DNA of 64,000 nt from Synechococcus sp. PCC 7335 (GTDB taxonomy: Bacteria; Cyanobacteriota; Cyanobacteriia; Phormidesmidales; Phormidesmidaceae): NCBI RefSeq assembly GCF_000155595.1, contig NZ_DS989904.1, positions 2,101,243-2,165,242 of the forward strand. Direction: 5' to 3'. The notes beneath the pieces were generated by a model that was not told the origin of the DNA, made no database searches, and was given only the letters and a program-made list of their open reading frames with translations. This document shows, in pieces, positions 1 through 64,000 of the stretch. How positions within the stretch are numbered: position 1 is the first letter of the stretch; the number at the start of each line of letters is the position of its first letter. The translations under genes and the position numbers were made by a program.

Positions 1-560
<560 letters not shown>

Positions 561-656
561 TCTTGTCTATCACTAGACGCAATGGACAACCCAACAGCTT
601 TCTTAGGTCTAACGACCGTTTCTATGCAGTCTCTCAAGGCTCTAGCCTGACAACAT

Positions 657-776
657 TCCTGGTGTCTATGGCGCAGTGGACCCACTTCGACTCCATCCCG
701 AACTCGATTGTGAAACACTGCAGCGGCGAAGATAGTTAGGGCGTAGGCCCTTGTTAAAATAGCTCGATGCCAGGTC
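657..776 (+). rRNA. rrf: 5S ribosomal RNA
   Basis: A 120-base segment begins TCCTGGTGTCTATGGCG and ends GATGCCAGGTC; these ends pair as helix I. The loop C hallmark CCATCCCGAACTCG lies at about 692-705. It follows the 23S gene by about 100 bases, the normal order of a bacterial rRNA operon. No tRNA was seen in the spacer. Confidence 0.95.
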
Positions 777-783
777 CATTCTT

Positions 784-826
784 AGCCAGCTTCTCTGACG
801 CTCACAGTTAGAGAAGCTGGCTTTTT
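784..826 (+). terminator. Rho-independent terminator of the rRNA operon
   Basis: A perfect 13-bp stem (AGCCAGCTTCTCT pairing with AGAGAAGCTGGCT) closes a 13-base loop and runs into a T tract. It lies 8 bases after the 5S gene, so it ends the rRNA transcript. Confidence 0.93.
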
Positions 827-888
827 ATCTGGGTTGTTATTATGGGTATGCTTATGAAATGCAACCGTAAACGAGGCTCGCTCTGAAG

Positions 889-1299
889 ATGGCTAGTGTT
901 GGATTGAATAAGTGGATTGTTAGTGGCAATCTAGCAGCAGATGCTGAGGTTAAAACAGTTGATTTGAAGAGTGGTAGTAAGGCAAATGTTGCGAAGGCGA
1001 CTATCTATGTGCGAGGTGTGCGACATCGTGAGGAGTCATTCACCGTTGCTTTGAGCATTTGGGAAAAGTCAGTCGCTTGGCGAACATTGCCCTACTTGAA
1101 GAAGGGGTCTTTGATTATCTGTACTGGTAACGTTGAGCCGAGTCCTTTTATCTCGAAGGTAGATAACTGTCCTAAGGCCGGCCTGAACATGACTGTACTC
1201 GATATTGACCTCGATATCATTCGTAGTACAGATGAACTCGCTGAGACGTCGGTGGTCGATGATGCTTCCCTGAACGGTGAGGTGGCTGCTGTCTCTTAG
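889..1299 (+). CDS. Single-stranded DNA-binding (SSB)-like protein
   Basis: A 136-residue protein with the look of one OB fold of the SSB family: an opening strand NKWIVSGNLAADAEVK, a central strand with ESFTVALSIWEKSVAW, and KKGSLIICTGNVEPSPF, which matches the SSB pattern of a strand, a polar residue and G-hydrophobic-V. Family members coat single-stranded DNA during replication and repair. The C-terminus ends VAAVS rather than the acidic DxDIPF-type tip that recruits partner proteins, so this may be an accessory SSB and not the main housekeeping one. It follows the rRNA terminator with no operon partner; the ATG at 889 is the only good start. The function is inferred from fold-like motifs only. 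Confidence 0.65.
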   Translation: MASVGLNKWIVSGNLAADAEVKTVDLKSGSKANVAKATIYVRGVRHREESFTVALSIWEKSVAWRTLPYLKKGSLIICTGNVEPSPFISKVDNCPKAGLNMTVLDIDLDIIRSTDELAETSVVDDASLNGEVAAVS

Positions 1300-1440
1300 C
1301 TGTATGAACTAGGTTTTAGTTTTGATAGGGCTTAGCTAACCGTTGGCTAGGCCTTTCACTTTGGGTGATAGGTTGCTATCTGATAGGTTTCGATTTGTGT
1401 AGCCTGAATGCGTAGGGGAATTTCTTTAGTGGTTTGCTAT

Positions 1441-1478
1441 ACTCACTCGTTCGGTACACGAAGCGAGTGAGTTCTTTC
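1441..1478 (+). terminator. Possible terminator after the SSB-like gene
   Basis: ACTCACTCG at 1441-1449 pairs with CGAGTGAGT at 1464-1472, and the flanks add a few pairs across a bulge. A short T-rich tract (TTCTTT) follows. It is 140 bases after the SSB-like stop codon, so its assignment to that gene is tentative. Confidence 0.45.
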
Positions 1479-1573
1479 TAGGCTTCATAGCTTCTCGGTA
1501 CGCTTCGTGGTTATGGTATGAATAAAGTCCTACCTACAGATTAACGTCAACGTATACCTGCTTGATTAGAAAC

Positions 1574-3085
1574 TTAAGGCAACCAGAAACTAGGGAGGAG
1601 CTGCTGACTAACGTTGCGAGCAGTACGATTAAGCAGACGAGCCATTTGAATATGAGGTTCGTCTGGAACGATAGGAATGATATTAGCTGGCAGGCCTGTA
1701 TCAAACTTCGCGATGACTTTGTTAGCAGCTTCTAATCCTGTAACGTAGGCTTTTTCTTGAGACCAAGAACCATGGCGGGTGACGATCCAATCGCCACTCA
1801 TAAATACGTTTGAGAAGCTAGTGGTACAGGGTAACAGGTAGCGGTAACTGCCGGGCGCAAAATGGGTAACGCCCTGACGAATACGAACAACGCTGTAGTC
1901 TACAACTTTCGCATTGCCGAAGGCCATAATACAGCCAGCAAGGTCCTTCTGAACTAGGGGAAGAACTTGCTCATCGCTAAGACCTAGAAGCTGGTTGGCA
2001 TGGTAATAGTCGACTTCAACGACAGTGCCAGGTTCGCTATTGTATTCGTCGTGTAGGGCATTGAGATCGAAAAAAGTCCAGCCAGTGGTCTGATGAAAGC
2101 CAAAGCATGCGTTCGAAGGCAGGGGGATATCAATCTTGCGGTCGAACCAGAGCCGGGCAGCGAGTACGTCTATACCATTAAGGTTAAGGATGTCGCGAAA
2201 TTCAGGGCGATCGCGCAGAACATCACTCTGCGCCACAATCTTCTTCATCCCTGTAATCCCGACTGAGAAAACTACCGCATCTGCTTCAAAAACTTCGTCA
2301 TCGCAGATAACAGCATCAATTTCGTTATCGACACTCACTCGAACATCAGTCACTCGACGATGAGCTAGTATCTTTCCACCAGCCTTCTCAATCTGGTCCA
2401 CCCAGGGCCGAAAAATCATCTCGCCAACCGTGCCACGACACCAGCGAACATCGAAATCGGGCTGATGTGCCAGGATAAAGTAGTACAGCATTCCAAGTGC
2501 CGCCGCTGCTGAGCACTGTTCACCAGGTGCGAACAAACCGACTAGCAACATCGGCTCAAACGATTCCTTGTAAAGACGTTCGGATACGCCATACTGCTTG
2601 AATAGTTCGCGAGCAGTCATATTGTCATAGCGTTTCCAAGCTTCGTCAGAATTATCAAAATCGACTAGGGCATAGAGCAATGGCAGCGCAGACATCCGAT
2701 CTATCAGCGGCAGGCGTTTAAAACGGGTGTAAAGGAAGGTGCCTAGCGGTGTCGGCAAATAGGGTTCGCGTTGAAAGATGGGTGATTCAACCTCCAGGCC
2801 AGCGGGCGAATACTGGGAGGAACGTGTGTAGGGCGTGAATGGCTGAATGCCTAATTCGTCGGTTAGCGCAAAGATATTGCTGTAGGGATACCAGAAACCG
2901 TGAATACCCGCTTCTACAGAGCGTCCCTTCGGCGTTTTCCAGCCGGCAACCAGACCACCGGGGAATGCACCTGCTTCGAGGAGGGTAACTGCATAGCCCT
3001 GCTTTGCTAGATGGTAGGTAGCTCCCAGCCCAGCCCAGCCTGCGCCAACGACAACGACTTTCTTTTGATCCAAAGCATTAGACAT
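1574..3085 (-). CDS. FAD-dependent oxidoreductase, carotene desaturase-like
   Basis: About 503 residues. The N-terminus carries a classic FAD dinucleotide-binding motif (VVVVGAGWAGLGATYHLAKQ) followed by LLEA and a GG doublet, as in the phytoene/zeta-carotene desaturase and amine-oxidase superfamily. The segment HGFWYPYSNIFALTDELGI and the C-terminal FMSGDWIVTRHGSWSQEKAYVTG are also typical of desaturase-like flavoproteins, where the latter contacts FAD. The substrate cannot be read from the sequence; an isoprenoid or carotenoid is likely. I place the start at the ATG at 3085. A GTG ten codons upstream lies inside the clpC terminator hairpin. The gene is downstream of clpC on the same strand but separated from it by that terminator. 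Confidence 0.82.
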   Translation of the reverse strand: MSNALDQKKVVVVGAGWAGLGATYHLAKQGYAVTLLEAGAFPGGLVAGWKTPKGRSVEAGIHGFWYPYSNIFALTDELGIQPFTPYTRSSQYSPAGLEVESPIFQREPYLPTPLGTFLYTRFKRLPLIDRMSALPLLYALVDFDNSDEAWKRYDNMTARELFKQYGVSERLYKESFEPMLLVGLFAPGEQCSAAAALGMLYYFILAHQPDFDVRWCRGTVGEMIFRPWVDQIEKAGGKILAHRRVTDVRVSVDNEIDAVICDDEVFEADAVVFSVGITGMKKIVAQSDVLRDRPEFRDILNLNGIDVLAARLWFDRKIDIPLPSNACFGFHQTTGWTFFDLNALHDEYNSEPGTVVEVDYYHANQLLGLSDEQVLPLVQKDLAGCIMAFGNAKVVDYSVVRIRQGVTHFAPGSYRYLLPCTTSFSNVFMSGDWIVTRHGSWSQEKAYVTGLEAANKVIAKFDTGLPANIIPIVPDEPHIQMARLLNRTARNVSQQLLPSFWLP

Positions 3086-3104
3086 AGTATTGATAGAAGT
3101 ATAG

Positions 3105-3135
3105 AAAAAAGCCACGGGTTAATCCGTGGCTTTTT
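3105..3135 (-). terminator. Terminator downstream of clpC
   Basis: GCCACGG at 3111-3117 pairs with CCGTGGC at 3124-3130 around a 6-base loop. The minus-strand transcript of clpC would read through this hairpin into a run of six U, so it is a good intrinsic terminator. The plus strand also has a five-T run, making it bidirectional in form. Confidence 0.85.
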
Positions 3136-3159
3136 GTTTACTGCTTAGAAAGTTCAAGC

Positions 3160-5628
3160 TCAGCTAACACCAATCAGAGCAGGCTCTTTGGCAGGGAGGG
3201 CTGTAATCTCACCATCTTTGTCAATATCGAAGACAACAGTATCACCGTCTTGAAGTGTGCCTGCAAGAATAGCTTCAGCAAGGCGATCTTCAACCAGACG
3301 AGAGATCGCTCGGCGCATCGGTCTTGCACCATAGCGCTGATCGTAGCCCTCTTCAACTAGACGATCTTTAAAGGCTTCCGTCATGTCGAAAGAAAGATTG
3401 CGATCGCCTAATCTTTCGCCAACCTGCTTCAACAGAATTTCAGCAATTTCCTTAACCTCTGCCTTCGTAAGCTGGCGGAAGACGATAATTTCGTCGATGC
3501 GATTAATCATCTCTGGCCGGAAGAACTGCTTCATTTCTTCATTCACGAGGTTGCGAATGTTGTTGTAGCGACTAGTCATACTATCTTCTTCAGTTAGTTC
3601 GAAGCCTAAGCCCCCACCCCCTTTCTCAATGACCTTAGAACCAATATTCGAGGTCATGATAATTAGTGTGTTCTTGAAGCTAACCTCACGGCCCTTGGAA
3701 TCAGAAAGATGACCATCATCTAATACCTGCAAAAGGATGTTAAATACATCTGGATGAGCCTTTTCAATCTCATCCATCAGGATAACGCTGTAAGGTCTGC
3801 GACGAACGGCTTCAGTCAGCTGACCTCCTTCGTCATAGCCAACAAATCCCGGAGGGGAGCCAATAAGTTTAGAAACGGTATGCGACTCCATAAACTCAGA
3901 CATATCCAGTCGAATCATCGCTTCTTCGGAGCCAAAGACTGCGCTTGCCAGCGCTTTAGCTAGCTCGGTCTTACCCACACCAGTCGGACCAGAAAAAACT
4001 AGGCTGGCAATTGGGCGATCAAGTCCGCGCAAACCAACGCGAGCCCGGCGTACCGCTCTAGAAACAGCTTCTACAGCTTCATCTTGACCTACTACTCGCT
4101 CGTGCAACGTCTGTTCGAGATGCATCATCATTGCTGATTCAGTCTCTGTGATGGCATTTACAGGCACGCCTGTCCAAGAAGAAACAATATCTGCAATATC
4201 TTCATCGCTTACTTCGGGCTGGTTGATGATTGAAACATCACCCTCTAAAGTGTCCTGAATTTTCTGGGTCAGTGCAGATTCTTTCTGGCGTAAAGTAACA
4301 GCTTGGTCGTAATCCTGCTGCTGGACCGCTTCGAGGATATTCTTTTGAACCTGACGCAACTCACTGCGCAGCTCGCTAGCTGGAATATTGCGAGAATAGC
4401 GCAATCGAACTCTAGAACCCGCTTCATCAATCAGATCGATTGCTTTATCGGGCAAATGCCGATCTGTGATGTAGCGATCACTCAACGTCGCTGCTGCTTC
4501 CACCGCTTCGTCAGTGATATTTAGGCGATGGAACTGCTCGTAGCGACTGCGCAAGCCATATAGAATTTCGACCGTGTCTTCTACAGAAGGCGGTGCAATC
4601 GTCACTGGCTGGAAGCGACGCTCTAAGGCAGCGTCCTTCTCAATGTGCTTACGATACTCGTCTAAAGTCGTTGCACCAATGCACTGCATTTCTCCCCTAG
4701 CCAAGGCTGGCTTAAGCAGATTAGCAGCGTCCATACCGCCTTCTAAAGAACCTGCGCCTACTAGCGTATGAATTTCGTCAATCACTAAAATGACGTCTTG
4801 TGATTTACGTACTTCATCAATCACCTGAGTGATGCGTTCTTCAAAATCACCTCTAAACCGGGTTCCCGACACCAGCAAACCCATATCCAAGCTAATGACT
4901 CGTTTATCGATCAGAGCTTCGGGAACATCTTGGTTGACGATACGCTGGGCGAGACCTTCGGCGATCGCAGTTTTACCTACGCCAGGTTCACCAACCAGCA
5001 CTGGATTGTTCTTGGTGCGACGTCCCAAAACCTGAACAACACGCTCAATCTCTTGGCGACGACCAATCACTGGGTCGAGCTTTCCTTCAGCAGCCACCTC
5101 AGTTAGATCGGTGCCGTACTCTGTTAAGACGCTACTATCCGACTTACGCTCTTTCTTTTGACTACCACCAACACGGCCTGAAGCAACAGGGGTACTTTCA
5201 CCAATCACTCGAACAAGCTGAACCCGTATTTTTTCTGGATCCACATCTAAGTTCGCAATCACCCGGTAAGCAACGCTCTCAGAATTTTGAGTAAGGCTGA
5301 GCAATAGGTGCTCAGGCTCTATGTAAGGATGGTCAAGCTTACGAGCTTCTTGAAAAGCCTGCTCGAATACTTGTTTGACCTTAGGCGTAAAGGGAATCTC
5401 GACCGGACCATTACCAGAGCCTCGACCAATGATTGACTCGACCTCGGTACGAGCATTCGCTAAGTTGATGCCAAATTCGTCTAAAACTTTGGCGGCAATG
5501 CTAGTGTTCTCCTTAATGATGCCGAGCAGCAACTGTTCGCTGCCGACAAAGTTGTGACCCAGGCGACGGGCCTCCTCTTGCGCCTGCATGATGACCGCGA
5601 TTGCTGTGTTTGTAAAATGCTCAAACAT
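3160..5628 (-). CDS. clpC: ATP-dependent Clp protease ATP-binding subunit ClpC
   Basis: A full-length 822-residue Hsp100 unfoldase. In order: a double Clp-N repeat (about 1-150), a first AAA+ module with Walker A GEPGVGKT at 213-220 and Walker [11 protein letters not shown], a middle region with a UVR-like stretch ([20 protein letters not shown]), a second AAA+ module with Walker A GPTGVGKT near 546 and Walker [11 protein letters not shown], and a D2-small C-terminal domain. ClpC unfolds substrates and feeds them to ClpP/ClpR. In cyanobacteria and chloroplasts it is the main, usually essential, soluble Clp partner. The length matches the family. A monocistronic transcript is suggested by 464 bases of upstream spacer and the terminator after the stop codon. 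Confidence 0.97.
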
Positions 5629-6092
5629 ATCTTGAGAAACCTCGAACCCAGTTTTTGTGGTTCGCCTGTTGCTTGTTGTAGAAGCGCATAGGTCTAGGCT
5701 GTGTGTCTAGGCTACATGACGACAATAGGCAAGGCGTCCCATTTATTTTCGCTGGCTTTAGTTAAGTTATTTGTCTACTTATGTCAATATGATACTTGTA
5801 TTTCAGTTGTTCTGGTACAAAGGAAAGCCGTAATCGGTAGTGTGTTTTCCGTAATACACAAAAGACTAGCTAAATATCCAGATGGTTATTACAAGCGTAT
5901 ATACCTTAGTATACAAAACTTTATTAGGTTGCTTGTCTACCCAAATGTTCTGTTTAGAAGATCAGAAAAATTGCTTTTAGGAAGCTTGGTTGAAATATAC
6001 CCAAAACAACCACAATAAAAGATGGATTTGGATATTGAGTTGGGCGTGAAATTATACCCACTGTATATGACTTGCTATAGGTGGTATGTCGA
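5629..6092. other. AT-rich spacer upstream of clpC
   Basis: This 464-base stretch lies between two minus-strand genes. It should contain the clpC promoter in its left part. A 105-codon open frame on the plus strand (5701-6018) has no recognisable motif, no ribosome binding site and AT-driven composition, so I do not call it a gene. No RNA gene or clear terminator was seen. Confidence 0.6.
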
Positions 6093-6608
6093 CTAGCTAT
6101 CAAAGTCAGCTACGCAGACAGCAAGAATATGAAGATCTTGATCCGTTATAGCTTCGATACGGTGAAAGCCTTGAAGAGTATAGGCAGGTGCGGCGCTACC
6201 AGCTGTTAGAGAACCGTCCGTAGTCAAAGCGATCGCATAGGGATGGACAATCTGTTCGTAGCTATCAACCACATTAAGCGCTATTCGATCAGGATGCACT
6301 TGGCCATAGAAGCAGTCAAACGAAGAACTTGGCTGGTAGAAAGCACCGATGGTCTGATTGTCAGCAACGGTGAAAATGGCATAGGAGGTGCCAAGTTGGT
6401 CGCGCTGGGGACTTTGACCAAATAGATAGATACCATCTTCTAAAACAGCAGTATCTTTAACATGAGAAATGACCTGGCTAAACACCTGAGCGTTAATAGA
6501 ATTAGCTGAGGTCTGTGCCACGCTAACAGTAAAGGAAGATCCGAGTATTGCTCCAAATACCGTCAAAGATAGTAGCGTTTTCCTATACTGATGAGCTGAT
6601 TTTGTCAT
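6093..6608 (-). CDS. Secreted or periplasmic protein of unknown function
   Basis: 171 residues. The N-terminus is a Sec-type signal peptide: positive MTKSAHQYRK, a hydrophobic core LLSLTVFGAILGSSFTV, and a probable cleavage site after VAQ or SVA. The mature part contains IYLFGQSPQRDQLGTSYAIF and QTIGAFYQPSSSFDCFYG with two cysteines (one in DCFYG, one in AVCVADF near the end) that could form a disulfide. I recognise the general look of a conserved cyanobacterial exported protein but no named family. It stands alone on the minus strand. Confidence 0.7.
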   Translation of the reverse strand: MTKSAHQYRKTLLSLTVFGAILGSSFTVSVAQTSANSINAQVFSQVISHVKDTAVLEDGIYLFGQSPQRDQLGTSYAIFTVADNQTIGAFYQPSSSFDCFYGQVHPDRIALNVVDSYEQIVHPYAIALTTDGSLTAGSAAPAYTLQGFHRIEAITDQDLHILAVCVADFDS

Positions 6609-6946
6609 GGCGAGTGGCCTTTAAAGAGCGATTTAAGGAAGTCATCTGTGGGTGCTTGATCAATAGAAAGTTAAATGCTTCGTGCTATAAACTTCGTTGG
6701 CTTTGGGTAACTATCTTTTGAAGGTTTTAAGTTTTAGGTTGGCCTTTTGCTAACTAGGTAGAATTGTCTAAGTCGAATTATCTAAAAACTGTTTGCTAAA
6801 ACCGCAATAGGGCTGAGCTAGTAATAGGACAGTTGTTGGAAGTGGCTGTTAAAAGACCCTGACTGCTAGAGCCTAAGCGCTTCTAAGCGGCAAACACCTC
6901 TGTTATAAGTAAGACTTTCTAGGCCAATAGATAGTAGACATAGAGC
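6609..6946. other. Spacer between divergent genes
   Basis: 338 bases between the minus-strand secreted-protein gene and the plus-strand ABC-ATPase gene. Promoters for both must lie here. I see no RNA gene, repeat or strong hairpin. Confidence 0.6.
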
Positions 6947-8707
6947 GTGACCAGACAAAGCGATCACACAAAGCAAGCTGAGACTTGGAGAGATCTCCAA
7001 TATCAGCTAAGAGACTTGGATGGACAGGGCTATAGGGAATACAAGTGGATCAAGGGCGATTACGAATTTCCTGAGTTCAAGCTGAGCGTGGACTATGTGC
7101 AGCGCGATCCTTTTGCTGCGCCTAGTCGCATTTGTATTCAGCTATCTCAAGTATTCGCAGGCTTCCCATCTAGGTGGATGACCGACCATGTGAGCCAAGT
7201 TGCGATCGCCGACTATCTAACTAGGCGAGTAGCTCAAGTGGCCCAGTCTTTGCAACAGAAGAGAGGGCCTGGGAAGAGTGGCACGATTGAGGTTGCTGCG
7301 CCAAGCCAAGCAATATTACGGCGAACAGCAGTTTGGATAGAGGCCGATGTGATTGAAGTCAGGCTAACAGTTGGACTACCGGCTTTTGGTAGACGGATAG
7401 CAGGTATGGCAGCAGCGGCTTTGCTATGTGAGGATATACCGCTGCTGGTTTCGCAGTGTCTAAAATACGAAGCACTAGAGTCAGCTGCGATGGAACGTCA
7501 TATTCATGTCCTAAAAGATGCTGAATCGCTACGCCATCAGCTCGCAGAAAAAGGACTCGTTGCATTTGTAGCTGCAGGTGCTTGTTTGCCTCGCTGTAGT
7601 GGAGTTGATGAAAGACCACTTGACGAAGCCGCCGACCGCTTTGTTCCACCTACGGACAGCTGCATCGCTCTAAAAACGCCTCACAGCGGACTAGTCCACG
7701 GGCTAGGGATTCGAGCTGGTGTGACCGTGATTGTTGGAGGTGGCTATCACGGGAAGTCTACGCTACTACGAGCTATTGAGCAGGGAATCTACAACCATGT
7801 GCCGGGAGATGGGCGTGAGCAAGTCTTATCCGATGCCAGAACGGTAAAGCTACGGGCAGAAGATGGACGAAGCGTAGTGGGCGTGGATATTTCTCCGGTG
7901 ATTAACCATCTACCGCGCGGCAGGGATTCACGGAGTTTTTCAACGAAGAACGCTAGCGGCAGTACGTCTCAAGCAGCGGGACTATCAGAGGCGGTGGAAG
8001 CTGGGGCGAAGGTGCTACTCATTGATGAGGACACAGCAGCGACAAATTTCATGATTCGCGATCGCAAGATGCAAGCGCTGATCTCGAAAGACAAAGAACC
8101 GATTACACCATTCGTCGACAAGGTGCGTCAGCTGTATGACGACTATGGGATCTCGACCATCCTAGTCATGGGCGGCAGTGGCGACTATTTTGACGTAGCA
8201 GATACGGTCATTGCCATGGAAGACTATCAGCCCAGCGTTGTGACAGCGCAGGCAAAGGTGATCGCCCGCACGGATCCGAGTCCTAGACAGAAAGAGGGCA
8301 ATCGAGACTTTGGACGTATCACCTCACGAGCTGTTTTGCCAGGCAGTCTGCCTAAAGGCTCAACGAGGAAGGATGGTTCGCCAAAAGTGAAGGCACGCCG
8401 AGACAGTTTGATGTTGGGCGGGGAGATAATTGATTTGCGAGCGATTGAACAAATTGTTGAGGCGCATCAGGTAAACGCGATCGCTCAGGCAATTATCTAT
8501 GCAGACCGCTGGTACTTCGATCCTAAAAGATCCCTAGGCGAAGTACTCGATCTGATCATGGCTGATATTGAACGAGGCGGGCTAGATGCCTTAGCAGATC
8601 GTTCATCCACCAGGCATTACCGGCTGGGAAATCTAGCGATGATTCGACGATTTGAGCTAGCCGCAGCGATTAACAGACTTAGAACTATCCAGGTAAAAGC
8701 TATGTAG
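6947..8707 (+). CDS. Uncharacterised ABC-class P-loop ATPase (COG3044 / PF09818 type)
   Basis: 586 residues with the layout of the poorly studied ABC_ATPase family. The N-terminal part has GYREYKWIKGDYEFPEFKLSVDYVQRDPFA, strongly reminiscent of the family. The P-loop region is VIVGGGYHGKSTLLRAIEQG, an unusual Walker A, followed by YNHVPGDGREQVLSD. Further on are an ABC-like signature FSTKNASGSTSQAAGLSEAVEAGAKVLLIDEDTAATNF with its Walker B aspartate/glutamate, and a C-terminal region ending in a helical domain. There is no membrane segment, so it is cytosolic. The function of this family is not established to my knowledge. The start is GTG at 6947. The gene is isolated, with no operon partner. 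Confidence 0.82.
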   Translation: MTRQSDHTKQAETWRDLQYQLRDLDGQGYREYKWIKGDYEFPEFKLSVDYVQRDPFAAPSRICIQLSQVFAGFPSRWMTDHVSQVAIADYLTRRVAQVAQSLQQKRGPGKSGTIEVAAPSQAILRRTAVWIEADVIEVRLTVGLPAFGRRIAGMAAAALLCEDIPLLVSQCLKYEALESAAMERHIHVLKDAESLRHQLAEKGLVAFVAAGACLPRCSGVDERPLDEAADRFVPPTDSCIALKTPHSGLVHGLGIRAGVTVIVGGGYHGKSTLLRAIEQGIYNHVPGDGREQVLSDARTVKLRAEDGRSVVGVDISPVINHLPRGRDSRSFSTKNASGSTSQAAGLSEAVEAGAKVLLIDEDTAATNFMIRDRKMQALISKDKEPITPFVDKVRQLYDDYGISTILVMGGSGDYFDVADTVIAMEDYQPSVVTAQAKVIARTDPSPRQKEGNRDFGRITSRAVLPGSLPKGSTRKDGSPKVKARRDSLMLGGEIIDLRAIEQIVEAHQVNAIAQAIIYADRWYFDPKRSLGEVLDLIMADIERGGLDALADRSSTRHYRLGNLAMIRRFELAAAINRLRTIQVKAM

Positions 8708-8828
8708 AGGAGATAAGTGCTTTATTTTAATGTGGAGAGAGAATATATTAAGAACTTATTAAAGCACCCTTCCTTTCTCTGCCTGAGTCGATATGGTGTA
8801 GGGAAGATACCTCCTAACTGCGTCTCTT

Positions 8829-8878
8829 GCTTCGTTTGACTTCACTCTTCTTAAAGGTGACCGAACGGAGCTTTTTTT
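8829..8878 (+). terminator. Probable terminator after the ABC-ATPase gene
   Basis: A long imperfect stem (GCTTCGTTTG... against ...CGAACGGAGC, with G-U pairs) is followed directly by seven T. It sits 120 bases after the plus-strand stop codon and just before the convergent TPR gene. Confidence 0.6.
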
Positions 8879-8945
8879 AGGATTGGTCTATGCTCCAAGG
8901 TGGCGCTCAAGGGGGTTTATGGCTACCTGAGAGTTTCGATTAGAT

Positions 8946-9860
8946 TCAATAGCCCACTAACTCAGAGCATGACGTTAGCTCTGCGCCTTCGGCGACACAG
9001 TTCTCCCAAACGATCCGACGCCCAATTGCCTCTGGAAGTTGTTCTTTCTTCGCGAGCGCTTTTGCGAACCATACCAAACTCTTATCGGTATCGTTTTGTC
9101 CTGCTAGAATCTGCGCCTTTAGATAGAACAGCTCAGGGTTACTTGGGGCTGCCGCGAGAGCTTTATTTACTGCAATCAAAGCATTATCGTACTGGTCAAG
9201 GTCTCGGTAGCCAATGGCAATTGTGCGCTGAGTCGCATAGACCGGATGACTGTGCTGAGCCATTCTGGTAATAGCCTGCTCCGGATTAGTGAAAGGAAGA
9301 TTAACTGCCAGCATGAGATCCATTGAGCCTTTGAGCAAGTTAAGCTCAGAATCTTCGGCATTAATTCTTTCGGCAGCTTCTAGCTCATCAAAAATGCTTG
9401 GAAGCATACCAAGCGCTCTAGGTACGCCCTTGGCCATGCCTTCTGTCTTTAGCATATGGGCTCCTTCTAAGAAAAGTCCCACTGCTGTGTAGAGATGACC
9501 GCGCAATCGATCAGTTTCTTTTAGAGCGGCGGCCGTTGCTTGAGTTAAGGCTGCTCGGCGGCCAACTTCTTCTAGACCAGCACTCCCCTTGAAGTAGGCC
9601 ATAGCAGCTATCAGCGCATGAACTAAGGGTTCATCAGCTTCGTAAATTTCGGCTCTGGTCAGTGCGGCGTCGGCCGCGACATAGTTACCCTCTTCAAAAA
9701 TAACTTTGAAAGCCGCTTCTGTATGCTCGCCAATGTCGTGGCCTTCAGTAGGCCTAAAAGGATCGGCGGCTAATGTGAGAGGAGCGATTCCGAAGGTGGC
9801 TGCCCCTAAAATAAAGCCAAGTAGTCGCGATGCTGACCGAGCGTTTGGAAAGGCCGTCAT
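8946..9860 (-). CDS. Exported TPR-repeat protein (Sll0314/Alr1548-like)
   Basis: About 304 residues from the ATG at 9860. The signal peptide NARSASRLLGFILGAATFGIA is followed by a cleavage region LTLAADPF. The mature protein is helical with tetratricopeptide-like units: AAFKVIFEEGNYVAADAALT, DQYDNALIAVNKALAAAPSN and ELFYLKAQILAGQNDTDKSL. It resembles a conserved cyanobacterial TPR family that I recall under the name Sll0314/Alr1548. TPR proteins usually scaffold other proteins; the partner is unknown. The reading frame stays open to 10094, but that would overlap the start of the divergent cobB/cbiA gene and place 78 residues before an excellent signal peptide, so I reject the longer start. 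Confidence 0.8.
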   Translation of the reverse strand: MTAFPNARSASRLLGFILGAATFGIAPLTLAADPFRPTEGHDIGEHTEAAFKVIFEEGNYVAADAALTRAEIYEADEPLVHALIAAMAYFKGSAGLEEVGRRAALTQATAAALKETDRLRGHLYTAVGLFLEGAHMLKTEGMAKGVPRALGMLPSIFDELEAAERINAEDSELNLLKGSMDLMLAVNLPFTNPEQAITRMAQHSHPVYATQRTIAIGYRDLDQYDNALIAVNKALAAAPSNPELFYLKAQILAGQNDTDKSLVWFAKALAKKEQLPEAIGRRIVWENCVAEGAELTSCSELVGY

Positions 9861-10011
9861 ATTTATCGTCAGCAGAAATGAAGCGGAGTTCTCTAGATAG
9901 AGTATACCTATGTAATTCTGACGAGATTTTGCTAGTTGTAAAGGTTTACTTGATACATTCTCAAGCACATAGATACAGCATATATACAAAAAGACAAGTA
10001 GAGGAAACAGT

Positions 10012-11439
10012 TTGAGCATTGTTTTGGCAGGCGATCGCAGCGGTACTGGGAAAACGACTCTGACGCTGGCCTTACTCGCTGCGCTGAAAAACAAAGGCCG
10101 CTGCGTTCAATCTTTTAAAGTAGGCCCGGACTATATCGATCCTATGTTCCATAGCGCTATCACCGAGCGACCTTGCTACAACCTCGATCCGGTTCTCACT
10201 AGTGAAGGGTATGTCAAACAGAGTTTTTATCAGCATCAGTTAGGCGCTGACTTTGCTGTAGTCGAAGGCGTTATGGGCTTATTCGATGGGGCTACGGGGG
10301 TAGACGATACGGCTAGTACAGCTCATGTCGCTCGGCTGTTGGAATTGCCAGTGGTGTTAGCGGTTGATTGTGGGTGTATGGCACGTTCTATAGCCGCTTT
10401 GGTGCAGGGCTATAGAATGTTTGATCGCCGAGTGAACATCGCTGGTGTGATTTTAAATCGCGTAGGCAGCGATCGCCATCTCCAGTTGCTTCGTGAGGCG
10501 CTAACACAAATCGAAATGCCGATCCTGGGTGTATTTCGACGAGAGAAGGATATTGAGCTGCCCAGCCGCCATTTAGGTTTAGTCCCAGCTGCCGAAGTCA
10601 GCACGTTTGGGAAGATTGCAACGCGGCTAGCGACCATCGGAGAACGGTGTTTTGACTGGGAAAAGCTGGAGCCGATCTTGCATAGAGAAGAGAGCGAGGG
10701 TAGAAGGTTAAAGGCGCAGAAGCGCAGTAGTGTACCGACTGATAGACCTGTCAGGATGAGCGGTGCCCGTAGCGTGAGAATTGCGATCGCCCGTGATGAT
10801 GCCTTTAATTTCTACTATCCTGATAACTTTGAAATTCTCTCAGCTCACGGTGCGGAGCTGATCTTCTGGAGTCCACTACAAGATCAAACGTTGCCAGTAG
10901 TAGACGGACTCTATTTCGGCGGTGGGTTCCCAGAAATCTTTGCGGCCGAGCTAAGTAAAAACAAATCTATGCGACTTTCTATCCGCCATCTTGTAGAAAG
11001 CAAAATCCCGACCTACGCCGAGTGCGGCGGATTAATGTATCTCAGCGAAACTTTGATCGACTTTGCTGGAAATATGTGGCCGATGGTCGGAGTGATTCAA
11101 CAAACTGTCGAAATGGGCAAGCGACTAACTTTAGGCTATCGAAGTGCTCTAGCGCTGGGAGATGGCCCCCTACTAGTCAATGGACAAGCTGCTATCGGTC
11201 ATGAGTTTCACAGATCTAAGATTATAGAGACATTGACTCTCCCAGCTTACGAAACGCGGCGATATTGGGGAGAGGTAGAAGATCCGAAGCATGAGGGCTA
11301 TCAGTTGTCTCACCTACATGCCTCGTATGTACATCTGCACTGGGGAAGCCAGCGGCAGCTAGCAGAACGATTTGTTCAAAACTGTCTGCAATATCGCCAA
11401 CAGCTCACCGAATCGAGATTGATCGAGTTTGAACATTAG
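10012..11439 (+). CDS. cobB: Cobyrinate a,c-diamide synthase
   Basis: 475 residues. The N-terminal ATP-binding domain has the P-loop GDRSGTGKTTLTLALL, then KVGPDYIDPMFH and VVEGVMGLFDG, which are signatures of CobB/CbiA. The C-terminal class I glutaminase domain has FGGGFPE and the nucleophile in YAECGGLMYL (Cys338), with the catalytic-region GHEFHRS later. The enzyme amidates the a and c side chains of cobyrinate using glutamine and ATP in corrin synthesis. Cyanobacteria use the early-cobalt branch, where the name cbiA is equally valid. The start is TTG at 10012, supported by GAGGAA six bases upstream. Its stop codon overlaps the stop codon of the convergent epimerase gene. Confidence 0.93.
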   Translation: MSIVLAGDRSGTGKTTLTLALLAALKNKGRCVQSFKVGPDYIDPMFHSAITERPCYNLDPVLTSEGYVKQSFYQHQLGADFAVVEGVMGLFDGATGVDDTASTAHVARLLELPVVLAVDCGCMARSIAALVQGYRMFDRRVNIAGVILNRVGSDRHLQLLREALTQIEMPILGVFRREKDIELPSRHLGLVPAAEVSTFGKIATRLATIGERCFDWEKLEPILHREESEGRRLKAQKRSSVPTDRPVRMSGARSVRIAIARDDAFNFYYPDNFEILSAHGAELIFWSPLQDQTLPVVDGLYFGGGFPEIFAAELSKNKSMRLSIRHLVESKIPTYAECGGLMYLSETLIDFAGNMWPMVGVIQQTVEMGKRLTLGYRSALALGDGPLLVNGQAAIGHEFHRSKIIETLTLPAYETRRYWGEVEDPKHEGYQLSHLHASYVHLHWGSQRQLAERFVQNCLQYRQQLTESRLIEFEH

Positions 11440-12365
11440 CCAATTCTTTTCACGACATCTGCCAAAGCCTCTTTCGGCGCAGAATAGTCAAAAGAAAAGC
11501 CCGCTGCTTGGGTTCGCTCTGGGAGCACTTTTTGTCCTTTGAGCACTACAACCGCGCCATCGCCTAATAGGGCCTCGATTGCAAAGTCAGGCACCGGCAA
11601 CCAGGAAGGTCGATCCATCACTTCGCCCAACGTCTGACAAAGATCTTTCATCCGAACGGGTTCTGGAGCGGTGCCGTTGTACACACCGTGCATAGACGAA
11701 TCGAGCAAGGCCTTTAAAAAAAGGCTGACCAAATCATCGATATGAATCCATGAAAACCACTGCTGCCCACTGCCAATCGGTCCACCGGCATAGAGTTTAA
11801 AAGGCATGATCATTTTGGCGATCGCCCCGCCATCTCCCAACACAATTCCGGTCCGAATAATTGCTACCCGCACACCAGCACTTTTAGCCTTGTTTGCCTC
11901 AGCTTCCCACGCCTGACAAACCTGTGATAGGAAATCATTCTCAGCTGGAGTGCTCGTCTCAAAGAACTCGGCTGTCTCACTGGTTCCGTAATAGCCAATT
12001 GCTGATCCACTGACTAGGACAGAAGGCTTTTGCTCAGCGTTAGCGATCGCCTCTACCAGCTTTTGGGTACCAAGCTTGCGGCTATCTAAAATTCGGTTTT
12101 TGCGCTCGTCCGACCACCGTTCGGAAATAGACTCACCTGCTAAGTTGACAACCCCATCACAACCAGAAATTTCTAGCTGCCAATCGCCAGATTGAAGCGG
12201 TGTATAGGCTACATATTCAACCGGCTTGAACTTACTGCCAGTGAAAATCTTTTTAGCTTTAGTGACACTGCGGGTAAATACTTTCACATCGTGGCCTTCA
12301 TCGAGCAAACGCTCGACTAAGCGAGAGCCTACAAAGCCTGTAGCACCCGTAATGGCGATTTTCAT
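11436..12365 (-). CDS. TIGR01777-family NAD(P)-binding epimerase
   Basis: About 309 residues from the ATG at 12365. The Rossmann motif is ITGATGFVGSRLVERLLDEGH near the start. Then come VNLAGESISERWSDERKNRILDSR and SGSAIGYYGTS with the SDR-type YxxxN-like region. A C-terminal DUF1731-type segment (PVPDFAIEALLGDGAVVVLKGQKVLPER) completes the TIGR01777 layout. Members are often annotated as cell-division inhibitor SulA-like or nucleoside-diphosphate-sugar epimerase, but the substrate is unknown. The frame extends ten codons upstream of the chosen start. It converges with cobB, the two stop codons overlapping in four bases, so no separate terminator fits between them. Confidence 0.9.
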   Translation of the reverse strand: MKIAITGATGFVGSRLVERLLDEGHDVKVFTRSVTKAKKIFTGSKFKPVEYVAYTPLQSGDWQLEISGCDGVVNLAGESISERWSDERKNRILDSRKLGTQKLVEAIANAEQKPSVLVSGSAIGYYGTSETAEFFETSTPAENDFLSQVCQAWEAEANKAKSAGVRVAIIRTGIVLGDGGAIAKMIMPFKLYAGGPIGSGQQWFSWIHIDDLVSLFLKALLDSSMHGVYNGTAPEPVRMKDLCQTLGEVMDRPSWLPVPDFAIEALLGDGAVVVLKGQKVLPERTQAAGFSFDYSAPKEALADVVKRIG

Positions 12366-12527
12366 AGCGAGTATCGTATCCCTTGAATCATTCAACTGCT
12401 CTTTATAGTAGCGATCTAGGGCAGTGTAGGAACACTCGCTCTAGAGATAAGCAGAAGCTAAGACGACCACGGCTCTAACGCTCTATCCTTGTAGAAGCTT
12501 AATCAAAGTGCATGAGGACAAGAGAGA

Positions 12528-13721
12528 GTGCAGCCTTCCGAGTATTTACAGCAGGTGATCACACAGAAGATTGAACAAAGCCCAGATCACCGGATCACGT
12601 TTGCTCAATTCATGGATCTAGCGCTGTATCATCCCCAAATTGGCTATTACGCTACGCCGAGTAGTTCTCTTGGCTCGCAAGGTGATTTTGTTACCTCTCC
12701 TCATATGAGTCGTGACTTTGGTGAAGTGGTGGCAGAGCAATTTGTCGACATGTGGGAAAAGCTGGGTCGGCCCGATCCGTTTGATCTAGTAGAGATGGGA
12801 GCAGGTCAAGGATTGGTGGCCGAAGATGCGATCGCCTATCTTCAATCTCATCATCCTGACTGTTTTGCCACCCTCAGCTACACCATCGTTGAAAAATCGG
12901 ATTCACTCAAGGCAGAACAGCAGCAGCGCCTAAGGCATTGGAATGAGCAGGGAATTTCTATTCGCTGGCAGAACTTTGATGCGATCGCGCCTAGCTCCAT
13001 TACCGGATGCGCCTTTTCTAATGAGCTAGTCGATGCCTTCCCCGTTCACTGGGTAGAACTACGCGACCAAAAGTTGCAGGAGATCTATGTCATTCATACT
13101 GAAGAAGGCTTTTTAGCCCAGCTAGGAGACCTTTCTACGCCTAGCTTAGCAAGCTACTTCAGACGAATTGGCATTGACCTTAGCAACTACCCAGAAGGCT
13201 ATCGAACAGAAGTTAACCTGTCAGCACTCGAATGGCTTGCTCAAATTGCCGACAAGATAGACAGAGGTTATTTACTCACGATTGACTACGGATACAGTGC
13301 TCAGCGCTATTACAGCCCTGCTCGCACAGAAGGAACCCTACAGTGCTATTACCAGCACAATCATCACAGCGATCCGTTTATTCACATTGGGGAGCAAGAC
13401 ATCACGGCGCACGTAGACTTTACCGCCATAGAAACGCAGGGAAATGAAGTTGGGTTACAAAGCCTTGGATTCATTCAGCAGGGATTGTTTTTGATGGCGT
13501 TGGGGTTGGGCGATCGCCTTCAAGCCCTCTATGAGATCAACTCAAATAGAACCGCCGACCCAACTGATATTCAGGCCATCATGCAGCGCCGCGAAGTCCT
13601 GCAGCAGCTGATCAATCCAATGGGCTTCGGTAACTTTGGCGTGCTGATTCAAGCTAAGGGACTAACGGCCAAAGAAATCGCCAGCCCCCTAAAAGGACTG
13701 ACGATTCCACCAATGGTATAG
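12528..13721 (+). CDS. NDUFAF7/MidA-like SAM-dependent methyltransferase
   Basis: 397 residues of the DUF185 methyltransferase family. Diagnostic stretches are ALYHPQIGYYATPSSSLGSQ, GDFVTSPHMSRDFGEVVAEQ, the SAM-binding glycine loop LVEMGAGQGLVAEDAIAYL, and FSNELVDAFPVHWVEL. Mitochondrial relatives methylate an arginine of a complex I subunit; in cyanobacteria an NDH-1 target is plausible but unproven. The start is GTG at 12528 with GAGGA nine bases upstream. There is no membrane segment. The gene stands alone, divergent from the epimerase. Confidence 0.9.
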   Translation: MQPSEYLQQVITQKIEQSPDHRITFAQFMDLALYHPQIGYYATPSSSLGSQGDFVTSPHMSRDFGEVVAEQFVDMWEKLGRPDPFDLVEMGAGQGLVAEDAIAYLQSHHPDCFATLSYTIVEKSDSLKAEQQQRLRHWNEQGISIRWQNFDAIAPSSITGCAFSNELVDAFPVHWVELRDQKLQEIYVIHTEEGFLAQLGDLSTPSLASYFRRIGIDLSNYPEGYRTEVNLSALEWLAQIADKIDRGYLLTIDYGYSAQRYYSPARTEGTLQCYYQHNHHSDPFIHIGEQDITAHVDFTAIETQGNEVGLQSLGFIQQGLFLMALGLGDRLQALYEINSNRTADPTDIQAIMQRREVLQQLINPMGFGNFGVLIQAKGLTAKEIASPLKGLTIPPMV

Positions 13722-13802
13722 AAAGGTTTCTAGTCTAAGAGACCTTTATCTTGAATGTCGTCTGGAGGGATTTATCTTGAACGACTAGGATTAGCGCCAA
13801 AA

Positions 13803-14153
13803 TTAAAGCGGACGGAAGATAAAGGGATAGCGATAGGCTTTATCTGGATCGCTCACGCTGCTAAGAATAGCGAGTACAGGCATCACCACCTGAACTAGTC
13901 CCAACAGCGCCACAAAAGGTAGCCCGATAATCAATGCCGCTGGAATGATGAGCAAAACGCTGTAAAGCCACATATTAAAGTGAAAATTCAGCGCTTCTTT
14001 GGCATTTTCCTTTACTACAGGATCTTCAGACAAGAACAGTAGGCCGAAAGGAATCCCTGCTGAGAGTACCAGCTGACTCAAGAAGATAGACCCATGGGAA
14101 GCAATAGAAAAAAGTTTCCGCTTGTCAGAATCAAAAGTGCTATCCATATCCAT
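13803..14153 (-). CDS. DUF4870-family membrane protein
   Basis: 116 residues. The N-terminal part has RKLFSIASHGSIFLSQL, then a short loop with EDPVVKENAKEALNFHFNMWLY, the hallmark of DUF4870, and two or three hydrophobic segments (QLVLSAGIPFGLLFL, LYSVLLIIPAALIIGLPFVALLGLV, VMPVLAIL). The protein should be in a membrane. Function is unknown across the family. Confidence 0.85.
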   Translation of the reverse strand: MDMDSTFDSDKRKLFSIASHGSIFLSQLVLSAGIPFGLLFLSEDPVVKENAKEALNFHFNMWLYSVLLIIPAALIIGLPFVALLGLVQVVMPVLAILSSVSDPDKAYRYPFIFRPL

Positions 14154-14377
14154 AAATCCTTTCTTTCTACAAATCCTTTCTCTCTACTTTCGAGACGAAC
14201 AGCCAAGCTCAAGTTTGAGATGAGTCCCGTACTCGACTCCTTTATTCTAGCGGCTATCGACTGGCGAAGACTGCAGTTGGAATTTCGTAAATACCGTCCG
14301 AACAGCCGCAGATAGCGTGTAGCTGCTTTAAAATGAAAGTTGCCCCATGCGGTATAGAACTACAGGAACCCAAATTT

Positions 14378-14797
14378 ATGCAAATGAAGCGCTTAGGCCA
14401 CGTTGCTGTCTGTGTAGAAGATGTCCCCAAGGCCGTAGAGTTCTATCAAAACTTAGGAATGAAGGTCGTCTGGCAAGATAGCGATTGGGCCTACCTCAAA
14501 GCTGGAAACGACGGTCTTGCCTTGATGAGTCCTGATTACGATCAAGCAGGGCCTCACTTTGGGTTTGTGTTTGATGACAGAGCTGATATCGACACTGCTT
14601 ACGAAAAGCTCAAAGCCGATGGCGTTAAGGTTAGCAAAATCCACGACCACCGAGACGGTACTGCTTCCTTCTATGGTCGCGACCCCTTCGGTAACTGGTT
14701 CGAGTACCTCTACGAACCTGATGATCTATTTGATCAGGAAACTTTCAAAGAGAAAGCTGTTACAGTAGCCCCCCAGGCAGCAACACAGACTGCCTAA
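14378..14797 (+). CDS. VOC-family (glyoxalase/dioxygenase-fold) protein
   Basis: About 139 residues. The vicinal oxygen chelate pattern is clear: MKRLGHVAVCVEDVPKAVEF at the start, YQNLGMKVVWQDSDWAYLKAG, a second motif HFGFVFDDRADIDTAYEKLKADGV, and DPFGNWFEYLYEP at the end, with a candidate metal-ligand histidine near the beginning and a glutamate near the end. Substrate is unknown. I start it at the ATG at 14378 because homologous sequence begins immediately after; an ATG 15 codons upstream (14333) is in frame but adds a non-family leader. Confidence 0.85.
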   Translation: MQMKRLGHVAVCVEDVPKAVEFYQNLGMKVVWQDSDWAYLKAGNDGLALMSPDYDQAGPHFGFVFDDRADIDTAYEKLKADGVKVSKIHDHRDGTASFYGRDPFGNWFEYLYEPDDLFDQETFKEKAVTVAPQAATQTA

Positions 14798-14876
14798 GTA
14801 AATTTCTTCAGTCATGGGTGGTGCGAATCTTCGTCATGCAACTTTAAAAATATTTAACCGTTCCTGAGGAAAGCAG

Positions 14877-15509
14877 ATGAGTCGAGCCGTTGCCATCGAA
14901 AAATTGACAATGCTTACTCTGAAGCAGCAGCTTGGTTTGAAGCGCTCAGGCAACCACCAATTCTTCTTTGAATGGCAAACCTCACTGCCGGAGCTAACCG
15001 ATTTTGAAAAGACTCGCGTAGCACATATCAAGGCTATCTACGAGAACTTTGAAGAGCGCTCAGCCCTAGAGAATACGGTCAGTCTGACGGTGGTTTCTCC
15101 TTTGTTAGATACGGCGGCGCTTTTCTTACCCCCTTTCTATGTAGAAACGGAGAGATCGGTTGAGATCATTGCAGAAGACGACGAACTCACTCTTAGAGGC
15201 CGATTAGACATTGTCATCATCAAAGACTCGCTCTGGGTACTTACCATTGAGTCAAAAAGAGCTGGATTTTCGCTCATTGTCGGGATTCCCCAAGTTCTGG
15301 CGTACATGCTAGCAGCACCAACAGCTCAGAAGATCCTCTACGGTATGGTCACTAACGGCAGAAACTTTATCTTTCTCAAGCTAGATCGCTCGGCAAGTAA
15401 TGAACCTGTCTATGAGCAGTCGAAAGAGTTCATCATTGATCGAGACAATGACTTAGAGCTAACGCTAATTGTGATCAGACGACTCGCTGATATCATAGCC
15501 GCCAGATGA
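14877..15509 (+). CDS. PD-(D/E)XK nuclease-family protein (restriction subunit R-like)
   Basis: 210 residues. The core RGRLDIVIIKDSLWVLTIESKR has the nuclease spacing of an aspartate (LDIV) and an E-x-K motif (IESKR), as in the N-terminal nuclease domain of type I restriction HsdR proteins and their orphan relatives, which are common in cyanobacteria. The following PQVLAYMLAAP and ILYGMVTNGRNFIFLKLD fit the same family. No helicase, methyltransferase or specificity gene is nearby, so this is an orphan and a restriction role is not supported by context. It is 79 bases after the VOC gene on the same strand. Confidence 0.75.
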   Translation: MSRAVAIEKLTMLTLKQQLGLKRSGNHQFFFEWQTSLPELTDFEKTRVAHIKAIYENFEERSALENTVSLTVVSPLLDTAALFLPPFYVETERSVEIIAEDDELTLRGRLDIVIIKDSLWVLTIESKRAGFSLIVGIPQVLAYMLAAPTAQKILYGMVTNGRNFIFLKLDRSASNEPVYEQSKEFIIDRDNDLELTLIVIRRLADIIAAR

Positions 15510-15572
15510 TAGAGCGAGCTAGGCGCTCTTTGATAGCACAGTAGGCATCGCTCTCTGCTTAATTCTCCATAT

Positions 15573-15602
15573 AGCAAAGTAATGGTGCATTCTTACTTTG
15601 TG
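15573..15602. repeat. Palindromic dispersed repeat, copy 1
   Basis: An imperfect palindrome AGCAAAGTA...TTACTTTG of 30 bases lies between the nuclease-like gene and pcrA (convergent). A second copy with 23 of 30 identical bases lies at 52272-52301. It may also act as a terminator hairpin for the convergent pair. Confidence 0.5.
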
Positions 15603-15663
15603 AGAAGAGCTGCCCGCGCAACTCTTCGAAAGCTATAGGAAGTATTTACGTCAGCTACGCCAA

Positions 15664-18018
15664 CTATCCAAGTCGTTCTATCGTCGTCGTTCTAGGATCG
15701 ATGATCTTTTTACCGATACCCGGAAAATGAATGGCTAAACAGATTTTATTGCCTGCACCAAAGATGTGGGTGACTTTACCTTTACCAAAAGCTTTGTGAT
15801 TGACGGATGCACCAACGTTCCAGTCATTCTCGTGAGTGCCAGGTTTGTTGAGGTTGGGCTGAGGATTCTTAAGCTTGGCCTGGCGAGTGGTGGTTGTCCA
15901 ACGCTCAGGAAGGGCACTAGGGACAGTGGTGAGAATATAGTCGCGGGGAAGTTCACTCAAGAAGATGGACGGAGTGGAGACTTCGCGCATGTGGCCATAG
16001 GTGCGTCGTTCGCGGGCGTGGGAGATGAAGAGACGGTCTTGAGCGCGAGTGATACCGACATAACACAGGCGACGTTCTTCTTCGATGGCCGCGGCATCTT
16101 CTAGGGAGCGGAAGCTGGGGAAAAGTCCTTGTTCTAGTCCTACTAAAAAGACAACTGGAAACTCTAAGCCTTTGGAGGCGTGAAGCGTCATCAGAGTCAC
16201 CTGATTGCCTTCATCGCTGTCGTCTCTGTCGGTGCTAAGCGAGGCATTTGCTAGAAAAGTTAAGAGCGTTGCATCTTCGTTCTCTTCTTCAAATTGAACG
16301 ACCGCATTATAGAGTTCCTGGATGTTCTCAATTCGAGTTTCATCTTCTTCGGTACCTTTTGACTTCAAAGAGTCAATATAGCCAGTTTGCTCTAGCACAT
16401 CTTGAACTAGCTCAGCAGGTCCCACAGAATCAACTCGCTCCTGCCAACCTTTAATCATTTCAGCAAAGCCTGTGACTTTCTTTCCGGCTCTGCCTGCTAA
16501 CGTTTTAACAGACGTTTCATCTTGAATGATCTCCCATAGGGAAACGCCAAGTTCACTAGCTGCCTTATCTAGGTTATCGAGTGTTGTCTTGCCGATACCG
16601 CGTCTGGGGGTATTGATGATGCGCTTTAGACTGACGCTGTCCGCTGGGTTTACAGCTAGACGCATGTAGGCAAGCATATCTTTAATTTCGCGGCGGTCGT
16701 AGAATCGCAAGCCTCCCACAACCCGGTAGGGAATGCCAAAGCGAGTGAGGACTTCTTCCATAGCCCGCGATTGAGCGTTAGTGCGATAGAGGATAGCGAA
16801 GTCTTGCCACTGGAGCTCAGGATTCTTCAGCTCTAGATTGCGAATCTGACCGACAACATATTCAGCTTCCATCGCTTCATTATCAGCTCGGTGGCAGAGG
16901 ATAGAGTCACCTTCTCCTCTGGTGGCACGAAGGATTTTGTCAATTCGCTCTGTGTTGTTTTCAATCAGGTGATTGGCAACATCAAGAATATTAGAAGTGG
17001 AGCGGTAGTTTTCTTCTAGCTTGACGAGGGTTTGGGTTTCATCGTCGGTTAGGCCGTCACCAAATTCTGTCTGAAAACCCATCAGAATGGTAAAGTCAGC
17101 TGCGCGGAAGGAATAAATGCTCTGATCGGCATCGCCAACCACAAAAACGGAGCGGTTGTTCCAGTCGTCGAACCCCTTGCCTTTGCCGTTAGTAGCCAGG
17201 AGCTGAATCAAGTCGTACTGGGTTCGATTGGTATCTTGGTATTCATCTACTAAGATGTGGCGAAAGCGACGGTGCCAGTAGTCTAGAACCTGCTCATTTT
17301 GACGAAAGAGCTGAACTGGCATTCGGATTAGATCATCGAAGTCTAATGCATTGTTTGCAGATAGCCCTTTTTGATAGAGACGGTAGACCTCGGCAATTGT
17401 GCGGCCTTTGAAATGAGGATTCTCTTGTTCGTATTGATCGGGGGTAAACCCTTGGTTTTTGGCATTACTGATAGCAAAGCGAACAGAGCGCGGGTTGAAC
17501 TTACGATCGTCTAGGTTTAATCCGCTAATGACAATGCTTTTAACTAGGCTCTGGGCATCGGACTCGTCGAAGATAGAGAAGCTTTTAGTCCAGCGTTGAC
17601 CGTCAGCGCTTTGGTATTTTTCAATGTCGTAGCGAAGAATACGAGCACAGAGAGCATGGAAAGTCCCTACCCAAAGACCTTTGATAAAAGTTTTGTAGAT
17701 ATAGGAGCGAAGCTGAATTTGCTCACGCTCTGGCAGCATGTGAAAAGGTTTACCATGGCGAGCGAGGGATTCTTGTTCGGCAAACAGCTTTTCAATGCGC
17801 TCTTTCATCTCGCGAGCGGCTTTATTAGTAAAGGTGACCGCTAGGATATTCTCAGGATCGACCCGGTGGTTGAGGATGAGGTTCGCGATGCGATAGGTCA
17901 GGGCGCGGGTTTTGCCTGATCCTGCTCCGGCAACGACGAGTAACGGCCCACAAAAGTGCTCTACAGACTGACGCTGAGCTGGGTTGAGCTGATTGAGAAA
18001 ATCTACGGTGGTGACCAT
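15664..18018 (-). CDS. pcrA: ATP-dependent DNA helicase PcrA/UvrD
   Basis: 784 residues with all superfamily 1A helicase motifs in order: Q motif LNPAQRQSV, motif I AGAGSGKT, motif II DEYQDTN, motif III GDADQSIYSFRAAD, motif IV ENYRSTSNI, motif V LMTLHASKGLEFPVVF and motif VI VGITRAQDRL. The C-terminal tail (VGASVNHKAFGKGKVTHIFG) is the Tudor-like domain by which PcrA contacts RNA polymerase. It unwinds DNA 3' to 5' in repair, replication and transcription-coupled repair. I use the ATG at 18018; an upstream GTG at 18072 would overlap the divergent tadA start. The two divergent starts are only 47 bases apart. Confidence 0.95.
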   Translation of the reverse strand: MVTTVDFLNQLNPAQRQSVEHFCGPLLVVAGAGSGKTRALTYRIANLILNHRVDPENILAVTFTNKAAREMKERIEKLFAEQESLARHGKPFHMLPEREQIQLRSYIYKTFIKGLWVGTFHALCARILRYDIEKYQSADGQRWTKSFSIFDESDAQSLVKSIVISGLNLDDRKFNPRSVRFAISNAKNQGFTPDQYEQENPHFKGRTIAEVYRLYQKGLSANNALDFDDLIRMPVQLFRQNEQVLDYWHRRFRHILVDEYQDTNRTQYDLIQLLATNGKGKGFDDWNNRSVFVVGDADQSIYSFRAADFTILMGFQTEFGDGLTDDETQTLVKLEENYRSTSNILDVANHLIENNTERIDKILRATRGEGDSILCHRADNEAMEAEYVVGQIRNLELKNPELQWQDFAILYRTNAQSRAMEEVLTRFGIPYRVVGGLRFYDRREIKDMLAYMRLAVNPADSVSLKRIINTPRRGIGKTTLDNLDKAASELGVSLWEIIQDETSVKTLAGRAGKKVTGFAEMIKGWQERVDSVGPAELVQDVLEQTGYIDSLKSKGTEEDETRIENIQELYNAVVQFEEENEDATLLTFLANASLSTDRDDSDEGNQVTLMTLHASKGLEFPVVFLVGLEQGLFPSFRSLEDAAAIEEERRLCYVGITRAQDRLFISHARERRTYGHMREVSTPSIFLSELPRDYILTTVPSALPERWTTTTRQAKLKNPQPNLNKPGTHENDWNVGASVNHKAFGKGKVTHIFGAGNKICLAIHFPGIGKKIIDPRTTTIERLG

Positions 18019-18065
18019 ACTATTGAGAGGAGGCGGGTGGAAAGAGGCAATTCGCTCTACATAGT

Positions 18066-18638
18066 ATGGCACTTGATATAAATCCCAACGGATTGAAATC
18101 CGTAAATAGTCGAGAATCTGAGGAGATGCTCAGGCGGCATGAGGCATGGATGTGGCGATCGCACCACCTAGCCCAAGAGGCAGGCACCGCTGGAGAAGTC
18201 CCTGTAGCAGCTATCATCGTCGGCCCAGACAATCAGCTAGTTGCCTCTGCTGCCAATCGAAAAGAGCGCGACCAAGATCCGACTGCCCACGCAGAAGTAT
18301 TAGCTATCCGCGCAGCAGCTAAGCATCTGGGTGACTGGCATCTGAATCAATGCACCTTATATGTGACTTTAGAGCCTTGTCCGATGTGCGCTGGTGCGAT
18401 TATTCATGCACGTTTGGGTCTGCTGGTCTATGGCACTAGCGATCCAAAAACAGGCGCTATTAGATCTGTTTTAAATCTTCCAGATGGGCCTAGCTCTAAT
18501 CATAAACTGGTAGTTATCGGCGGGGTTCTAGAGACCGTTTGTAAACAGCAGTTACAAGATTGGTTCAAACAAAAACGACGCCAGATCAAAGCTAGATCAA
18601 CTGCTAAGACAACCTTGGAAAGTATTATTAGTCCATAG
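18066..18638 (+). CDS. tadA: tRNA-specific adenosine deaminase TadA
   Basis: 190 residues. The zinc deaminase signature is complete: H75-A-E77 in DPTAHAEVLAIRAAA and PCPMC (C105, C108) in LYVTLEPCPMCAGAIIHARL. GTSDPKTGAIRS and the length of the core match TadA, which converts A34 of tRNA-Arg(ACG) to inosine. The first 20 or so residues precede the family's usual beginning, and no ribosome binding site precedes the ATG at 18066; ATG codons at 18126 and 18150 are alternatives. Confidence 0.92.
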   Translation: MALDINPNGLKSVNSRESEEMLRRHEAWMWRSHHLAQEAGTAGEVPVAAIIVGPDNQLVASAANRKERDQDPTAHAEVLAIRAAAKHLGDWHLNQCTLYVTLEPCPMCAGAIIHARLGLLVYGTSDPKTGAIRSVLNLPDGPSSNHKLVVIGGVLETVCKQQLQDWFKQKRRQIKARSTAKTTLESIISP

Positions 18639-18958
18639 ATGCAAGCTGTTCGTTAGCATTACCTGCTAAGAAAGTAGAGCATATCCTTTCTCTGGTAGCA
18701 CCGAGCCATTGCTTTCACAATTACCTGACTGATTCGTTTCGACAGCTTTTCGTTTCGACAGCTTAAAGTAAGCTGCAGTAGGTAACCGGTGATGAGAAAC
18801 TACATCTACGTCTTATTCAATAGCTTAGTTAATCTACCTAGGTGGGCAATCCACTTAGGCAAGAGTCACATCAAAAGACGACAACAGAGAACAGGATGAC
18901 TTAATCTAGGTTAAATCAATCACAGTAAGCTGGATGCTTATGCCGCTTCCTTAACACC
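18639..18958. other. Spacer with a short tandem repeat
   Basis: 320 bases between tadA and the next plus-strand gene. Apart from a 16-bp tandem duplication (18733-18764), I see no RNA gene or convincing terminator. The promoter of the 18959 gene should be here. Confidence 0.55.
18733..18764. repeat. Perfect 16-bp tandem duplication
   Basis: The unit TTCGTTTCGACAGCTT occurs twice back to back. It is followed by AAAGTAAGCT, so the second copy can also fold on itself. Most likely a replication-slippage duplication in a spacer. Confidence 0.8.
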
Positions 18959-19570
18959 ATGGTTTTCAACTCTAAAGCTTTTCTTTCTGGCGTTTCTTCC
19001 AAAGCGACTACTTCGATTGCTGCCCTATCAGCTATCAGTGCGATCGCGCTTCCTGCAGCACTTCCCTTGTCAGCTTGGGCGCAGATGTCGGATGCAGTCA
19101 ATCCGGATGCCGACACACAGCCTACTACTGCTATGCCTACCGTAACTCGCGCTGTAGAGCAAGCTACTAGCCCGATTGGGATTGCCGCTGGTCAGGCGCT
19201 CATGAGCGAGGCTGAAGTCGCTATCAGTGCTCAGGACTATACGTTAGCAGCTACCAAACTAGTTGAAGCGCGCCAGGCTCTTAATGACGTTTCTGCTCAT
19301 TATCAAAGTCTCTCTAGCGTCTTTGTCGGACTAGATAGTCGTGTGAATCAAGACCTGCGAGCACTTGCCCTTGAGTCAGCCCAGGTTCGCGACCAGGCTA
19401 GCTACCAGCTCGCAGTTGTCTACCGCGCCCAAGATCGACCTGATCTTGCTGTTCCTTTACTAGTAGAAGTCGTCAAAAGCCAGCAGCCTACCCGTGACCT
19501 TGGTCAACAGGCCTATCAGCAGCTCTATGAACTAGGGTTTGTAGGCGTTGCTTACAACACGCCTAGCTAA
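18959..19570 (+). CDS. Exported helical protein of unknown function
   Basis: 203 residues. A long signal peptide runs through SIAALSAISAIALPAALPLS with a likely cleavage after AWA (residue 41). The mature part is alanine- and glutamine-rich and helical: ALMSEAEVAISAQDYTLAATK and RDQASYQLAVVYRAQDRPDLAVPLL look like degenerate TPR helices. No catalytic motif is visible. It probably acts in the periplasm or thylakoid lumen. I do not recognise a named family. Confidence 0.75.
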   Translation: MVFNSKAFLSGVSSKATTSIAALSAISAIALPAALPLSAWAQMSDAVNPDADTQPTTAMPTVTRAVEQATSPIGIAAGQALMSEAEVAISAQDYTLAATKLVEARQALNDVSAHYQSLSSVFVGLDSRVNQDLRALALESAQVRDQASYQLAVVYRAQDRPDLAVPLLVEVVKSQQPTRDLGQQAYQQLYELGFVGVAYNTPS

Positions 19571-19770
19571 GGGACCTTCACAAGGTTGATACTTAATTTA
19601 AAGTTCGATTAACCTGCTTAGAGCATCCGATCGTGCGAACCCAATCGTGCGAACCTAGATACGTGAAAGACTTGCTTAAATTTAAGCATAGCTCCAGGAT
19701 CCAGATTTTAGAGATATAAAGATTGCGGCATAATAGGTGGGTTGACCTTCAAGACCTATAGGAGACGCAG

Positions 19771-20016
19771 ATGATCAGCCCTGACCAAGTAGAAGCGATG
19801 ATTAAGGCCGGTCTGCCAGATGCTAACGTTGCTGTACAAGATCTAACTGGTGGTGGTGACCACTATCAGGTTGCTGTCGTATCTGATGCGTTTGAAGGGC
19901 TTAGTCTTGTCAAACGGCACCAGCTTGTTTACCAGGCGGTGAATACGGCGATGACATCAGAAGCGATACATGCGCTCTCTCTAGATACCAAGACGCCTAG
20001 TGAAGTAGCGGCATGA
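19771..20016 (+). CDS. bolA: BolA-family protein
   Basis: 81 residues, the normal length for a BolA core. The motif [21 protein letters not shown] is the BolA helix-turn region with the conserved FxGxxxxxRHQxVY pattern, whose histidine is a 2Fe-2S ligand in BolA-glutaredoxin heterodimers. A purine-rich TATAGGAGACGCAG stretch upstream of the ATG supplies the ribosome binding site. It lies 138 bases before grxD on the same strand, the known functional partner. Confidence 0.93.
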
Positions 20017-20154
20017 TGTAGCCTTGTAAAGTAGCTGTATGAAGTGCTGGTATAGAATTGCGGCGATTAGTCAAGCCAGCTACTACAATGCTTGAATACT
20101 AAGGATCGAAGGATTGGTCTAAAAGCACAGTAAACTCAAAAAATAAAGGTAGCG

Positions 20155-20478
20155 ATGTCTCCAGAAACTAAAGCTAGAATCGACACCCTAGTCGAAGAAA
20201 ACAAAATTATGGTGTTTATGAAAGGCACCAAGCTGATGCCTCAGTGCGGCTTTTCCAATAATGTTGTTCAGCTTCTCAACATGCTTGGGGCGCCCTACGA
20301 GACCATAGATGTCCTAGCCGATCCAGAAATTCGTCAGGGCATCAAAGAATATTCAAACTGGCCGACTATTCCCCAGGTTTACATCAACGGAGAGTTTATC
20401 GGCGGTTCAGATATCTTGATCAAAATGTATGAAGAAGGCAACCTCCAAGAAACGGTAGAAGTCGCTTTAGCTTCTTAG
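20155..20478 (+). CDS. grxD: Monothiol glutaredoxin, CGFS type
   Basis: 107 residues. The active-site motif CGFS is in MPQCGFSNNVVQLL, preceded by IMVFMKGTKLMPQ and followed by NWPTIPQVYINGEFIGGSDI with the cis-proline and the GG(S)D glutathione-binding turn. Monothiol CGFS glutaredoxins bind and transfer a glutathione-ligated 2Fe-2S cluster, often as a heterodimer with BolA, encoded just upstream. A strong terminator follows. Confidence 0.96.
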   Translation: MSPETKARIDTLVEENKIMVFMKGTKLMPQCGFSNNVVQLLNMLGAPYETIDVLADPEIRQGIKEYSNWPTIPQVYINGEFIGGSDILIKMYEEGNLQETVEVALAS

Positions 20479-20553
20479 ATCAAGAGTAATTCAAAGCCTG
20501 AGTGTAGATTGGGTTCATAAAAAAGTGATTGCTCCTAGTCACTTCCTTAATTA

Positions 20554-20601
20554 AAGCGTATCCGCTATGAGACGAAAGTCCTAGCGGATGCGCTTTTTTT
20601 T
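20554..20601 (+). terminator. Rho-independent terminator after grxD
   Basis: AAGCGTATCCGCT pairs with AGCGGATGCGCTT (13 bp, one G-U pair) around a 16-base loop and is followed by a run of T through 20601. It ends the bolA-grxD transcript. Confidence 0.92.
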
Positions 20602-20722
20602 ATGCGATGAAACTATAGCAAGGTAAGGATATGTATTTTTCCTTTGCCCGTTGGGTTAGTTATTGTCCATCACGAACTTAAAGGGATTCTATGGGCAGCT
20701 AATTTGACCCAGCTAACTTGCG

Positions 20723-20770
20723 AGATGCAATAGAACCTATCAGATGCAATAAAAGGCAGATGCAATAGAA
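20723..20770. repeat. Three copies of a 13-bp direct repeat
   Basis: AGATGCAATAGAA occurs at 20723-20735 and 20758-20770, and a one-base variant AGATGCAATAAAA at 20742-20754, spaced 16-19 bases. They lie in the 455-base spacer (20479-20933) between grxD and the convergent small gene; beyond the terminator and these repeats I see nothing else in it. Confidence 0.75.
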
Positions 20771-20933
20771 GGCTATCTAGCTGAGACAAAGCCTTAATAG
20801 AGATAGCGTAGAGTGAAGTCTAAAGTACAGGAGAGTCTCGCTTCATTCTTTGAGGGGACGCTACTTTGCAAAGCCTTTTAGTAATCGTTTTTAGTGGCGG
20901 TTTATATCAACTATTCGTCTAAACTGATATCCA

Positions 20934-21182
20934 TTAATAGTAGTCTGTCTCAACCTCTGGCTGGGCAATAGCGAAGTTTGAGCTGTCATATAAAAAGCGA
21001 AGGCTTTCTTGTTCTAGCTGATTAATCAGGTATGATTCAATCGCACCAGAGTGACGCAAAGACGTAATATAGCCTTCTAGATAAAGTCTGAGTTCATCAG
21101 AGCGATATCCTTTATGCCAATAGTCAACGAATGTGTCAGTAATCCGTTGGTAGTAACGAATTGTTCGAGCGTCCTGAAGCAT
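20934..21182 (-). CDS. Small conserved cyanobacterial protein (DUF6761-like)
   Basis: 82 residues, soluble. The pattern IRYYQRITDTFVDYWHKGYR, DELRLYLEGYITSLRHSGAIE and the C-terminal acidic tail ending ETDYY recall a small family restricted to cyanobacteria that I believe is DUF6761. No function is known to me. The ATG at 21182 is well placed and the protein is complete. Confidence 0.75.
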   Translation of the reverse strand: MLQDARTIRYYQRITDTFVDYWHKGYRSDELRLYLEGYITSLRHSGAIESYLINQLEQESLRFLYDSSNFAIAQPEVETDYY

Positions 21183-21451
21183 TAGTTTTTACCATCCTTA
21201 AGTACTTGATAGAAGTGCTAAAACAAAAGATGCTTAACCGTTACAAAAGATCTTGATTACGCTTAAGGGGGACTATTTTTTATATTTTATCAGGTCAAAT
21301 TAGCTTGAATCGAGCAGAAACAACAGATATGTTACTCCTAGGGAGGGATCTTGTTCTCGTAACTTCGATTACAGAACTCAAAAAATGGCTCTGATAGTGT
21401 TCTTAGTATAAGAAACCCGTAGCCAGCGGCATTGAGTTCGCTATCCTTGCT

Positions 21452-22207
21452 GTGAACGATATCGTTAAGCACCCTGTTAAAACGAGTATTCAAGTTATCG
21501 AAAGCAATCCTAATTTGCGTTCTTTGCTCAGTTGGAATCTACAGCAAGCAGGATATCACGTGCAGCAATGCACCGATATGGTCTCTGCTAGAGACAACTT
21601 TCAGGCCCAGCAGCCTAACCTAGTTGTACTAGAAGCTGAATTTAGCGGTGGGCAAGGAATCCAGCTCTGCCATTGGCTAAGGAATCAAAGCTATCCGTTG
21701 ATTCTCATGCTGTCGGCTCGTATTACTGAGGCTGATGTGGTCACTGGACTTGGGGCTGGCGCAGACGACTATCTAAAGAAGCCTTTTGGGATGAAGGAGT
21801 TCTTAGCTCGAGTAGAGTCGCTGACGCGGCGCAGTCGTCACACGACTACACCTTTGGCCGTAGACTACGGAGATTTGCATATCGATTTGGTGCAAAGACG
21901 GGTGCGATACAAAGGTGATTTTATTGATCTTACGCCACAGGAGTTTAGCCTGCTGTATGTGCTAACTCAGGCAGAAGGAGAACCGCTGAGCCGAATCGAT
22001 CTATTGCGTCGTGCTTGGCCGGATGCCATTGACAATCCGCGTACGGTAGATACGCATGTGCTGTCTCTTCGTAAGAAGATCGAGGTCGATCCACGCCATC
22101 CTGATTTGATCCAAACGGTTCGTAATGTAGGCTATCAAATCTGCGTAGGGCAGATTAGTCCATCACCCTTAGAGATGATAGCGATCGCGCACGGAAAGCC
22201 AGCGTAG
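21452..22207 (+). CDS. OmpR-family regulator with degenerate receiver domain
   Basis: 251 residues. Residues 12-125 are receiver-like and 130-235 are an OmpR/PhoB winged helix (LTPQEFSLLYVL, TVDTHVLSLRKKIE, TVRNVGYQ). The receiver has lost key residues: the phosphoacceptor aspartate is Glu61 (NLVVLEAEF) and the acidic pair after the first strand is reduced to E17-S18 (VIESNPNLRSLL). The switch Ser88 (MLSAR) and Lys110 (LKKPF) remain. It therefore probably acts without aspartyl phosphorylation, as is known for some cyanobacterial regulators such as NblR. The start is GTG at 21452; no histidine kinase is adjacent. Target genes are unknown. Confidence 0.88.
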   Translation: MNDIVKHPVKTSIQVIESNPNLRSLLSWNLQQAGYHVQQCTDMVSARDNFQAQQPNLVVLEAEFSGGQGIQLCHWLRNQSYPLILMLSARITEADVVTGLGAGADDYLKKPFGMKEFLARVESLTRRSRHTTTPLAVDYGDLHIDLVQRRVRYKGDFIDLTPQEFSLLYVLTQAEGEPLSRIDLLRRAWPDAIDNPRTVDTHVLSLRKKIEVDPRHPDLIQTVRNVGYQICVGQISPSPLEMIAIAHGKPA

Positions 22208-22215
22208 GTTGACGT

Positions 22216-22956
22216 TCAGGTCCAGTTGGCTTGTTCCTCTTGTTCTTTTCTGACTAGCTGTTGATGTAGTTTGAGCCAGTCAACATCAATAGCAGGCACA
22301 TCTCTAGTCAATCGGCCATTGTCTATTTGCCACAGGCGATTGGCATATCTAGCCACTAGCTCTATTTGATGGTTAGCCATCACAATAGCCAGTTTATTCT
22401 GATGGGTGAGTTCAGCTAGGCGAGTGAGTAGAAATTCGCTGTAGCCAACATCTTGGGCTGAAGTAGGCTCGTCTAGTAAAAGGACTTTGGGCTGAGTAAT
22501 CAAGGCACGCGCGATCGCCACCCGCTGCCGCTGACCTAGTGACAAGTGTACCGCCGTTCGATCTAGCCAATCTACTGGAATTTTGAGTCGCTCCGACCAC
22601 AAACTCACGCTTTGTTTAATTTTTGCAGCGGACTGATTTCTCAGCTGCAGTGGATAGCTCAGCGCGGCTTCCACGCTCATCCCTAGCAAACGACTTTCCT
22701 GAGTGACTAAAGCAACCTGACGTCGCAAGGAAACCACCGGGATCTGTTGGATATCTTTATCCTCAAACCGAATTTGCCCACTACTCGCCTCAGCTAGGCG
22801 ATTCATCAACCGCAGCAAACTAGTTTTCCCCGACCCAGACGGACCTACTAAGGCGACAAAATCGCCTGTTTCCAGCGCGAAAGTGACCTCTTTGAGAATC
22901 TCGACAATGCCGGCTGTGGCTCTCATCGTCACGCGATCAAACGTCAAAACACTCAC
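22216..22956 (-). CDS. ABC transporter ATP-binding protein
   Basis: About 246 residues. Walker A is GPSGSGKTSLLRLMNRL, the Q-loop region VALVTQES, the signature LSLGQRQRVAIARAL, Walker B VLLLDEPTSAQD, and the switch histidine in MANHQIELV. The best resemblance I can name is the YbbL/FetA type of small ATPase, usually paired with a FetB-like permease; no such permease is present here. I start at GTG 22956, which has AAGGA about nine bases upstream; the longer ATG start at 23025 would overlap the preceding gene by 50 bases. It lies 19 bases after the PH-like membrane protein gene and is probably co-transcribed with it. Confidence 0.85.
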   Translation of the reverse strand: MSVLTFDRVTMRATAGIVEILKEVTFALETGDFVALVGPSGSGKTSLLRLMNRLAEASSGQIRFEDKDIQQIPVVSLRRQVALVTQESRLLGMSVEAALSYPLQLRNQSAAKIKQSVSLWSERLKIPVDWLDRTAVHLSLGQRQRVAIARALITQPKVLLLDEPTSAQDVGYSEFLLTRLAELTHQNKLAIVMANHQIELVARYANRLWQIDNGRLTRDVPAIDVDWLKLHQQLVRKEQEEQANWT

Positions 22957-22975
22957 GACTATTGATCCTTTCCGC

Positions 22976-23542
22976 TTAAACCGTGGGTGTAAAACTGCTA
23001 GCCGCTGTAATTGTCCATATATCAACTAGCAGCAAGCCTACGGTTAGGCCTAACAAGATAGCGTACATCCAGGGCTGAGAAAGCGGTTTGACATCGCGGG
23101 TGTCAATACCGGTTTTTGCCTCCACATGCCGTACTAGGCGAGCAAATCCAACTACTCGCATTGGCAGTAGATAGGCTTGGTCCTGCGCTTGATTAAGAAA
23201 GTAGTACACAATGCCACCTTGCCCAGTCGAACGCGGCTTTAGGGCTACAATCTCATCCCATTTGAGTGCCCAACCCTTTCGACCTAACGCTTTGATCCAA
23301 GTTGGGTAGGTTACAGCGATTCCTTCTTCATCAACAAGTACTTGTTCACTCAAACCACTCCATAGGGCGATCGCACCAATCGCAAAAGCGGTCCAAAGCA
23401 AGCTAGGGGAAATCGGTGCATTTGTCGCTATTGCTAGAAATGGCAAAGGAATGACCAATGCGATATAGAAAGCGGTCAAAGTGAGCTGAATTAAAGGAGA
23501 GATTTTGAATCTGTCCTGACTGGGCAGAGAATTAGGGACCAT
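22976..23542 (-). CDS. Membrane protein of unknown function, PH-like
   Basis: 188 residues. Two hydrophobic hairpin segments near the N-terminus (QLTLTAFYIALVIPLPFLAIA and LLWTAFAIGAIALWSGL), a soluble middle with EEGIAVTYPTWIKALGRKGWALKWDEIVALKPR that resembles a bacterial PH domain strand pattern, and a C-terminal helix (WMYAILLGLTVGLLLVDIWTI). It is upstream of, and almost contiguous with, the ABC ATPase gene. It could be a partner of the ATPase, but it is not a typical permease. Confidence 0.7.
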   Translation of the reverse strand: MVPNSLPSQDRFKISPLIQLTLTAFYIALVIPLPFLAIATNAPISPSLLWTAFAIGAIALWSGLSEQVLVDEEGIAVTYPTWIKALGRKGWALKWDEIVALKPRSTGQGGIVYYFLNQAQDQAYLLPMRVVGFARLVRHVEAKTGIDTRDVKPLSQPWMYAILLGLTVGLLLVDIWTITAASSFTPTV

Positions 23543-23680
23543 AAACCAGGATTAAAAAACTAAAGCGAGCCGAACCGATGCTGCCATTATCTATAGATGG
23601 GTCATAAAGATGACTATGTCTGAAGGACATCAAAAGTTTTCGGTTGACTCTTAACCATACTCAAGCAAGACATCAACCCA

Positions 23681-24133
23681 CTAAAGATACTTCTGGACAA
23701 CGCTCCAGCCAGAAGCAGTAACCGCAATAAAGGCAAGTAGCAAAACAGTATTTAAGCTGAGATGCAACGTTCTAGCCCAGGGCCGCTCAGGGGTAATTTG
23801 GGTCGCACTCCATGCCGATACTAACGTCACTATCACCACAAACAATCCAGCTGGCAAGTGTAGGGAATGTCCTAGACTACCGAATTCTCCTAGCGTACCA
23901 ATCACACCGATTGACAGCAGTAGCAGCACTAGCATCACCATCGTGATTCCCGTTGTAAGATGTGCTAAGCGCAGCCAGCTAGGACGACGTGACTGTTGGT
24001 CTAGGCGCCGCTGGTCTGGGCGAGTATAAAACAAGCCAGCTCCGCTAACTGCTAGCAGCAGGTAGGCTGCTATCGAAAACCCCATTGACCAAGCGGCTAT
24101 TCTCCAAAGCCAGATAAACGAAGGAAGATCCAT
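23681..24133 (-). CDS. DUF4079-family membrane protein
   Basis: 150 residues with four hydrophobic helices (WSMGFSIAAYLLLAVSGAGLF, GITMVMLVLLLLSIGVIGTL, LPAGLFVVIVTLVSAWSA, LHLSLNTVLLLAFIAVTASG). The histidines HLTTG, HSLHLPAG and LHLSLN lie near membrane helices, a layout suggesting a b-type-haem-like bundle. Proteins of this type in cyanobacteria are filed as DUF4079. Function unknown. It is complete, with its own upstream spacer. Confidence 0.75.
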   Translation of the reverse strand: MDLPSFIWLWRIAAWSMGFSIAAYLLLAVSGAGLFYTRPDQRRLDQQSRRPSWLRLAHLTTGITMVMLVLLLLSIGVIGTLGEFGSLGHSLHLPAGLFVVIVTLVSAWSATQITPERPWARTLHLSLNTVLLLAFIAVTASGWSVVQKYL

Positions 24134-24357
24134 AGCCCTATCCTTTTTCTAGTAACTCACTTGAAAGGCATAGCACCTTTTCAAGCAAAACTTTACTGAA
24201 AATTGCGCTGCTCTGTCATGGCTCTTGAGTGTATATCTCGATTCCAAAAGCAACCACTGCAGTCCAGCTCGAAGGCTTAGTCTACAAAACTTATTTCAAA
24301 GAATCTACATACTTAATCTATATACCTAAAACCGTGCTCTCAAAATCTATGTACTTT

Positions 24358-24699
24358 CTATGTACTTAAAGAGGTTTCTAGATCTTTAGTTTCTGATTTG
24401 CTCTCAGAAGTGTATAGAGGAGAAGGTGCCGCCTCATCGCTATCGGCCTGAATGGCTAAGCTCTGGCAGTCAATTGTGTCGGATAAGATAGCACTCGCCA
24501 TCATGCCAGTATGAATCTCTAGCTTTGCAACCGGAACCGCCTCGAATAAAAGTCGCTGTCCAGGGAACACAACGCGTTCAAAGTACCAATTAGGCACATT
24601 TGTAATACGTGCAACCTGAATTTTGCTGGTGACATTTACGTAACAGCAAAGAATAACAGCAGCGTCGTCAGACGGAAGAGGATCGATAATTTGAGCCAT
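24358..24699 (-). CDS. DUF1830-family protein
   Basis: 113 residues. The diagnostic run is ILCCYVNVTSKIQVARITN, then NWYFERVVFPGQRLLFEAVP and KLEIHTG, which are typical of the cyanobacterial DUF1830 family. The last 30 or so residues are a low-complexity acidic and serine-rich tail that the family core does not need. The function is unknown; no membrane segments are present. Confidence 0.87.
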   Translation of the reverse strand: MAQIIDPLPSDDAAVILCCYVNVTSKIQVARITNVPNWYFERVVFPGQRLLFEAVPVAKLEIHTGMMASAILSDTIDCQSLAIQADSDEAAPSPLYTSESKSETKDLETSLST

Positions 24700-25370
24700 G
24701 GTTTAGAACGAGAAGAAACTGTCTGAAACACTTCACACTATAGCGAGGCTAACACCTGAAAAATAAGATGACTGTAATAACGACTACCAAGCGGAGGTAT
24801 TTGTTGGGATCGCCTGATATTAGGGTTTTCCACATCTAGCAGGTAGCAAGAACTACATAAATTATTGACCTGCTTTCTAACGCCCTAAACTATATTGAAA
24901 AGCAGCTAGAAGCAACTGCATAAAGACGGATATTTCCTAATGTCTGCACACCCTATTAAAGCTATCTTGCTGTCTTACTTGAAAAATGGCTATCAAAAAT
25001 AGTTGACAAACTTTTTATAAGAAAAATCACAAAAGCTTCATAACAATATTTTTGACTACAAAGGCTTAACCTCTTGTTACAGATATCTCTACTGTACAAA
25101 CCACGATTATCTATAATTTCCCCTCAATAAAGGCTAATTACTACATAGCACCACAAAGGGTAATCCTCCAATGTGGCCCTGACCCTCTCTTCGTCCTCGA
25201 GACGCGTATATGAGACCTAGTATTCATACGGTTTAGTCAATAAGATCCATGCAAAATTGGACTTTGGAAGGGTGATCGTAGCTTGAAGTCAGTGTTATCG
25301 TAAAGATATGTGAAAAGTCTGAGAACTGAATTACCTAGCGTTGATCGCTAATCATCTTCCTTTGCCTACT
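24700..25370. other. Long AT-rich spacer between divergent genes
   Basis: 671 bases between the minus-strand DUF1830 gene and the plus-strand radical SAM gene. The centre is AT-rich. A short stem, CCACA...TGTGG, sits near 25150-25175 and could belong to a small RNA or leader, but nothing I can name. No open frame longer than 60 codons is present. Such a long leader fits a regulated radical SAM gene. Confidence 0.5.
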
Positions 25371-26945
25371 ATGAAAGACCGTATTCTTTACGTTCGACTT
25401 CCTTGTAACCCTATCTTTCCTATTGGCGTCGTCTACCTAGCAGATCATGTACACAAGTGCTTTCCAGAAGTAGAGCAGCAGATCTTTGATATGGGTACAG
25501 TTCCGCCACTTGACTTTACTCGGACTCTAGACAGACGCATTGATAGCTTTCAACCTACGCTTCTTGTCTTCTCATGGCGAGACATCCAGATATATGCTCC
25601 TGTCGGTGGTAGAGGTGGCAACCCACTACAAAACGCTTTTGAATTTGCCTATGCTACCAATCCGTTAGTCAGACTACGTGGGGCTATTGGTGGTGCCCGT
25701 ATGACTGCCACTTATCTAGCTGAACTGCGGCGAAACGAGAAATTAGTTAAACGGGGTCTAAAGCGAGCCCAAAAGCATCAACCTAACGCCAAAGTAGTCG
25801 TCGGCGGTGGGGCAGTTAGTGTGTTCTATGAGCAGATGCCACAGATGCTGCCACAGGGGACAATCGTCTCGGTTGGAGAGGGCGAAACCTTACTAGAGAA
25901 GATCTTGCGGGGTGAAGACTTTTCGCAAGAGCGTTGCTACATCGTTGGGGAAGAACCGCGAGAACGACTCATTCACGAGCAACCTATACCCATCGAAAAA
26001 ACGGCTTGCGATTATGACTACATCGAAGCGATGTGGCCGGAGTTTGAATACTATTTGCAAGAGCAGGACTTCTATATTGGCGTACAGACTAAGCGAGGTT
26101 GCCCTCACAACTGCTGCTATTGCGTCTATACCGTTGTTGAAGGTAAGCAGGTGCGCATCAATCCAGCTGATGAAGTCGTTAAGGAAATGCGTCAGCTTTA
26201 CGATCGAGGCATTCGCAAGTTCTGGTTCACAGACGCTCAGTTTATTCCTGCTAGGCGCTATATGGAAGATGCCATTGAGCTGCTAGAAAAGATCCAGGCC
26301 TCAGGTATGACCGATATTAATTGGGCCGCCTATATCAGAGCAGATAACCTGACGCCTCGGCTCTGTGAGCTGATGGTAGCAACTGGAATGAACTACTTTG
26401 AAATTGGGATTACTAGCGGGTCTCAAGAGCTAGTTCGGAAGATGCGAATGGGCTACAACTTAAAAACTGTCTTGCAAAACTGCCGAGACCTAAAGGCTGC
26501 TGGATTCAATGATTTTGTTTCAGTCAACTACTCGTTCAATGTAATTGATGAGCGAAACGAGACGATTAGACAGACAATCGCTTACCACCGTGAGTTAGAA
26601 GAGATCTTTGGAGCGGATAAAGTAGAGCCTGCAATCTTTTTCATTGGCTTGCAGCCTCATACGCACCTAGAAGAATACGCCTTCAGGAACAATATTTTGA
26701 AACGAGGCTATAATCCGTTGGCAATTTACCTACCCTGGGTTGCACTGAAGCTGCTGTGGAATCCTGGTAAGCTAGGTGCCTACTTTGGCGATGTCTGCCT
26801 AGCTGCAATGAGGGAAACCCCCAATGATTTTGGTCGAGGTGTGATGAATATCCTAGAAAGGCAGCTAGGGCGAGCGCCGCTAGCAGAAGCGCTGAGTGCC
26901 CCTATGAAGACAGAAAGCCGTGCCTTAGCTAAGGTATCATCTTAG
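25371..26945 (+). CDS. Radical SAM protein with B12-binding-like N-terminal part
   Basis: 524 residues. The N-terminal 170 residues resemble the cobalamin-binding Rossmann module of BchE/MiaB-like class B radical SAM enzymes (RLPCNPIFPIGVVYLADHV, VVVGGGAVSVFYEQMPQ, VSVGEGETLLEKILRGED). The catalytic core has the CxxxCxxC cluster motif in KRGCPHNCCYCVYTV. The sequence closely fits a cyanobacterial family that I recall as photosystem II high light acclimation radical SAM protein; that name is memory, not a search. The reaction is unknown. I choose the ATG at 25371; a TTG ten codons upstream is in frame. The nearest downstream gene is 111 bases away. Confidence 0.85.
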   Translation: MKDRILYVRLPCNPIFPIGVVYLADHVHKCFPEVEQQIFDMGTVPPLDFTRTLDRRIDSFQPTLLVFSWRDIQIYAPVGGRGGNPLQNAFEFAYATNPLVRLRGAIGGARMTATYLAELRRNEKLVKRGLKRAQKHQPNAKVVVGGGAVSVFYEQMPQMLPQGTIVSVGEGETLLEKILRGEDFSQERCYIVGEEPRERLIHEQPIPIEKTACDYDYIEAMWPEFEYYLQEQDFYIGVQTKRGCPHNCCYCVYTVVEGKQVRINPADEVVKEMRQLYDRGIRKFWFTDAQFIPARRYMEDAIELLEKIQASGMTDINWAAYIRADNLTPRLCELMVATGMNYFEIGITSGSQELVRKMRMGYNLKTVLQNCRDLKAAGFNDFVSVNYSFNVIDERNETIRQTIAYHRELEEIFGADKVEPAIFFIGLQPHTHLEEYAFRNNILKRGYNPLAIYLPWVALKLLWNPGKLGAYFGDVCLAAMRETPNDFGRGVMNILERQLGRAPLAEALSAPMKTESRALAKVSS

Positions 26946-27056
26946 TAGGGACCTGTCGCTAGATAGCTAGGGGATGAACGGCTAGGCTAATCAGTTTCTA
27001 GCTGGATTTAATTGGGTGAGTTTAATACAAGGTTTTAGTAAGGTCTGTGTAAAGGC

Positions 27057-28535
27057 ATGTTGGCGGGTTCTATTCTTCAAAAGTTGATGCGTGAGCGACG
27101 TGAGGCTGAGGATTCAGCTCATCATGCGCCAGCAAAAGCAGGTGAAAACATTTCGAAAGTAGCAGAGGCCCAACAAGCACAGACTTCTGGTCGTACGCCG
27201 CTCAATTTTGGCGTGTACTACAAAAACACACTAGTAGCCCTGTGCCACGCCCTAGAAGACGCAGTCTTAGCAACCAAAACATCTCCTCTGATAGTGACTG
27301 CATTCCAGAAAGGAAAGTGGTACTTGCAGGAAGCAGATCGATATGCAGATCTAGCTGATACCGCTGATAGGATTGTAATTCTAGCTGCGCCTGGTGGAGG
27401 TTTTAGAGAGCATCCGACGGGCGATCGCGATAATGTGGAGCTAGTAGATCTAAGCCCAGATGATCCGGTCTCTGAAGAGTGGCACCTGATGATTATGAGT
27501 TCTAGATATAGTGCAATGGTACTGTGTCAGGAGCTGACAGAAGATGAGTATGGGCCAGAGGGTAAACCTGAGAACGACTTAGAGCGAAAATTCTATGGTT
27601 TTTGGACATTTGACCCAGCTCTGGTAAAAGAAACGATTGCAATCACCGCTGCTCATATTGATCGCTACAACCCTCAGCTGAAGGCGGAACTAGAGGAACG
27701 GTTGGCTAGTATAGATGCGCAGGCAGCCTCTAAGACAGGCGAAGTAGGTAACGTTGTCATGCGAGTTGTCGACTACCTGAAAGGGGGCGATCGCCAAGTT
27801 GAGGAAACAGAAACCTTTAAGTTCGCAGGGGCGCTTAGCCAAAATTTAGTATCCAACGAGCTTCAAGCTTATTTGCGAATGGCACAACTAGCCGATCTCG
27901 CGGATATCACGAACCCATTGGCAGCCGCAGAGGTTGCCTCCTTATGTGAGATGATGGGCCAGTTTTTGGACTTACCTGTCTGGCAGATGCAGAGGTTACG
28001 TCTAGCTAGCCTATTACACCGCATCGCACCTGCTCAGCTAGAGTCTGGAGCGATGGAGACAGAAGGAGATAGTTGCCCGCTTAATCCTGGTGCCCAGACG
28101 TTGAGAGTGCTACCGAGACTGCGGGCGATCGCGCAAATTATCGCTCATCAGCATGAGTGGTGGGATGGAACCGGGCAGCCAGCTGGGCTTTCAGGCGATA
28201 GTATCCCTGTCGAAGCGAGGATTCTAGGACTTGTTGCTGCCTTTCAGCATGCTGTTGCCTACCGCCGTCATAAGGATACTCAGCAATCTTCACCCTTAGC
28301 GCAGGATGAATGGCAGTACGTCGCAGATGCCTTTGCAGACTGTAAAGCTCAATCAGGTGAACGCTGGGATCCTAAGTTGCTAGAGATTCTAAGCTTTCTT
28401 GTCAGTGGATTGCAACAAGGCCTAAGCCTGCCGTCGATTCCGCTCAAGATGACATTGGGCGCAGGTATTATCGATCCGGACGTTGTCGACTCTTGGCCTA
28501 CCTACCAACCCGTAGAAACTCCCACTTCCAAATAA
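27057..28535 (+). CDS. DICT sensory domain protein with degenerate HD-GYP-like domain
   Basis: 492 residues. The N-terminal half (about 50-215) matches the DICT sensory domain found near diguanylate cyclases and two-component proteins (GVYYKNTLVALCHALEDAV, LIVTAFQKGKWYLQEADRYADLA, FYGFWTFDPALV). The C-terminal half (about 265-480) is built like an HD phosphohydrolase: RLASLLHRIAPAQ, IAQIIAHQHEWWDGTGQPAGL and IPVEARILGLVAAF. But the HD pair is HR, and the GYP motif reads GQP, so catalytic activity is doubtful. It probably works as a signalling protein, perhaps by binding. It ends 34 bases before the pentapeptide gene, so the two may be co-transcribed. Confidence 0.82.
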   Translation: MLAGSILQKLMRERREAEDSAHHAPAKAGENISKVAEAQQAQTSGRTPLNFGVYYKNTLVALCHALEDAVLATKTSPLIVTAFQKGKWYLQEADRYADLADTADRIVILAAPGGGFREHPTGDRDNVELVDLSPDDPVSEEWHLMIMSSRYSAMVLCQELTEDEYGPEGKPENDLERKFYGFWTFDPALVKETIAITAAHIDRYNPQLKAELEERLASIDAQAASKTGEVGNVVMRVVDYLKGGDRQVEETETFKFAGALSQNLVSNELQAYLRMAQLADLADITNPLAAAEVASLCEMMGQFLDLPVWQMQRLRLASLLHRIAPAQLESGAMETEGDSCPLNPGAQTLRVLPRLRAIAQIIAHQHEWWDGTGQPAGLSGDSIPVEARILGLVAAFQHAVAYRRHKDTQQSSPLAQDEWQYVADAFADCKAQSGERWDPKLLEILSFLVSGLQQGLSLPSIPLKMTLGAGIIDPDVVDSWPTYQPVETPTSK

Positions 28536-28569
28536 TCAAATGCAGCGTTAAAGTCTAGAATCAACCCTC

Positions 28570-29214
28570 ATGAGTCAAGCCATCGACATCGACGCTATTC
28601 GTATAGGTAAGTTAAAGCATTTGAACGGTGCTAGGATAGACGACACCGAACTTTCTGGTTGTGATCTTTCGGGCGTGCGACTTTCTGGAGCTACCTTATC
28701 TGGTAGCAACTTGAGCCGAGCTAATCTGAATCGGGCCTATTTAGAAGGTAGTAACCTAGTCGGCGCCGATCTCTCAGGTGCGGATTTGCGTGCAAACCTG
28801 TGGGGTGCAAACTTGATGCAGTGCAACTTGACTGGCGCTGATCTGCGTGGTGCTAACCTACGAGGTGCAAACCTGATGGGAGCAAATCTAACCGGCGCAA
28901 GCTTGACCGGTGCCTTTTTAAGTGGAGCGACGCTAACAGGCTGCAATCTTAAAAGCGCTGATATGCGAGGGGCCGATCTCCGTGGAGCTAATATCAGCGA
29001 CAGTAATATGAAAGGCGCAGACCTTTCTAGAGCAGACTTGCAAGGGGCTGTGCTTACTGAAGCCAATTTAGAAGAAGCCAATCTCCAAGAAACCAACTTC
29101 AAAGGCGCATCATTAGCAAGAGCGAATCTTCTGTGTGCATACCTAGAAGGTGCAATTATTGTTGGTGCAGACTTGACTGGCACCTGTAAAACGGGAACTG
29201 TCCTAGCACTGTGA
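28570..29214 (+). CDS. Pentapeptide repeat protein
   Basis: 214 residues made almost entirely of A(D/N)LxX repeats from about residue 20 to 205: SGCDLSGVRLSGATLSGSNL, RGANLRGANLMGANLTGASL and many more, about 36 units. Such sequences form a right-handed quadrilateral beta helix. There is no signal peptide or extra domain, so it is cytosolic and probably a structural or binding module. Function is not predictable. The stretch at 29134-29205 ends the coil with a short capping tail. An antisense open frame over it (28737-29183) is an artefact of the repeat composition. Confidence 0.93.
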   Translation: MSQAIDIDAIRIGKLKHLNGARIDDTELSGCDLSGVRLSGATLSGSNLSRANLNRAYLEGSNLVGADLSGADLRANLWGANLMQCNLTGADLRGANLRGANLMGANLTGASLTGAFLSGATLTGCNLKSADMRGADLRGANISDSNMKGADLSRADLQGAVLTEANLEEANLQETNFKGASLARANLLCAYLEGAIIVGADLTGTCKTGTVLAL

Positions 29215-30045
29215 TATCTTCAGCTAAATAATCGACAATCTGTCGAATTATTCAGTGGTTTTGTGCAGTATCAAATACCACACCTGTTAAGGCGACTATA
29301 GCTGCGAAGAGATAGTAAGCATTGTTCAAAGCTTACTGCTTGTGCGCTGAACATGGCCCCGCATCCTCTCATTATTGACTAGGGCTTTTGTTATGAACAC
29401 AAGCCGTGGAGGTTAATATACAACGCCTCTAAGCCAGATATAGCAAGTGTGCGGATGCATGCTAAAAGTTGTACATAAGCTATCTTTCTATACGTTAGTA
29501 GATGCCATTCCTGCAATTACTATCCTAATAGTCAATAGAGATATTGGGTCTGGTTGTCAAAGGTGCTTTTTTTAGGTCACCCAAACATAGAGATACCACT
29601 GCCAGAAGATCGCTGTCAGGAGATCAATGTTGTAGGTACAGAGGCAGCTTCATGTTGCTGCTTGTTGTAAACTGTCAAGACTCAACCAGTTCTGTCAATA
29701 CCTTCTTGTTTCACAAGTCTAGCGTGCAAGGCGTTTAGATGTCTTTCATAGCACCTGACGGATGTAAGCGCTTGTTCCTTTAGTCTAAATGCGAAGGATT
29801 TCTACATGACAGTCATCTTAGCTGCCACGCGAGTAGTGCTTAGCCTTGCATTCGTGGTGGAGGCATCCGGTAAATTACTGTGTCTTCATATTGCCGAGCA
29901 AAGCCATACATAGATTTCAACGATGCTAGTACCATTGACTCGTGGCATGTCATAACCTATGTGTGCGAGGTTACGTGTTAATTTCTATCAAGTTACGGCG
30001 TATACATTTGATTCAGGTGCATAAACAGGAATTGGACAAGAAAGT
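29215..30045. other. Long spacer before the polysaccharide cluster
   Basis: 831 bases with no supported gene. A perfect 7-bp stem (AGTAAGC...GCTTACT, 29314-29337) lies near the beginning and could end the preceding operon but has no T tract. The promoter of the polysaccharide cluster should lie in the last 300 bases. A 64-codon open frame at 29544-29738 shows no family features and is not called. Confidence 0.55.
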
Positions 30046-31194
30046 ATGAAAATCGCTTTAGTACATGATTATCTTAATCAGCGAGGAGGGGCAGAAAGGG
30101 TCTTTGAAATGTTCTGCAATCATTTCCCTGATGCTGATGTTTACACCTCTGTGTATGATCCTAAAAGTACTATTGAGCTGCGAAATCGCCTAGTCAAAAC
30201 AACTTTCTTACAGAACGTTCCAGGTGCAAAGCGCTATTTTCGTCTGTTTGCTCCACTGTATTTCCCGGCCTTTCGAGCGCTCGATCTTGAGGCTTATGAT
30301 CTCATTATCAGTAGCTCCTCTAGCTTTGCCAAAGCTGTCAAGAAGCGCCCTGATGCCCGCCACATTTGTTTTTGTCATAACGTCTCTAGGTTCCTTTGGG
30401 ATACCAAGACATATTTAGGTGGGTATCAGGAGTTTGAAGCGTTTGAACCCTTCTTGAAGCTTGTTTTTAGCTACATGAAAAGGCAAGATATCACCTATGC
30501 CGGAGAGCCAGATATCTATGTTGCAAATTCGACGACAGTCGCAAAACGCATTCGTAGCATATATAGAAAGAAGGTGCTGACAATCAACTATCCAATTAAC
30601 GACGACTGCTTTACGTTTAGTGATCAAAAAGAGGACTTCTATCTTGTTTCTTCGAGATTGCTAAGCTACAAGCGTGTAGACGTTATTGTAGAAGCTTTTA
30701 ATCAGCTAGGCTGGCCTTTACGAATTATTGGTATCGGTCCGGAGCAGCAAAGATTAGAAGCTAAGGCTGCAAGTAACATACAGTTTCTAGGTCATGTCAG
30801 CGATGATACCCGAAGGCAGCTGTTTTCAACGGCTAAATCGGTCATTGTTGCAGCCTTAGAAGACTATGGTTTAGTTCCTGTCGAAGCGAACTTCAGTGGG
30901 ACTCCTGTTATCGCTTTTGGCGCAGGTGGCGCTTTAGACACTCAGGTATCGGGTAAAACGGGTATCCTTTTTCAAGAGCAAACTGCGGCATCTTTATGTT
31001 CAGCGTTGATAGAAGCTCAGTCTGTGAAATGGGACTACGCTGCTATTCAACGTCATGCTAAAGAAAAATTCACGCGAGAAGCTTTTTTTAGAAAAGTAGA
31101 TCGAATGATCACCAACTTGGACACGTTTCTAGCAGAAGCAGAAACAGGGCAGATCAATACGTCTGCGGAGTCTTATGCATCGATGGGCTATTAG
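30046..31194 (+). CDS. Family 4 glycosyltransferase
   Basis: 382 residues, GT-B fold. N-terminal MKIALVHDYLNQRGGAERVFEMFC has the GGAE acceptor-side glycine loop; the C-terminal half has LVSSRLLSYKRVDVIVEAFNQLG and the donor-site E-x7-E-like motif ALEDYGLVPVEANFSGTPVIAFGAGGALD. It most resembles WbaZ-type mannosyl or related transferases of polysaccharide clusters. It is the first gene of the long same-strand block, 15 bases before the Wzc-like gene. The sugar donor and acceptor cannot be read from the sequence. Confidence 0.92.
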   Translation: MKIALVHDYLNQRGGAERVFEMFCNHFPDADVYTSVYDPKSTIELRNRLVKTTFLQNVPGAKRYFRLFAPLYFPAFRALDLEAYDLIISSSSSFAKAVKKRPDARHICFCHNVSRFLWDTKTYLGGYQEFEAFEPFLKLVFSYMKRQDITYAGEPDIYVANSTTVAKRIRSIYRKKVLTINYPINDDCFTFSDQKEDFYLVSSRLLSYKRVDVIVEAFNQLGWPLRIIGIGPEQQRLEAKAASNIQFLGHVSDDTRRQLFSTAKSVIVAALEDYGLVPVEANFSGTPVIAFGAGGALDTQVSGKTGILFQEQTAASLCSALIEAQSVKWDYAAIQRHAKEKFTREAFFRKVDRMITNLDTFLAEAETGQINTSAESYASMGY

Positions 31195-31209
31195 TCAGGC
31201 ATTTTATCA

Positions 31210-33462
31210 ATGGACCAGAAGTTAGGCATCTTGCAGATGGAAGTGGGTCAGGTTTATCAAAGGGGAAATATGGTTCAGCCTGTAGAGCAGGAGTTCGGAT
31301 ACGTCCAGCTTCTTAATGTCTTATTACGAAGAGGCTGGTGGGTAGTTGGTACGATTAGTCTTGCTTTGGTCACGGCTCTTCTATTCACACTTACTCGAGA
31401 TCCAATCTACCAAAGCTCAATGCAGATGATCATCGAGCCTAATTTTGAAGAGGAGCTAGATCCAGCAGAGTTAGATAGAACCCCCTCACAACGTCAAAGG
31501 GAAGAAAACCTCGCTACTCAGCTCAATCTAATGCGTAGTCGGGAGCTGCTCCAAAGGGCAGTCGACTCACTACAAGATGCTTATCCTGAACTGACGGCTC
31601 AAACAGTAAGAAGTTCTCTAAGCTTGTCGCGCGTTCAAGAAGGGGGCGATGAAACACGTATTGTCGGTATTGTTTATACCGATACTGATCCCGTTAGAGC
31701 CGAGCGTATTCTAGAAGCTCTCCAGGCTGTCTACTTAAGCTATGCGCTTGAGCGTCAAGAGCAGCGTCTCAATCAAGGATTAGGTGCTATTGATAATCAG
31801 TTTGACGAGGCTAGGCGGAGTCTATCTTCGTCACAGTCGAGACTTAAAGAATTTCGACAAAATCAAGACATCATCGATCCAGAGCGGCAGGCAACAGTAG
31901 TTACTGACTCCCTCAATAGGATCCTATCTGAGCAGCGCTCTTTAGAAACCGAATATCAAGAAGCTCTCGCTAGGTATAACACCTTACGTGAACAGATTTC
32001 GCTGTCAGAGGATAGCGCGATCGCAGCAGCAAGACTCAGTCAGTCTGCTCGATTTCAATCATTACTGAATGCACTGCAGGAAACAGAACTGGCGCTAGCA
32101 GAGCGCCGGGTTATTTATTCAGATGCCGATCCAGGTGTACAAGGTCTAGTCGCCCAGCGCCAAAACCAGCTAGAGCTTCTAAGACAAGAAGCACAGAGGG
32201 TTCTTGGCAGCGATGCTGCTGGAATTACCTCAGCTGAAAGCCTTCAGGACTTTGGGCAACTCAGTGCCTTGGACTTGAACCTAGTTCAAAATCTCGCTGA
32301 AGTAGAAAGTACGCTTGAAGGTTTAACCGCTCGCCGACAGAGCTTAGTGCAAGCGGAGCAGGAAGCTAGAGCAGAACTAGACCAATTCCCGGAGCTAATT
32401 GATAGCTACAACCGCCTAGAGCCCGAGGTTCAGACTCAGCAAACTGTCTTAGAACAGCTGCTAAGACAGCGAGAATTACTCAGTTCACAGTTGGCAAGAG
32501 GTGGGTTTAACTGGCAGGTTGTAGCTAACCCCTCTTTAGGCGTGAAGATAGGGCCAGACCATCGGAAGAATATGCTGTTAGGCGCTGTAGCTGGATTGGT
32601 CTTAGGAGGAACAGTCGCCTTTATTCGCGAAGCCCTAGACGATGTGATTCGAACTCCAAAAGATATACAGCGATTAGCTCCGGTTCCGTTGCTGGGCGTT
32701 CTATCTGACAAAAAGCCATCAGACGCTGTGAGAACACCACACTCGGTTCCGGTTTATCAACACAACGGTGAACGCTTAGAAGCTGGTTACTGGCTTTCTC
32801 TACGAGATTCTCTAGATCTCATCTACAAGAGTGTCCAACTCTATCAAACCGACGTTGCAAAGTCCTTGGCTATTACTTCGACACGCTCTGCTGAGAGTTC
32901 GTCCACACTAGCAGTAGGCTTGGCATTAAGCGCGGCTCGTATTGGTCAGCGCGTGATTATTGTGGATGCAAACTTACGCTCTTCTACGCTTCAAGAAAGA
33001 TTCAACTTCCCGGAGGGACGAGGGCTTAACGCACTATTAGATCAGCCCGCTACCAGGCTAATTCCTGTTTCCACTACGTTACTTGGAACTTCAATCGATG
33101 TATTACCAGCAACGCTTGAAGCGCATGATTCTATAAAGATATTGTCTTCGCCGCGCTTCCGCGTCCTGATTGAAGCTTTGGAAAACCGGTACGACCTGGT
33201 TATTCTTGACTCTCCACCTGTTTTAGGATCTGCAGATGTTTTAGAGATTGCGGCCTGCTGTGGTGATCTGGTATTGGTAGCTCCATTAAACCAAACCACT
33301 GAAGAGGAACTGCAAGCCTCACTGGCCGCGTTGAGTCAACTAAACAACCTAGCGGGAATAGTAGCTAGTGATGTGCCTTACCCAGCTGCAAACAGTGTTA
33401 ACACTGATACTACCTATCCGGGCAAGCTAAACTCGCAAGCGACCGAGCTATCACTCAGCTAG
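31210..33462 (+). CDS. Wzc/GumC-like polysaccharide co-polymerase with non-canonical kinase domain
   Basis: 750 residues. A membrane helix at about 43-62 and a second at about 455-472 bracket a large periplasmic coiled-coil region (roughly 190-430), the layout of Wzz/Wzc chain-length regulators. The cytoplasmic domain (about 520-740) looks like a BY-kinase: VIIVDANLRSSTLQERF (Walker A'), LVILDSPPVLGSADV (Walker B). But the Walker A, usually TSxxPGEGKST, reads TSTRSAESSST (556-566), so the lysine is Ser564 and the glycines are lost. A clustered tyrosine tail is absent. It probably regulates chain length without tyrosine kinase activity, or relies on another kinase. It is followed by an ABC exporter. 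Confidence 0.88.
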   Translation: MDQKLGILQMEVGQVYQRGNMVQPVEQEFGYVQLLNVLLRRGWWVVGTISLALVTALLFTLTRDPIYQSSMQMIIEPNFEEELDPAELDRTPSQRQREENLATQLNLMRSRELLQRAVDSLQDAYPELTAQTVRSSLSLSRVQEGGDETRIVGIVYTDTDPVRAERILEALQAVYLSYALERQEQRLNQGLGAIDNQFDEARRSLSSSQSRLKEFRQNQDIIDPERQATVVTDSLNRILSEQRSLETEYQEALARYNTLREQISLSEDSAIAAARLSQSARFQSLLNALQETELALAERRVIYSDADPGVQGLVAQRQNQLELLRQEAQRVLGSDAAGITSAESLQDFGQLSALDLNLVQNLAEVESTLEGLTARRQSLVQAEQEARAELDQFPELIDSYNRLEPEVQTQQTVLEQLLRQRELLSSQLARGGFNWQVVANPSLGVKIGPDHRKNMLLGAVAGLVLGGTVAFIREALDDVIRTPKDIQRLAPVPLLGVLSDKKPSDAVRTPHSVPVYQHNGERLEAGYWLSLRDSLDLIYKSVQLYQTDVAKSLAITSTRSAESSSTLAVGLALSAARIGQRVIIVDANLRSSTLQERFNFPEGRGLNALLDQPATRLIPVSTTLLGTSIDVLPATLEAHDSIKILSSPRFRVLIEALENRYDLVILDSPPVLGSADVLEIAACCGDLVLVAPLNQTTEEELQASLAALSQLNNLAGIVASDVPYPAANSVNTDTTYPGKLNSQATELSLS

Positions 33463-33585
33463 ATAACCGTCGGTCAGTGCTACTTTTCAGATTCCTATTC
33501 CTATGAGATTCAGTGGGTTTAAGACTAAATTAACTGAGGATAAACGTAGAAGGCTAGTTCAGCCAACATACTTCTCCAAAAACCT

Positions 33586-35478
33586 ATGAAAAATCAAGTA
33601 AGAAAGAAAAAGATTCCTTTGTTTCTACGACAGCTGATTAAAGCAACTGGTTTTTGGAAAAGCAACGCTCTGATCCTGCGTGAATTCAAGTATTTTCCTA
33701 AAATAATCTTTCTAGCAGTATTATTTACCCTGCTTGCAGCTGTTTTTGAAGGCGCTGGAATTGGTGCTATTCTCACCATTTTGACTAGCCTAATCGATGC
33801 CGACGCCCCTCCTTTGAGAACGGGAGTTAAGTGGTTTGACATTTGGGTATTAGCAGCAAATTCATCGGCTCAGACTCGACTATTTAGGGTCTCGGCACTG
33901 CTGATTTTGATGACGGCTATCAGGGCTGTCTTTACTTACTTTGCCTTTGTGTATGTTGGTATTGGTAAGCTAAAGCTAGGCTACCAGCTGCGCCTGCGAA
34001 TTTTCGAACAGCTTCAGCGACTGCCTCTAGGCTACTTCTCAAAGGTTCGTTCGGGCGGATTGCTCAATAGCATGACGAACGAGATCCAGCAGATCATGCA
34101 GGCGTTCAACTTGTTCAACGTAATGTTGATTCAGGGTTCTCTTCTACTGGTTTACCTCTGTTCAATGTTTCTGATGTCTTGGCAACTATCTCTCCTCTCG
34201 ATAGTGCTGTTTGGACTGCTATCTTATGGAGTCGCCTACCTGCTAAGAAATGTAAGACAGGCAAGTTCAGAGCGTTCTACAGCGAGTAGTCGATATGTTT
34301 CTATCTCCTTGGAGTTCATCAACGGTGTTCGAACAGTTCATGCATTCGCTGCTCATCGATTTGAACGAAAGAGATTCGACAAAAGCAATCAGGACCTGTT
34401 TGAGGCTTCAACTAAGACAGTCTCTTTGATGTCTTTAGCGGGTCCTCTAGTTGAGGGAGTTGCTAGTACAGTCATTATCGTAATGATAGTCTTAGCGGTG
34501 CTAGTACTGGTACCAGCTGGTCAGTTACAGCTAGCCTCTTTGTTAACGTTCCTGTTTGTTCTCTTTCGTGTGATGCCTCTAGTAAAAATTCTGAATGCTT
34601 CAGCTGCGGGCATCCGAAACTTCCATGGGTCATTCGAAAAGATATCTCAGGTTTTGAGGGTAGACGATAAACCTTATATACAAAACGGCTATCTGGAGTT
34701 TCCGGGGCTTGAGCAAGCTATTGTGTTCAACTCGGTTGACTTTGGCTACGAACCCTCCTCACTGGTGCTACGCAACATCAACTTGACAATAGAGAAAGGT
34801 AAAACAACCGCGTTAGTTGGCTCTTCTGGAGCAGGCAAGTCTACGCTAGCAGATTTGATTCCTCGATTTTATGATCCAACTAATGGCCAAGTATTAATTG
34901 ATGGAACTGATTTACGCAAGTTTAATATCAATTCCTACCGTCGAAAACTTTCAGTAGTTAGTCAAGATACGTTCATCTTTAATGATACAATTCGAAACAA
35001 TATTGCCTATGCGTTGGATGATGTTAAGGAGGAAGATCTCCTGCAAGCAACAAGGCTTTCAAATTCTTTAGAATTCATTCAAAAGCTACCTGAAGGCTTT
35101 AATACGGTACTTGGAGATAGAGGAGTAAGGCTCTCAGGGGGGCAGCGTCAAAGGATTGCGATCGCGCGATCACTTTTGCGGCATCCAGAAATTCTTATCT
35201 TAGATGAAGCCACTAGCGCCCTAGATTCTGTCTCAGAACAACTCATTCAAGACTCTATTGAAAAGCTTTCTGTCGGCAGGACCGTGGTAGTTATAGCGCA
35301 CCGGCTATCCACTATTGTTAAGGCCGATAAAGTTGTTGTTCTAGAAAAAGGCAAAATTGTTGAACAGGGCACTTACCAAGAACTCCTTAATCGGAAAGGT
35401 CAGCTTTGGGAGTATCACAACATGCAATTTGGATCTAATACTCCAACGGAGAGAGCACTGAAGGGTCTAGAACTTTAG
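33586..35478 (+). CDS. MsbA-like ABC exporter (fused membrane and ATPase domains)
   Basis: 630 residues. Six hydrophobic helices within residues 35-330 are followed by a nucleotide-binding domain with Walker A VGSSGAGKSTLADLIPRFYDP, signature VRLSGGQRQRIAIARSLLR, Walker B ILILDEATSALD and switch histidine in VVVIAHRLSTI. This is the architecture of lipid or lipid-linked oligosaccharide flippases such as MsbA and PglK. Position inside a glycosyltransferase-sulfotransferase cluster without a visible Wzx suggests that it moves the lipid-linked repeat unit across the inner membrane. That substrate is inference. There is 123 bases of spacer before it. Confidence 0.92.
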   Translation: MKNQVRKKKIPLFLRQLIKATGFWKSNALILREFKYFPKIIFLAVLFTLLAAVFEGAGIGAILTILTSLIDADAPPLRTGVKWFDIWVLAANSSAQTRLFRVSALLILMTAIRAVFTYFAFVYVGIGKLKLGYQLRLRIFEQLQRLPLGYFSKVRSGGLLNSMTNEIQQIMQAFNLFNVMLIQGSLLLVYLCSMFLMSWQLSLLSIVLFGLLSYGVAYLLRNVRQASSERSTASSRYVSISLEFINGVRTVHAFAAHRFERKRFDKSNQDLFEASTKTVSLMSLAGPLVEGVASTVIIVMIVLAVLVLVPAGQLQLASLLTFLFVLFRVMPLVKILNASAAGIRNFHGSFEKISQVLRVDDKPYIQNGYLEFPGLEQAIVFNSVDFGYEPSSLVLRNINLTIEKGKTTALVGSSGAGKSTLADLIPRFYDPTNGQVLIDGTDLRKFNINSYRRKLSVVSQDTFIFNDTIRNNIAYALDDVKEEDLLQATRLSNSLEFIQKLPEGFNTVLGDRGVRLSGGQRQRIAIARSLLRHPEILILDEATSALDSVSEQLIQDSIEKLSVGRTVVVIAHRLSTIVKADKVVVLEKGKIVEQGTYQELLNRKGQLWEYHNMQFGSNTPTERALKGLEL

Positions 35479-35603
35479 TAAACATACCTAGCGAAAGCTG
35501 ATAGTCAAATCACAGGTTCAAACAACCTTGATAGCTAGCTGTTAAAGCCAATCAAGCCATACACAAGCCTCGGTTAAATCCTGTCCATCTATTCGTACGA
35601 ACT

Positions 35604-36539
35604 ATGTGCGCAACCAAAGAAAAGACAAAACAGAGCGATCGCTCGATTAGCTTGTGTATTTGCACAATGAACAGACCAGAAGATCTTGAAAAATGTCTAG
35701 AAAGTGTCTTTCAAAGCAAAATCAAGCCAGATGAGGTAATTGTCAGCGACGATAGCCCCAATCCAGAACCTACCCTAGCAGTCATCGCCAAATATCCTGC
35801 TGTGATTTACCAAACTGGCCCTAGGTTGGGTTTAGGGCCGAATCGCAATGCTTGTATTCGACGAGCGCAGAGTACCCATCTCATGTTTATCGACGACGAT
35901 GTGTGCGTACCACCAGATTGCTTTGAGATTGCGTACGAGCTCATTGCACAAACGCCAGAGGCAGTCATTACTGGCTATGAAATGAAGCATAGAAGCTGGG
36001 AAGGAGAAGGCACCGTCAAGAAGATTCTGCCGCATAATGCAGATTTCTGGGGAACGATGAAAATCCCTGTGAGTGATTCAGACTGTTGTTCAGTGGTGAT
36101 GAACTCGACTATTTTCCCAACTAGTTTGTTTAAAGAAGCGTTGTTTGACGAGTGCCTACGCTATGGTTATGAAGAGCTAGATATTGCTCGTCATGCAGTT
36201 GCACTTGGTTACGAGATTGTCCATAGGGATAATCTGTGGGTTAACCACTATCAGTCTTTAGTTGATAGAGCTAGCAATTGGGATCGAGTGCTCGCATCCC
36301 AACTATATACAACCGCAAAAGCCTACTTTTTCTACGAAAAGTCAATTCCCAAAGCGCTGACCTATACATTGGTTGCCCCTTTGAAAATGACGGCTGGCTT
36401 AATTAAGCAGAAGGACCCAAAGGCTATACACAAGGGTATTAAAGCGACTATCTCAGCCTATCAGCACTTTTTTAGCCGTAAGGAAAAAGGTTTTGTTAGC
36501 AAGCGTAAAGATTACCCAATGGCCAAGGCCTCTCGATGA
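35604..36539 (+). CDS. Family 2 glycosyltransferase
   Basis: 311 residues. The GT-A start SISLCICTMNRPEDLEKCLESV and the donor motif in LMFIDDDVCVPPDC (DDD) are plain. A second acidic/GY(E)ELDIARHAVALGYE motif follows near residue 190-205, as in GT2 enzymes. The C-terminus is helical and basic, without clear membrane spans. It is probably soluble or membrane-associated. It precedes the first sulfotransferase gene by 38 bases. Confidence 0.9.
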   Translation: MCATKEKTKQSDRSISLCICTMNRPEDLEKCLESVFQSKIKPDEVIVSDDSPNPEPTLAVIAKYPAVIYQTGPRLGLGPNRNACIRRAQSTHLMFIDDDVCVPPDCFEIAYELIAQTPEAVITGYEMKHRSWEGEGTVKKILPHNADFWGTMKIPVSDSDCCSVVMNSTIFPTSLFKEALFDECLRYGYEELDIARHAVALGYEIVHRDNLWVNHYQSLVDRASNWDRVLASQLYTTAKAYFFYEKSIPKALTYTLVAPLKMTAGLIKQKDPKAIHKGIKATISAYQHFFSRKEKGFVSKRKDYPMAKASR

Positions 36540-36577
36540 CTGCTTTATAAAGAATAAACTTGGTTCGACGATGACTT

Positions 36578-37471
36578 ATGGTACAACCTAACTTTCTGAT
36601 TATAGGAGCTGCCAAAGCGGGTACAAGTTCTCTATATCATTACCTAAATGAGCATCCTCAAATTTATATGAGCCCGGTCAAAGAACCTAGATTCTTTGCA
36701 CCAGAGCTCTACACAGACTATCTGAAAGACCCCTATAGGAGCGGAGCGAAAGAGCATCGAAGCACTCCTATGAGTCTAGAAGAGTATCTTGCCCTATTTG
36801 AAGGTGTATCAAACGAAGTTGCTATTGGAGAAGCATCAACAGAGTATTTGTATGTACCTAAGACACCTAAGCGGATTAAAGAACAACTTCCAGATGTCAA
36901 ACTGATCTCAGTCTTGCGAGATCCAGCTGAGAGAGCCTACTCAGCATTTTGCTATCAGGTCCGTGATGGCTGCGAGCACCTAAGTTTTGAGGAAGCACTT
37001 ACCCAAGAAGAGAGTCGTAGGCTCGAAAAAAAACGTTGGCCCGGTTGGCACTACCAGCGAGTTGGATTTTACTACGAACAGGTAAAACGCTACTTCGATC
37101 TCTTCGATAGAGAGCAGATGAAGATATACCTTTACAAAGACCTGCAAGCTGACAGTAAAGCTGTTGTTCAAGATGCCTGTCGCTTTTTAGGAGTTGAGGA
37201 TACTTTTACGCCTGATTTGACTCGCCGTAATGTTTCAGCAATTCCTAAGAATATGGCACTACAAAACTTACTAATCAAAGACAATCCGCTAAAGACGGTT
37301 GTAAAGCCACTTATTCCTAGTAGCTTACGTAAGTCAATTAGAAGCCAGAACCTGAAGAAGAAACCAGCTTTGTCCTCAGAGATTCGGCAAAAGCTGGTTG
37401 CCAACTACCGAGAAGATATTCTAAAGCTACAAGATCTTATTCAAAAAGACCTTTCTCATTGGCTATCTTGA
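36578..37471 (+). CDS. PAPS-dependent sulfotransferase
   Basis: 297 residues of the heparan sulfate sulfotransferase-like family. The 5'-phosphosulfate loop is IIGAAKAGTSSLYHYLNEHP near residues 6-25; the 3'-phosphate contact is VLRDPAERAYSAFCYQVRDG near 110-130; YLYKDLQADSKAVVQDACRFLG is typical. It would transfer sulfate from PAPS to a hydroxyl of a sugar. A same-length paralogue lies at 45105-45998. Its place in the cluster says that the target is the exopolysaccharide. Confidence 0.92.
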   Translation: MVQPNFLIIGAAKAGTSSLYHYLNEHPQIYMSPVKEPRFFAPELYTDYLKDPYRSGAKEHRSTPMSLEEYLALFEGVSNEVAIGEASTEYLYVPKTPKRIKEQLPDVKLISVLRDPAERAYSAFCYQVRDGCEHLSFEEALTQEESRRLEKKRWPGWHYQRVGFYYEQVKRYFDLFDREQMKIYLYKDLQADSKAVVQDACRFLGVEDTFTPDLTRRNVSAIPKNMALQNLLIKDNPLKTVVKPLIPSSLRKSIRSQNLKKKPALSSEIRQKLVANYREDILKLQDLIQKDLSHWLS

Positions 37472-37572
37472 CTACGCTGACTAATTATTGAACCGAATAG
37501 ATATCACCGCCAACTATATGCCTTTCTAGCTTGTCCAAAGAGAGTAAGGTTGTGTCATTTAGTCTTAGTATC

Positions 37573-38523
37573 ATGCAAAGTAAAGAGAGTATCCATACGC
37601 AGGTTGACTCAAATCAAGCTGGTTCAAAAGCGTTTGAATATCCCATACCACTCGAGTACAACGTTATCTTTGGATGTCCTCGTTCAGGAACAACTTTCCT
37701 GTTTGAAGCGCTAAATGCCCTACCCAATTCTGAATGTTCTTCTGGGCATCTATTCCCGCTAGCGCTAGCACACTTAGTTAATCAAAACCTATCGCCTGAG
37801 ATCTACCAGTGTATTGCAAATAGCTTTGAATTTTCTATTCAAGATTACCTTGAAGCTGTTTATGGCAATCGTGTGACCTCTATACATAAATGGCTACTGA
37901 AGTCGATGAGTACGCAAGAGCTACTCCAGTCGCTCAAAGCCCAAAGAACTATTGAACGGTTCGTGTACAAAGAGCCGTTTCTAGCATTCTCTCCAGAGCT
38001 TGTATACAACGCCTTGCCAGAGTGTCGAATCATTCATATCTATCGAGATGGCCGGGACTGTGCTGACTCGCTAGCACGTAAGTACAAAGTGCTGACAGAT
38101 GAAAAGCTAATGACGTTTAAAACGGCGGAGATGCCATTAGGTCGACAATACGACCATCGATATGTTCCGTGGTGGGTTGAAGTAGGTAAGGAAGAAGCGT
38201 TCATGAGCTACACCCCTTACATACGATCGATTTGGATGTGGAAGGAGATGGTCCGCCGCTGTCACGAGTTTATATCGCGTCCAGATGTTGTAGCTAGCGG
38301 ACGAATCATGACTGTTAAGTATGAGGATCTCGTGCGATCGCCTTTGGAACACGGTGAGCAGATAGTCAATCACTTTAGATGTGATATGACAGATCAGCTG
38401 CGAGCGAAGTTTAAGACAGCCAGGCAAAGTTCGGTTAATATTCACAAACGTCGAGATCCCGAAGAACTGAAGCTAGCTGAGGAAGTCGCCTACGAAGAAC
38501 TCACACAATATGGCTATCTCTAG
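37573..38523 (+). CDS. Sulfotransferase family protein, second type
   Basis: About 316 residues from the ATG at 37573; a TTG at 37531 adds 14 residues. It has the 5'-phosphosulfate loop VIFGCPRSGTTFLFEALNAL, a 3'-phosphate region IHIYRDGRDCADSLARKYKV, and MTVKYEDLVRSPLEHGEQIV, which are general sulfotransferase motifs. It is only distantly like the 297-residue pair, so it probably modifies another position of the glycan. It overlaps no neighbour and lies 102 bases after the first sulfotransferase gene. Confidence 0.88.
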   Translation: MQSKESIHTQVDSNQAGSKAFEYPIPLEYNVIFGCPRSGTTFLFEALNALPNSECSSGHLFPLALAHLVNQNLSPEIYQCIANSFEFSIQDYLEAVYGNRVTSIHKWLLKSMSTQELLQSLKAQRTIERFVYKEPFLAFSPELVYNALPECRIIHIYRDGRDCADSLARKYKVLTDEKLMTFKTAEMPLGRQYDHRYVPWWVEVGKEEAFMSYTPYIRSIWMWKEMVRRCHEFISRPDVVASGRIMTVKYEDLVRSPLEHGEQIVNHFRCDMTDQLRAKFKTARQSSVNIHKRRDPEELKLAEEVAYEELTQYGYL

Positions 38524-38579
38524 CAGGCTACTAAAAGGTCACTACTCAGTTGATAAGGGGCATTCTAAGGTCTTGAACA

Positions 38580-40622
38580 ATGATTAAGTCTCTTAAAAAG
38601 CATTCGATTTTAAAAGGGGTTGTTCTGACGCTCATAGCGTTTGCGATCGCCTTGATGGCTCACGCTATTTATAGTCAACAGGGCGCTGAAAGACTTGCTT
38701 TATCAACTCGAGGTCAGCAGTGGTTTGAGTCTCAAGAGCTGCTATCTGATGTGCCTGCGCTATTTGATATTGGTGTTACAGATATCAACCAAGATGGTGA
38801 TCTAGATGTATACACTTCTAATCACAGTGAGAAGCAATTTCTACTATTTGGACAGACCGATGGTACGTTTGATGAACGTCCTATTTCCTCGCTGTCGTTA
38901 AACCAAGACCCAGACTTTCCTGGACTAGAGCCTGCAGCTGCGCCAGTAATGGATGAACCCGGGGTCTATATTTACTGGGACAGGCGACGGATTGTAATCG
39001 AGTGCAAAGATCTAGCGTCTTTACTAGGCCCATCAGCTGGGAGTGAAAATTTTGGTTCTGGCACCATTCAAGTATCTTCGCCGATGAATGTCATCGACAG
39101 CAACGGCTTTGACATTGACATTCAAGAAGAAGAACTCGCTTCGGGAGCCATTATCTCTACCACTCAATTTAGTATTGATACCGAAGAGGCTAAGACTGTT
39201 TTAGGCTCATACAACCAAAGTCTACCCGTCTCTCTTGAGCTAAACACCGAACTTAGTCTCAACCAGATATACGTGGGCGTTGACAAGGTTAATCCTGCTG
39301 CCTACGACTTTACTATGTACCTACGAGATCGTCATGGAATGGCATGGGCTGACTACGACGGACAGGGGTTTCTAGATGTCTTTATTGTTCGTGGTGGGCT
39401 AAGGGCCAGAATGGAAACGCTGCCTGAGCGATATACAGATGAATTACTAGTAGACTCAAGGGTAGCCAATTCAGAAGAAACTACATACACCAATATCGTC
39501 GATGATGTCGGTATTGAAAAAAAGGCCTGCCCTGCCTTGCAGACAGCCTGGGTAGATTTTAATGCGGATGGACTATTAGATATCTATACTGTCTGTTTCA
39601 CCCCACCGACTGCAACACGTTCTTATGCTAATCAGCTCTACCAGCAGCTTCCCCATGGACGCTTTAGAGATGTAGCATCGGATGTTGGTTTAGATATCAC
39701 CGATGACGGCTCGTTTGTATGGCTAGATGCAAATCGAGATCGAGCAGTTGACCTGATATGGGTGGGCGAAGAGGCTTTCTGGCTATATCTCAATCAAGAT
39801 GGGAAATTTGAACCGCGAAGAATTGGTGACAATCCAGGGACAGTAGTTGAGACCTTTAGTGACAGTAGTAAGTTAACAGTCGCAGACTACGATAACGACG
39901 GTGATCTAGACGTGTTCTTCGCCTCTCCAGGGGGAAATGCACTACTGTCGAACGATCAAGGAAACTACGTTGTGTTGGATTTGGAATCTTTACAGCTTCC
40001 TACTCGATCCTACACTGCTAATTGGGTCGACTATGACAACGACGGGCGAGCTGATTTGCACGTAGCGCCTGACGGTCTGTATCGGCAAACGACCGCTAAA
40101 ACGTTTGAACCGGTTCAGCTGCTAGGGGAAGAAGCAACTTTGCTCCAAAAAGCTTTCGCCACTTGGTTTGATGCAAACAACGATGGCCGATTAGATCTAC
40201 TATGGGCCTCATCCTACCGACCATCCAAGCTGCAATCACTTTATCAACGGATAAGTCAGAAGATACTTGGAGGCGAGTTCACAACTGAAAGCTCGGCTGT
40301 GACACTGTATTCAGGCGTCGGAGGAACAAGTGCAGATACTCAAAACCATTGGTTGCAGCTTGATTTGACAGGATCAGCTAAAAACAGACAGGCAATTGGG
40401 GCGCTCGTTGAATTGATCACTGCTGAAGGTACTCAGCTTCAAACTGTCGGACAATTTGAAGGATCTCAGTTTTCGCAGGGACACTATCGCTTGTACTTCG
40501 GAGTAGGCAAGCAGCAGTCTATTGATCTAGTGCGAGTGTATTGGCCAGATGGATCATCCCAAGAAGTTCAAGATGTCGATGCCGACCAGCGACTGACTAT
40601 TAGTCAAGCTAACGAACTCTAA
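38580..40622 (+). CDS. FG-GAP/VCBS repeat protein with C-terminal ASPIC/UnbV domain
   Basis: 680 residues. An N-terminal hydrophobic segment (GVVLTLIAFAIALMAHAIYS, about 14-33) acts as signal peptide or anchor. The body has calcium-loop FG-GAP units with D-x-[ND]-x-DG-x-x-D: DINQDGDLDVY, DFNADGLLDIY, DYDNDGDLDVF, DYDNDGRADLH and DANNDGRLDLL, typical of a seven-bladed beta propeller. The last 110 residues (NHWLQLDLTGSAKNRQAIGA ... VRVYWPDGSSQEVQDV) are the ASPIC/UnbV domain. It is exported and probably binds calcium and a ligand at the surface. Being enclosed by sulfotransferase genes suggests that it recognises or processes the sulfated glycan, but this is inference. Confidence 0.88.
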   Translation: MIKSLKKHSILKGVVLTLIAFAIALMAHAIYSQQGAERLALSTRGQQWFESQELLSDVPALFDIGVTDINQDGDLDVYTSNHSEKQFLLFGQTDGTFDERPISSLSLNQDPDFPGLEPAAAPVMDEPGVYIYWDRRRIVIECKDLASLLGPSAGSENFGSGTIQVSSPMNVIDSNGFDIDIQEEELASGAIISTTQFSIDTEEAKTVLGSYNQSLPVSLELNTELSLNQIYVGVDKVNPAAYDFTMYLRDRHGMAWADYDGQGFLDVFIVRGGLRARMETLPERYTDELLVDSRVANSEETTYTNIVDDVGIEKKACPALQTAWVDFNADGLLDIYTVCFTPPTATRSYANQLYQQLPHGRFRDVASDVGLDITDDGSFVWLDANRDRAVDLIWVGEEAFWLYLNQDGKFEPRRIGDNPGTVVETFSDSSKLTVADYDNDGDLDVFFASPGGNALLSNDQGNYVVLDLESLQLPTRSYTANWVDYDNDGRADLHVAPDGLYRQTTAKTFEPVQLLGEEATLLQKAFATWFDANNDGRLDLLWASSYRPSKLQSLYQRISQKILGGEFTTESSAVTLYSGVGGTSADTQNHWLQLDLTGSAKNRQAIGALVELITAEGTQLQTVGQFEGSQFSQGHYRLYFGVGKQQSIDLVRVYWPDGSSQEVQDVDADQRLTISQANEL

Positions 40623-40949
40623 TCACAACAAAGCCTCTAAAACACCCTCTCTAGCATCGTTTTGCGCTAGAGCTACTTTGTCATCTCCATTTATCTCACT
40701 TTTACATAGCTGCGTTGGTCTTTGTAGGCTCCGTGAACTATATCGGTAAGTTCCCCGTTCAATAGAAGTGGAGTGATATGTTGCTTAATGATCGAACACT
40801 GAGTTCTTTGGAATCAATCCTTCTATAGCAGTTGGCACTCTTACCGGATAGTAATAGTAGTTACTAGGGAAGTGCTGCAACGCTCCAGTCGGGCTGTTTT
40901 AGGGTTCTCCGTCAGCTATTAGTTTCTTAAAATCAGACATAGATAAGAT
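40623..40949. other. Spacer before the large FG-GAP protein
   Basis: 327 bases with no supported gene, RNA or terminator. It presumably contains a promoter, so the 1352-residue protein may be expressed separately from the upstream part of the cluster. Confidence 0.5.
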
Positions 40950-43900
40950 ATGTGCAATTACTGCGATGCCTACTCAGCTCTTGTTAGCGCAGACCCCTCC
41001 CAAACAAGCCTACAAACTGAGGCTGCCCAGCTACTACAGCCGGCTTTGGAGATGATGCTCGGCGCCGACAGTCAGGCGATCGCACCCGCCGCTGAGACGG
41101 CACAAGCAAACGAAGCAGCACTCACCCAAACGCTGTCGCTCGTCGTCGAGGAACTGCAGACCCGGCTTACTAGTTTTGCCAATAGCGAAGTCGAGACGCT
41201 AGAGAACATGAGACTCGCCTTCGGGGATAGCTTCAGCGCTGAAGCCGCAACCACTCTATTGGAAGCATGGCAAGCGGGAGACTTCGAGGTACTACCTACC
41301 ATCGAGTTCCTTTCCGCCGCCGAGCTCGGCAGTGCGAACGGTGCCTACGCAGCACAAACAGAGACCATCTATCTATCGGCCGAAGCGTTCGAGCTCTACC
41401 AGAACGATATTGCTAGGCTGAGCGCTATCGTCGCCGAAGAACTAGGCCACCATATCGATACGGTTTTGAACGGCGCCGTCGATAGTCAGGGGGACGAAGG
41501 GGCAATCTTCTCCGCGCTAGTTCAGGGGGAAGCGCTATCGGCAGAGCAGTTGCAGAGTCTGCAGCAAGAGGATGACCAGGTCACTATCGTCATAAGTGAT
41601 GGAGGTAGTGATGAAAGTAGTGATGCTCAAGGGACTCGCACTATCGAGGTTGAGCAAAACCAGACGAGTCAGATTAGCTTCGAGGATGTGACCGAAAGCG
41701 CCGGCGACTTCATCTCCGGCCGTAGCTATGGTGCGGGCGCTTGGGGCGACTTCAACGGCGACGGCCTACCTGACCTATGGGTGAACAACCACTTCGGTAG
41801 TGGCCGCAACCTGTTCGTCAACAATGGCGATGGGACGTTTACCGACATCGTCAACCAAGTCGAAGCTGGCAACTCTGATGTCTTTCTCGAGAGCGAAATT
41901 CGCGGTGACTTCCATGGCGTTGCCTGGGCTGACTTCGACAACGATGGCGACCAGGACTTACTGCAGCTGGTTGGTGGCGAAGGTAACACTAGCACACTTG
42001 GCCAAGAGAACACGGGTGATCGCAGCGAACCCAACCGTTTGTACGTCAACGAGAACGGCGTGCTACGAGACCGAGCACCTGAGTTAGGACTGTCTTATAA
42101 CAGCGCCAAAGCCCAGACCCCTACCTGGCTAGACTACGACAACGACGGCAGACTCGACCTGTTCCACGGCTCTACCCAACGCGCCGATGGCCTCAACCCC
42201 ACAACTGTCTTTCGTCAGAACGCCAACGGCCGCTTCGACGATGTTGGTGATACGGTTCTGCCCACCGAACTGGTCAACAAGACCGTTCGCTTCGGTGGTT
42301 TGGGCTACCTATCGGACCAGGACCTCTACGACCTAGTCCTACCGGGTGCGATCGCCGACCTGTTCGATGTCACGACGACACCGTTCACGAACATCGTCGA
42401 TGAGACTATCGGCGGTTCAAAGCGGCTCAAAGGTGCTAGGGATTTCGCCTTCGCCGACTTCAACAACGATGGACTGATAGATGCCTACCTAGCGAGAGCG
42501 CAGGCAGACCGATTGTTCTACAACACCGCTGACGGTGGTTTAGTTGGCGTTAGCGATAGTGCCGGCATCGATGCAGTCGATACCAGCAAAGCGGCGGGTG
42601 TAGTCGCTGCTGACTTCGACAACGATATGGATGTCGATATCTACGTAGTACGAGAAAGTGCGAACGGTAGTAACCTCCCGAACATCCTGTTCGACAACCA
42701 GGGCGATGGTACGTTTGTTGCTGTTGCCAACCAGGGCGGTGCGGTATCGGCAACGACAGGAGTCGGTGACAACGCGACGGTAGCGGACTACGACGGCGAT
42801 GGCTTCATGGACCTGTTCGTGACCAACGGTGCGAAGACGGCGCTTCGCGGACCGCAGCAGCTGTTCCGCAACCGGGGGAACGAGAACAACTGGCTACAGA
42901 TAGACCTGGCTGGGGCAGTGAGTCTGACCGATAGTGAGGGGAACGTTCGGGTCGGGACGAACCGGGATGGGATTGGTGCGCAGGTGTATGTAACGGCGGG
43001 GGGAGTGACGCAGCGGCGCGACCAGAACGGCGGGGTGCATAAGCATTCGCAAGACTTCCAGCGGCTGCACTTTGGACTAGCGCAGAACGAGCAGGTAGAG
43101 CGGATAGAGGTACGCTGGCCGAGCGGTGTGGTGCAGGTACTAGAGAACGTCAACGTCAACCAAGTCATCACGATTACTGAACAAATTACGGGCGGTGGGG
43201 GCGGTAGCACTCCAGTTGCTGCTGATGACACCGTCACAACTGTCGAGGACACCGCAGTCATTTTCGGTGAGACAACGCTGCTTAGTAATGACAATCTAGG
43301 TGATATTCCGACAACTATCACTGCAGTAGATACTGTTAGCGCTAAGGGGGGTGCTATTACAGGTAATTCAGATAGCACTTACACTTACACACCAGCCACA
43401 GATTTTGTTGGAACAGATAGCTTTAGCTACACCATTACTGATGATGATGGGGAAACTAGCAGCGCTACCGTCACGGTCACAGTTACACCACAGCCAAGCA
43501 GCGATGGACTGCTTACTGATGGATTGGTCTTGAATTTAAACGCAGATGCAGGGGTATCTGTCGATACTAATGGGGTTGTCAGTGGCTGGGCGGATCAGTC
43601 TGAATTTGGAAATGATCTAATCAGCGCTGGAGATCCTAGCCTATTAGTTGATGCGCTCAACGGTCGCAACGTTATCGAATTCGATGGGGTTGGAGATAAA
43701 CTAAGTCGGACCTTGGAGTTGAACGGTCTACCTGGGGGGAATGCAGAGCGTACGGTATTCCTAGTCGCTAAATATGATGGAACAGGTTATGGCGGTGCTG
43801 CCTACGGCGACAGTTCCAAGAACCAGACTTTTGGCGCTGTTGTCGATCCTAACGGAAACCTGATGGCTCAAGGCTGGGGAGGAAGAAATGACTTCAGTAG

Positions 43901-45008
43901 CGGAGAGCTTGGCACTGGCACAGGATGGCTTTTGCAAGGAATTGTTCATGACGGAACTACAGTCAGCCAGTACCGAGACGGTAACTTAATCGATAGTAGA
44001 AACCATACCTACAATACAGATGTTGTTAATGGTGAAGGCTTAGTTATTGGAGCTGAGATCGACAGCACCCCTAATGTCAATATGGATGTTGCCACTCTAT
44101 TAATATATGACCGGTCGCTTTCTACTAATGAACGACAGCAGGTAGAGACTTACTTACAGGAAAAGTATTTCTCCAACGACCAGAACGATCAAGGTGGTGG
44201 TGGATCGGATGGGAATACCGGTAATCCAACTGATGATGCTGATTTACTCTTCAGTCTCAGAAATGGAATTTACTTGGATGGAATTGCCACCCGGTCTGAA
44301 GATATCGTTCGGTACGATGGCACCAGCTTTAGTCTTTTCTTCGATGGTTCGGATGTTGGTCTTGGTGGCAAAGGTATGAACGTCGATGCCTTCACGGTTA
44401 TTAGTGATAGCGAACTCTTAATATCCTTTGATAAGGCCATGACCCTAGAGGGGGCCGGAGAGATAGATGATTCCGACGTAGTCAAATTCACTGCGACTTC
44501 ACTAGGTGAAGTGACAGCTGGAACCTTTGAGCTATATCTAGATGGAAGCGATGTCGGCCTTACAAAGGGGGAAGAAGATATCGATGGCTTAACTGGGCTG
44601 TCTGATGGTAGTTTGTTGATCTCTACTCAAGGGCCATCTAATGTCCCCGGTGCTAGTGCGAATAACGAAGACCTTCTACTATTTAGACCGACGTCTTTAG
44701 GCGAGAACACCAGTGGCAGTTGGTCTGTATACTTTGATGGTAGCGATGTTGGGCTAGGAGACGATAGCCAAGAATTTATAGACGGAATAGCAACGGATGC
44801 TGCTGACAAGCTGCTTTTCTCTGCGGCTGGCAATTTCGATGTACCAGGACTGTCAGGAGCTGATGATGATGTATTCGGTTTCACTGCATCCTCAGTTGGA
44901 TCAACTACTACTGGTAGCTTTGATACGGGGTTACTCTTCGACGGATCTAGTTTTGGACTAGATAAGGTGAACATTGATGCCATTTCTCTAACGGCACCAG
45001 CCTCGTAG
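40950..45008 (+). CDS. Large multidomain surface protein: FG-GAP, ASPIC/UnbV, Ig-like, LamG-like and DGSDVGL repeats
   Basis: 1352 residues. In order: an N-terminal domain (1-215) with a zincin-like ARLSAIVAEELGHHID around 155-170, often found at the front of large cyanobacterial exported proteins; FG-GAP propeller units at about 240-635 (FNGDGLPDLW, FDNDGDQDLL, YDNDGRLDLF, FNNDGLIDAY, FDNDMDVDIY, YDGDGFMDLF); ASPIC/UnbV at about 636-745 (NWLQIDLAG, IEVRWPSGVVQVLENV); a cadherin-like Ig repeat at 755-850; a LamG/ConA-like module at 853-1075; and a C-terminal array with three DGSDVGL and one DGSSFGL. No Sec signal peptide is visible, so type I secretion is possible, though RTX nonapeptides are missing. 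The first 2.2 kb is markedly richer in GC than the rest, suggesting mosaic origin. The C-terminal half shares its LamG module with the gene at 61333. Confidence 0.85.
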   Translation: MCNYCDAYSALVSADPSQTSLQTEAAQLLQPALEMMLGADSQAIAPAAETAQANEAALTQTLSLVVEELQTRLTSFANSEVETLENMRLAFGDSFSAEAATTLLEAWQAGDFEVLPTIEFLSAAELGSANGAYAAQTETIYLSAEAFELYQNDIARLSAIVAEELGHHIDTVLNGAVDSQGDEGAIFSALVQGEALSAEQLQSLQQEDDQVTIVISDGGSDESSDAQGTRTIEVEQNQTSQISFEDVTESAGDFISGRSYGAGAWGDFNGDGLPDLWVNNHFGSGRNLFVNNGDGTFTDIVNQVEAGNSDVFLESEIRGDFHGVAWADFDNDGDQDLLQLVGGEGNTSTLGQENTGDRSEPNRLYVNENGVLRDRAPELGLSYNSAKAQTPTWLDYDNDGRLDLFHGSTQRADGLNPTTVFRQNANGRFDDVGDTVLPTELVNKTVRFGGLGYLSDQDLYDLVLPGAIADLFDVTTTPFTNIVDETIGGSKRLKGARDFAFADFNNDGLIDAYLARAQADRLFYNTADGGLVGVSDSAGIDAVDTSKAAGVVAADFDNDMDVDIYVVRESANGSNLPNILFDNQGDGTFVAVANQGGAVSATTGVGDNATVADYDGDGFMDLFVTNGAKTALRGPQQLFRNRGNENNWLQIDLAGAVSLTDSEGNVRVGTNRDGIGAQVYVTAGGVTQRRDQNGGVHKHSQDFQRLHFGLAQNEQVERIEVRWPSGVVQVLENVNVNQVITITEQITGGGGGSTPVAADDTVTTVEDTAVIFGETTLLSNDNLGDIPTTITAVDTVSAKGGAITGNSDSTYTYTPATDFVGTDSFSYTITDDDGETSSATVTVTVTPQPSSDGLLTDGLVLNLNADAGVSVDTNGVVSGWADQSEFGNDLISAGDPSLLVDALNGRNVIEFDGVGDKLSRTLELNGLPGGNAERTVFLVAKYDGTGYGGAAYGDSSKNQTFGAVVDPNGNLMAQGWGGRNDFSSGELGTGTGWLLQGIVHDGTTVSQYRDGNLIDSRNHTYNTDVVNGEGLVIGAEIDSTPNVNMDVATLLIYDRSLSTNERQQVETYLQEKYFSNDQNDQGGGGSDGNTGNPTDDADLLFSLRNGIYLDGIATRSEDIVRYDGTSFSLFFDGSDVGLGGKGMNVDAFTVISDSELLISFDKAMTLEGAGEIDDSDVVKFTATSLGEVTAGTFELYLDGSDVGLTKGEEDIDGLTGLSDGSLLISTQGPSNVPGASANNEDLLLFRPTSLGENTSGSWSVYFDGSDVGLGDDSQEFIDGIATDAADKLLFSAAGNFDVPGLSGADDDVFGFTASSVGSTTTGSFDTGLLFDGSSFGLDKVNIDAISLTAPAS

Positions 45009-45074
45009 GCTCCTAGCCCAGAGAACCTATGCTAGACGTATTGATCGGACAGCCGCTTTTGCTGAATTTTTATT

Positions 45075-45098
45075 GCCTAGGCTAGTGCCTAGGCTAGT
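45075..45098. repeat. 12-bp tandem duplication before a sulfotransferase gene
   Basis: GCCTAGGCTAGT occurs twice in a row and ends 6 bases before the ATG at 45105, where the ribosome binding site would be expected. Each unit contains the palindrome CCTAGG. No clear Shine-Dalgarno sequence is left in this interval. Confidence 0.75.
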
Positions 45099-45104
45099 CC
45101 TACC

Positions 45105-45998
45105 ATGCATATGCCTAACTTTTTGATAATTGGTGCGGCAAAGGCCGGAACTACTTCGCTCTACTCATACCTAGCTCAGCATCCACAAGTCTATATGAGT
45201 GCGCAAAAAGAGCCTCGATTCTTTGCACTAGAAGGTGAAGAGCCTAACTATGGCGGCATCACTCAGGGTATCAACCGAGGTTCTATTAGTACGCTAGAGG
45301 ACTATCAGAAGCTATTTAAGGGAGTCAGTGACGAAGCGGCTATCGGCGAAGCATCAACCATCTACCTTTACAGCGAAAAAGCAAGTGAACGTATTCAACA
45401 TCACATTCCTAACGTTAGGCTGATTGCCGTTTTGCGAAATCCGGCTGACCGTGCCTTCTCAAGCTATGTTCATTTGGTCCGTGACGGGTTTGAGACGCTG
45501 AGCTTCGCCGAGGGACTTCAAGCAGAACCGCGTCGCCGAGAAGAAAACTGGCAGCCTCTATGGTTCTATCAGCATAGGGGATTTTACTATGAACAGCTAA
45601 AGCGGTATTTCGATCGGTTTGATAGTGAGCAGATACAGGTATATCTGTACGAAGATTTGGTAAAAAGTGCTCAGACGGTCGCACAAGATATTTATCGTTT
45701 CTTGGGTGTCGATGATAGTTTTGTGCCTGATCTAACGCGCTCCAACGTATCGGGTATTCCAAAACGTCGCTGGCTGCAAAATCTTTTTATGAAGGATAAC
45801 CCCTTAAAGACAGCAGTTAAGCCGCTGCTGCCCAAACAGATGCGCAAACGCATTTCTCGTGATGTTCATCGTAAAAACACGGGCGATAAGCCGACATTTC
45901 CTGTAGAAGTTCGTCAGCAATTGGTAGAGACCTATCGTGAAGACGTTTTGAAGCTTCAAGATCTACTCAATCGCGATCTTTCTATCTGGTTAAAATGA
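45105..45998 (+). CDS. PAPS-dependent sulfotransferase, paralogue of 36578-37471
   Basis: 297 residues, the same length as the first one and alignable end to end: PNFLIIGAAKAGTTSLYSYL (5'-phosphosulfate loop), QKEPRFFAL, GEASTIYLYSEKAS, VRLIAVLRNPADRAFSSY (3'-phosphate site), VRDGFETLSFAEGL, VPDLTRSNVSGIPKRRWLQN, and a C-terminal EVRQQLVETYREDVLKLQDL matching EIRQKLVANYREDILKLQDL. A local duplication is the simplest reading; the copies have diverged enough to have different acceptor positions. ATG codons at 45105 and 45111 are both usable. Confidence 0.92.
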   Translation: MHMPNFLIIGAAKAGTTSLYSYLAQHPQVYMSAQKEPRFFALEGEEPNYGGITQGINRGSISTLEDYQKLFKGVSDEAAIGEASTIYLYSEKASERIQHHIPNVRLIAVLRNPADRAFSSYVHLVRDGFETLSFAEGLQAEPRRREENWQPLWFYQHRGFYYEQLKRYFDRFDSEQIQVYLYEDLVKSAQTVAQDIYRFLGVDDSFVPDLTRSNVSGIPKRRWLQNLFMKDNPLKTAVKPLLPKQMRKRISRDVHRKNTGDKPTFPVEVRQQLVETYREDVLKLQDLLNRDLSIWLK

Positions 45999-46041
45999 CG
46001 GGAGCATTGTTCTTATATCTTTAGTGTTTAAAACTTAAATC

Positions 46042-46986
46042 ATGTTGACGGTTACTGCTGTTATCCCTACCTACCGCCGCCCAAAGGATCTAGAGCGTTG
46101 CCTTACTGCCTTCAAGCGGCAAAACCATCCCGCTGATGAAGTTATTGTTGTAGCTAGAGATACAGATACTGAAACGTGGACATTTCTAGAATTGTTTGAC
46201 CCCGAAGCGTTGCCATTAAAAACAGTTAGTGTCTCAATTCCTGGGGTGGTAGCGGCTATGAACGCCGGTCTAGATGCTGCTAGCAGCGATATTGTTGTTT
46301 ATACTGACGACGATGCTGCACCTCTGCCAGATTGGATTAAACAAATGGAAGCCCACTTTGCATCTGATGAAAAGATTGGGGCGGTAGGTGGACGAGATAT
46401 CTTGCATGGTATTACCCATATCAAGTTTATCGAAACTGAGACAGTTGGTCAGGTCCAGTGGTGCGGTCGAATTATCGGCAATCATAGCTTCGGGATAGGA
46501 GAGGCTAGAGAAGTTGATTTGCTCAAGGGTGTCAACATGGGCTTCCGACGGGTAGCACTAGAAAAGGTTCGTTTTGATGAGCGTATGAGAGGAACTGGAG
46601 CACAAGTCTTTTTTGAAGATGCCTGTTGCTTATCACTAAAGCGCCAGGGATGGAAGATCATCTATGATCCTCGAATTTTAGTCGACCACTATCCAGCGCA
46701 GCGCCACGACGAAGATCAGCGAAGACAGTTTGCCTCAGCAGCTCACATCAATCAGGTTCACAACGGAACGCTGAACTTGCTAGAACACTTTTCGCCACTG
46801 CGAAGAGTTGTTTTTCTTACCTGGGGTGCGCTAATTGGCACTAGAGGGAATCGTGGACTGGTGCAGTGTCTGAGATTTTTGCCTAAAGAAGGGTTACTGT
46901 CTATTCGCAAAACTCAAGCTTCCCTGAGAGGTCAGTGGGAAGGTGTGCAAACTTGGCGGAAGGGTTCACGCAAGGCCATAGGATAA
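46042..46986 (+). CDS. Family 2 glycosyltransferase
   Basis: 314 residues. The GT-A N-terminus TVTAVIPTYRRPKDLERCLTAF and the DxD-type VVYTDDDAAPLPDW are clear; GVNMGFRRVALEKVRFDERM and the catalytic-region FFEDACCLSLKRQGWKIIYDP follow. The C-terminal 70 residues carry a weak hydrophobic stretch (VVFLTWGALIGT). It is followed almost directly by a GT4 gene. Donor and acceptor are unknown. Confidence 0.92.
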   Translation: MLTVTAVIPTYRRPKDLERCLTAFKRQNHPADEVIVVARDTDTETWTFLELFDPEALPLKTVSVSIPGVVAAMNAGLDAASSDIVVYTDDDAAPLPDWIKQMEAHFASDEKIGAVGGRDILHGITHIKFIETETVGQVQWCGRIIGNHSFGIGEAREVDLLKGVNMGFRRVALEKVRFDERMRGTGAQVFFEDACCLSLKRQGWKIIYDPRILVDHYPAQRHDEDQRRQFASAAHINQVHNGTLNLLEHFSPLRRVVFLTWGALIGTRGNRGLVQCLRFLPKEGLLSIRKTQASLRGQWEGVQTWRKGSRKAIG

Positions 46987-47076
46987 GGGGTGTTGACTTG
47001 CTTTAGGAGCGTAGAGAGTAGTGGAAGAGCTGTTGATTTCCGGATTGTTAGCGAAACGCTTAGAAAGGATTTATCA

Positions 47077-48219
47077 ATGAGATTTTGTATCGTCTCACAG
47101 AATGTTGTAAAAGGTGATGGACAAGGCAGAGCCAACTACGAGATTGTGAAAGAGGCTATCCGCCGGGGTCATCATTTTACGCTGATTGCTAGCAAAGTTG
47201 CAGACGATCTACTAGAGAGTGACCAGGTGAGCTGGGTAAATATTTCGGTTAAACATTTGCCATCGATTCTGCTACGAGATCTGGTTTTTTCTTGGCAAAG
47301 TACACAATGGCTGAAGCAAAACAGGAAAACATTGGACGCCGTTCAAGTCTATGGTTGCGTAACGGCTTTTCCTGGGGATGTTAATACGGTGCAGTTTCTG
47401 CATAACGGCTGGCTGCGATCGCCTGTTCACACCGCTCGTCAGCGTAAGGACATTCTAGGTAAGTATCAATGGCTTTACACCTCTTTGAATGCACATTGGG
47501 AGAAGCGCGCTTTGAGCCAAGCTAAAGTGGTGATTGCAGTTTCTAAGCGGGTAGAGCAGGAATTACTAAGTGTCGGAGTAGATGAAGATAGGGTTCGCGT
47601 TATCTTCAATGGTGTTGATGTGCAAGAATTTGTTCCCGGTGAGCGGGAGCGGTCTGATTGGGGTTTACCAGAAGGGGTACCGATGGCGCTGTTCGTCGGC
47701 GATATTCGATCGAATCGAAAGAACTTAGAAACGGTACTCAACGCGATGGTCACTGTACCTAACTTGCACTTGACAGTCGTGGGATCAACCGAGGGAAGTC
47801 CTTATATTGAACGTGCTAAAACCCTTGGGATTGGCGATCGCGTTCACTTCTTAGGCTATCGGCTTGATGTTGCTGAGATTATGAAAGCAGTTGACTTCTT
47901 CGTGTTTCCATCTCGGTATGAACCCTTCGGAATGGTTGTGACTGAGGCAATGGCGACGGGTCTACCGGTAATTACTTGTGCGACTACTGGTGCATCTGAG
48001 GTGATCACGCCAGCAGCAGGTATTGTATTGCCAGAGTCAGAGGATGTAGAAGCGCTATCGAAGGCACTAGCTACTCTAGCAGACAATCCTGAGCAGCGTC
48101 ATCAGATGGGTAAAGCGGGCCGAGCAATTGTAGAAGACCATAGTTGGGTGAGTAAAGCGCAAAAGTACATTGATCTATTAGAAGCGCTAGGTAAGTCTGC
48201 TCAGCTCGTGCCAGCTTAG
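47077..48219 (+). CDS. Family 4 glycosyltransferase
   Basis: 380 residues from the ATG at 47077, which has AAAGGA eight bases upstream; the frame extends 29 codons upstream to a GTG at 46990, but the family's opening MRFCIVSQNVVKGDGQGRAN begins at the ATG. GT-B donor features are FVGDIRSNRKNLETVLNAMV, VHFLGYRLDVAEIMKAVDFF and the PSRYEPFGMVVTEAMATGLP motif with E-x7-E. It is a retaining transferase, likely using a nucleotide sugar for the cluster's glycan. Confidence 0.93.
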   Translation: MRFCIVSQNVVKGDGQGRANYEIVKEAIRRGHHFTLIASKVADDLLESDQVSWVNISVKHLPSILLRDLVFSWQSTQWLKQNRKTLDAVQVYGCVTAFPGDVNTVQFLHNGWLRSPVHTARQRKDILGKYQWLYTSLNAHWEKRALSQAKVVIAVSKRVEQELLSVGVDEDRVRVIFNGVDVQEFVPGERERSDWGLPEGVPMALFVGDIRSNRKNLETVLNAMVTVPNLHLTVVGSTEGSPYIERAKTLGIGDRVHFLGYRLDVAEIMKAVDFFVFPSRYEPFGMVVTEAMATGLPVITCATTGASEVITPAAGIVLPESEDVEALSKALATLADNPEQRHQMGKAGRAIVEDHSWVSKAQKYIDLLEALGKSAQLVPA

Positions 48220-48278
48220 TCTTTTTAGACCGGCTTCCCTTTCTAGACCGTTCAATACAGGAATCTAAACAAAAGACT

Positions 48279-49223
48279 ATGGAACAGCCTAAAATCAACT
48301 TAATTTATATTGGCAGTATTGGACATAGCGGTTCTACGCTACTAGAGTCCATGCTGGGTGCTCATTCTAAAATGACAACCAGCGGTGAGATCCACATGTG
48401 GCCTCATGAAATTTTACAAGGGGGTGTCAAACCTTGTATCTGTGGAGAATCAGTACTGGACTGTCCTGTCTGGAGCGAGATGCGTAGGCGTGTTGATCCG
48501 CTGAGTCAGCCTGAGCCGCAAATGCATCTATTCCGAGAACAGTGGGATGCTGGTCATACCGTGCGCCTAGATCGCTTAGGTGACTTTGGGAAGGGGCCAC
48601 TGTCTCCAGAAATCGCAAAACAGGTTGAAGTCTATGGACAAAACAACTACCGGGTGTTTAGTACTTTTCTAGATATTATGCGAGAAAAGTACAGCCCTGA
48701 GCTGAACTGGGTGATTGATGCGTCTAAAGATCCTTATCGATTGCTGTGGTTAGTGCGATCGCAGCGTTTCAACATCAAAGTTCTGCATGTGGTTAAGAAA
48801 CCGCCATCGTTTGCCTATTCTATGGTGAAGAGACTGCCTAAAGAGTATGCCAACGTTGTCCATAGACGCCTATATGAAACCGCTAGACAATCGTTGAAGT
48901 GGTCTATTGAGAATTATCTAATTACAAAAATCGCTCAGAGTCACCTTGATTCAGGTGACTACAAGCTAGTCAACTATGAAGAACTCGCTTCTGATCCAAC
49001 GGGCACTTTCGAAAAAATCTGTTCGATGATTGGTTGCGAGTTTGAAGCGGAAGCCGTTAATAATTTTCGTCAGGGTAGCCAGCATACTATTGCGGGTAAT
49101 CCAATGCGCTATGAAGGGAAAGGCATTGTGCTAGATGAAAAGTGGAAAACCAAGCTACCTGGCTATCTGCGGGTAACCTCCGAGGTTTTGACTGCCATGA
49201 ATCGCTCAGTCTACGGCTACTAG
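48279..49223 (+). CDS. Sulfotransferase family protein, third type
   Basis: 314 residues. The 5'-phosphosulfate loop is YIGSIGHSGSTLLESMLGAH, followed by TSGEIHMWPHEI, WVIDASKDPYRLLWL, LHVVKKPPSFAYSMVKRLP (3'-phosphate region) and YKLVNYEELASDPTGTFEKI. A cysteine pair CICGESVLDC (about 47-57) may form a disulfide or bind a metal. It is distinct from the other three sulfotransferases in this block. Together they suggest sulfation at several positions of the polysaccharide. Confidence 0.9.
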   Translation: MEQPKINLIYIGSIGHSGSTLLESMLGAHSKMTTSGEIHMWPHEILQGGVKPCICGESVLDCPVWSEMRRRVDPLSQPEPQMHLFREQWDAGHTVRLDRLGDFGKGPLSPEIAKQVEVYGQNNYRVFSTFLDIMREKYSPELNWVIDASKDPYRLLWLVRSQRFNIKVLHVVKKPPSFAYSMVKRLPKEYANVVHRRLYETARQSLKWSIENYLITKIAQSHLDSGDYKLVNYEELASDPTGTFEKICSMIGCEFEAEAVNNFRQGSQHTIAGNPMRYEGKGIVLDEKWKTKLPGYLRVTSEVLTAMNRSVYGY

Positions 49224-49317
49224 CGGATTGGCATGAACGTGGAATGAGAGAAGCGCATGTGCGCGCAGGAGACTATTGCGTAGTGCTGCTGCCTATTAGC
49301 GAAATAAGAGGGAAGGC

Positions 49318-50739
49318 GTGAATCAAGGACAGCAAGTATCGTCAACAAATTCGTATATCGAGGTGCTCAAGACTGATCCGGATTCAGCATTGGGCTGGCT
49401 TGCCATCGGTGTGTTTTCTGCACTAACGCTGCTTGGAATCGCACTTGGACTGGGTCGAATTCTGTCGATAGCATTCTCGGCGGGCGCCTTTGGTGTTGGG
49501 TTACTTCTCTATCTACGTTGTCCGATAATGTACGTTAGCTTCACCTGTTGGCTGTGGTTTATCGTGCCGTTCATTCGTCGAGTTTCTGACTTTCGAGGGG
49601 GCTATACTGAGCCGAGTCCTTTCCTATTAGCCCCTTTTCTAGTCACTTTCATCAGCAGCTTAGCACTCGGAAAATATTTGCCCAAGATGCTTCGAAGAGG
49701 TGGGCTTCCCTTTGCAACTGTCTTCGTTGGATTATTCTATGCGCTACTCATTGGGATGGCGCAGGGCTTTGGGCTGGTTTCTATTGTTACCTCCTTTCTA
49801 GGATGGGCTGCACCACCTCTAATGGCATTTCACCTATTTGCTCACTGGCGAGACTATCCTGCCTACCGCAACGTCATTCAGAAAACCTTCGTTTGGGCTG
49901 TTCTGCTCATGGGTTGCTATGGAATATATCAGTATTTGATCGCGCCAGAGTGGGATATGTTTTGGCTGACCAAATCTGGATTTACCAGCGCGGGCAGAGC
50001 TGCACCTAGAGGATTTAGAGTTTGGAGCACGCTAAACTCTCCTGGTCCTTTCGGTAATATCATGAGAGCCTGTCTGCTAGTCATGTTTAGTGTTCGTAGC
50101 AAGCTACTTATTCCTAGCTTGATTTCTGGTTACTTAGCATTTTTGCTGTCGATGGTTCGCTCTGCTTGGGGGGGCTGGCTTGTTGGAGTAATGGTGCTAA
50201 TGACGTCGTTGAAATCTAAGCATCAAATGCAGCTAATTATCACAATCTTGGTCTTTGGGATTGCTCTCTTTTCGCTAGCAAGTATAGACTCGTTCTCAGC
50301 CATTGGGGATCGCCTCGGATCGTTCTCTAACTTGGAAAACGACGGCAGTGCCAATACTCGCCTTGCAACCTTTGGTCTGTTAGTCGGTCCTGCACTAACA
50401 AACTTGGTCGGATACGGGATCGGTGATCGCCACTATGAGTGGGGTATATTTACCTTTTTGTTCAATCTAGGTTGGATTGGAACAATCTTCTACGTTGGTG
50501 GTCTAATTGTACTTATTGTTAGATTATTCGAGGGACACGATAGCAAGCATGATAAATTCGTAGCTGCAGCAAGGGCAGTTGTAATCAGCACGCTGATTCA
50601 GTTGCCGTTTGGAAGTCTGATGATAGATAGCTCTGGCTTTATGCTTTGGTTAATGCTAGGGATGGGGATCGCTGCTAAGAAGTACTATCGCGAACAACGG
50701 CTGTACAATCCCCCCCTCACCAACTATTTAAGAGGATAA
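49318..50739 (+). CDS. O-antigen ligase/polymerase (Wzy-like) membrane protein
   Basis: 473 residues with about ten hydrophobic helices. The Wzy_C signature is the segment from FRVWSTLNSPGPFGNIMRAC to SMVRSAWGGWLVGVMVLM, with its conserved periplasmic-loop arginine (SMVRSAW). It is the best candidate for the polymerase that joins repeat units in the periplasm, alternatively a ligase. The start is GTG at 49318; a GGAAGG-like purine tract lies just before it. No other Wzy-like gene lies in the window. Confidence 0.88.
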   Translation: MNQGQQVSSTNSYIEVLKTDPDSALGWLAIGVFSALTLLGIALGLGRILSIAFSAGAFGVGLLLYLRCPIMYVSFTCWLWFIVPFIRRVSDFRGGYTEPSPFLLAPFLVTFISSLALGKYLPKMLRRGGLPFATVFVGLFYALLIGMAQGFGLVSIVTSFLGWAAPPLMAFHLFAHWRDYPAYRNVIQKTFVWAVLLMGCYGIYQYLIAPEWDMFWLTKSGFTSAGRAAPRGFRVWSTLNSPGPFGNIMRACLLVMFSVRSKLLIPSLISGYLAFLLSMVRSAWGGWLVGVMVLMTSLKSKHQMQLIITILVFGIALFSLASIDSFSAIGDRLGSFSNLENDGSANTRLATFGLLVGPALTNLVGYGIGDRHYEWGIFTFLFNLGWIGTIFYVGGLIVLIVRLFEGHDSKHDKFVAAARAVVISTLIQLPFGSLMIDSSGFMLWLMLGMGIAAKKYYREQRLYNPPLTNYLRG

Positions 50740-50808
50740 CCGTTCCGCTCGCTTCCAAATTAATCTTACTCAGTTAACTTAATCATCTTTACGGAGGGAT
50801 GGCTCCTA

Positions 50809-51960
50809 GTGAAAATCCTCGTAATTAGTCATCCTTGCGTTACGCCTATTAACCAGCAGTTCTATGCTGAGATTGAAAAGCAGACGGACTGGGAGATAAC
50901 GATTGTTGTTCCGTCTAACTGGAAGAGTGAGTATGGCGGCAAGGCGATCGCACTAGAACGATGGCCAGAGTATACAGGAGAGCTGTTGACGATCCCGACA
51001 TGGATGTCTGGTAATATTCCACTCCATCTCTATCGCTCTACTTTTACCCAACTGCTGAAAGAAATCAGCCCAGACGCTATCTATGTCAATCATGAGCCAT
51101 ATGGTCTTGCCACCGCTCAGATCTATCTGGCCAATATTTTAAGTATTAATAGACCAATTGGTTTTTTCACTTGGCAGAATATCTTCAAGCAGTATCCTTT
51201 TCCATTTCAGCAGCTACAGCAATTCGTGTTTGAACGCAGTCACTTTGCCTTTCCAGGATCTCAAAGTGCTAAGGAAATATTAAGAGAAAAGGGCTATGAT
51301 GGGCCCTGCACGCTGCTGCCAGGAGCAATTGATCCAGAAATATACTTTCCTCGCCCCGAGTCTGCTGATCTTAAGGTCAAATTAAAAGATAGTGAGGATG
51401 AAATCCTCATTGGCTACATGGGGCGAATCGTTGAGGAAAAAGGATTTGCAACGCTCGCATGTGCCCTGAATATAATAAGGGCGTTGCCTTGGCGACTGAT
51501 CGTAGTAGGGACTGGAGACTATCAAGATGAGTTTTCTAGTCAAATGAATAGCCTTGGACTAGGCGATCGCGTCAACTACCTTGGCTATGTTCCTCATCCT
51601 GAAGCGCCCATCTACTTAAGTATCTTTGATTTACTCGTTATCCCTTCAGAAACGCGCGCGAACTGGAAAGAGCAGTTCGGCAGGGTAATTATTGAAGCCA
51701 TGGCCTGCCTGACGCCAGTGGTTGGCTCTAACTCAGGCGAAATTCCCAATCTAATTAGGGCAACTGGAGGTGGACTGGTGTTCGAAGAAGGAAATTCAGA
51801 AGCCCTAGCAGAACAATTAAGCCTACTTATTCTCGATGACTCCTTGCGGGAGCAAACAGCTGCAACAGGAAGACAAACTGTTTTGGCTCAATACAACACA
51901 ACCGCGATCGCTCGCCAATTTATTAATGAAATAAACAGAGTTGTTCAATCGCCTTCTTAG
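50809..51960 (+). CDS. Family 4 glycosyltransferase
   Basis: 383 residues. The N-terminal MKILVISHPCVTPINQQFYA and C-terminal IGYMGRIVEEKGFATLACAL, RVNYLGYVPHPEAPIYLSIF and FGRVIIEAMACLTPVVGSNSGEIPN (E-x7-E) are typical GT4. A potential ribosome binding site GGAGGGA sits 10 bases upstream of the GTG at 50809. It is the last gene of the block; the next gene is 1.3 kb away. The stop codon lies inside a tandem 19-bp duplication. Confidence 0.92.
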   Translation: MKILVISHPCVTPINQQFYAEIEKQTDWEITIVVPSNWKSEYGGKAIALERWPEYTGELLTIPTWMSGNIPLHLYRSTFTQLLKEISPDAIYVNHEPYGLATAQIYLANILSINRPIGFFTWQNIFKQYPFPFQQLQQFVFERSHFAFPGSQSAKEILREKGYDGPCTLLPGAIDPEIYFPRPESADLKVKLKDSEDEILIGYMGRIVEEKGFATLACALNIIRALPWRLIVVGTGDYQDEFSSQMNSLGLGDRVNYLGYVPHPEAPIYLSIFDLLVIPSETRANWKEQFGRVIIEAMACLTPVVGSNSGEIPNLIRATGGGLVFEEGNSEALAEQLSLLILDDSLREQTAATGRQTVLAQYNTTAIARQFINEINRVVQSPS

Positions 51961-51989
51961 GCTTCAGCATCCTTCTTAAGCTTCAGCAT
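51952..51989. repeat. 19-bp tandem duplication spanning the end of the last GT4 gene
   Basis: CCTTCTTAGGCTTCAGCAT (51952-51970) is followed immediately by CCTTCTTAAGCTTCAGCAT (51971-51989), one base different. The first copy contains the TAG stop codon and the second has TAA in the same position, so either copy would end the frame. Confidence 0.8.
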
Positions 51990-52271
51990 ATGGAGTAGTC
52001 GAACTTTCTATCTATTCAGTTCTGTAGGTAATTTCCTTTGGTCAACAACTACAGTTGATCTCGATTTTCTATCAAATACTAAGTGAATATCAGTGGCTGA
52101 ATATTCGTTTGACTCAACAATGAATGCTATGTACTGGTGTTTTCCCCTCGTCAAAGACGTTCTCTCAATACTATAGCCTTGCTCACTTCACTTACGACAT
52201 TAGCAACCGCTAGAACCTTTACGTGCAGCAGGCAAACCGACGCTTGCTATAAATGCTGACGCAGTTGGTAC

Positions 52272-52301
52272 AGCAAAGTAGGGATGTATCCTTACTTTGC
52301 T
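52272..52301. repeat. Palindromic dispersed repeat, copy 2
   Basis: With the flanking bases, CAGCAAAGTAGGGAT and ATCCTTACTTTGCTG form a 15-bp stem (one G-U pair) closed by only two bases. It resembles the repeat at 15573-15602. It could be a terminator-like or repetitive extragenic palindrome. Confidence 0.6.
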
Positions 52302-52546
52302 GGTAGAGTTAGCTATTGAGCTGTAAGGGTTCTACCCGATGACATACCCTAAGCAACTTTACGAAAGCTGTAGCTCCTAGAGTCAAGGCTTCAGTAAAAG
52401 CTTTCGAGCACTCACCCTTAAGTGCTTTCTTCCTTCAACAATCAATCTTGCTAGAAAACCGATTGTTCTTATATGCCAGCGAATCTAGCAGAACATTTTT
52501 GCGAGTTATTCCTGAAAGGTTCGTTAAAGATTTGAGCTTTTTTAGT

Positions 52547-52705
52547 TTGAAAATTTCGATACTTACACTTATTGCATTTTCAATCGAACAGAGTAATATC
52601 GTTATATTCGAGTTTAGAGATAAGCGCTCGGAGTCGATAGCTGCGTTATGCGGCTAAAGTCTATTTATCTCAAGGCTGTAGTCTTGCACTGAAATCTGCA
52701 TTCAT
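52547..52705 (+). repeat. Duplicated leader segment, copy 1
   Basis: This segment aligns with 57437-57605. Shared blocks include ATCGTTAT and a nearly identical stretch (AGGCTGTAGTCTTGCACTG here, AGGCTGTAATCTTGCACTG there). Both copies lie 560-720 bases upstream of the two paralogous start codons, on the same strand. Confidence 0.65.
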
Positions 52706-53268
52706 TAGCTGCTTTACATCTGTAATCACCTAACTGTAACAGCCAACCCAAGACGACTCACTTAACTTAGTAGATGTAGCTTTGTAGATATCTACATTCT
52801 ATTTGCCATCAAAAGGTTCCTCTAAGTTTTTCAATAAATACACTTAGAAGAATCCCATATGCCAAAGAACAAGTCAGCTCGTACCTTAGTAGAAAGCACT
52901 ATAAAGAAACTGATAATTGCTAAATCCAAGGTCACTATCTTTGTTCTTAATGAATGTGTTTAGGTCGAACTATCTTTATTAGCGAAAGAACTTCGTTAAT
53001 CCTATCTCTCTTAAATTCTAACTAAATCACTTTTGTAGCAGCGGCTTTGATCCATTTCTCAATGCCCCTACTTTCCTAATGGAAATTCAATCTCCATAAT
53101 GGTGCTATGCAAGATACACGCAGAGATAGTGAATCTAGCACTTCTTTAGCACTTTTAGAATCTGTCAGTTGTACTCACTAATTACAAAACTAGAATCAGC
53201 TCTATCAAGTGCTGTTACATACATCAAAACACTTTTTCTCCTGATTGACAACCTTTCGTAAGGACTTT

Positions 53269-55584
53269 ATGCCTACTCAAATTCCAACAATGTTGAAAGC
53301 TTCTCCTAATGTTGCAAACAGGAGCAATGGCATTCAACAGTGGGATGACGATGTCACCATCAAAGCCTCTTCGGCTGATGGTTCTAATGCAGCAATCAGC
53401 TATCGCCGAGAAGGAGGATTGGGTATTGTTGGTTCTAAGTACAACAATCAAGTGGACTACGATCCTGCGCAAGGAGCCAGCGAGCAGTTCGAGATTGATT
53501 TCAATAGCAATGTTCAACAAGTTTACCTGACATTAGGTCGTATAGAGCAGTTAGCAGCTCACTCGATCGGCATTTGGAAAGCTTTCTGTACAGAGGGCAG
53601 CTTAGTTGCCAGTGGAAAGCTCGACGTTTCGAAGGCGAAATCAAAAGGATCTCATAGCTATCAGTTTCAGGTTGCAACAGATAGACCCTTCGAGCGCCTC
53701 ACACTTGCCGCCACTATCGATCGGACCAATTCCCACCCTATCAGCACCGCCAACTTCAGCCTAGAAAATGTTGTTTATAACCGAGTGGTTCAGACTATGA
53801 ATAAAGCGATTTGTAACCCAGCCGTTGCTGAAACTCTACTGGTCAAGCATGCTGTGATCAAAGATAAGGGAAGCCGTTTAGCCTGGACCGACAATGTAGA
53901 GATTACAGGCTACAACGCTGACGGCACCGATAGCCTTCTCAAAAAGAAATCGGGTGGGCTATCTGTTCGAGGGGGGCGTACCAGCAATCAAATTGACTTC
54001 GACGCACAATTAGGCAAAAGCGAAGGATTGAATCTTGATTTTGGTGGGGCTGTTCGCCAACTCAGCGTTGTGCTTACTAGCATGGAGATAGATGATGGAA
54101 AAGGTTTGCCAGAAACTGGCTTATGGCGGGCCTATGGCATTGATGGCAGGCGAATCGCTGTAGGAAAGCTTGATCCTACTGCCGCTAAACGTCTAGGTGA
54201 TGGACGTTATCAATTTGCAATTGCTACCCAGAAAAACATTGCAAGATTGACTATAGAAGCTACTGCCTACGGCAATGGTAGTGGCACACAGTACAAGGGT
54301 AATAACTCCGACTTTAGACTAGAGAGTATGACCTATTCCCGGGTCAAGACTAGCGAAGAAGGTGTAACTACGAATAATAAACCAGTGGCGAAAGGTGACA
54401 ACATAACTGTTCACGAAGATACTTCTTTGGTGTTCACAGCTGACTCGCTTTTGAATAACGATTATTTAGGTGATGTCCCCACAACCCTCACCAAAATCAA
54501 TTCACGGAGCGCTAAAGGCGGCTCGATTGTTCAACAAAAAAACGGTAAGTATCGCTATAAACCTGCGGCAGATTTCTTTGGTCAGGATCGTTTTAGGTAC
54601 AGCATTACCGATGCGAATGGCAAGACCAGTAGCGCTAGCGTCAGTGTGAAAGTAAAGCCTACCAATGATCTGCCAAAAGCTTTAGGCACTTTCGCTCAGA
54701 CTTATGTCGGAAAGGGTGTAGATATTGAGATATCGCCAGATTTCGGAGGAGACGGTCCTTCTCTTGGTGCGATTCTAGTCGGTAAGGCCGCTCATGGTAC
54801 AGCCAAGGTAGACAACAACGGCACACCCAAGAATCCTACTGATGACCTTCTCACCTATCTTCCAAACCCAAAATTTACTGGGACTGATCGCTTCCGTTAT
54901 ACAGTTACAGACGCTGATGGAGACACTAGTACAGCAGAAGTTGAGGTTAAGGTCAATCCGCGAAAGTCAACCACTTTCCAAACAGAGCCTAGGAGAGTTC
55001 ACTTAAAAGCGCTAGAGACCTACCTAGATGGAACAACCTCAACCCAAAAGTGGGGCAGTGAGGTACGACTATCAGCTAGTGGCTTCGATGGTCGCAGAGC
55101 TAAAGTCTCCTACTACGATCTAAAAAGAGACAAAGGATTTGGAGTGGTTAGCCCTAAGGACCGTGGTAAACAGATAGATTTCTACCAAGAAAAAGGTAGC
55201 GAAAAGCTGAATCTAGCCTTTGACACCCTTATTGGTAACGTAGTGCTGACCGTTGGGATGGTAGGCGTCAATGAAGACAATAGTGGATTTGATGAGACAG
55301 GTAGATGGACCGCGCTAGATGCGGACGGCAAAAAGGTTAAAACAGGCTTAATCGGACCCGATAAAAGTAGTTTGGGAGCAGGCATAAAAGTTCCTGACAC
55401 TTACGGCCAATACCCTATCGAAATCAATGCACCTTCACCTTTTGCCGAGATTGTGATCGAAGCAACAGGCTTTGGTCATGGTAAGGGCGCTCCTACCCAA
55501 CAGTATTATGGAGAGAACAACTCTGATTTTAATATCACCGCCATTGAGTTTGATATGTTCCCTGGAACTCAAGGAGGCTTCTAG
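53269..55584 (+). CDS. Large repeat-domain protein A (three copies of a novel domain, two Ig-like repeats)
   Basis: 771 residues from the ATG at 53269, which has TAAGGA seven bases upstream; an in-frame TTG eight codons earlier is less likely. Layout: domain copy 1 at about 1-165, copy 2 at 168-365, cadherin-like Ig repeats at 370-465 and 466-570 (FFGQDRFRYSITDANGKTSS, GTDRFRYTVTDADGDTSTA), and domain copy 3 at 577-771. Each copy shows W-x-(D/E)-x-V-x-I/L, G-h-G-V/I, NQ(V/I)D(Y/F)D, then ETGxW, ending in NNSDF in copies 2 and 3. No Sec signal is seen; the tail ends FPGTQGGF. I recognise no named family for the repeated unit; it is probably an all-beta surface module. Its paralogue lies downstream. 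Confidence 0.82.
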   Translation: MPTQIPTMLKASPNVANRSNGIQQWDDDVTIKASSADGSNAAISYRREGGLGIVGSKYNNQVDYDPAQGASEQFEIDFNSNVQQVYLTLGRIEQLAAHSIGIWKAFCTEGSLVASGKLDVSKAKSKGSHSYQFQVATDRPFERLTLAATIDRTNSHPISTANFSLENVVYNRVVQTMNKAICNPAVAETLLVKHAVIKDKGSRLAWTDNVEITGYNADGTDSLLKKKSGGLSVRGGRTSNQIDFDAQLGKSEGLNLDFGGAVRQLSVVLTSMEIDDGKGLPETGLWRAYGIDGRRIAVGKLDPTAAKRLGDGRYQFAIATQKNIARLTIEATAYGNGSGTQYKGNNSDFRLESMTYSRVKTSEEGVTTNNKPVAKGDNITVHEDTSLVFTADSLLNNDYLGDVPTTLTKINSRSAKGGSIVQQKNGKYRYKPAADFFGQDRFRYSITDANGKTSSASVSVKVKPTNDLPKALGTFAQTYVGKGVDIEISPDFGGDGPSLGAILVGKAAHGTAKVDNNGTPKNPTDDLLTYLPNPKFTGTDRFRYTVTDADGDTSTAEVEVKVNPRKSTTFQTEPRRVHLKALETYLDGTTSTQKWGSEVRLSASGFDGRRAKVSYYDLKRDKGFGVVSPKDRGKQIDFYQEKGSEKLNLAFDTLIGNVVLTVGMVGVNEDNSGFDETGRWTALDADGKKVKTGLIGPDKSSLGAGIKVPDTYGQYPIEINAPSPFAEIVIEATGFGHGKGAPTQQYYGENNSDFNITAIEFDMFPGTQGGF

Positions 55585-56298
55585 TCGCTAGCTACGTTAT
55601 CAGCACTGAATTTAGTAACAAGAAATCATTCTAAGTTACAACAAAAGCATGGAAGAAAATTGTATCTCTCTGAGCAAAGGTAGTGAGCCTCATGCTTTAA
55701 GCTACATTAAGGTTCTTACGCTGAAGCTAGTCAGCTAGAAGCAACCCTATTTTCTGCCGTAGTCATCAGTTTCGGTAAACCTTCAGAACTGATGAGCGCC
55801 GTTAGGTATCAATTCTTTTAGTTAGCCGATTCCTACAACTTACTCAAGGGTCAGTATTACGGCTTCGACCACTTTTTACACTTTCCTCTTTTCAGCTCAG
55901 ATTGTTCTAGACTATCAGTACTAGGTCAGTAGTCTTAGCAAGCCAGGTGATGCCTAGGATGTGTTTGATATAGAGAAGCATTGAATGTTGAACAGATTAA
56001 TAATGTTTTTCCTAGATAGGAGCCCAGGAGCTATTGAGGGAGTGTTCGTTGGTATACATCACCGCTTGCTCACGGGTTTATTATAGCGGCGTTTCATATC
56101 AGAACGGTTAACCCAACCGAATTGTCGATTGCCTTTCCAGAGCAATCTAAACTAGCGCCGTACTATAAGCGCCGACAACGATTTTTCGAGTCTTCGAGCT
56201 AGACTATGTGATCGCTACTTAGCTAATGGTACCGACACCAACTATCTTTGAACCCTAGGTATTTGCGGTTGATTTTGCCAAGACTCCTAGATAACGTC

Positions 56299-56503
56299 AG
56301 TTCGGGATAAGCAATCACCTGAAACTACTATTTGACAGGAGTTTCAGGTGATTGCTTTCAATCTTCAGTGTTGCGAGTTCTCAATAAGCTTCAGAAAACG
56401 AGAGAATTCTCAATTATTTGGGTTTATTGATACCTCACTGGTTGTAGCCTTTTGCTAGAAGCCCCTGAAGTCAATCAACTGAAGCAATTCCTTATCCCGA
56501 ACT
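56299..56503. mobile_element. MITE-like element with 13-bp terminal inverted repeats
   Basis: AGTTCGGGATAAG at 56299-56311 is exactly inverted at 56491-56503 (CTTATCCCGAACT); the match continues imperfectly inward (AAT and C at shared positions). The 205-bp element is too short to code for a transposase and has no open frame. Just inside the left end a perfect 15-bp inverted repeat (GCAATCACCTGAAAC and GTTTCAGGTGATTGC, 56311-56355) makes a hairpin. No clear target-site duplication was found. It may be a deletion derivative of an insertion sequence. Confidence 0.6.
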
Positions 56504-56708
56504 CAGGTTAGATAGTTATTCATTCATCCTGTACGTAGCGATTTGATAACTGACTGCCATACCTAGGCACCTGATATACCACCTGCGCTCTTAGTGAGGG
56601 CTTAGGAGATCACCTCAATTAGTCGCTGGTGGTAGGTGACTAAAAAAAACTGTAACCTCCTCAAAACTAGGAGCACTAGTAGAAGTATTCTTGACCATGG
56701 CCAACAGT

Positions 56709-56744
56709 ATTTCTATGTTTCTTGCTATTTCTATGTTTCTTGCT
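56709..56744. repeat. Perfect 18-bp tandem duplication
   Basis: ATTTCTATGTTTCTTGCT occurs twice head to tail in the non-coding region. Confidence 0.85.
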
Positions 56745-57436
56745 CAGCTCAAACTTACTAGCCTTTTCATTTAATGTCGTTCTAAAGCTAGCGAACGAAC
56801 GCAGGCAGCGCGTTCGACAGAGTAATTATACTTACAAAGGTGTTTTATAAAATATTCCACCTTCCACCAGGTATCGACTCTTGCCAGATACTGAACCGAA
56901 CAAGTACCGCTTGCTTGCTGCTTAATACTTTTCCTTAGTAAGAATGAATACCTACTAAATTAGTCTGACGCACGCTAAATTACTCAGCTTCAGATAACCC
57001 AGCTTCTCGTATGTTTAATATTCGGATGCGAGAATATAAAGCTATCATACTTTTAAAGCCTCATATAATACCCACAACAACAGATTGTCACCACGCGTAT
57101 AGAAAAGTATAAATTTTATATGAAGCTAAAATCTTCTCTTTATTACTTAGAACAGAATCAAGTTAAGTTATAGTCAGATTGATTTTCTTTGCGATATTAA
57201 AGCCCCGCAAAGAAAGTTAAGTTTGGAAGATAAGGCTTGTGAGCGTTGATTGACAGGACTTCATCGCTATTTCATCGCTAGATATGTGCTCTGTCGAGGA
57301 TAAATAGCCTTGAATTCTCATATTTCTTCCTTTACCATAAAAGTGCATCTTTTGTGATCAGAAACAGAGTGAATTGGTGAAATATTCGGTAAATATTGTT
57401 CCTGATAACTTATACTAATCTTTAATCTTCACAGGC

Positions 57437-57605
57437 TTAAAGATTTCAATATTCATACTCCCTTCACTTTCAGTTGAATAGAGGTACCATCGTTATGTTC
57501 TCGCTCGAGACAAGGCGTTAGTGTTTCTGGCTGTGCAATACAGTCAAAAACTATTAACACTGAGGCTGTAATCTTGCACTGAAAATCTACGTCATCAGAG
57601 CTGAC
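57437..57605 (+). repeat. Duplicated leader segment, copy 2
   Basis: Counterpart of 52547-52705. The shared order of short blocks, including ATCGTTAT followed about 90 bases later by the AGGCTGTA-TCTTGCACTG block, argues for common descent rather than chance. It may hold a promoter or a long 5' leader for the 58296 gene. Confidence 0.65.
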
Positions 57606-58295
57606 TTCACGGCCTTAGCTATTTGCTTTTGTCAGCTTATTAATGGCGTCTCACTGACATACATAGTGATAGATAGCTCTCATCTACTTAAAAATGTAGT
57701 CTGCATCAACAATGCCCTCGCATCTACCAGTAATATATCCCGTAATGCCTTTGGCGGATATACGTAGAAGATGATCGAAAACTCACGAAAAACAAGTAAT
57801 ACGCTGCGCTGAATATGAATTGACAGGGCTATCCAAGCGATAAGAATTAGTTAGAGGCCGACTATCTATAGTTTATCTCTGTCGTTGGGATTGCTGGCAA
57901 CTACGGCTATGCTTGCTTCTCTCACAGACAGTTCCACTAGCATAAGTTCTCAGTGATTATTCAACGCACGCTCCTATTGTTTTTTACCTCTCTATGGCAA
58001 CAGAAGACCTTCTTTTTGAGAAAGAAGGCTAGTTTCTTATCGGTGCGTCTTTAAAGCAATTCTACTGTGACTATGTTCCTTATTTGACTACTGGCTGCTG
58101 TTCAGCATACCTAAAGGTTGTGTTGCTCGGTACCTTTGGAGTGCCTAATTTAAGTGTGGTTGAGCACAATTTTTAAGTTCCATCCTTGAATCCGAGGATG
58201 GTCTACTCAGCTATCGCTTGTTTGCTGATTTTCAGTTGCTTTTTGCAGTTACTTCACATTCGTCTCATCAACTAACAACCTTTTTTGGAAATTTT

Positions 58296-61058
58296 ATGAG
58301 CAATCAAGTTCCTACCACAATTCAAGCTTCTCCTAAATTCTTGGATGGCTCCACTGGCATCCAGAGTTGGGAAGATGATGTCACGATAAATGCCTACTCC
58401 TTCAATGGCTCTGGTGCGCGAGTTAGCTACCGTAAAGCAGGTGGCTTTGGAATTGTTGGAGGCCGGTACGACAATCAAGTAGATTATGATGCAACCCAGG
58501 GCGCTGGTGAACGTTTAGAAATCAACTTTAGTGGAAACGTTAAGCAAGCAAGCTTGACGCTTGGCTGGGTATCTTCGCAACAGGATCCTACTAATTTGGG
58601 TGTTTGGAAAGCGTTTTCCACTGATGGCAGCTTGGTTGCCTCTGGAGCACTCGACTATTCGACAGCAACTAAGGTAGGCAAAACCAGCTATCAGTTGGCG
58701 ATCGCAACCAACAAAAAATTCGCCCGCTTGACGCTAGAAGCCACTGCCTCAACAGGTAATAAGGCTTTGAAAAATGACTCTGAGTTTAGCATTCAAGATA
58801 TGACCTACACCCGCCTAGATAAGACGCTCATGCAATCTATCACTGCTCCCAAAGTTTCCGCTCCTATTACCTTGCAAGCCACTGAGGCTTCTTTGGGAAA
58901 TGGCCTAGGGTATAAGATGTGGGGAGACGGTGTTAAGGTAGCCGGCTACAAAGCCGATGGATCTAAAGGTCGTACTACTGTGGGTTGGGGAGGCATCGCT
59001 GTTGCAGGCAACCGTTACGATAACCAGATTGATTATGATGCCCAGTCTGGAAAGAGTGAAGTACTTGAAGTTAACTTCAACGGCAGCGTGCGGGGTGTCA
59101 ATATTGCCCTAGGCCGCATGGAAACGAGCGAATGGCGAAATCTACCGGAAACGGGGAAATGGAAAGCTTATGATGTTAAGAAGAATTTAGTAGCTAGTGG
59201 AAAATTAGATCCACGCTCAAGCAAGAAGTTAGGAGATAATACCTACAGCTTTAAGATTGATTCTAATAAAGACATTGCAAGCCTAGAAATCCTTGCTACT
59301 GCCTACGGTAATGGCACCGGAACGGCTAGTAAAAGCAACAATTCTGATTTCAATCTGCAAAGTGTTACCTATTCGCGTGTTAAAGGTGTTAGTCCTTCTA
59401 AGCCATCTAAACCACCTGAAAGTTTGCCTAGTGCCGACGCTGATAGCGTCTCAACAAAGGCAAATCAAGGGATTAATATCGATGTCTTAGCAAATGACTC
59501 TTTCGGTGCTGACGGCCCTAGCAAGAACCAGTTTGTGATAGGTGATGCCTCGAATGGGACTGCCACTATTCGGAAAGGAGGCACTCCTGGAAATCCGTTA
59601 GATGATCTCATTCGATACGTTCCAAACAAAGGATTCACTGGAACAGACCGATTCAACTACACTATCGCCGATGCGAACGGTGACACTAGTACAGCTACTG
59701 TCAAAGTCAAGGTCACAAAGCCTTCAATTGTTGAACCGCCTATTTTCACTCCTGTTGAACCACCTATCAATAAACCTGCTAAACCGCCTGTTGTTAAACC
59801 ACCTGTTGTTACCGACAAGAAGCCGAATGCAGTTAATGATAGCCTTTCAACTAGTGAAGACAATGCGTTAGTGCTAAAAGCCAAGGATCTACTAAGCAAC
59901 GATACGCTAGGTGATGGACCGACAACACTGACCTCTGTGGCGAACAACAGCAACAAGGGCGGCAAAATTTCCAAGAACAGCAACGGCACTTATACCTACA
60001 CTCCTAAAGCAAACTTCTTCGGTCAAGACAGCTTTAGCTACAGCATCAAGGACGCTGATGGCGATACCAGTAGCGCGACTGTGAAAGTCAACGTTAAGGG
60101 AGTTAATGATCAGCCGAAAGCTGTTAAAGATAGTGCATCAGTGGACGCTGGAAAGAGCGTGAATATTGATGTATTGAGAAATGATAGCTTTGGCGGTGAC
60201 GGAGCTGGGGGTCTTGTCACTGTTGGCTCAGCAGATCACGGTAGTGTGAGTATCAAAACTCAGGGAACGTCTAATCCTAACGACGATGTCATTCGCTATG
60301 TCGCAGATAAAAACTTTGGCGGCACTGATACATTTGATTACACAATTAGAGATGCTAACGGAGACAAAAGTACTGCTACCGTCAACGTCAAAGTGAAGGC
60401 ACCTGTTGTCGCTCCTAAGCCACCTGTTGTCGTTCCTAAGGAACCTAACGATCTAGTTGGTAAGCGCGTTAACCTTTCCGCCAATAAAAATGTTATCGGT
60501 TCTAACCTTTGGGGTGGCAGTGTCCGGCTCTCAGCGATTGGATTGAATGGGTCTGGTGCGAAAGTTGTCTACGATACTCAGTTTGCTGACAAAGGGTTTG
60601 GGGTCTCTAGTACCAACGATCGGTGGAGTCAAATCGACTACTATGCAAAAAATGGTAGTTTGAGGGGCGTTAGCGAAAAGTTAAGACTAAAGTTTGACAC
60701 ATTGGTTGACAACGTTGAACTGAAAGTAGGCATGCTGGGTTTCAACGAAGGAAAGAACGGTAACGATGAAACCGGCAAGTGGACAGCGTATGGTGCCGGT
60801 GGAAAGAAGATAGGCGATGGTTTGATCGGTCCTGAACTCAGCACTTTGGGCAAGGATAAGAAGTTTAACGGTAGCTATGGCTCTTACCCGATTGAGATTG
60901 ATACGTCAAAGCCAATTGCTGAGCTAGTCATAGAAGCAACTGGCTTTGGCTATGGACAAGGATCTCCTATTGGTAAAAGCTATGGCGAAAATAACTCTGA
61001 CTTTAATGTCATGGGTATTAGCTTCGATACGCTTCCCAATACACAAGGTGGTTTTTAG
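58296..61058 (+). CDS. Large repeat-domain protein B (paralogue of 53269-55584)
   Basis: 920 residues from the ATG at 58296. Start choice rests on the alignment with protein A (MSNQVPTTIQASPKF against MPTQIPTMLKASPNV) and on the shared ACAACCTTT sequence just upstream. Layout: novel domain copies at about 1-178 and 188-365, an Ig-like repeat at 378-473, a proline-rich linker (474-508, KPPVVKPPVV), Ig-like repeats at 510-602 and 606-700, a second proline linker, and domain copy 3 at 720-920. The tail LPNTQGGF matches protein A. It has one more Ig repeat and the linkers that A lacks. No Sec signal peptide; possibly exported by type I secretion. The function is unknown, but repeat architecture suggests a surface adhesin or matrix protein. 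Confidence 0.82.
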   Translation: MSNQVPTTIQASPKFLDGSTGIQSWEDDVTINAYSFNGSGARVSYRKAGGFGIVGGRYDNQVDYDATQGAGERLEINFSGNVKQASLTLGWVSSQQDPTNLGVWKAFSTDGSLVASGALDYSTATKVGKTSYQLAIATNKKFARLTLEATASTGNKALKNDSEFSIQDMTYTRLDKTLMQSITAPKVSAPITLQATEASLGNGLGYKMWGDGVKVAGYKADGSKGRTTVGWGGIAVAGNRYDNQIDYDAQSGKSEVLEVNFNGSVRGVNIALGRMETSEWRNLPETGKWKAYDVKKNLVASGKLDPRSSKKLGDNTYSFKIDSNKDIASLEILATAYGNGTGTASKSNNSDFNLQSVTYSRVKGVSPSKPSKPPESLPSADADSVSTKANQGINIDVLANDSFGADGPSKNQFVIGDASNGTATIRKGGTPGNPLDDLIRYVPNKGFTGTDRFNYTIADANGDTSTATVKVKVTKPSIVEPPIFTPVEPPINKPAKPPVVKPPVVTDKKPNAVNDSLSTSEDNALVLKAKDLLSNDTLGDGPTTLTSVANNSNKGGKISKNSNGTYTYTPKANFFGQDSFSYSIKDADGDTSSATVKVNVKGVNDQPKAVKDSASVDAGKSVNIDVLRNDSFGGDGAGGLVTVGSADHGSVSIKTQGTSNPNDDVIRYVADKNFGGTDTFDYTIRDANGDKSTATVNVKVKAPVVAPKPPVVVPKEPNDLVGKRVNLSANKNVIGSNLWGGSVRLSAIGLNGSGAKVVYDTQFADKGFGVSSTNDRWSQIDYYAKNGSLRGVSEKLRLKFDTLVDNVELKVGMLGFNEGKNGNDETGKWTAYGAGGKKIGDGLIGPELSTLGKDKKFNGSYGSYPIEIDTSKPIAELVIEATGFGYGQGSPIGKSYGENNSDFNVMGISFDTLPNTQGGF

Positions 61059-61217
61059 TCGCTGACGTCGGTTCGTAGCCGTCACATAGGTGGATGAAAC
61101 TATGATGGCGATAGGCAGTTGTCTTTAGCTGTTTTTGAATGCAGCAATGTGCAGATGTGAATGTGCAAATGTACTTGTAGACGAGCCATAGTCCATTAAT
61201 AGTTCATACAATCCACC

Positions 61218-61257
61218 AAAAATTCCTGCCGTGAAAGAACTCACGGTAGGAATTTTT
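61218..61257 (+). terminator. Bidirectional terminator between convergent surface-protein genes
   Basis: AAAAATTCCTGCCGTGA pairs with TCACGGTAGGAATTTTT (17 bp, one G-U) around a 6-base loop and continues into T. The A run on the left makes it work for the minus strand as well. It lies 160 bases after the plus-strand stop codon. Confidence 0.9.
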
Positions 61258-61285
61258 TTATAGTTTCTGTGCTCCAGGCAAATAC

Positions 61286-61326
61286 AACCATAGTGATTTC
61301 AACGGCAGTATTGAGATCACTATGGT
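61286..61326. other. Perfect 12-bp inverted repeat before the minus-strand stop
   Basis: AACCATAGTGAT (61286-61297) is inverted at 61315-61326 with a 17-base loop. It is 6 bases downstream of the stop codon of the minus-strand gene. No T tract follows on that strand, so it may stabilise the mRNA end ahead of the stronger terminator. Confidence 0.6.
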
Positions 61327-61332
61327 TGCGGT

Positions 61333-64000
61333 TTAAAGAGCTTTGGCAATTAGGTTGTCAAGGTTGAGCTCTTGGGTGATGGTGTCCGTCTCGCTAGTGG
61401 CAATGCGATCGCCTAAGAACCTGACTGCCGTCACACTCTGCCAACCTTCTCCACTGAGTAGCGCTGTCTCGAACGTATCTAAGCTCGTTGCAGGACCAAA
61501 GCGCTGACTAATCTCACCCCCGTCAGCTAGCGTACCCACAACGGTGAAGCCCGCGTTGACATCACCGTTGAAGTGCAGACCGCTGGTGTAGTCGAAGCGT
61601 TCGAAGCTAAAGGCTGAGCCATCGGCACGAGTCAGGACAAAGTTAATCTGCACACCGTTACCACCGACGTTGTGCTGGGTTAGGAACGCTGGGGTGCCGG
61701 GCTGATGGAAGTGAGCGCTAGGACCACCGGTAGCAGTGGCATCGAAGACGAAGCCGTTCTCGAGGACTCGGCGCGGCTTGTTCTCGACTAGTTCAACCGT
61801 ATAGCTGCTGAGGTCTAGACCGTCGTTGATTAGTGGCTCAGCTTCTGTAATCACAGCCGCAGTATCTGCCTCGGTGTTAGCGCCATCGGTGATCGCAGTA
61901 GACTGACTATTGCTTACCCCGAAATACTTACCCTGAAGGTAGGATTCTACCTGCTGCCGTTCAGTTTCAGACAGTGCTCGGTCGTAGATGAGCAGCGCAG
62001 CAACTTCCATATCAACAAAAGGCGTACCATCAAGTTCTCCGCCAATCACGAGCCCATTACCATTAGCTACATCAGTTGCGTAGGTATGTATTCGCGTATC
62101 GATTAGACTGCCATTCTTGTAGTGGTTAAGTGTGTTGCCGTCATACACCACTTCTTGGAGTAGCCAGCCGTCACCAGTACCAGTAACGTTGCTGTCAAAG
62201 TCATTCATACCTCCCCAACCTTGAACCATCAACGTACCATCACTATCTGTAACAGCACCGAAGGCTCGATTACGGCGGTTGTCGCCATAGGTTGCGCCAC
62301 CAATACCGTTGCCGTTGTATTTAGTTACCAGAAACAGACTACGCTCTGCATTACCTTCGGGGAGATCATTGAGTGAGAGTACTCTGGCCAACTTGTCTTG
62401 ACTGCCGTCAAGCTTAATTACGCTGTGACCATTAAGTGCGTTTGTTTCGAGCATCGGGTCACCAAAGCCGATAAGATCGTTGCCAGATCCGGACTGATCG
62501 GCCCAGCCGGTGACAACGCCGCTGCTGTCGGTAGTAACTCCAATGGCGCTATCTAGATGGACGACTAGCCCGCTGACTGGAAGATTGCTATTGGTTACCT
62601 CGACCGTGACATTAGCTGTACTCGTGTCACCATCCGCATCTGTGATGGTATAAGCAAAGCTATCTTGACCGACAAATCCTTCATCTGGCACATAGTCAAT
62701 CGTGTCATCAACAGGATTATTGGGTGTGCCACCATCATTTAGGGTAGCTGTCCCATTGGCTGCCAGAGTGCTCAGTGTGATCGCATTAGTCCCTGGGCCA
62801 TCAGTTCCGAAGCTATCGTCACTCAGTACGTTGATATTAACGGCGCCACCGGTATCCACGACAGCCGTGTCATCGCCGGCAACTGGCTGACCATTAACAG
62901 AACCAAAGTATTTGTCTTGAAGATAGCCTTCTACCTGCTGACGCTCGGTATCAGAGAGTGCACGGTCATATATCAAGACCTCAGCAATGTTCATATCAAC
63001 AAAAGGCGTACCGTCTAGCTCAGAGCCGATGAATAGTCCTTCACCGTTAGCAACGTCTGTTCTATAAGTATGTACCTGTGAGTCAATCAGCATACCGTCC
63101 TTGTAGTGGCTCATGACGCCGTTGTCATGTATGACCTCCTGCATCAGCCAACCACTGCCGGTCCCTGCAACACCGCTATCAAAATCGTTGCTAGTGCCCC
63201 AACCTTGAACGCCTAAGCTACCGTCAGAATCAACAATTGCTCCAAAGGCGCGATTCTTTCGGTTGTCACCATAAGTTACACCGCCATATCCAAAGCCGTC
63301 ATACTTAGCAATGATAAACAGGCTGCGGTTAGCGTTCTCAGTTGGCAAGCCGTTAAGATTCAACAACCGAGTGAGCGTATCACCAGATCCGTCAAGTTCA
63401 ATAACGTCACGTCCGTTTAGGGCACCCGTTAATAGCGTAGGATTACCTGAGCCTAGAACATCATTACCGAGGCCGGACTGATCGCTCCATTGGGTAACGA
63501 CGCCGTTACCGTCGGTTGTTACCCCAGTGCCCGCATCTAAGCGAACAACAAGTCCACCTAAGGGAAGACTACTACTTTTAACAACGTTTACTGATACCGT
63601 TGCTGTACTACTATCGCCGTCCGCATCTGTGATGACATAGTCAAAAGTATCTTGGCCAATAAAGCCATTAGCTGGTGTGTAGGTATAGGTTCCGTCGGCA
63701 TTGTCGACAATCGCTCCACCGCTGACACTTGCAGTATCGACAGCAGTGATGGTTGTTGGTGCATCACCTAAATCATCATTGCTGAGCAAGTCAACTGCGT
63801 TCAACACGACAGCTACATCCTGCTCTGTAGTCGCGCTGTCAGCAACCGCTAGGGGCTGATTGTCTATAGTCTCTTTCACTTCTACTGTGACAGTAGCGAC
63901 ACTGATATCGCCGTTTGCATCTGTAATCACATAGTTAAAAGTATCAGTGCCGATAAACCCTGCTGCTGGGGTGTAGGTAAGCGTGCCATCGGCGTTGTCA
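61333..64000 (-). CDS. Large Ig-like/LamG-like surface protein, N-terminus outside the window
   Basis: At least 888 codons; the frame is open to the right edge, where codons read DNADGTLTYTPAAGFIGTD, the middle of another Ig repeat, so the ATG at 63930 is not a true start. From the edge inward: a cadherin-like Ig repeat, a second (about 63870-63575), a LamG/ConA-like module (63570-62900), an Ig repeat (62895-62600), a second LamG-like module (62590-61905), and a C-terminal domain (61880-61336) with HFHQPGTPAFLTQHNVGG and RFDYTSGLHFNGDVNAG. The DADGDTSTA strand ends are typical VCBS/cadherin-like repeats. The LamG modules closely resemble the one in the 1352-residue protein. It is probably a calcium-stabilised adhesin. 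The C-terminal domain is richer in GC than the rest. Confidence 0.85.
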   Translation of the reverse strand, partial: DNADGTLTYTPAAGFIGTDTFNYVITDANGDISVATVTVEVKETIDNQPLAVADSATTEQDVAVVLNAVDLLSNDDLGDAPTTITAVDTASVSGGAIVDNADGTYTYTPANGFIGQDTFDYVITDADGDSSTATVSVNVVKSSSLPLGGLVVRLDAGTGVTTDGNGVVTQWSDQSGLGNDVLGSGNPTLLTGALNGRDVIELDGSGDTLTRLLNLNGLPTENANRSLFIIAKYDGFGYGGVTYGDNRKNRAFGAIVDSDGSLGVQGWGTSNDFDSGVAGTGSGWLMQEVIHDNGVMSHYKDGMLIDSQVHTYRTDVANGEGLFIGSELDGTPFVDMNIAEVLIYDRALSDTERQQVEGYLQDKYFGSVNGQPVAGDDTAVVDTGGAVNINVLSDDSFGTDGPGTNAITLSTLAANGTATLNDGGTPNNPVDDTIDYVPDEGFVGQDSFAYTITDADGDTSTANVTVEVTNSNLPVSGLVVHLDSAIGVTTDSSGVVTGWADQSGSGNDLIGFGDPMLETNALNGHSVIKLDGSQDKLARVLSLNDLPEGNAERSLFLVTKYNGNGIGGATYGDNRRNRAFGAVTDSDGTLMVQGWGGMNDFDSNVTGTGDGWLLQEVVYDGNTLNHYKNGSLIDTRIHTYATDVANGNGLVIGGELDGTPFVDMEVAALLIYDRALSETERQQVESYLQGKYFGVSNSQSTAITDGANTEADTAAVITEAEPLINDGLDLSSYTVELVENKPRRVLENGFVFDATATGGPSAHFHQPGTPAFLTQHNVGGNGVQINFVLTRADGSAFSFERFDYTSGLHFNGDVNAGFTVVGTLADGGEISQRFGPATSLDTFETALLSGEGWQSVTAVRFLGDRIATSETDTITQELNLDNLIAKAL

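Follow-up and report, generated by a model that had tools for sequence, protein, structure and literature searches.

The co-polymerase gene and its locus

The window considered here is a stretch of 64,000 nucleotides of the cyanobacterium Synechococcus sp. PCC 7335 (contig NZ_DS989904.1, positions 2,101,243 to 2,165,242). On its forward strand lies a gene for a Wzc-like PCP-2a protein with a degenerate kinase-like domain (31210-33462, +), an open frame of 750 amino acids. In a second species of the same genus, Cf. Phormidesmis sp. LEGE 11477 (L008/L059), codons 4 and 9 of this frame are TAG stops. Translation therefore probably begins not at the ATG of 31210 but at a later methionine, M10 (31237) or M21 (31270) being the likelier starts. 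Pfam finds Wzz (2e-06), AAA_31 (5.1e-06) and, below its gathering score, GNVR (0.00038), and the best NCBIfam matches are to Wzc-type and eps-family models, all 20 of them below their cut-offs. The protein has the parts of a PCP-2a co-polymerase: a Wzz domain including the first membrane segment (residues 32-120; 31303-31569), a large periplasmic region, a GNVR-like stretch that ends in the second membrane segment (residues 402-475; 32413-32634), both segments being read by eye, and a fused cytoplasmic BY-kinase-like domain of the P-loop NTPase fold (residues 536-725; 32815-33384), recognised from profile and structure-sequence matches. A C-terminal tail of 29 residues follows (33373-33459). 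An AlphaFold2 model built from two sequences has a mean pLDDT of 42.7, too poor for judging the P-loop.

The gene is flanked by two conserved partners, a family 4 glycosyltransferase upstream (30046-31194, +) and an ABC exporter downstream (33586-35478, +), which holds the hepA position by gene order and has its own Walker A intact. Further along the same strand come a family 2 glycosyltransferase (35604-36539), two sulfotransferases (36578-37471 and 37531-38523; 36578-38523 together), a third sulfotransferase (45105-45998), glycosyltransferases of family 2 (46042-46986) and family 4 (46990-48219), a fourth sulfotransferase (48279-49223), a possible Wzy-type polymerase (49318-50739) and another family 4 glycosyltransferase (50809-51960). 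The possible polymerase has no Pfam match itself; its relatives among the reading frames of L218 and L219 match Wzy_C weakly, below the curated cut-off. The stretch from 36578 to 49223 contains, besides the four sulfotransferases, two ASPIC/UnbV FG-GAP proteins. From the sulfotransferases the sugar product is probably sulfated; such enzymes are known in cyanobacterial polysaccharide clusters from the work on synechan (PMC8205485). The locus L219, from a genome of the same family (G010), contains a sulfotransferase relative as well. Large cadherin/Big_9 surface-protein genes lie beyond 49223, towards the window end. Ahead of the first glycosyltransferase, a pentapeptide-repeat gene (28570-29214) is overlapped by a long frame on the opposite strand (28737-29183, minus) that is also open in L059 (3277-3942) and is probably a by-product of the repeat.

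Relatives of the gene commonly keep the order family 4 glycosyltransferase, PCP, sugar transferase (Bac_transf), ABC exporter. In the window, in LEGE 11477 and in the G010 locus (L045/L219), no Bac_transf gene separates PCP and exporter. The genome has six Bac_transf genes, none of them in the window and the nearest about 8 kb ahead of its start. OPX genes are likewise missing from the window; the genome has three, two beside other PCP genes and one about 20 kb past the window end.

Loop, tail and selection in the kinase-like domain

The first-pass annotation had read a ruined Walker A motif here, and gapless alignment bears it out. The loop is TSTRSAESSST (residues 556-566; 32875-32907), and in local alignments with two intact paralogues and with MinD/Mrp-type ATPases the Walker A lysine falls at S564 and the preceding glycine at S563. 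The lysine and glycines that mark an active BY-kinase are absent. Walker A' (VIIVDANLR, residues 582-590; 32953-32979) and Walker B (YDLVILDSPP, residues 661-670; 33190-33219) are kept, as the annotation had also said, with D586, R590 and D667 in place and residues 580-600 identical in LEGE 11477. In place of the second Walker A' Asp the window protein has Asn, as do 44 of the 150 subfamily members with a residue there. Judged from the residues, only Walker A is gone among the three Walker motifs.

Two further positions bear on the nucleotide site. At residue 720 (33367-33369) the window protein has Ser, where all 145 other members with a residue have Asn; an Asn near this position binds adenine in related ATPases, and Asn720 of the other members may do the same. 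Within the loop, R559 falls on the 'signature lysine' position of MinD/ParA ATPases when ITSTRSAESSST is aligned without gaps to MTSGKGGVGKTT from the MinD-type ATPase of this genome. Both the window and LEGE 11477 have Arg at 559, with the same codon, while the 149 other members with a residue there have Leu in 131 cases, Lys in one and Arg in none.

The second species carries the locus at large. Its PCP is 85% identical in protein sequence, the two loci are collinear from a radical-SAM gene through the first ASPIC protein, and its loop reads AATRSSASSST, so the degenerate loop is not an assembly error. Seven of the 11 loop residues are the same in the two species and four differ. No P-loop was found in the other two local frames around 32875-32907, and a frameshift is ruled out by these frames, the gapless alignment and the second species together. 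The annotation had itself weighed a sequencing error in a gene with intact orthologues; such orthologues exist, and it is the LEGE 11477 loop that disposes of the error. Since the loss is common to both known species of the lineage, it most simply predates their split.

The kinase-like domain has nonetheless been retained under purifying selection, as observed in this one species pair. NG86 estimates of dN/dS between the window and LEGE 11477 are 0.078 for the whole gene and 0.058 for residues 536-725, both rough because dS exceeds 1 for gene and domain. The corresponding values are 0.055 for the periplasmic residues 63-440, 0.20 for residues 441-535 and 0.21 for the tail, and six neighbouring genes give 0.023-0.048. 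The domain is still 84% identical while synonymous change nears saturation, and this together with the low dN/dS shows that it is kept though its loop is gone.

What of the missing tyrosine cluster, the other sign of inactivity noted at the outset? The tail has two tyrosines in its 29 residues and that of LEGE 11477 has none, the two tails being 48% identical over residues 726-750, and the tyrosine-rich tail of active BY-kinases is indeed absent. This is not peculiar to the gene. Among the 146 subfamily members with at least 10 tail residues, 0, 1, 2, 3 and 4 tyrosines occur in 12, 45, 65, 23 and 1 members, a median of two, with a single member reaching four. A comparison set of 29 paralogous PCPs from cyanobacteria, which includes several near kin, differs: 24 carry a tail, with five tyrosines as the median and four or more in 22, and the other five have no tail at all. 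Another cyanobacterial PCP group (L019, L024, L027, L028, L057) has an intact P-loop and ends directly after the kinase fold. The ExxRxxR oligomerisation motif is absent too. At the site of this octamer motif (E-x2-R-x2-R) the window protein has D-x2-D-x2-Y (residues 533-539; 32806-32826), and the subfamily has a signature around RESLDLIYKNIQL at residues 532-543, E/D-x2-D-x2-Y, with D536 in all 149 other members that have a residue there and Y539 in 135. On these alignments the sparse tail tyrosines and the missing ExxRxxR are traits of the subfamily, separate from the loss of the loop.

Distribution and history of the lysine loss

Matches to the subfamily at E 1e-100 or better occur in 139 of 388 genomes, an even draw from a larger group of the class, with a cut-off and a shortened list of matches that could hide degenerate members. 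Among the matches listed, 152 sequences were compared (the window, L059, L009, L032-L047 and L060-L192), leaving out a partial match in G305 that ends ahead of the loop. The Walker A lysine column holds K in 148, S in two (the window and LEGE 11477), R in one (L045) and a gap in one. The lysine being present in 148 of 151, the intact state is ancestral and the loss derived. The question whether orthologues share the altered loop, put by the first-pass annotation, is therefore answered two ways: LEGE 11477 is degenerate too, and 148 of the 151 members keep the lysine. L045, a distant subfamily member from G010, has the loop EEGRTT, in which arginine replaces lysine. Elsewhere, no further lysine-loss lineage was found among the loci read in the family of G236 (36 genomes): loops are intact in 13 of 14 further loci, L237-L250, which are mostly more distant PCPs, L248 stopping short of the loop. 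L127 and L136 have weakened loops (DDAKS and DISKS) in which the lysine is kept, and these are possibly early stages of loss.

The three proteins without the lysine stand out over the rest of the domain. At columns conserved in at least 90% of members, LEGE 11477 departs at 14 of 45, L045 at 12 of 46 and the window protein at 11 of 45, the three highest values among 150 sequences with a median of 2.3%. Changes common to the window and LEGE 11477 include G563S, K564S, G635T, N720S, P592S and H595Q. Each lysine-loss lineage thus shows a general drift of the kinase-like domain. Branch lengths on a fixed topology of 79 sequences, compared between the N part and the C part over 83 long branches, point the same way: the stem of the window and LEGE 11477 measures 0.451 in the N part and 1.069 in the C part, a ratio of 2.37 against a median of 0.76, which ranks third, and the L045 branch ranks fourth (1.88). 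The LEGE 11477 tip, too, is long in the C part (0.132 vs 0.049), and the window's own tip has a ratio of 0.98. The two branches above the stem (L169, and L084 with L158 and L169) carry an intact lysine, so the ratio alone is no proof of lost activity.

In a tree of 25 chosen N-part sequences L045 falls among intact relatives (100/99) and apart from the window lineage, and forcing the two into one clade, as a single shared loss would have it, is disfavoured on the same sequences (p-AU 0.037). Two lineages have therefore lost the lysine. The genus of the window has seven genomes. Besides the two with the degenerate loop, G003 also has the locus, and there the loop is intact (L009); the best PCP matches in the other four reach at most 31-34% identity. 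The intact G003 copy is rejected as the nearest kin of the window gene (p-AU 0.0026), and therefore the PCP gene has not simply tracked the genus. The placement of L009/L218 suggests a transfer or an old duplication.

Loss of the Bac_transf gene was also considered as a cause or companion of the lysine loss. In a tally by hand over flanks of about 1.5 kb (leaving out L010, a paralogue, and L046 and L047, contig end), Bac_transf lies near the PCP gene in neither of the two lysine-loss loci and in 27 of 33 lysine-intact ones, in L062 upstream of it; Fisher's test gives p 0.047 with kinship ignored. Six lysine-intact loci (L032, L033, L063, L064, L066 and L069) also do without it, and the connection was set aside.

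A candidate fused pseudokinase and its known counterparts

The reading that best accounts for these findings, at a probability of about 0.62, is that in the window protein, a PCP-2a co-polymerase, the fused BY-kinase domain has turned into a pseudokinase and is kept as a scaffold. The domain is homologous to BY-kinases, has lost catalytic residues and is retained by selection. It would no longer bind or hydrolyse ATP productively, as the joint loss of lysine, loop glycines and Asn720 suggests. The annotation had rested loss of ATP binding on the lysine, and this was too strong: the K540 mutation of E. coli Wzc abolishes phosphorylation (PMC8285477), yet K540M structures were solved with ADP (PMC11986026), so loss of the lysine alone does not abolish nucleotide binding. 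As a scaffold the domain would form the cytoplasmic base of the PCP oligomer, tied to the two membrane helices, and polymerisation and export of the probably sulfated polysaccharide would not be switched by tyrosine phosphorylation. The annotation's idea of a pseudokinase acting by structure fits the loop loss in a second species and the purifying selection; its use of the tyrosine cluster falls away, as that was not the same event.

The least certain step is how the oligomer would be held and released. The Wzc octamer falls apart when its tail is autophosphorylated, and the K540M mutant forms homogeneous octamers (PMC8285477); the VpsO mutant K551A is likewise highly oligomeric and overproduces VPS (PMC7485978). 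By analogy with these mutants, a protein without the lysine would have no means of coming apart by autophosphorylation and should remain assembled. The analogy is incomplete, however. ExxRxxR is reported to matter for oligomerisation of VpsO, Wzc and CapB (PMC7485978, PMC3795738), and VpsO mutants in this motif, or with tail tyrosines changed to Ala or Phe, form weaker oligomers and make less VPS (PMC7485978), which would cut against an easy reading of permanent assembly. Because the subfamily is without both ExxRxxR and a tyrosine-rich tail, another interface or other partners would be needed: either a permanent assembly through that interface, or holding and release by those partners.

Could the loop be remodelled and not dead, its Ser- and Arg-rich residues still binding a structural cofactor, be it ATP, ADP or some other phosphate ligand? 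The retention of Walker A' and Walker B counts against a pure scaffold, which would not need them; R559 on the signature-lysine position, by the same codon in both species and in none of 149 others, would be in keeping with a remodelled phosphate site, as would the ADP in K540M Wzc (PMC11986026). The loss of both consensus loop glycines and of Asn720 weighs on the other side, and four of 11 loop residues differing between the species is loose for a working site, which makes this reading unlikely. About as unlikely is a partnership with an active kinase, in which the window protein would form mixed oligomers with, or be phosphorylated by, an intact Wzc-like protein of the genome. The genome does encode two intact paralogues (loops AGEGKS and PNEGKS, four tail tyrosines each) and one gene of the LMW phosphatase family, and interplay of active and inactive BY-kinases has been proposed for CapB2 and CapB1 (PMC3795738). 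The identity to the paralogues is just 25-27%, though, each of them adjoins its own OPX gene, the tail offers two tyrosines in the window and none in LEGE 11477, and the authors of the EcpK study argue that BY pseudokinases are independent of active BYKs (PMC12004946); the annotation's suggestion of an ATP-independent partner of a kinase elsewhere gains no support, with the same OPX genes and tails speaking against it.

That the gene is simply decaying, or an artefact of assembly, is highly improbable. The C part of its stem is fast and its tail poorly conserved, but the frame is open in two species, dN/dS is low (0.078 over the gene, 0.058 over the domain), the neighbours are conserved and the adjoining exporter keeps its Walker A. 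A broader proposal is tentative and in our view doubtful, namely that the whole subfamily, with ExxDxxY at the ExxRxxR site and few tail tyrosines, forms a class of PCPs in which ATP binding serves as the assembly switch and tyrosine phosphorylation plays no part, and that the window and G010 lineages separately dropped the switch. If true, the two lineages would provide before-and-after pairs of one machine.

The fused pseudokinase favoured here has counterparts among known systems. The nearest solved structures by sequence are those of Wzc (E 1.1e-24), and the window protein shares with Wzc and VpsO the order Wzz, periplasmic region, GNVR-like stretch, membrane segment and P-loop NTPase domain, with Walker A' and B kept. 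It differs from them in lacking the P-loop lysine and glycines, ExxRxxR and the tyrosine-rich tail; the last two absences are subfamily-wide, whereas lysine loss, among the 151 members with the site, is confined to the window lineage (Ser) and G010 (Arg). Within the phylum, a survey describes most PCPs as PCP-2a-like with canonical Walker motifs 'in many cases' (PMC4594306), and a different cyanobacterial Wzc, Sll0923 of Synechocystis, reportedly acts as an ATPase and autokinase (PMC6562117), so catalytic loss is not general there. By gene order only, the locus may correspond to the heterocyst envelope island of Anabaena 7120, alr2832-alr2833-hepC-hepA, which has the same order as the window's relatives (PMC4390870); the window has the family 4 glycosyltransferase, PCP and ABC exporter of this island and is without Bac_transf. 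The gene at the PCP position, alr2833, is tabulated there as 'hypothetical' (PMC4390870). Homology-based naming calls for caution: 'tyrosine kinase' is a doubtful label for cyanobacterial proteins of a subfamily without the tail and oligomer motif of the known phosphorylation cycle.

A search of open-licence PMC literature for an earlier cyanobacterial fused BY pseudokinase found none. BY pseudokinases as such, fused ones included, have already been described. EcpK with EpsV in Myxococcus and HfsB with HfsA in Caulobacter have in common with the window protein a BY-kinase-like fold without the catalytic motif that serves a PCP in exopolysaccharide export (PMC12004946), and they raise the question of how a PCP works without a kinase. 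EcpK and HfsB stand alone, whereas the window domain is fused, and EcpK has none of the Walker motifs and is missing several fold elements, whereas the window protein is without Walker A only (PMC12004946). The same paper also lists PCP-2 proteins with a fused pseudokinase, among them SMc01795 of S. meliloti, with credit to Cuthbertson et al. (PMC12004946); by its description they have PCP and pseudokinase in one chain, like the window protein. What the window protein adds is a cyanobacterial case in which only Walker A is lost and intact orthologues exist. A derived loss in a fused domain, with intact orthologues in the same gene setting, means that loops could be exchanged between the intact and the degenerate versions of one protein.
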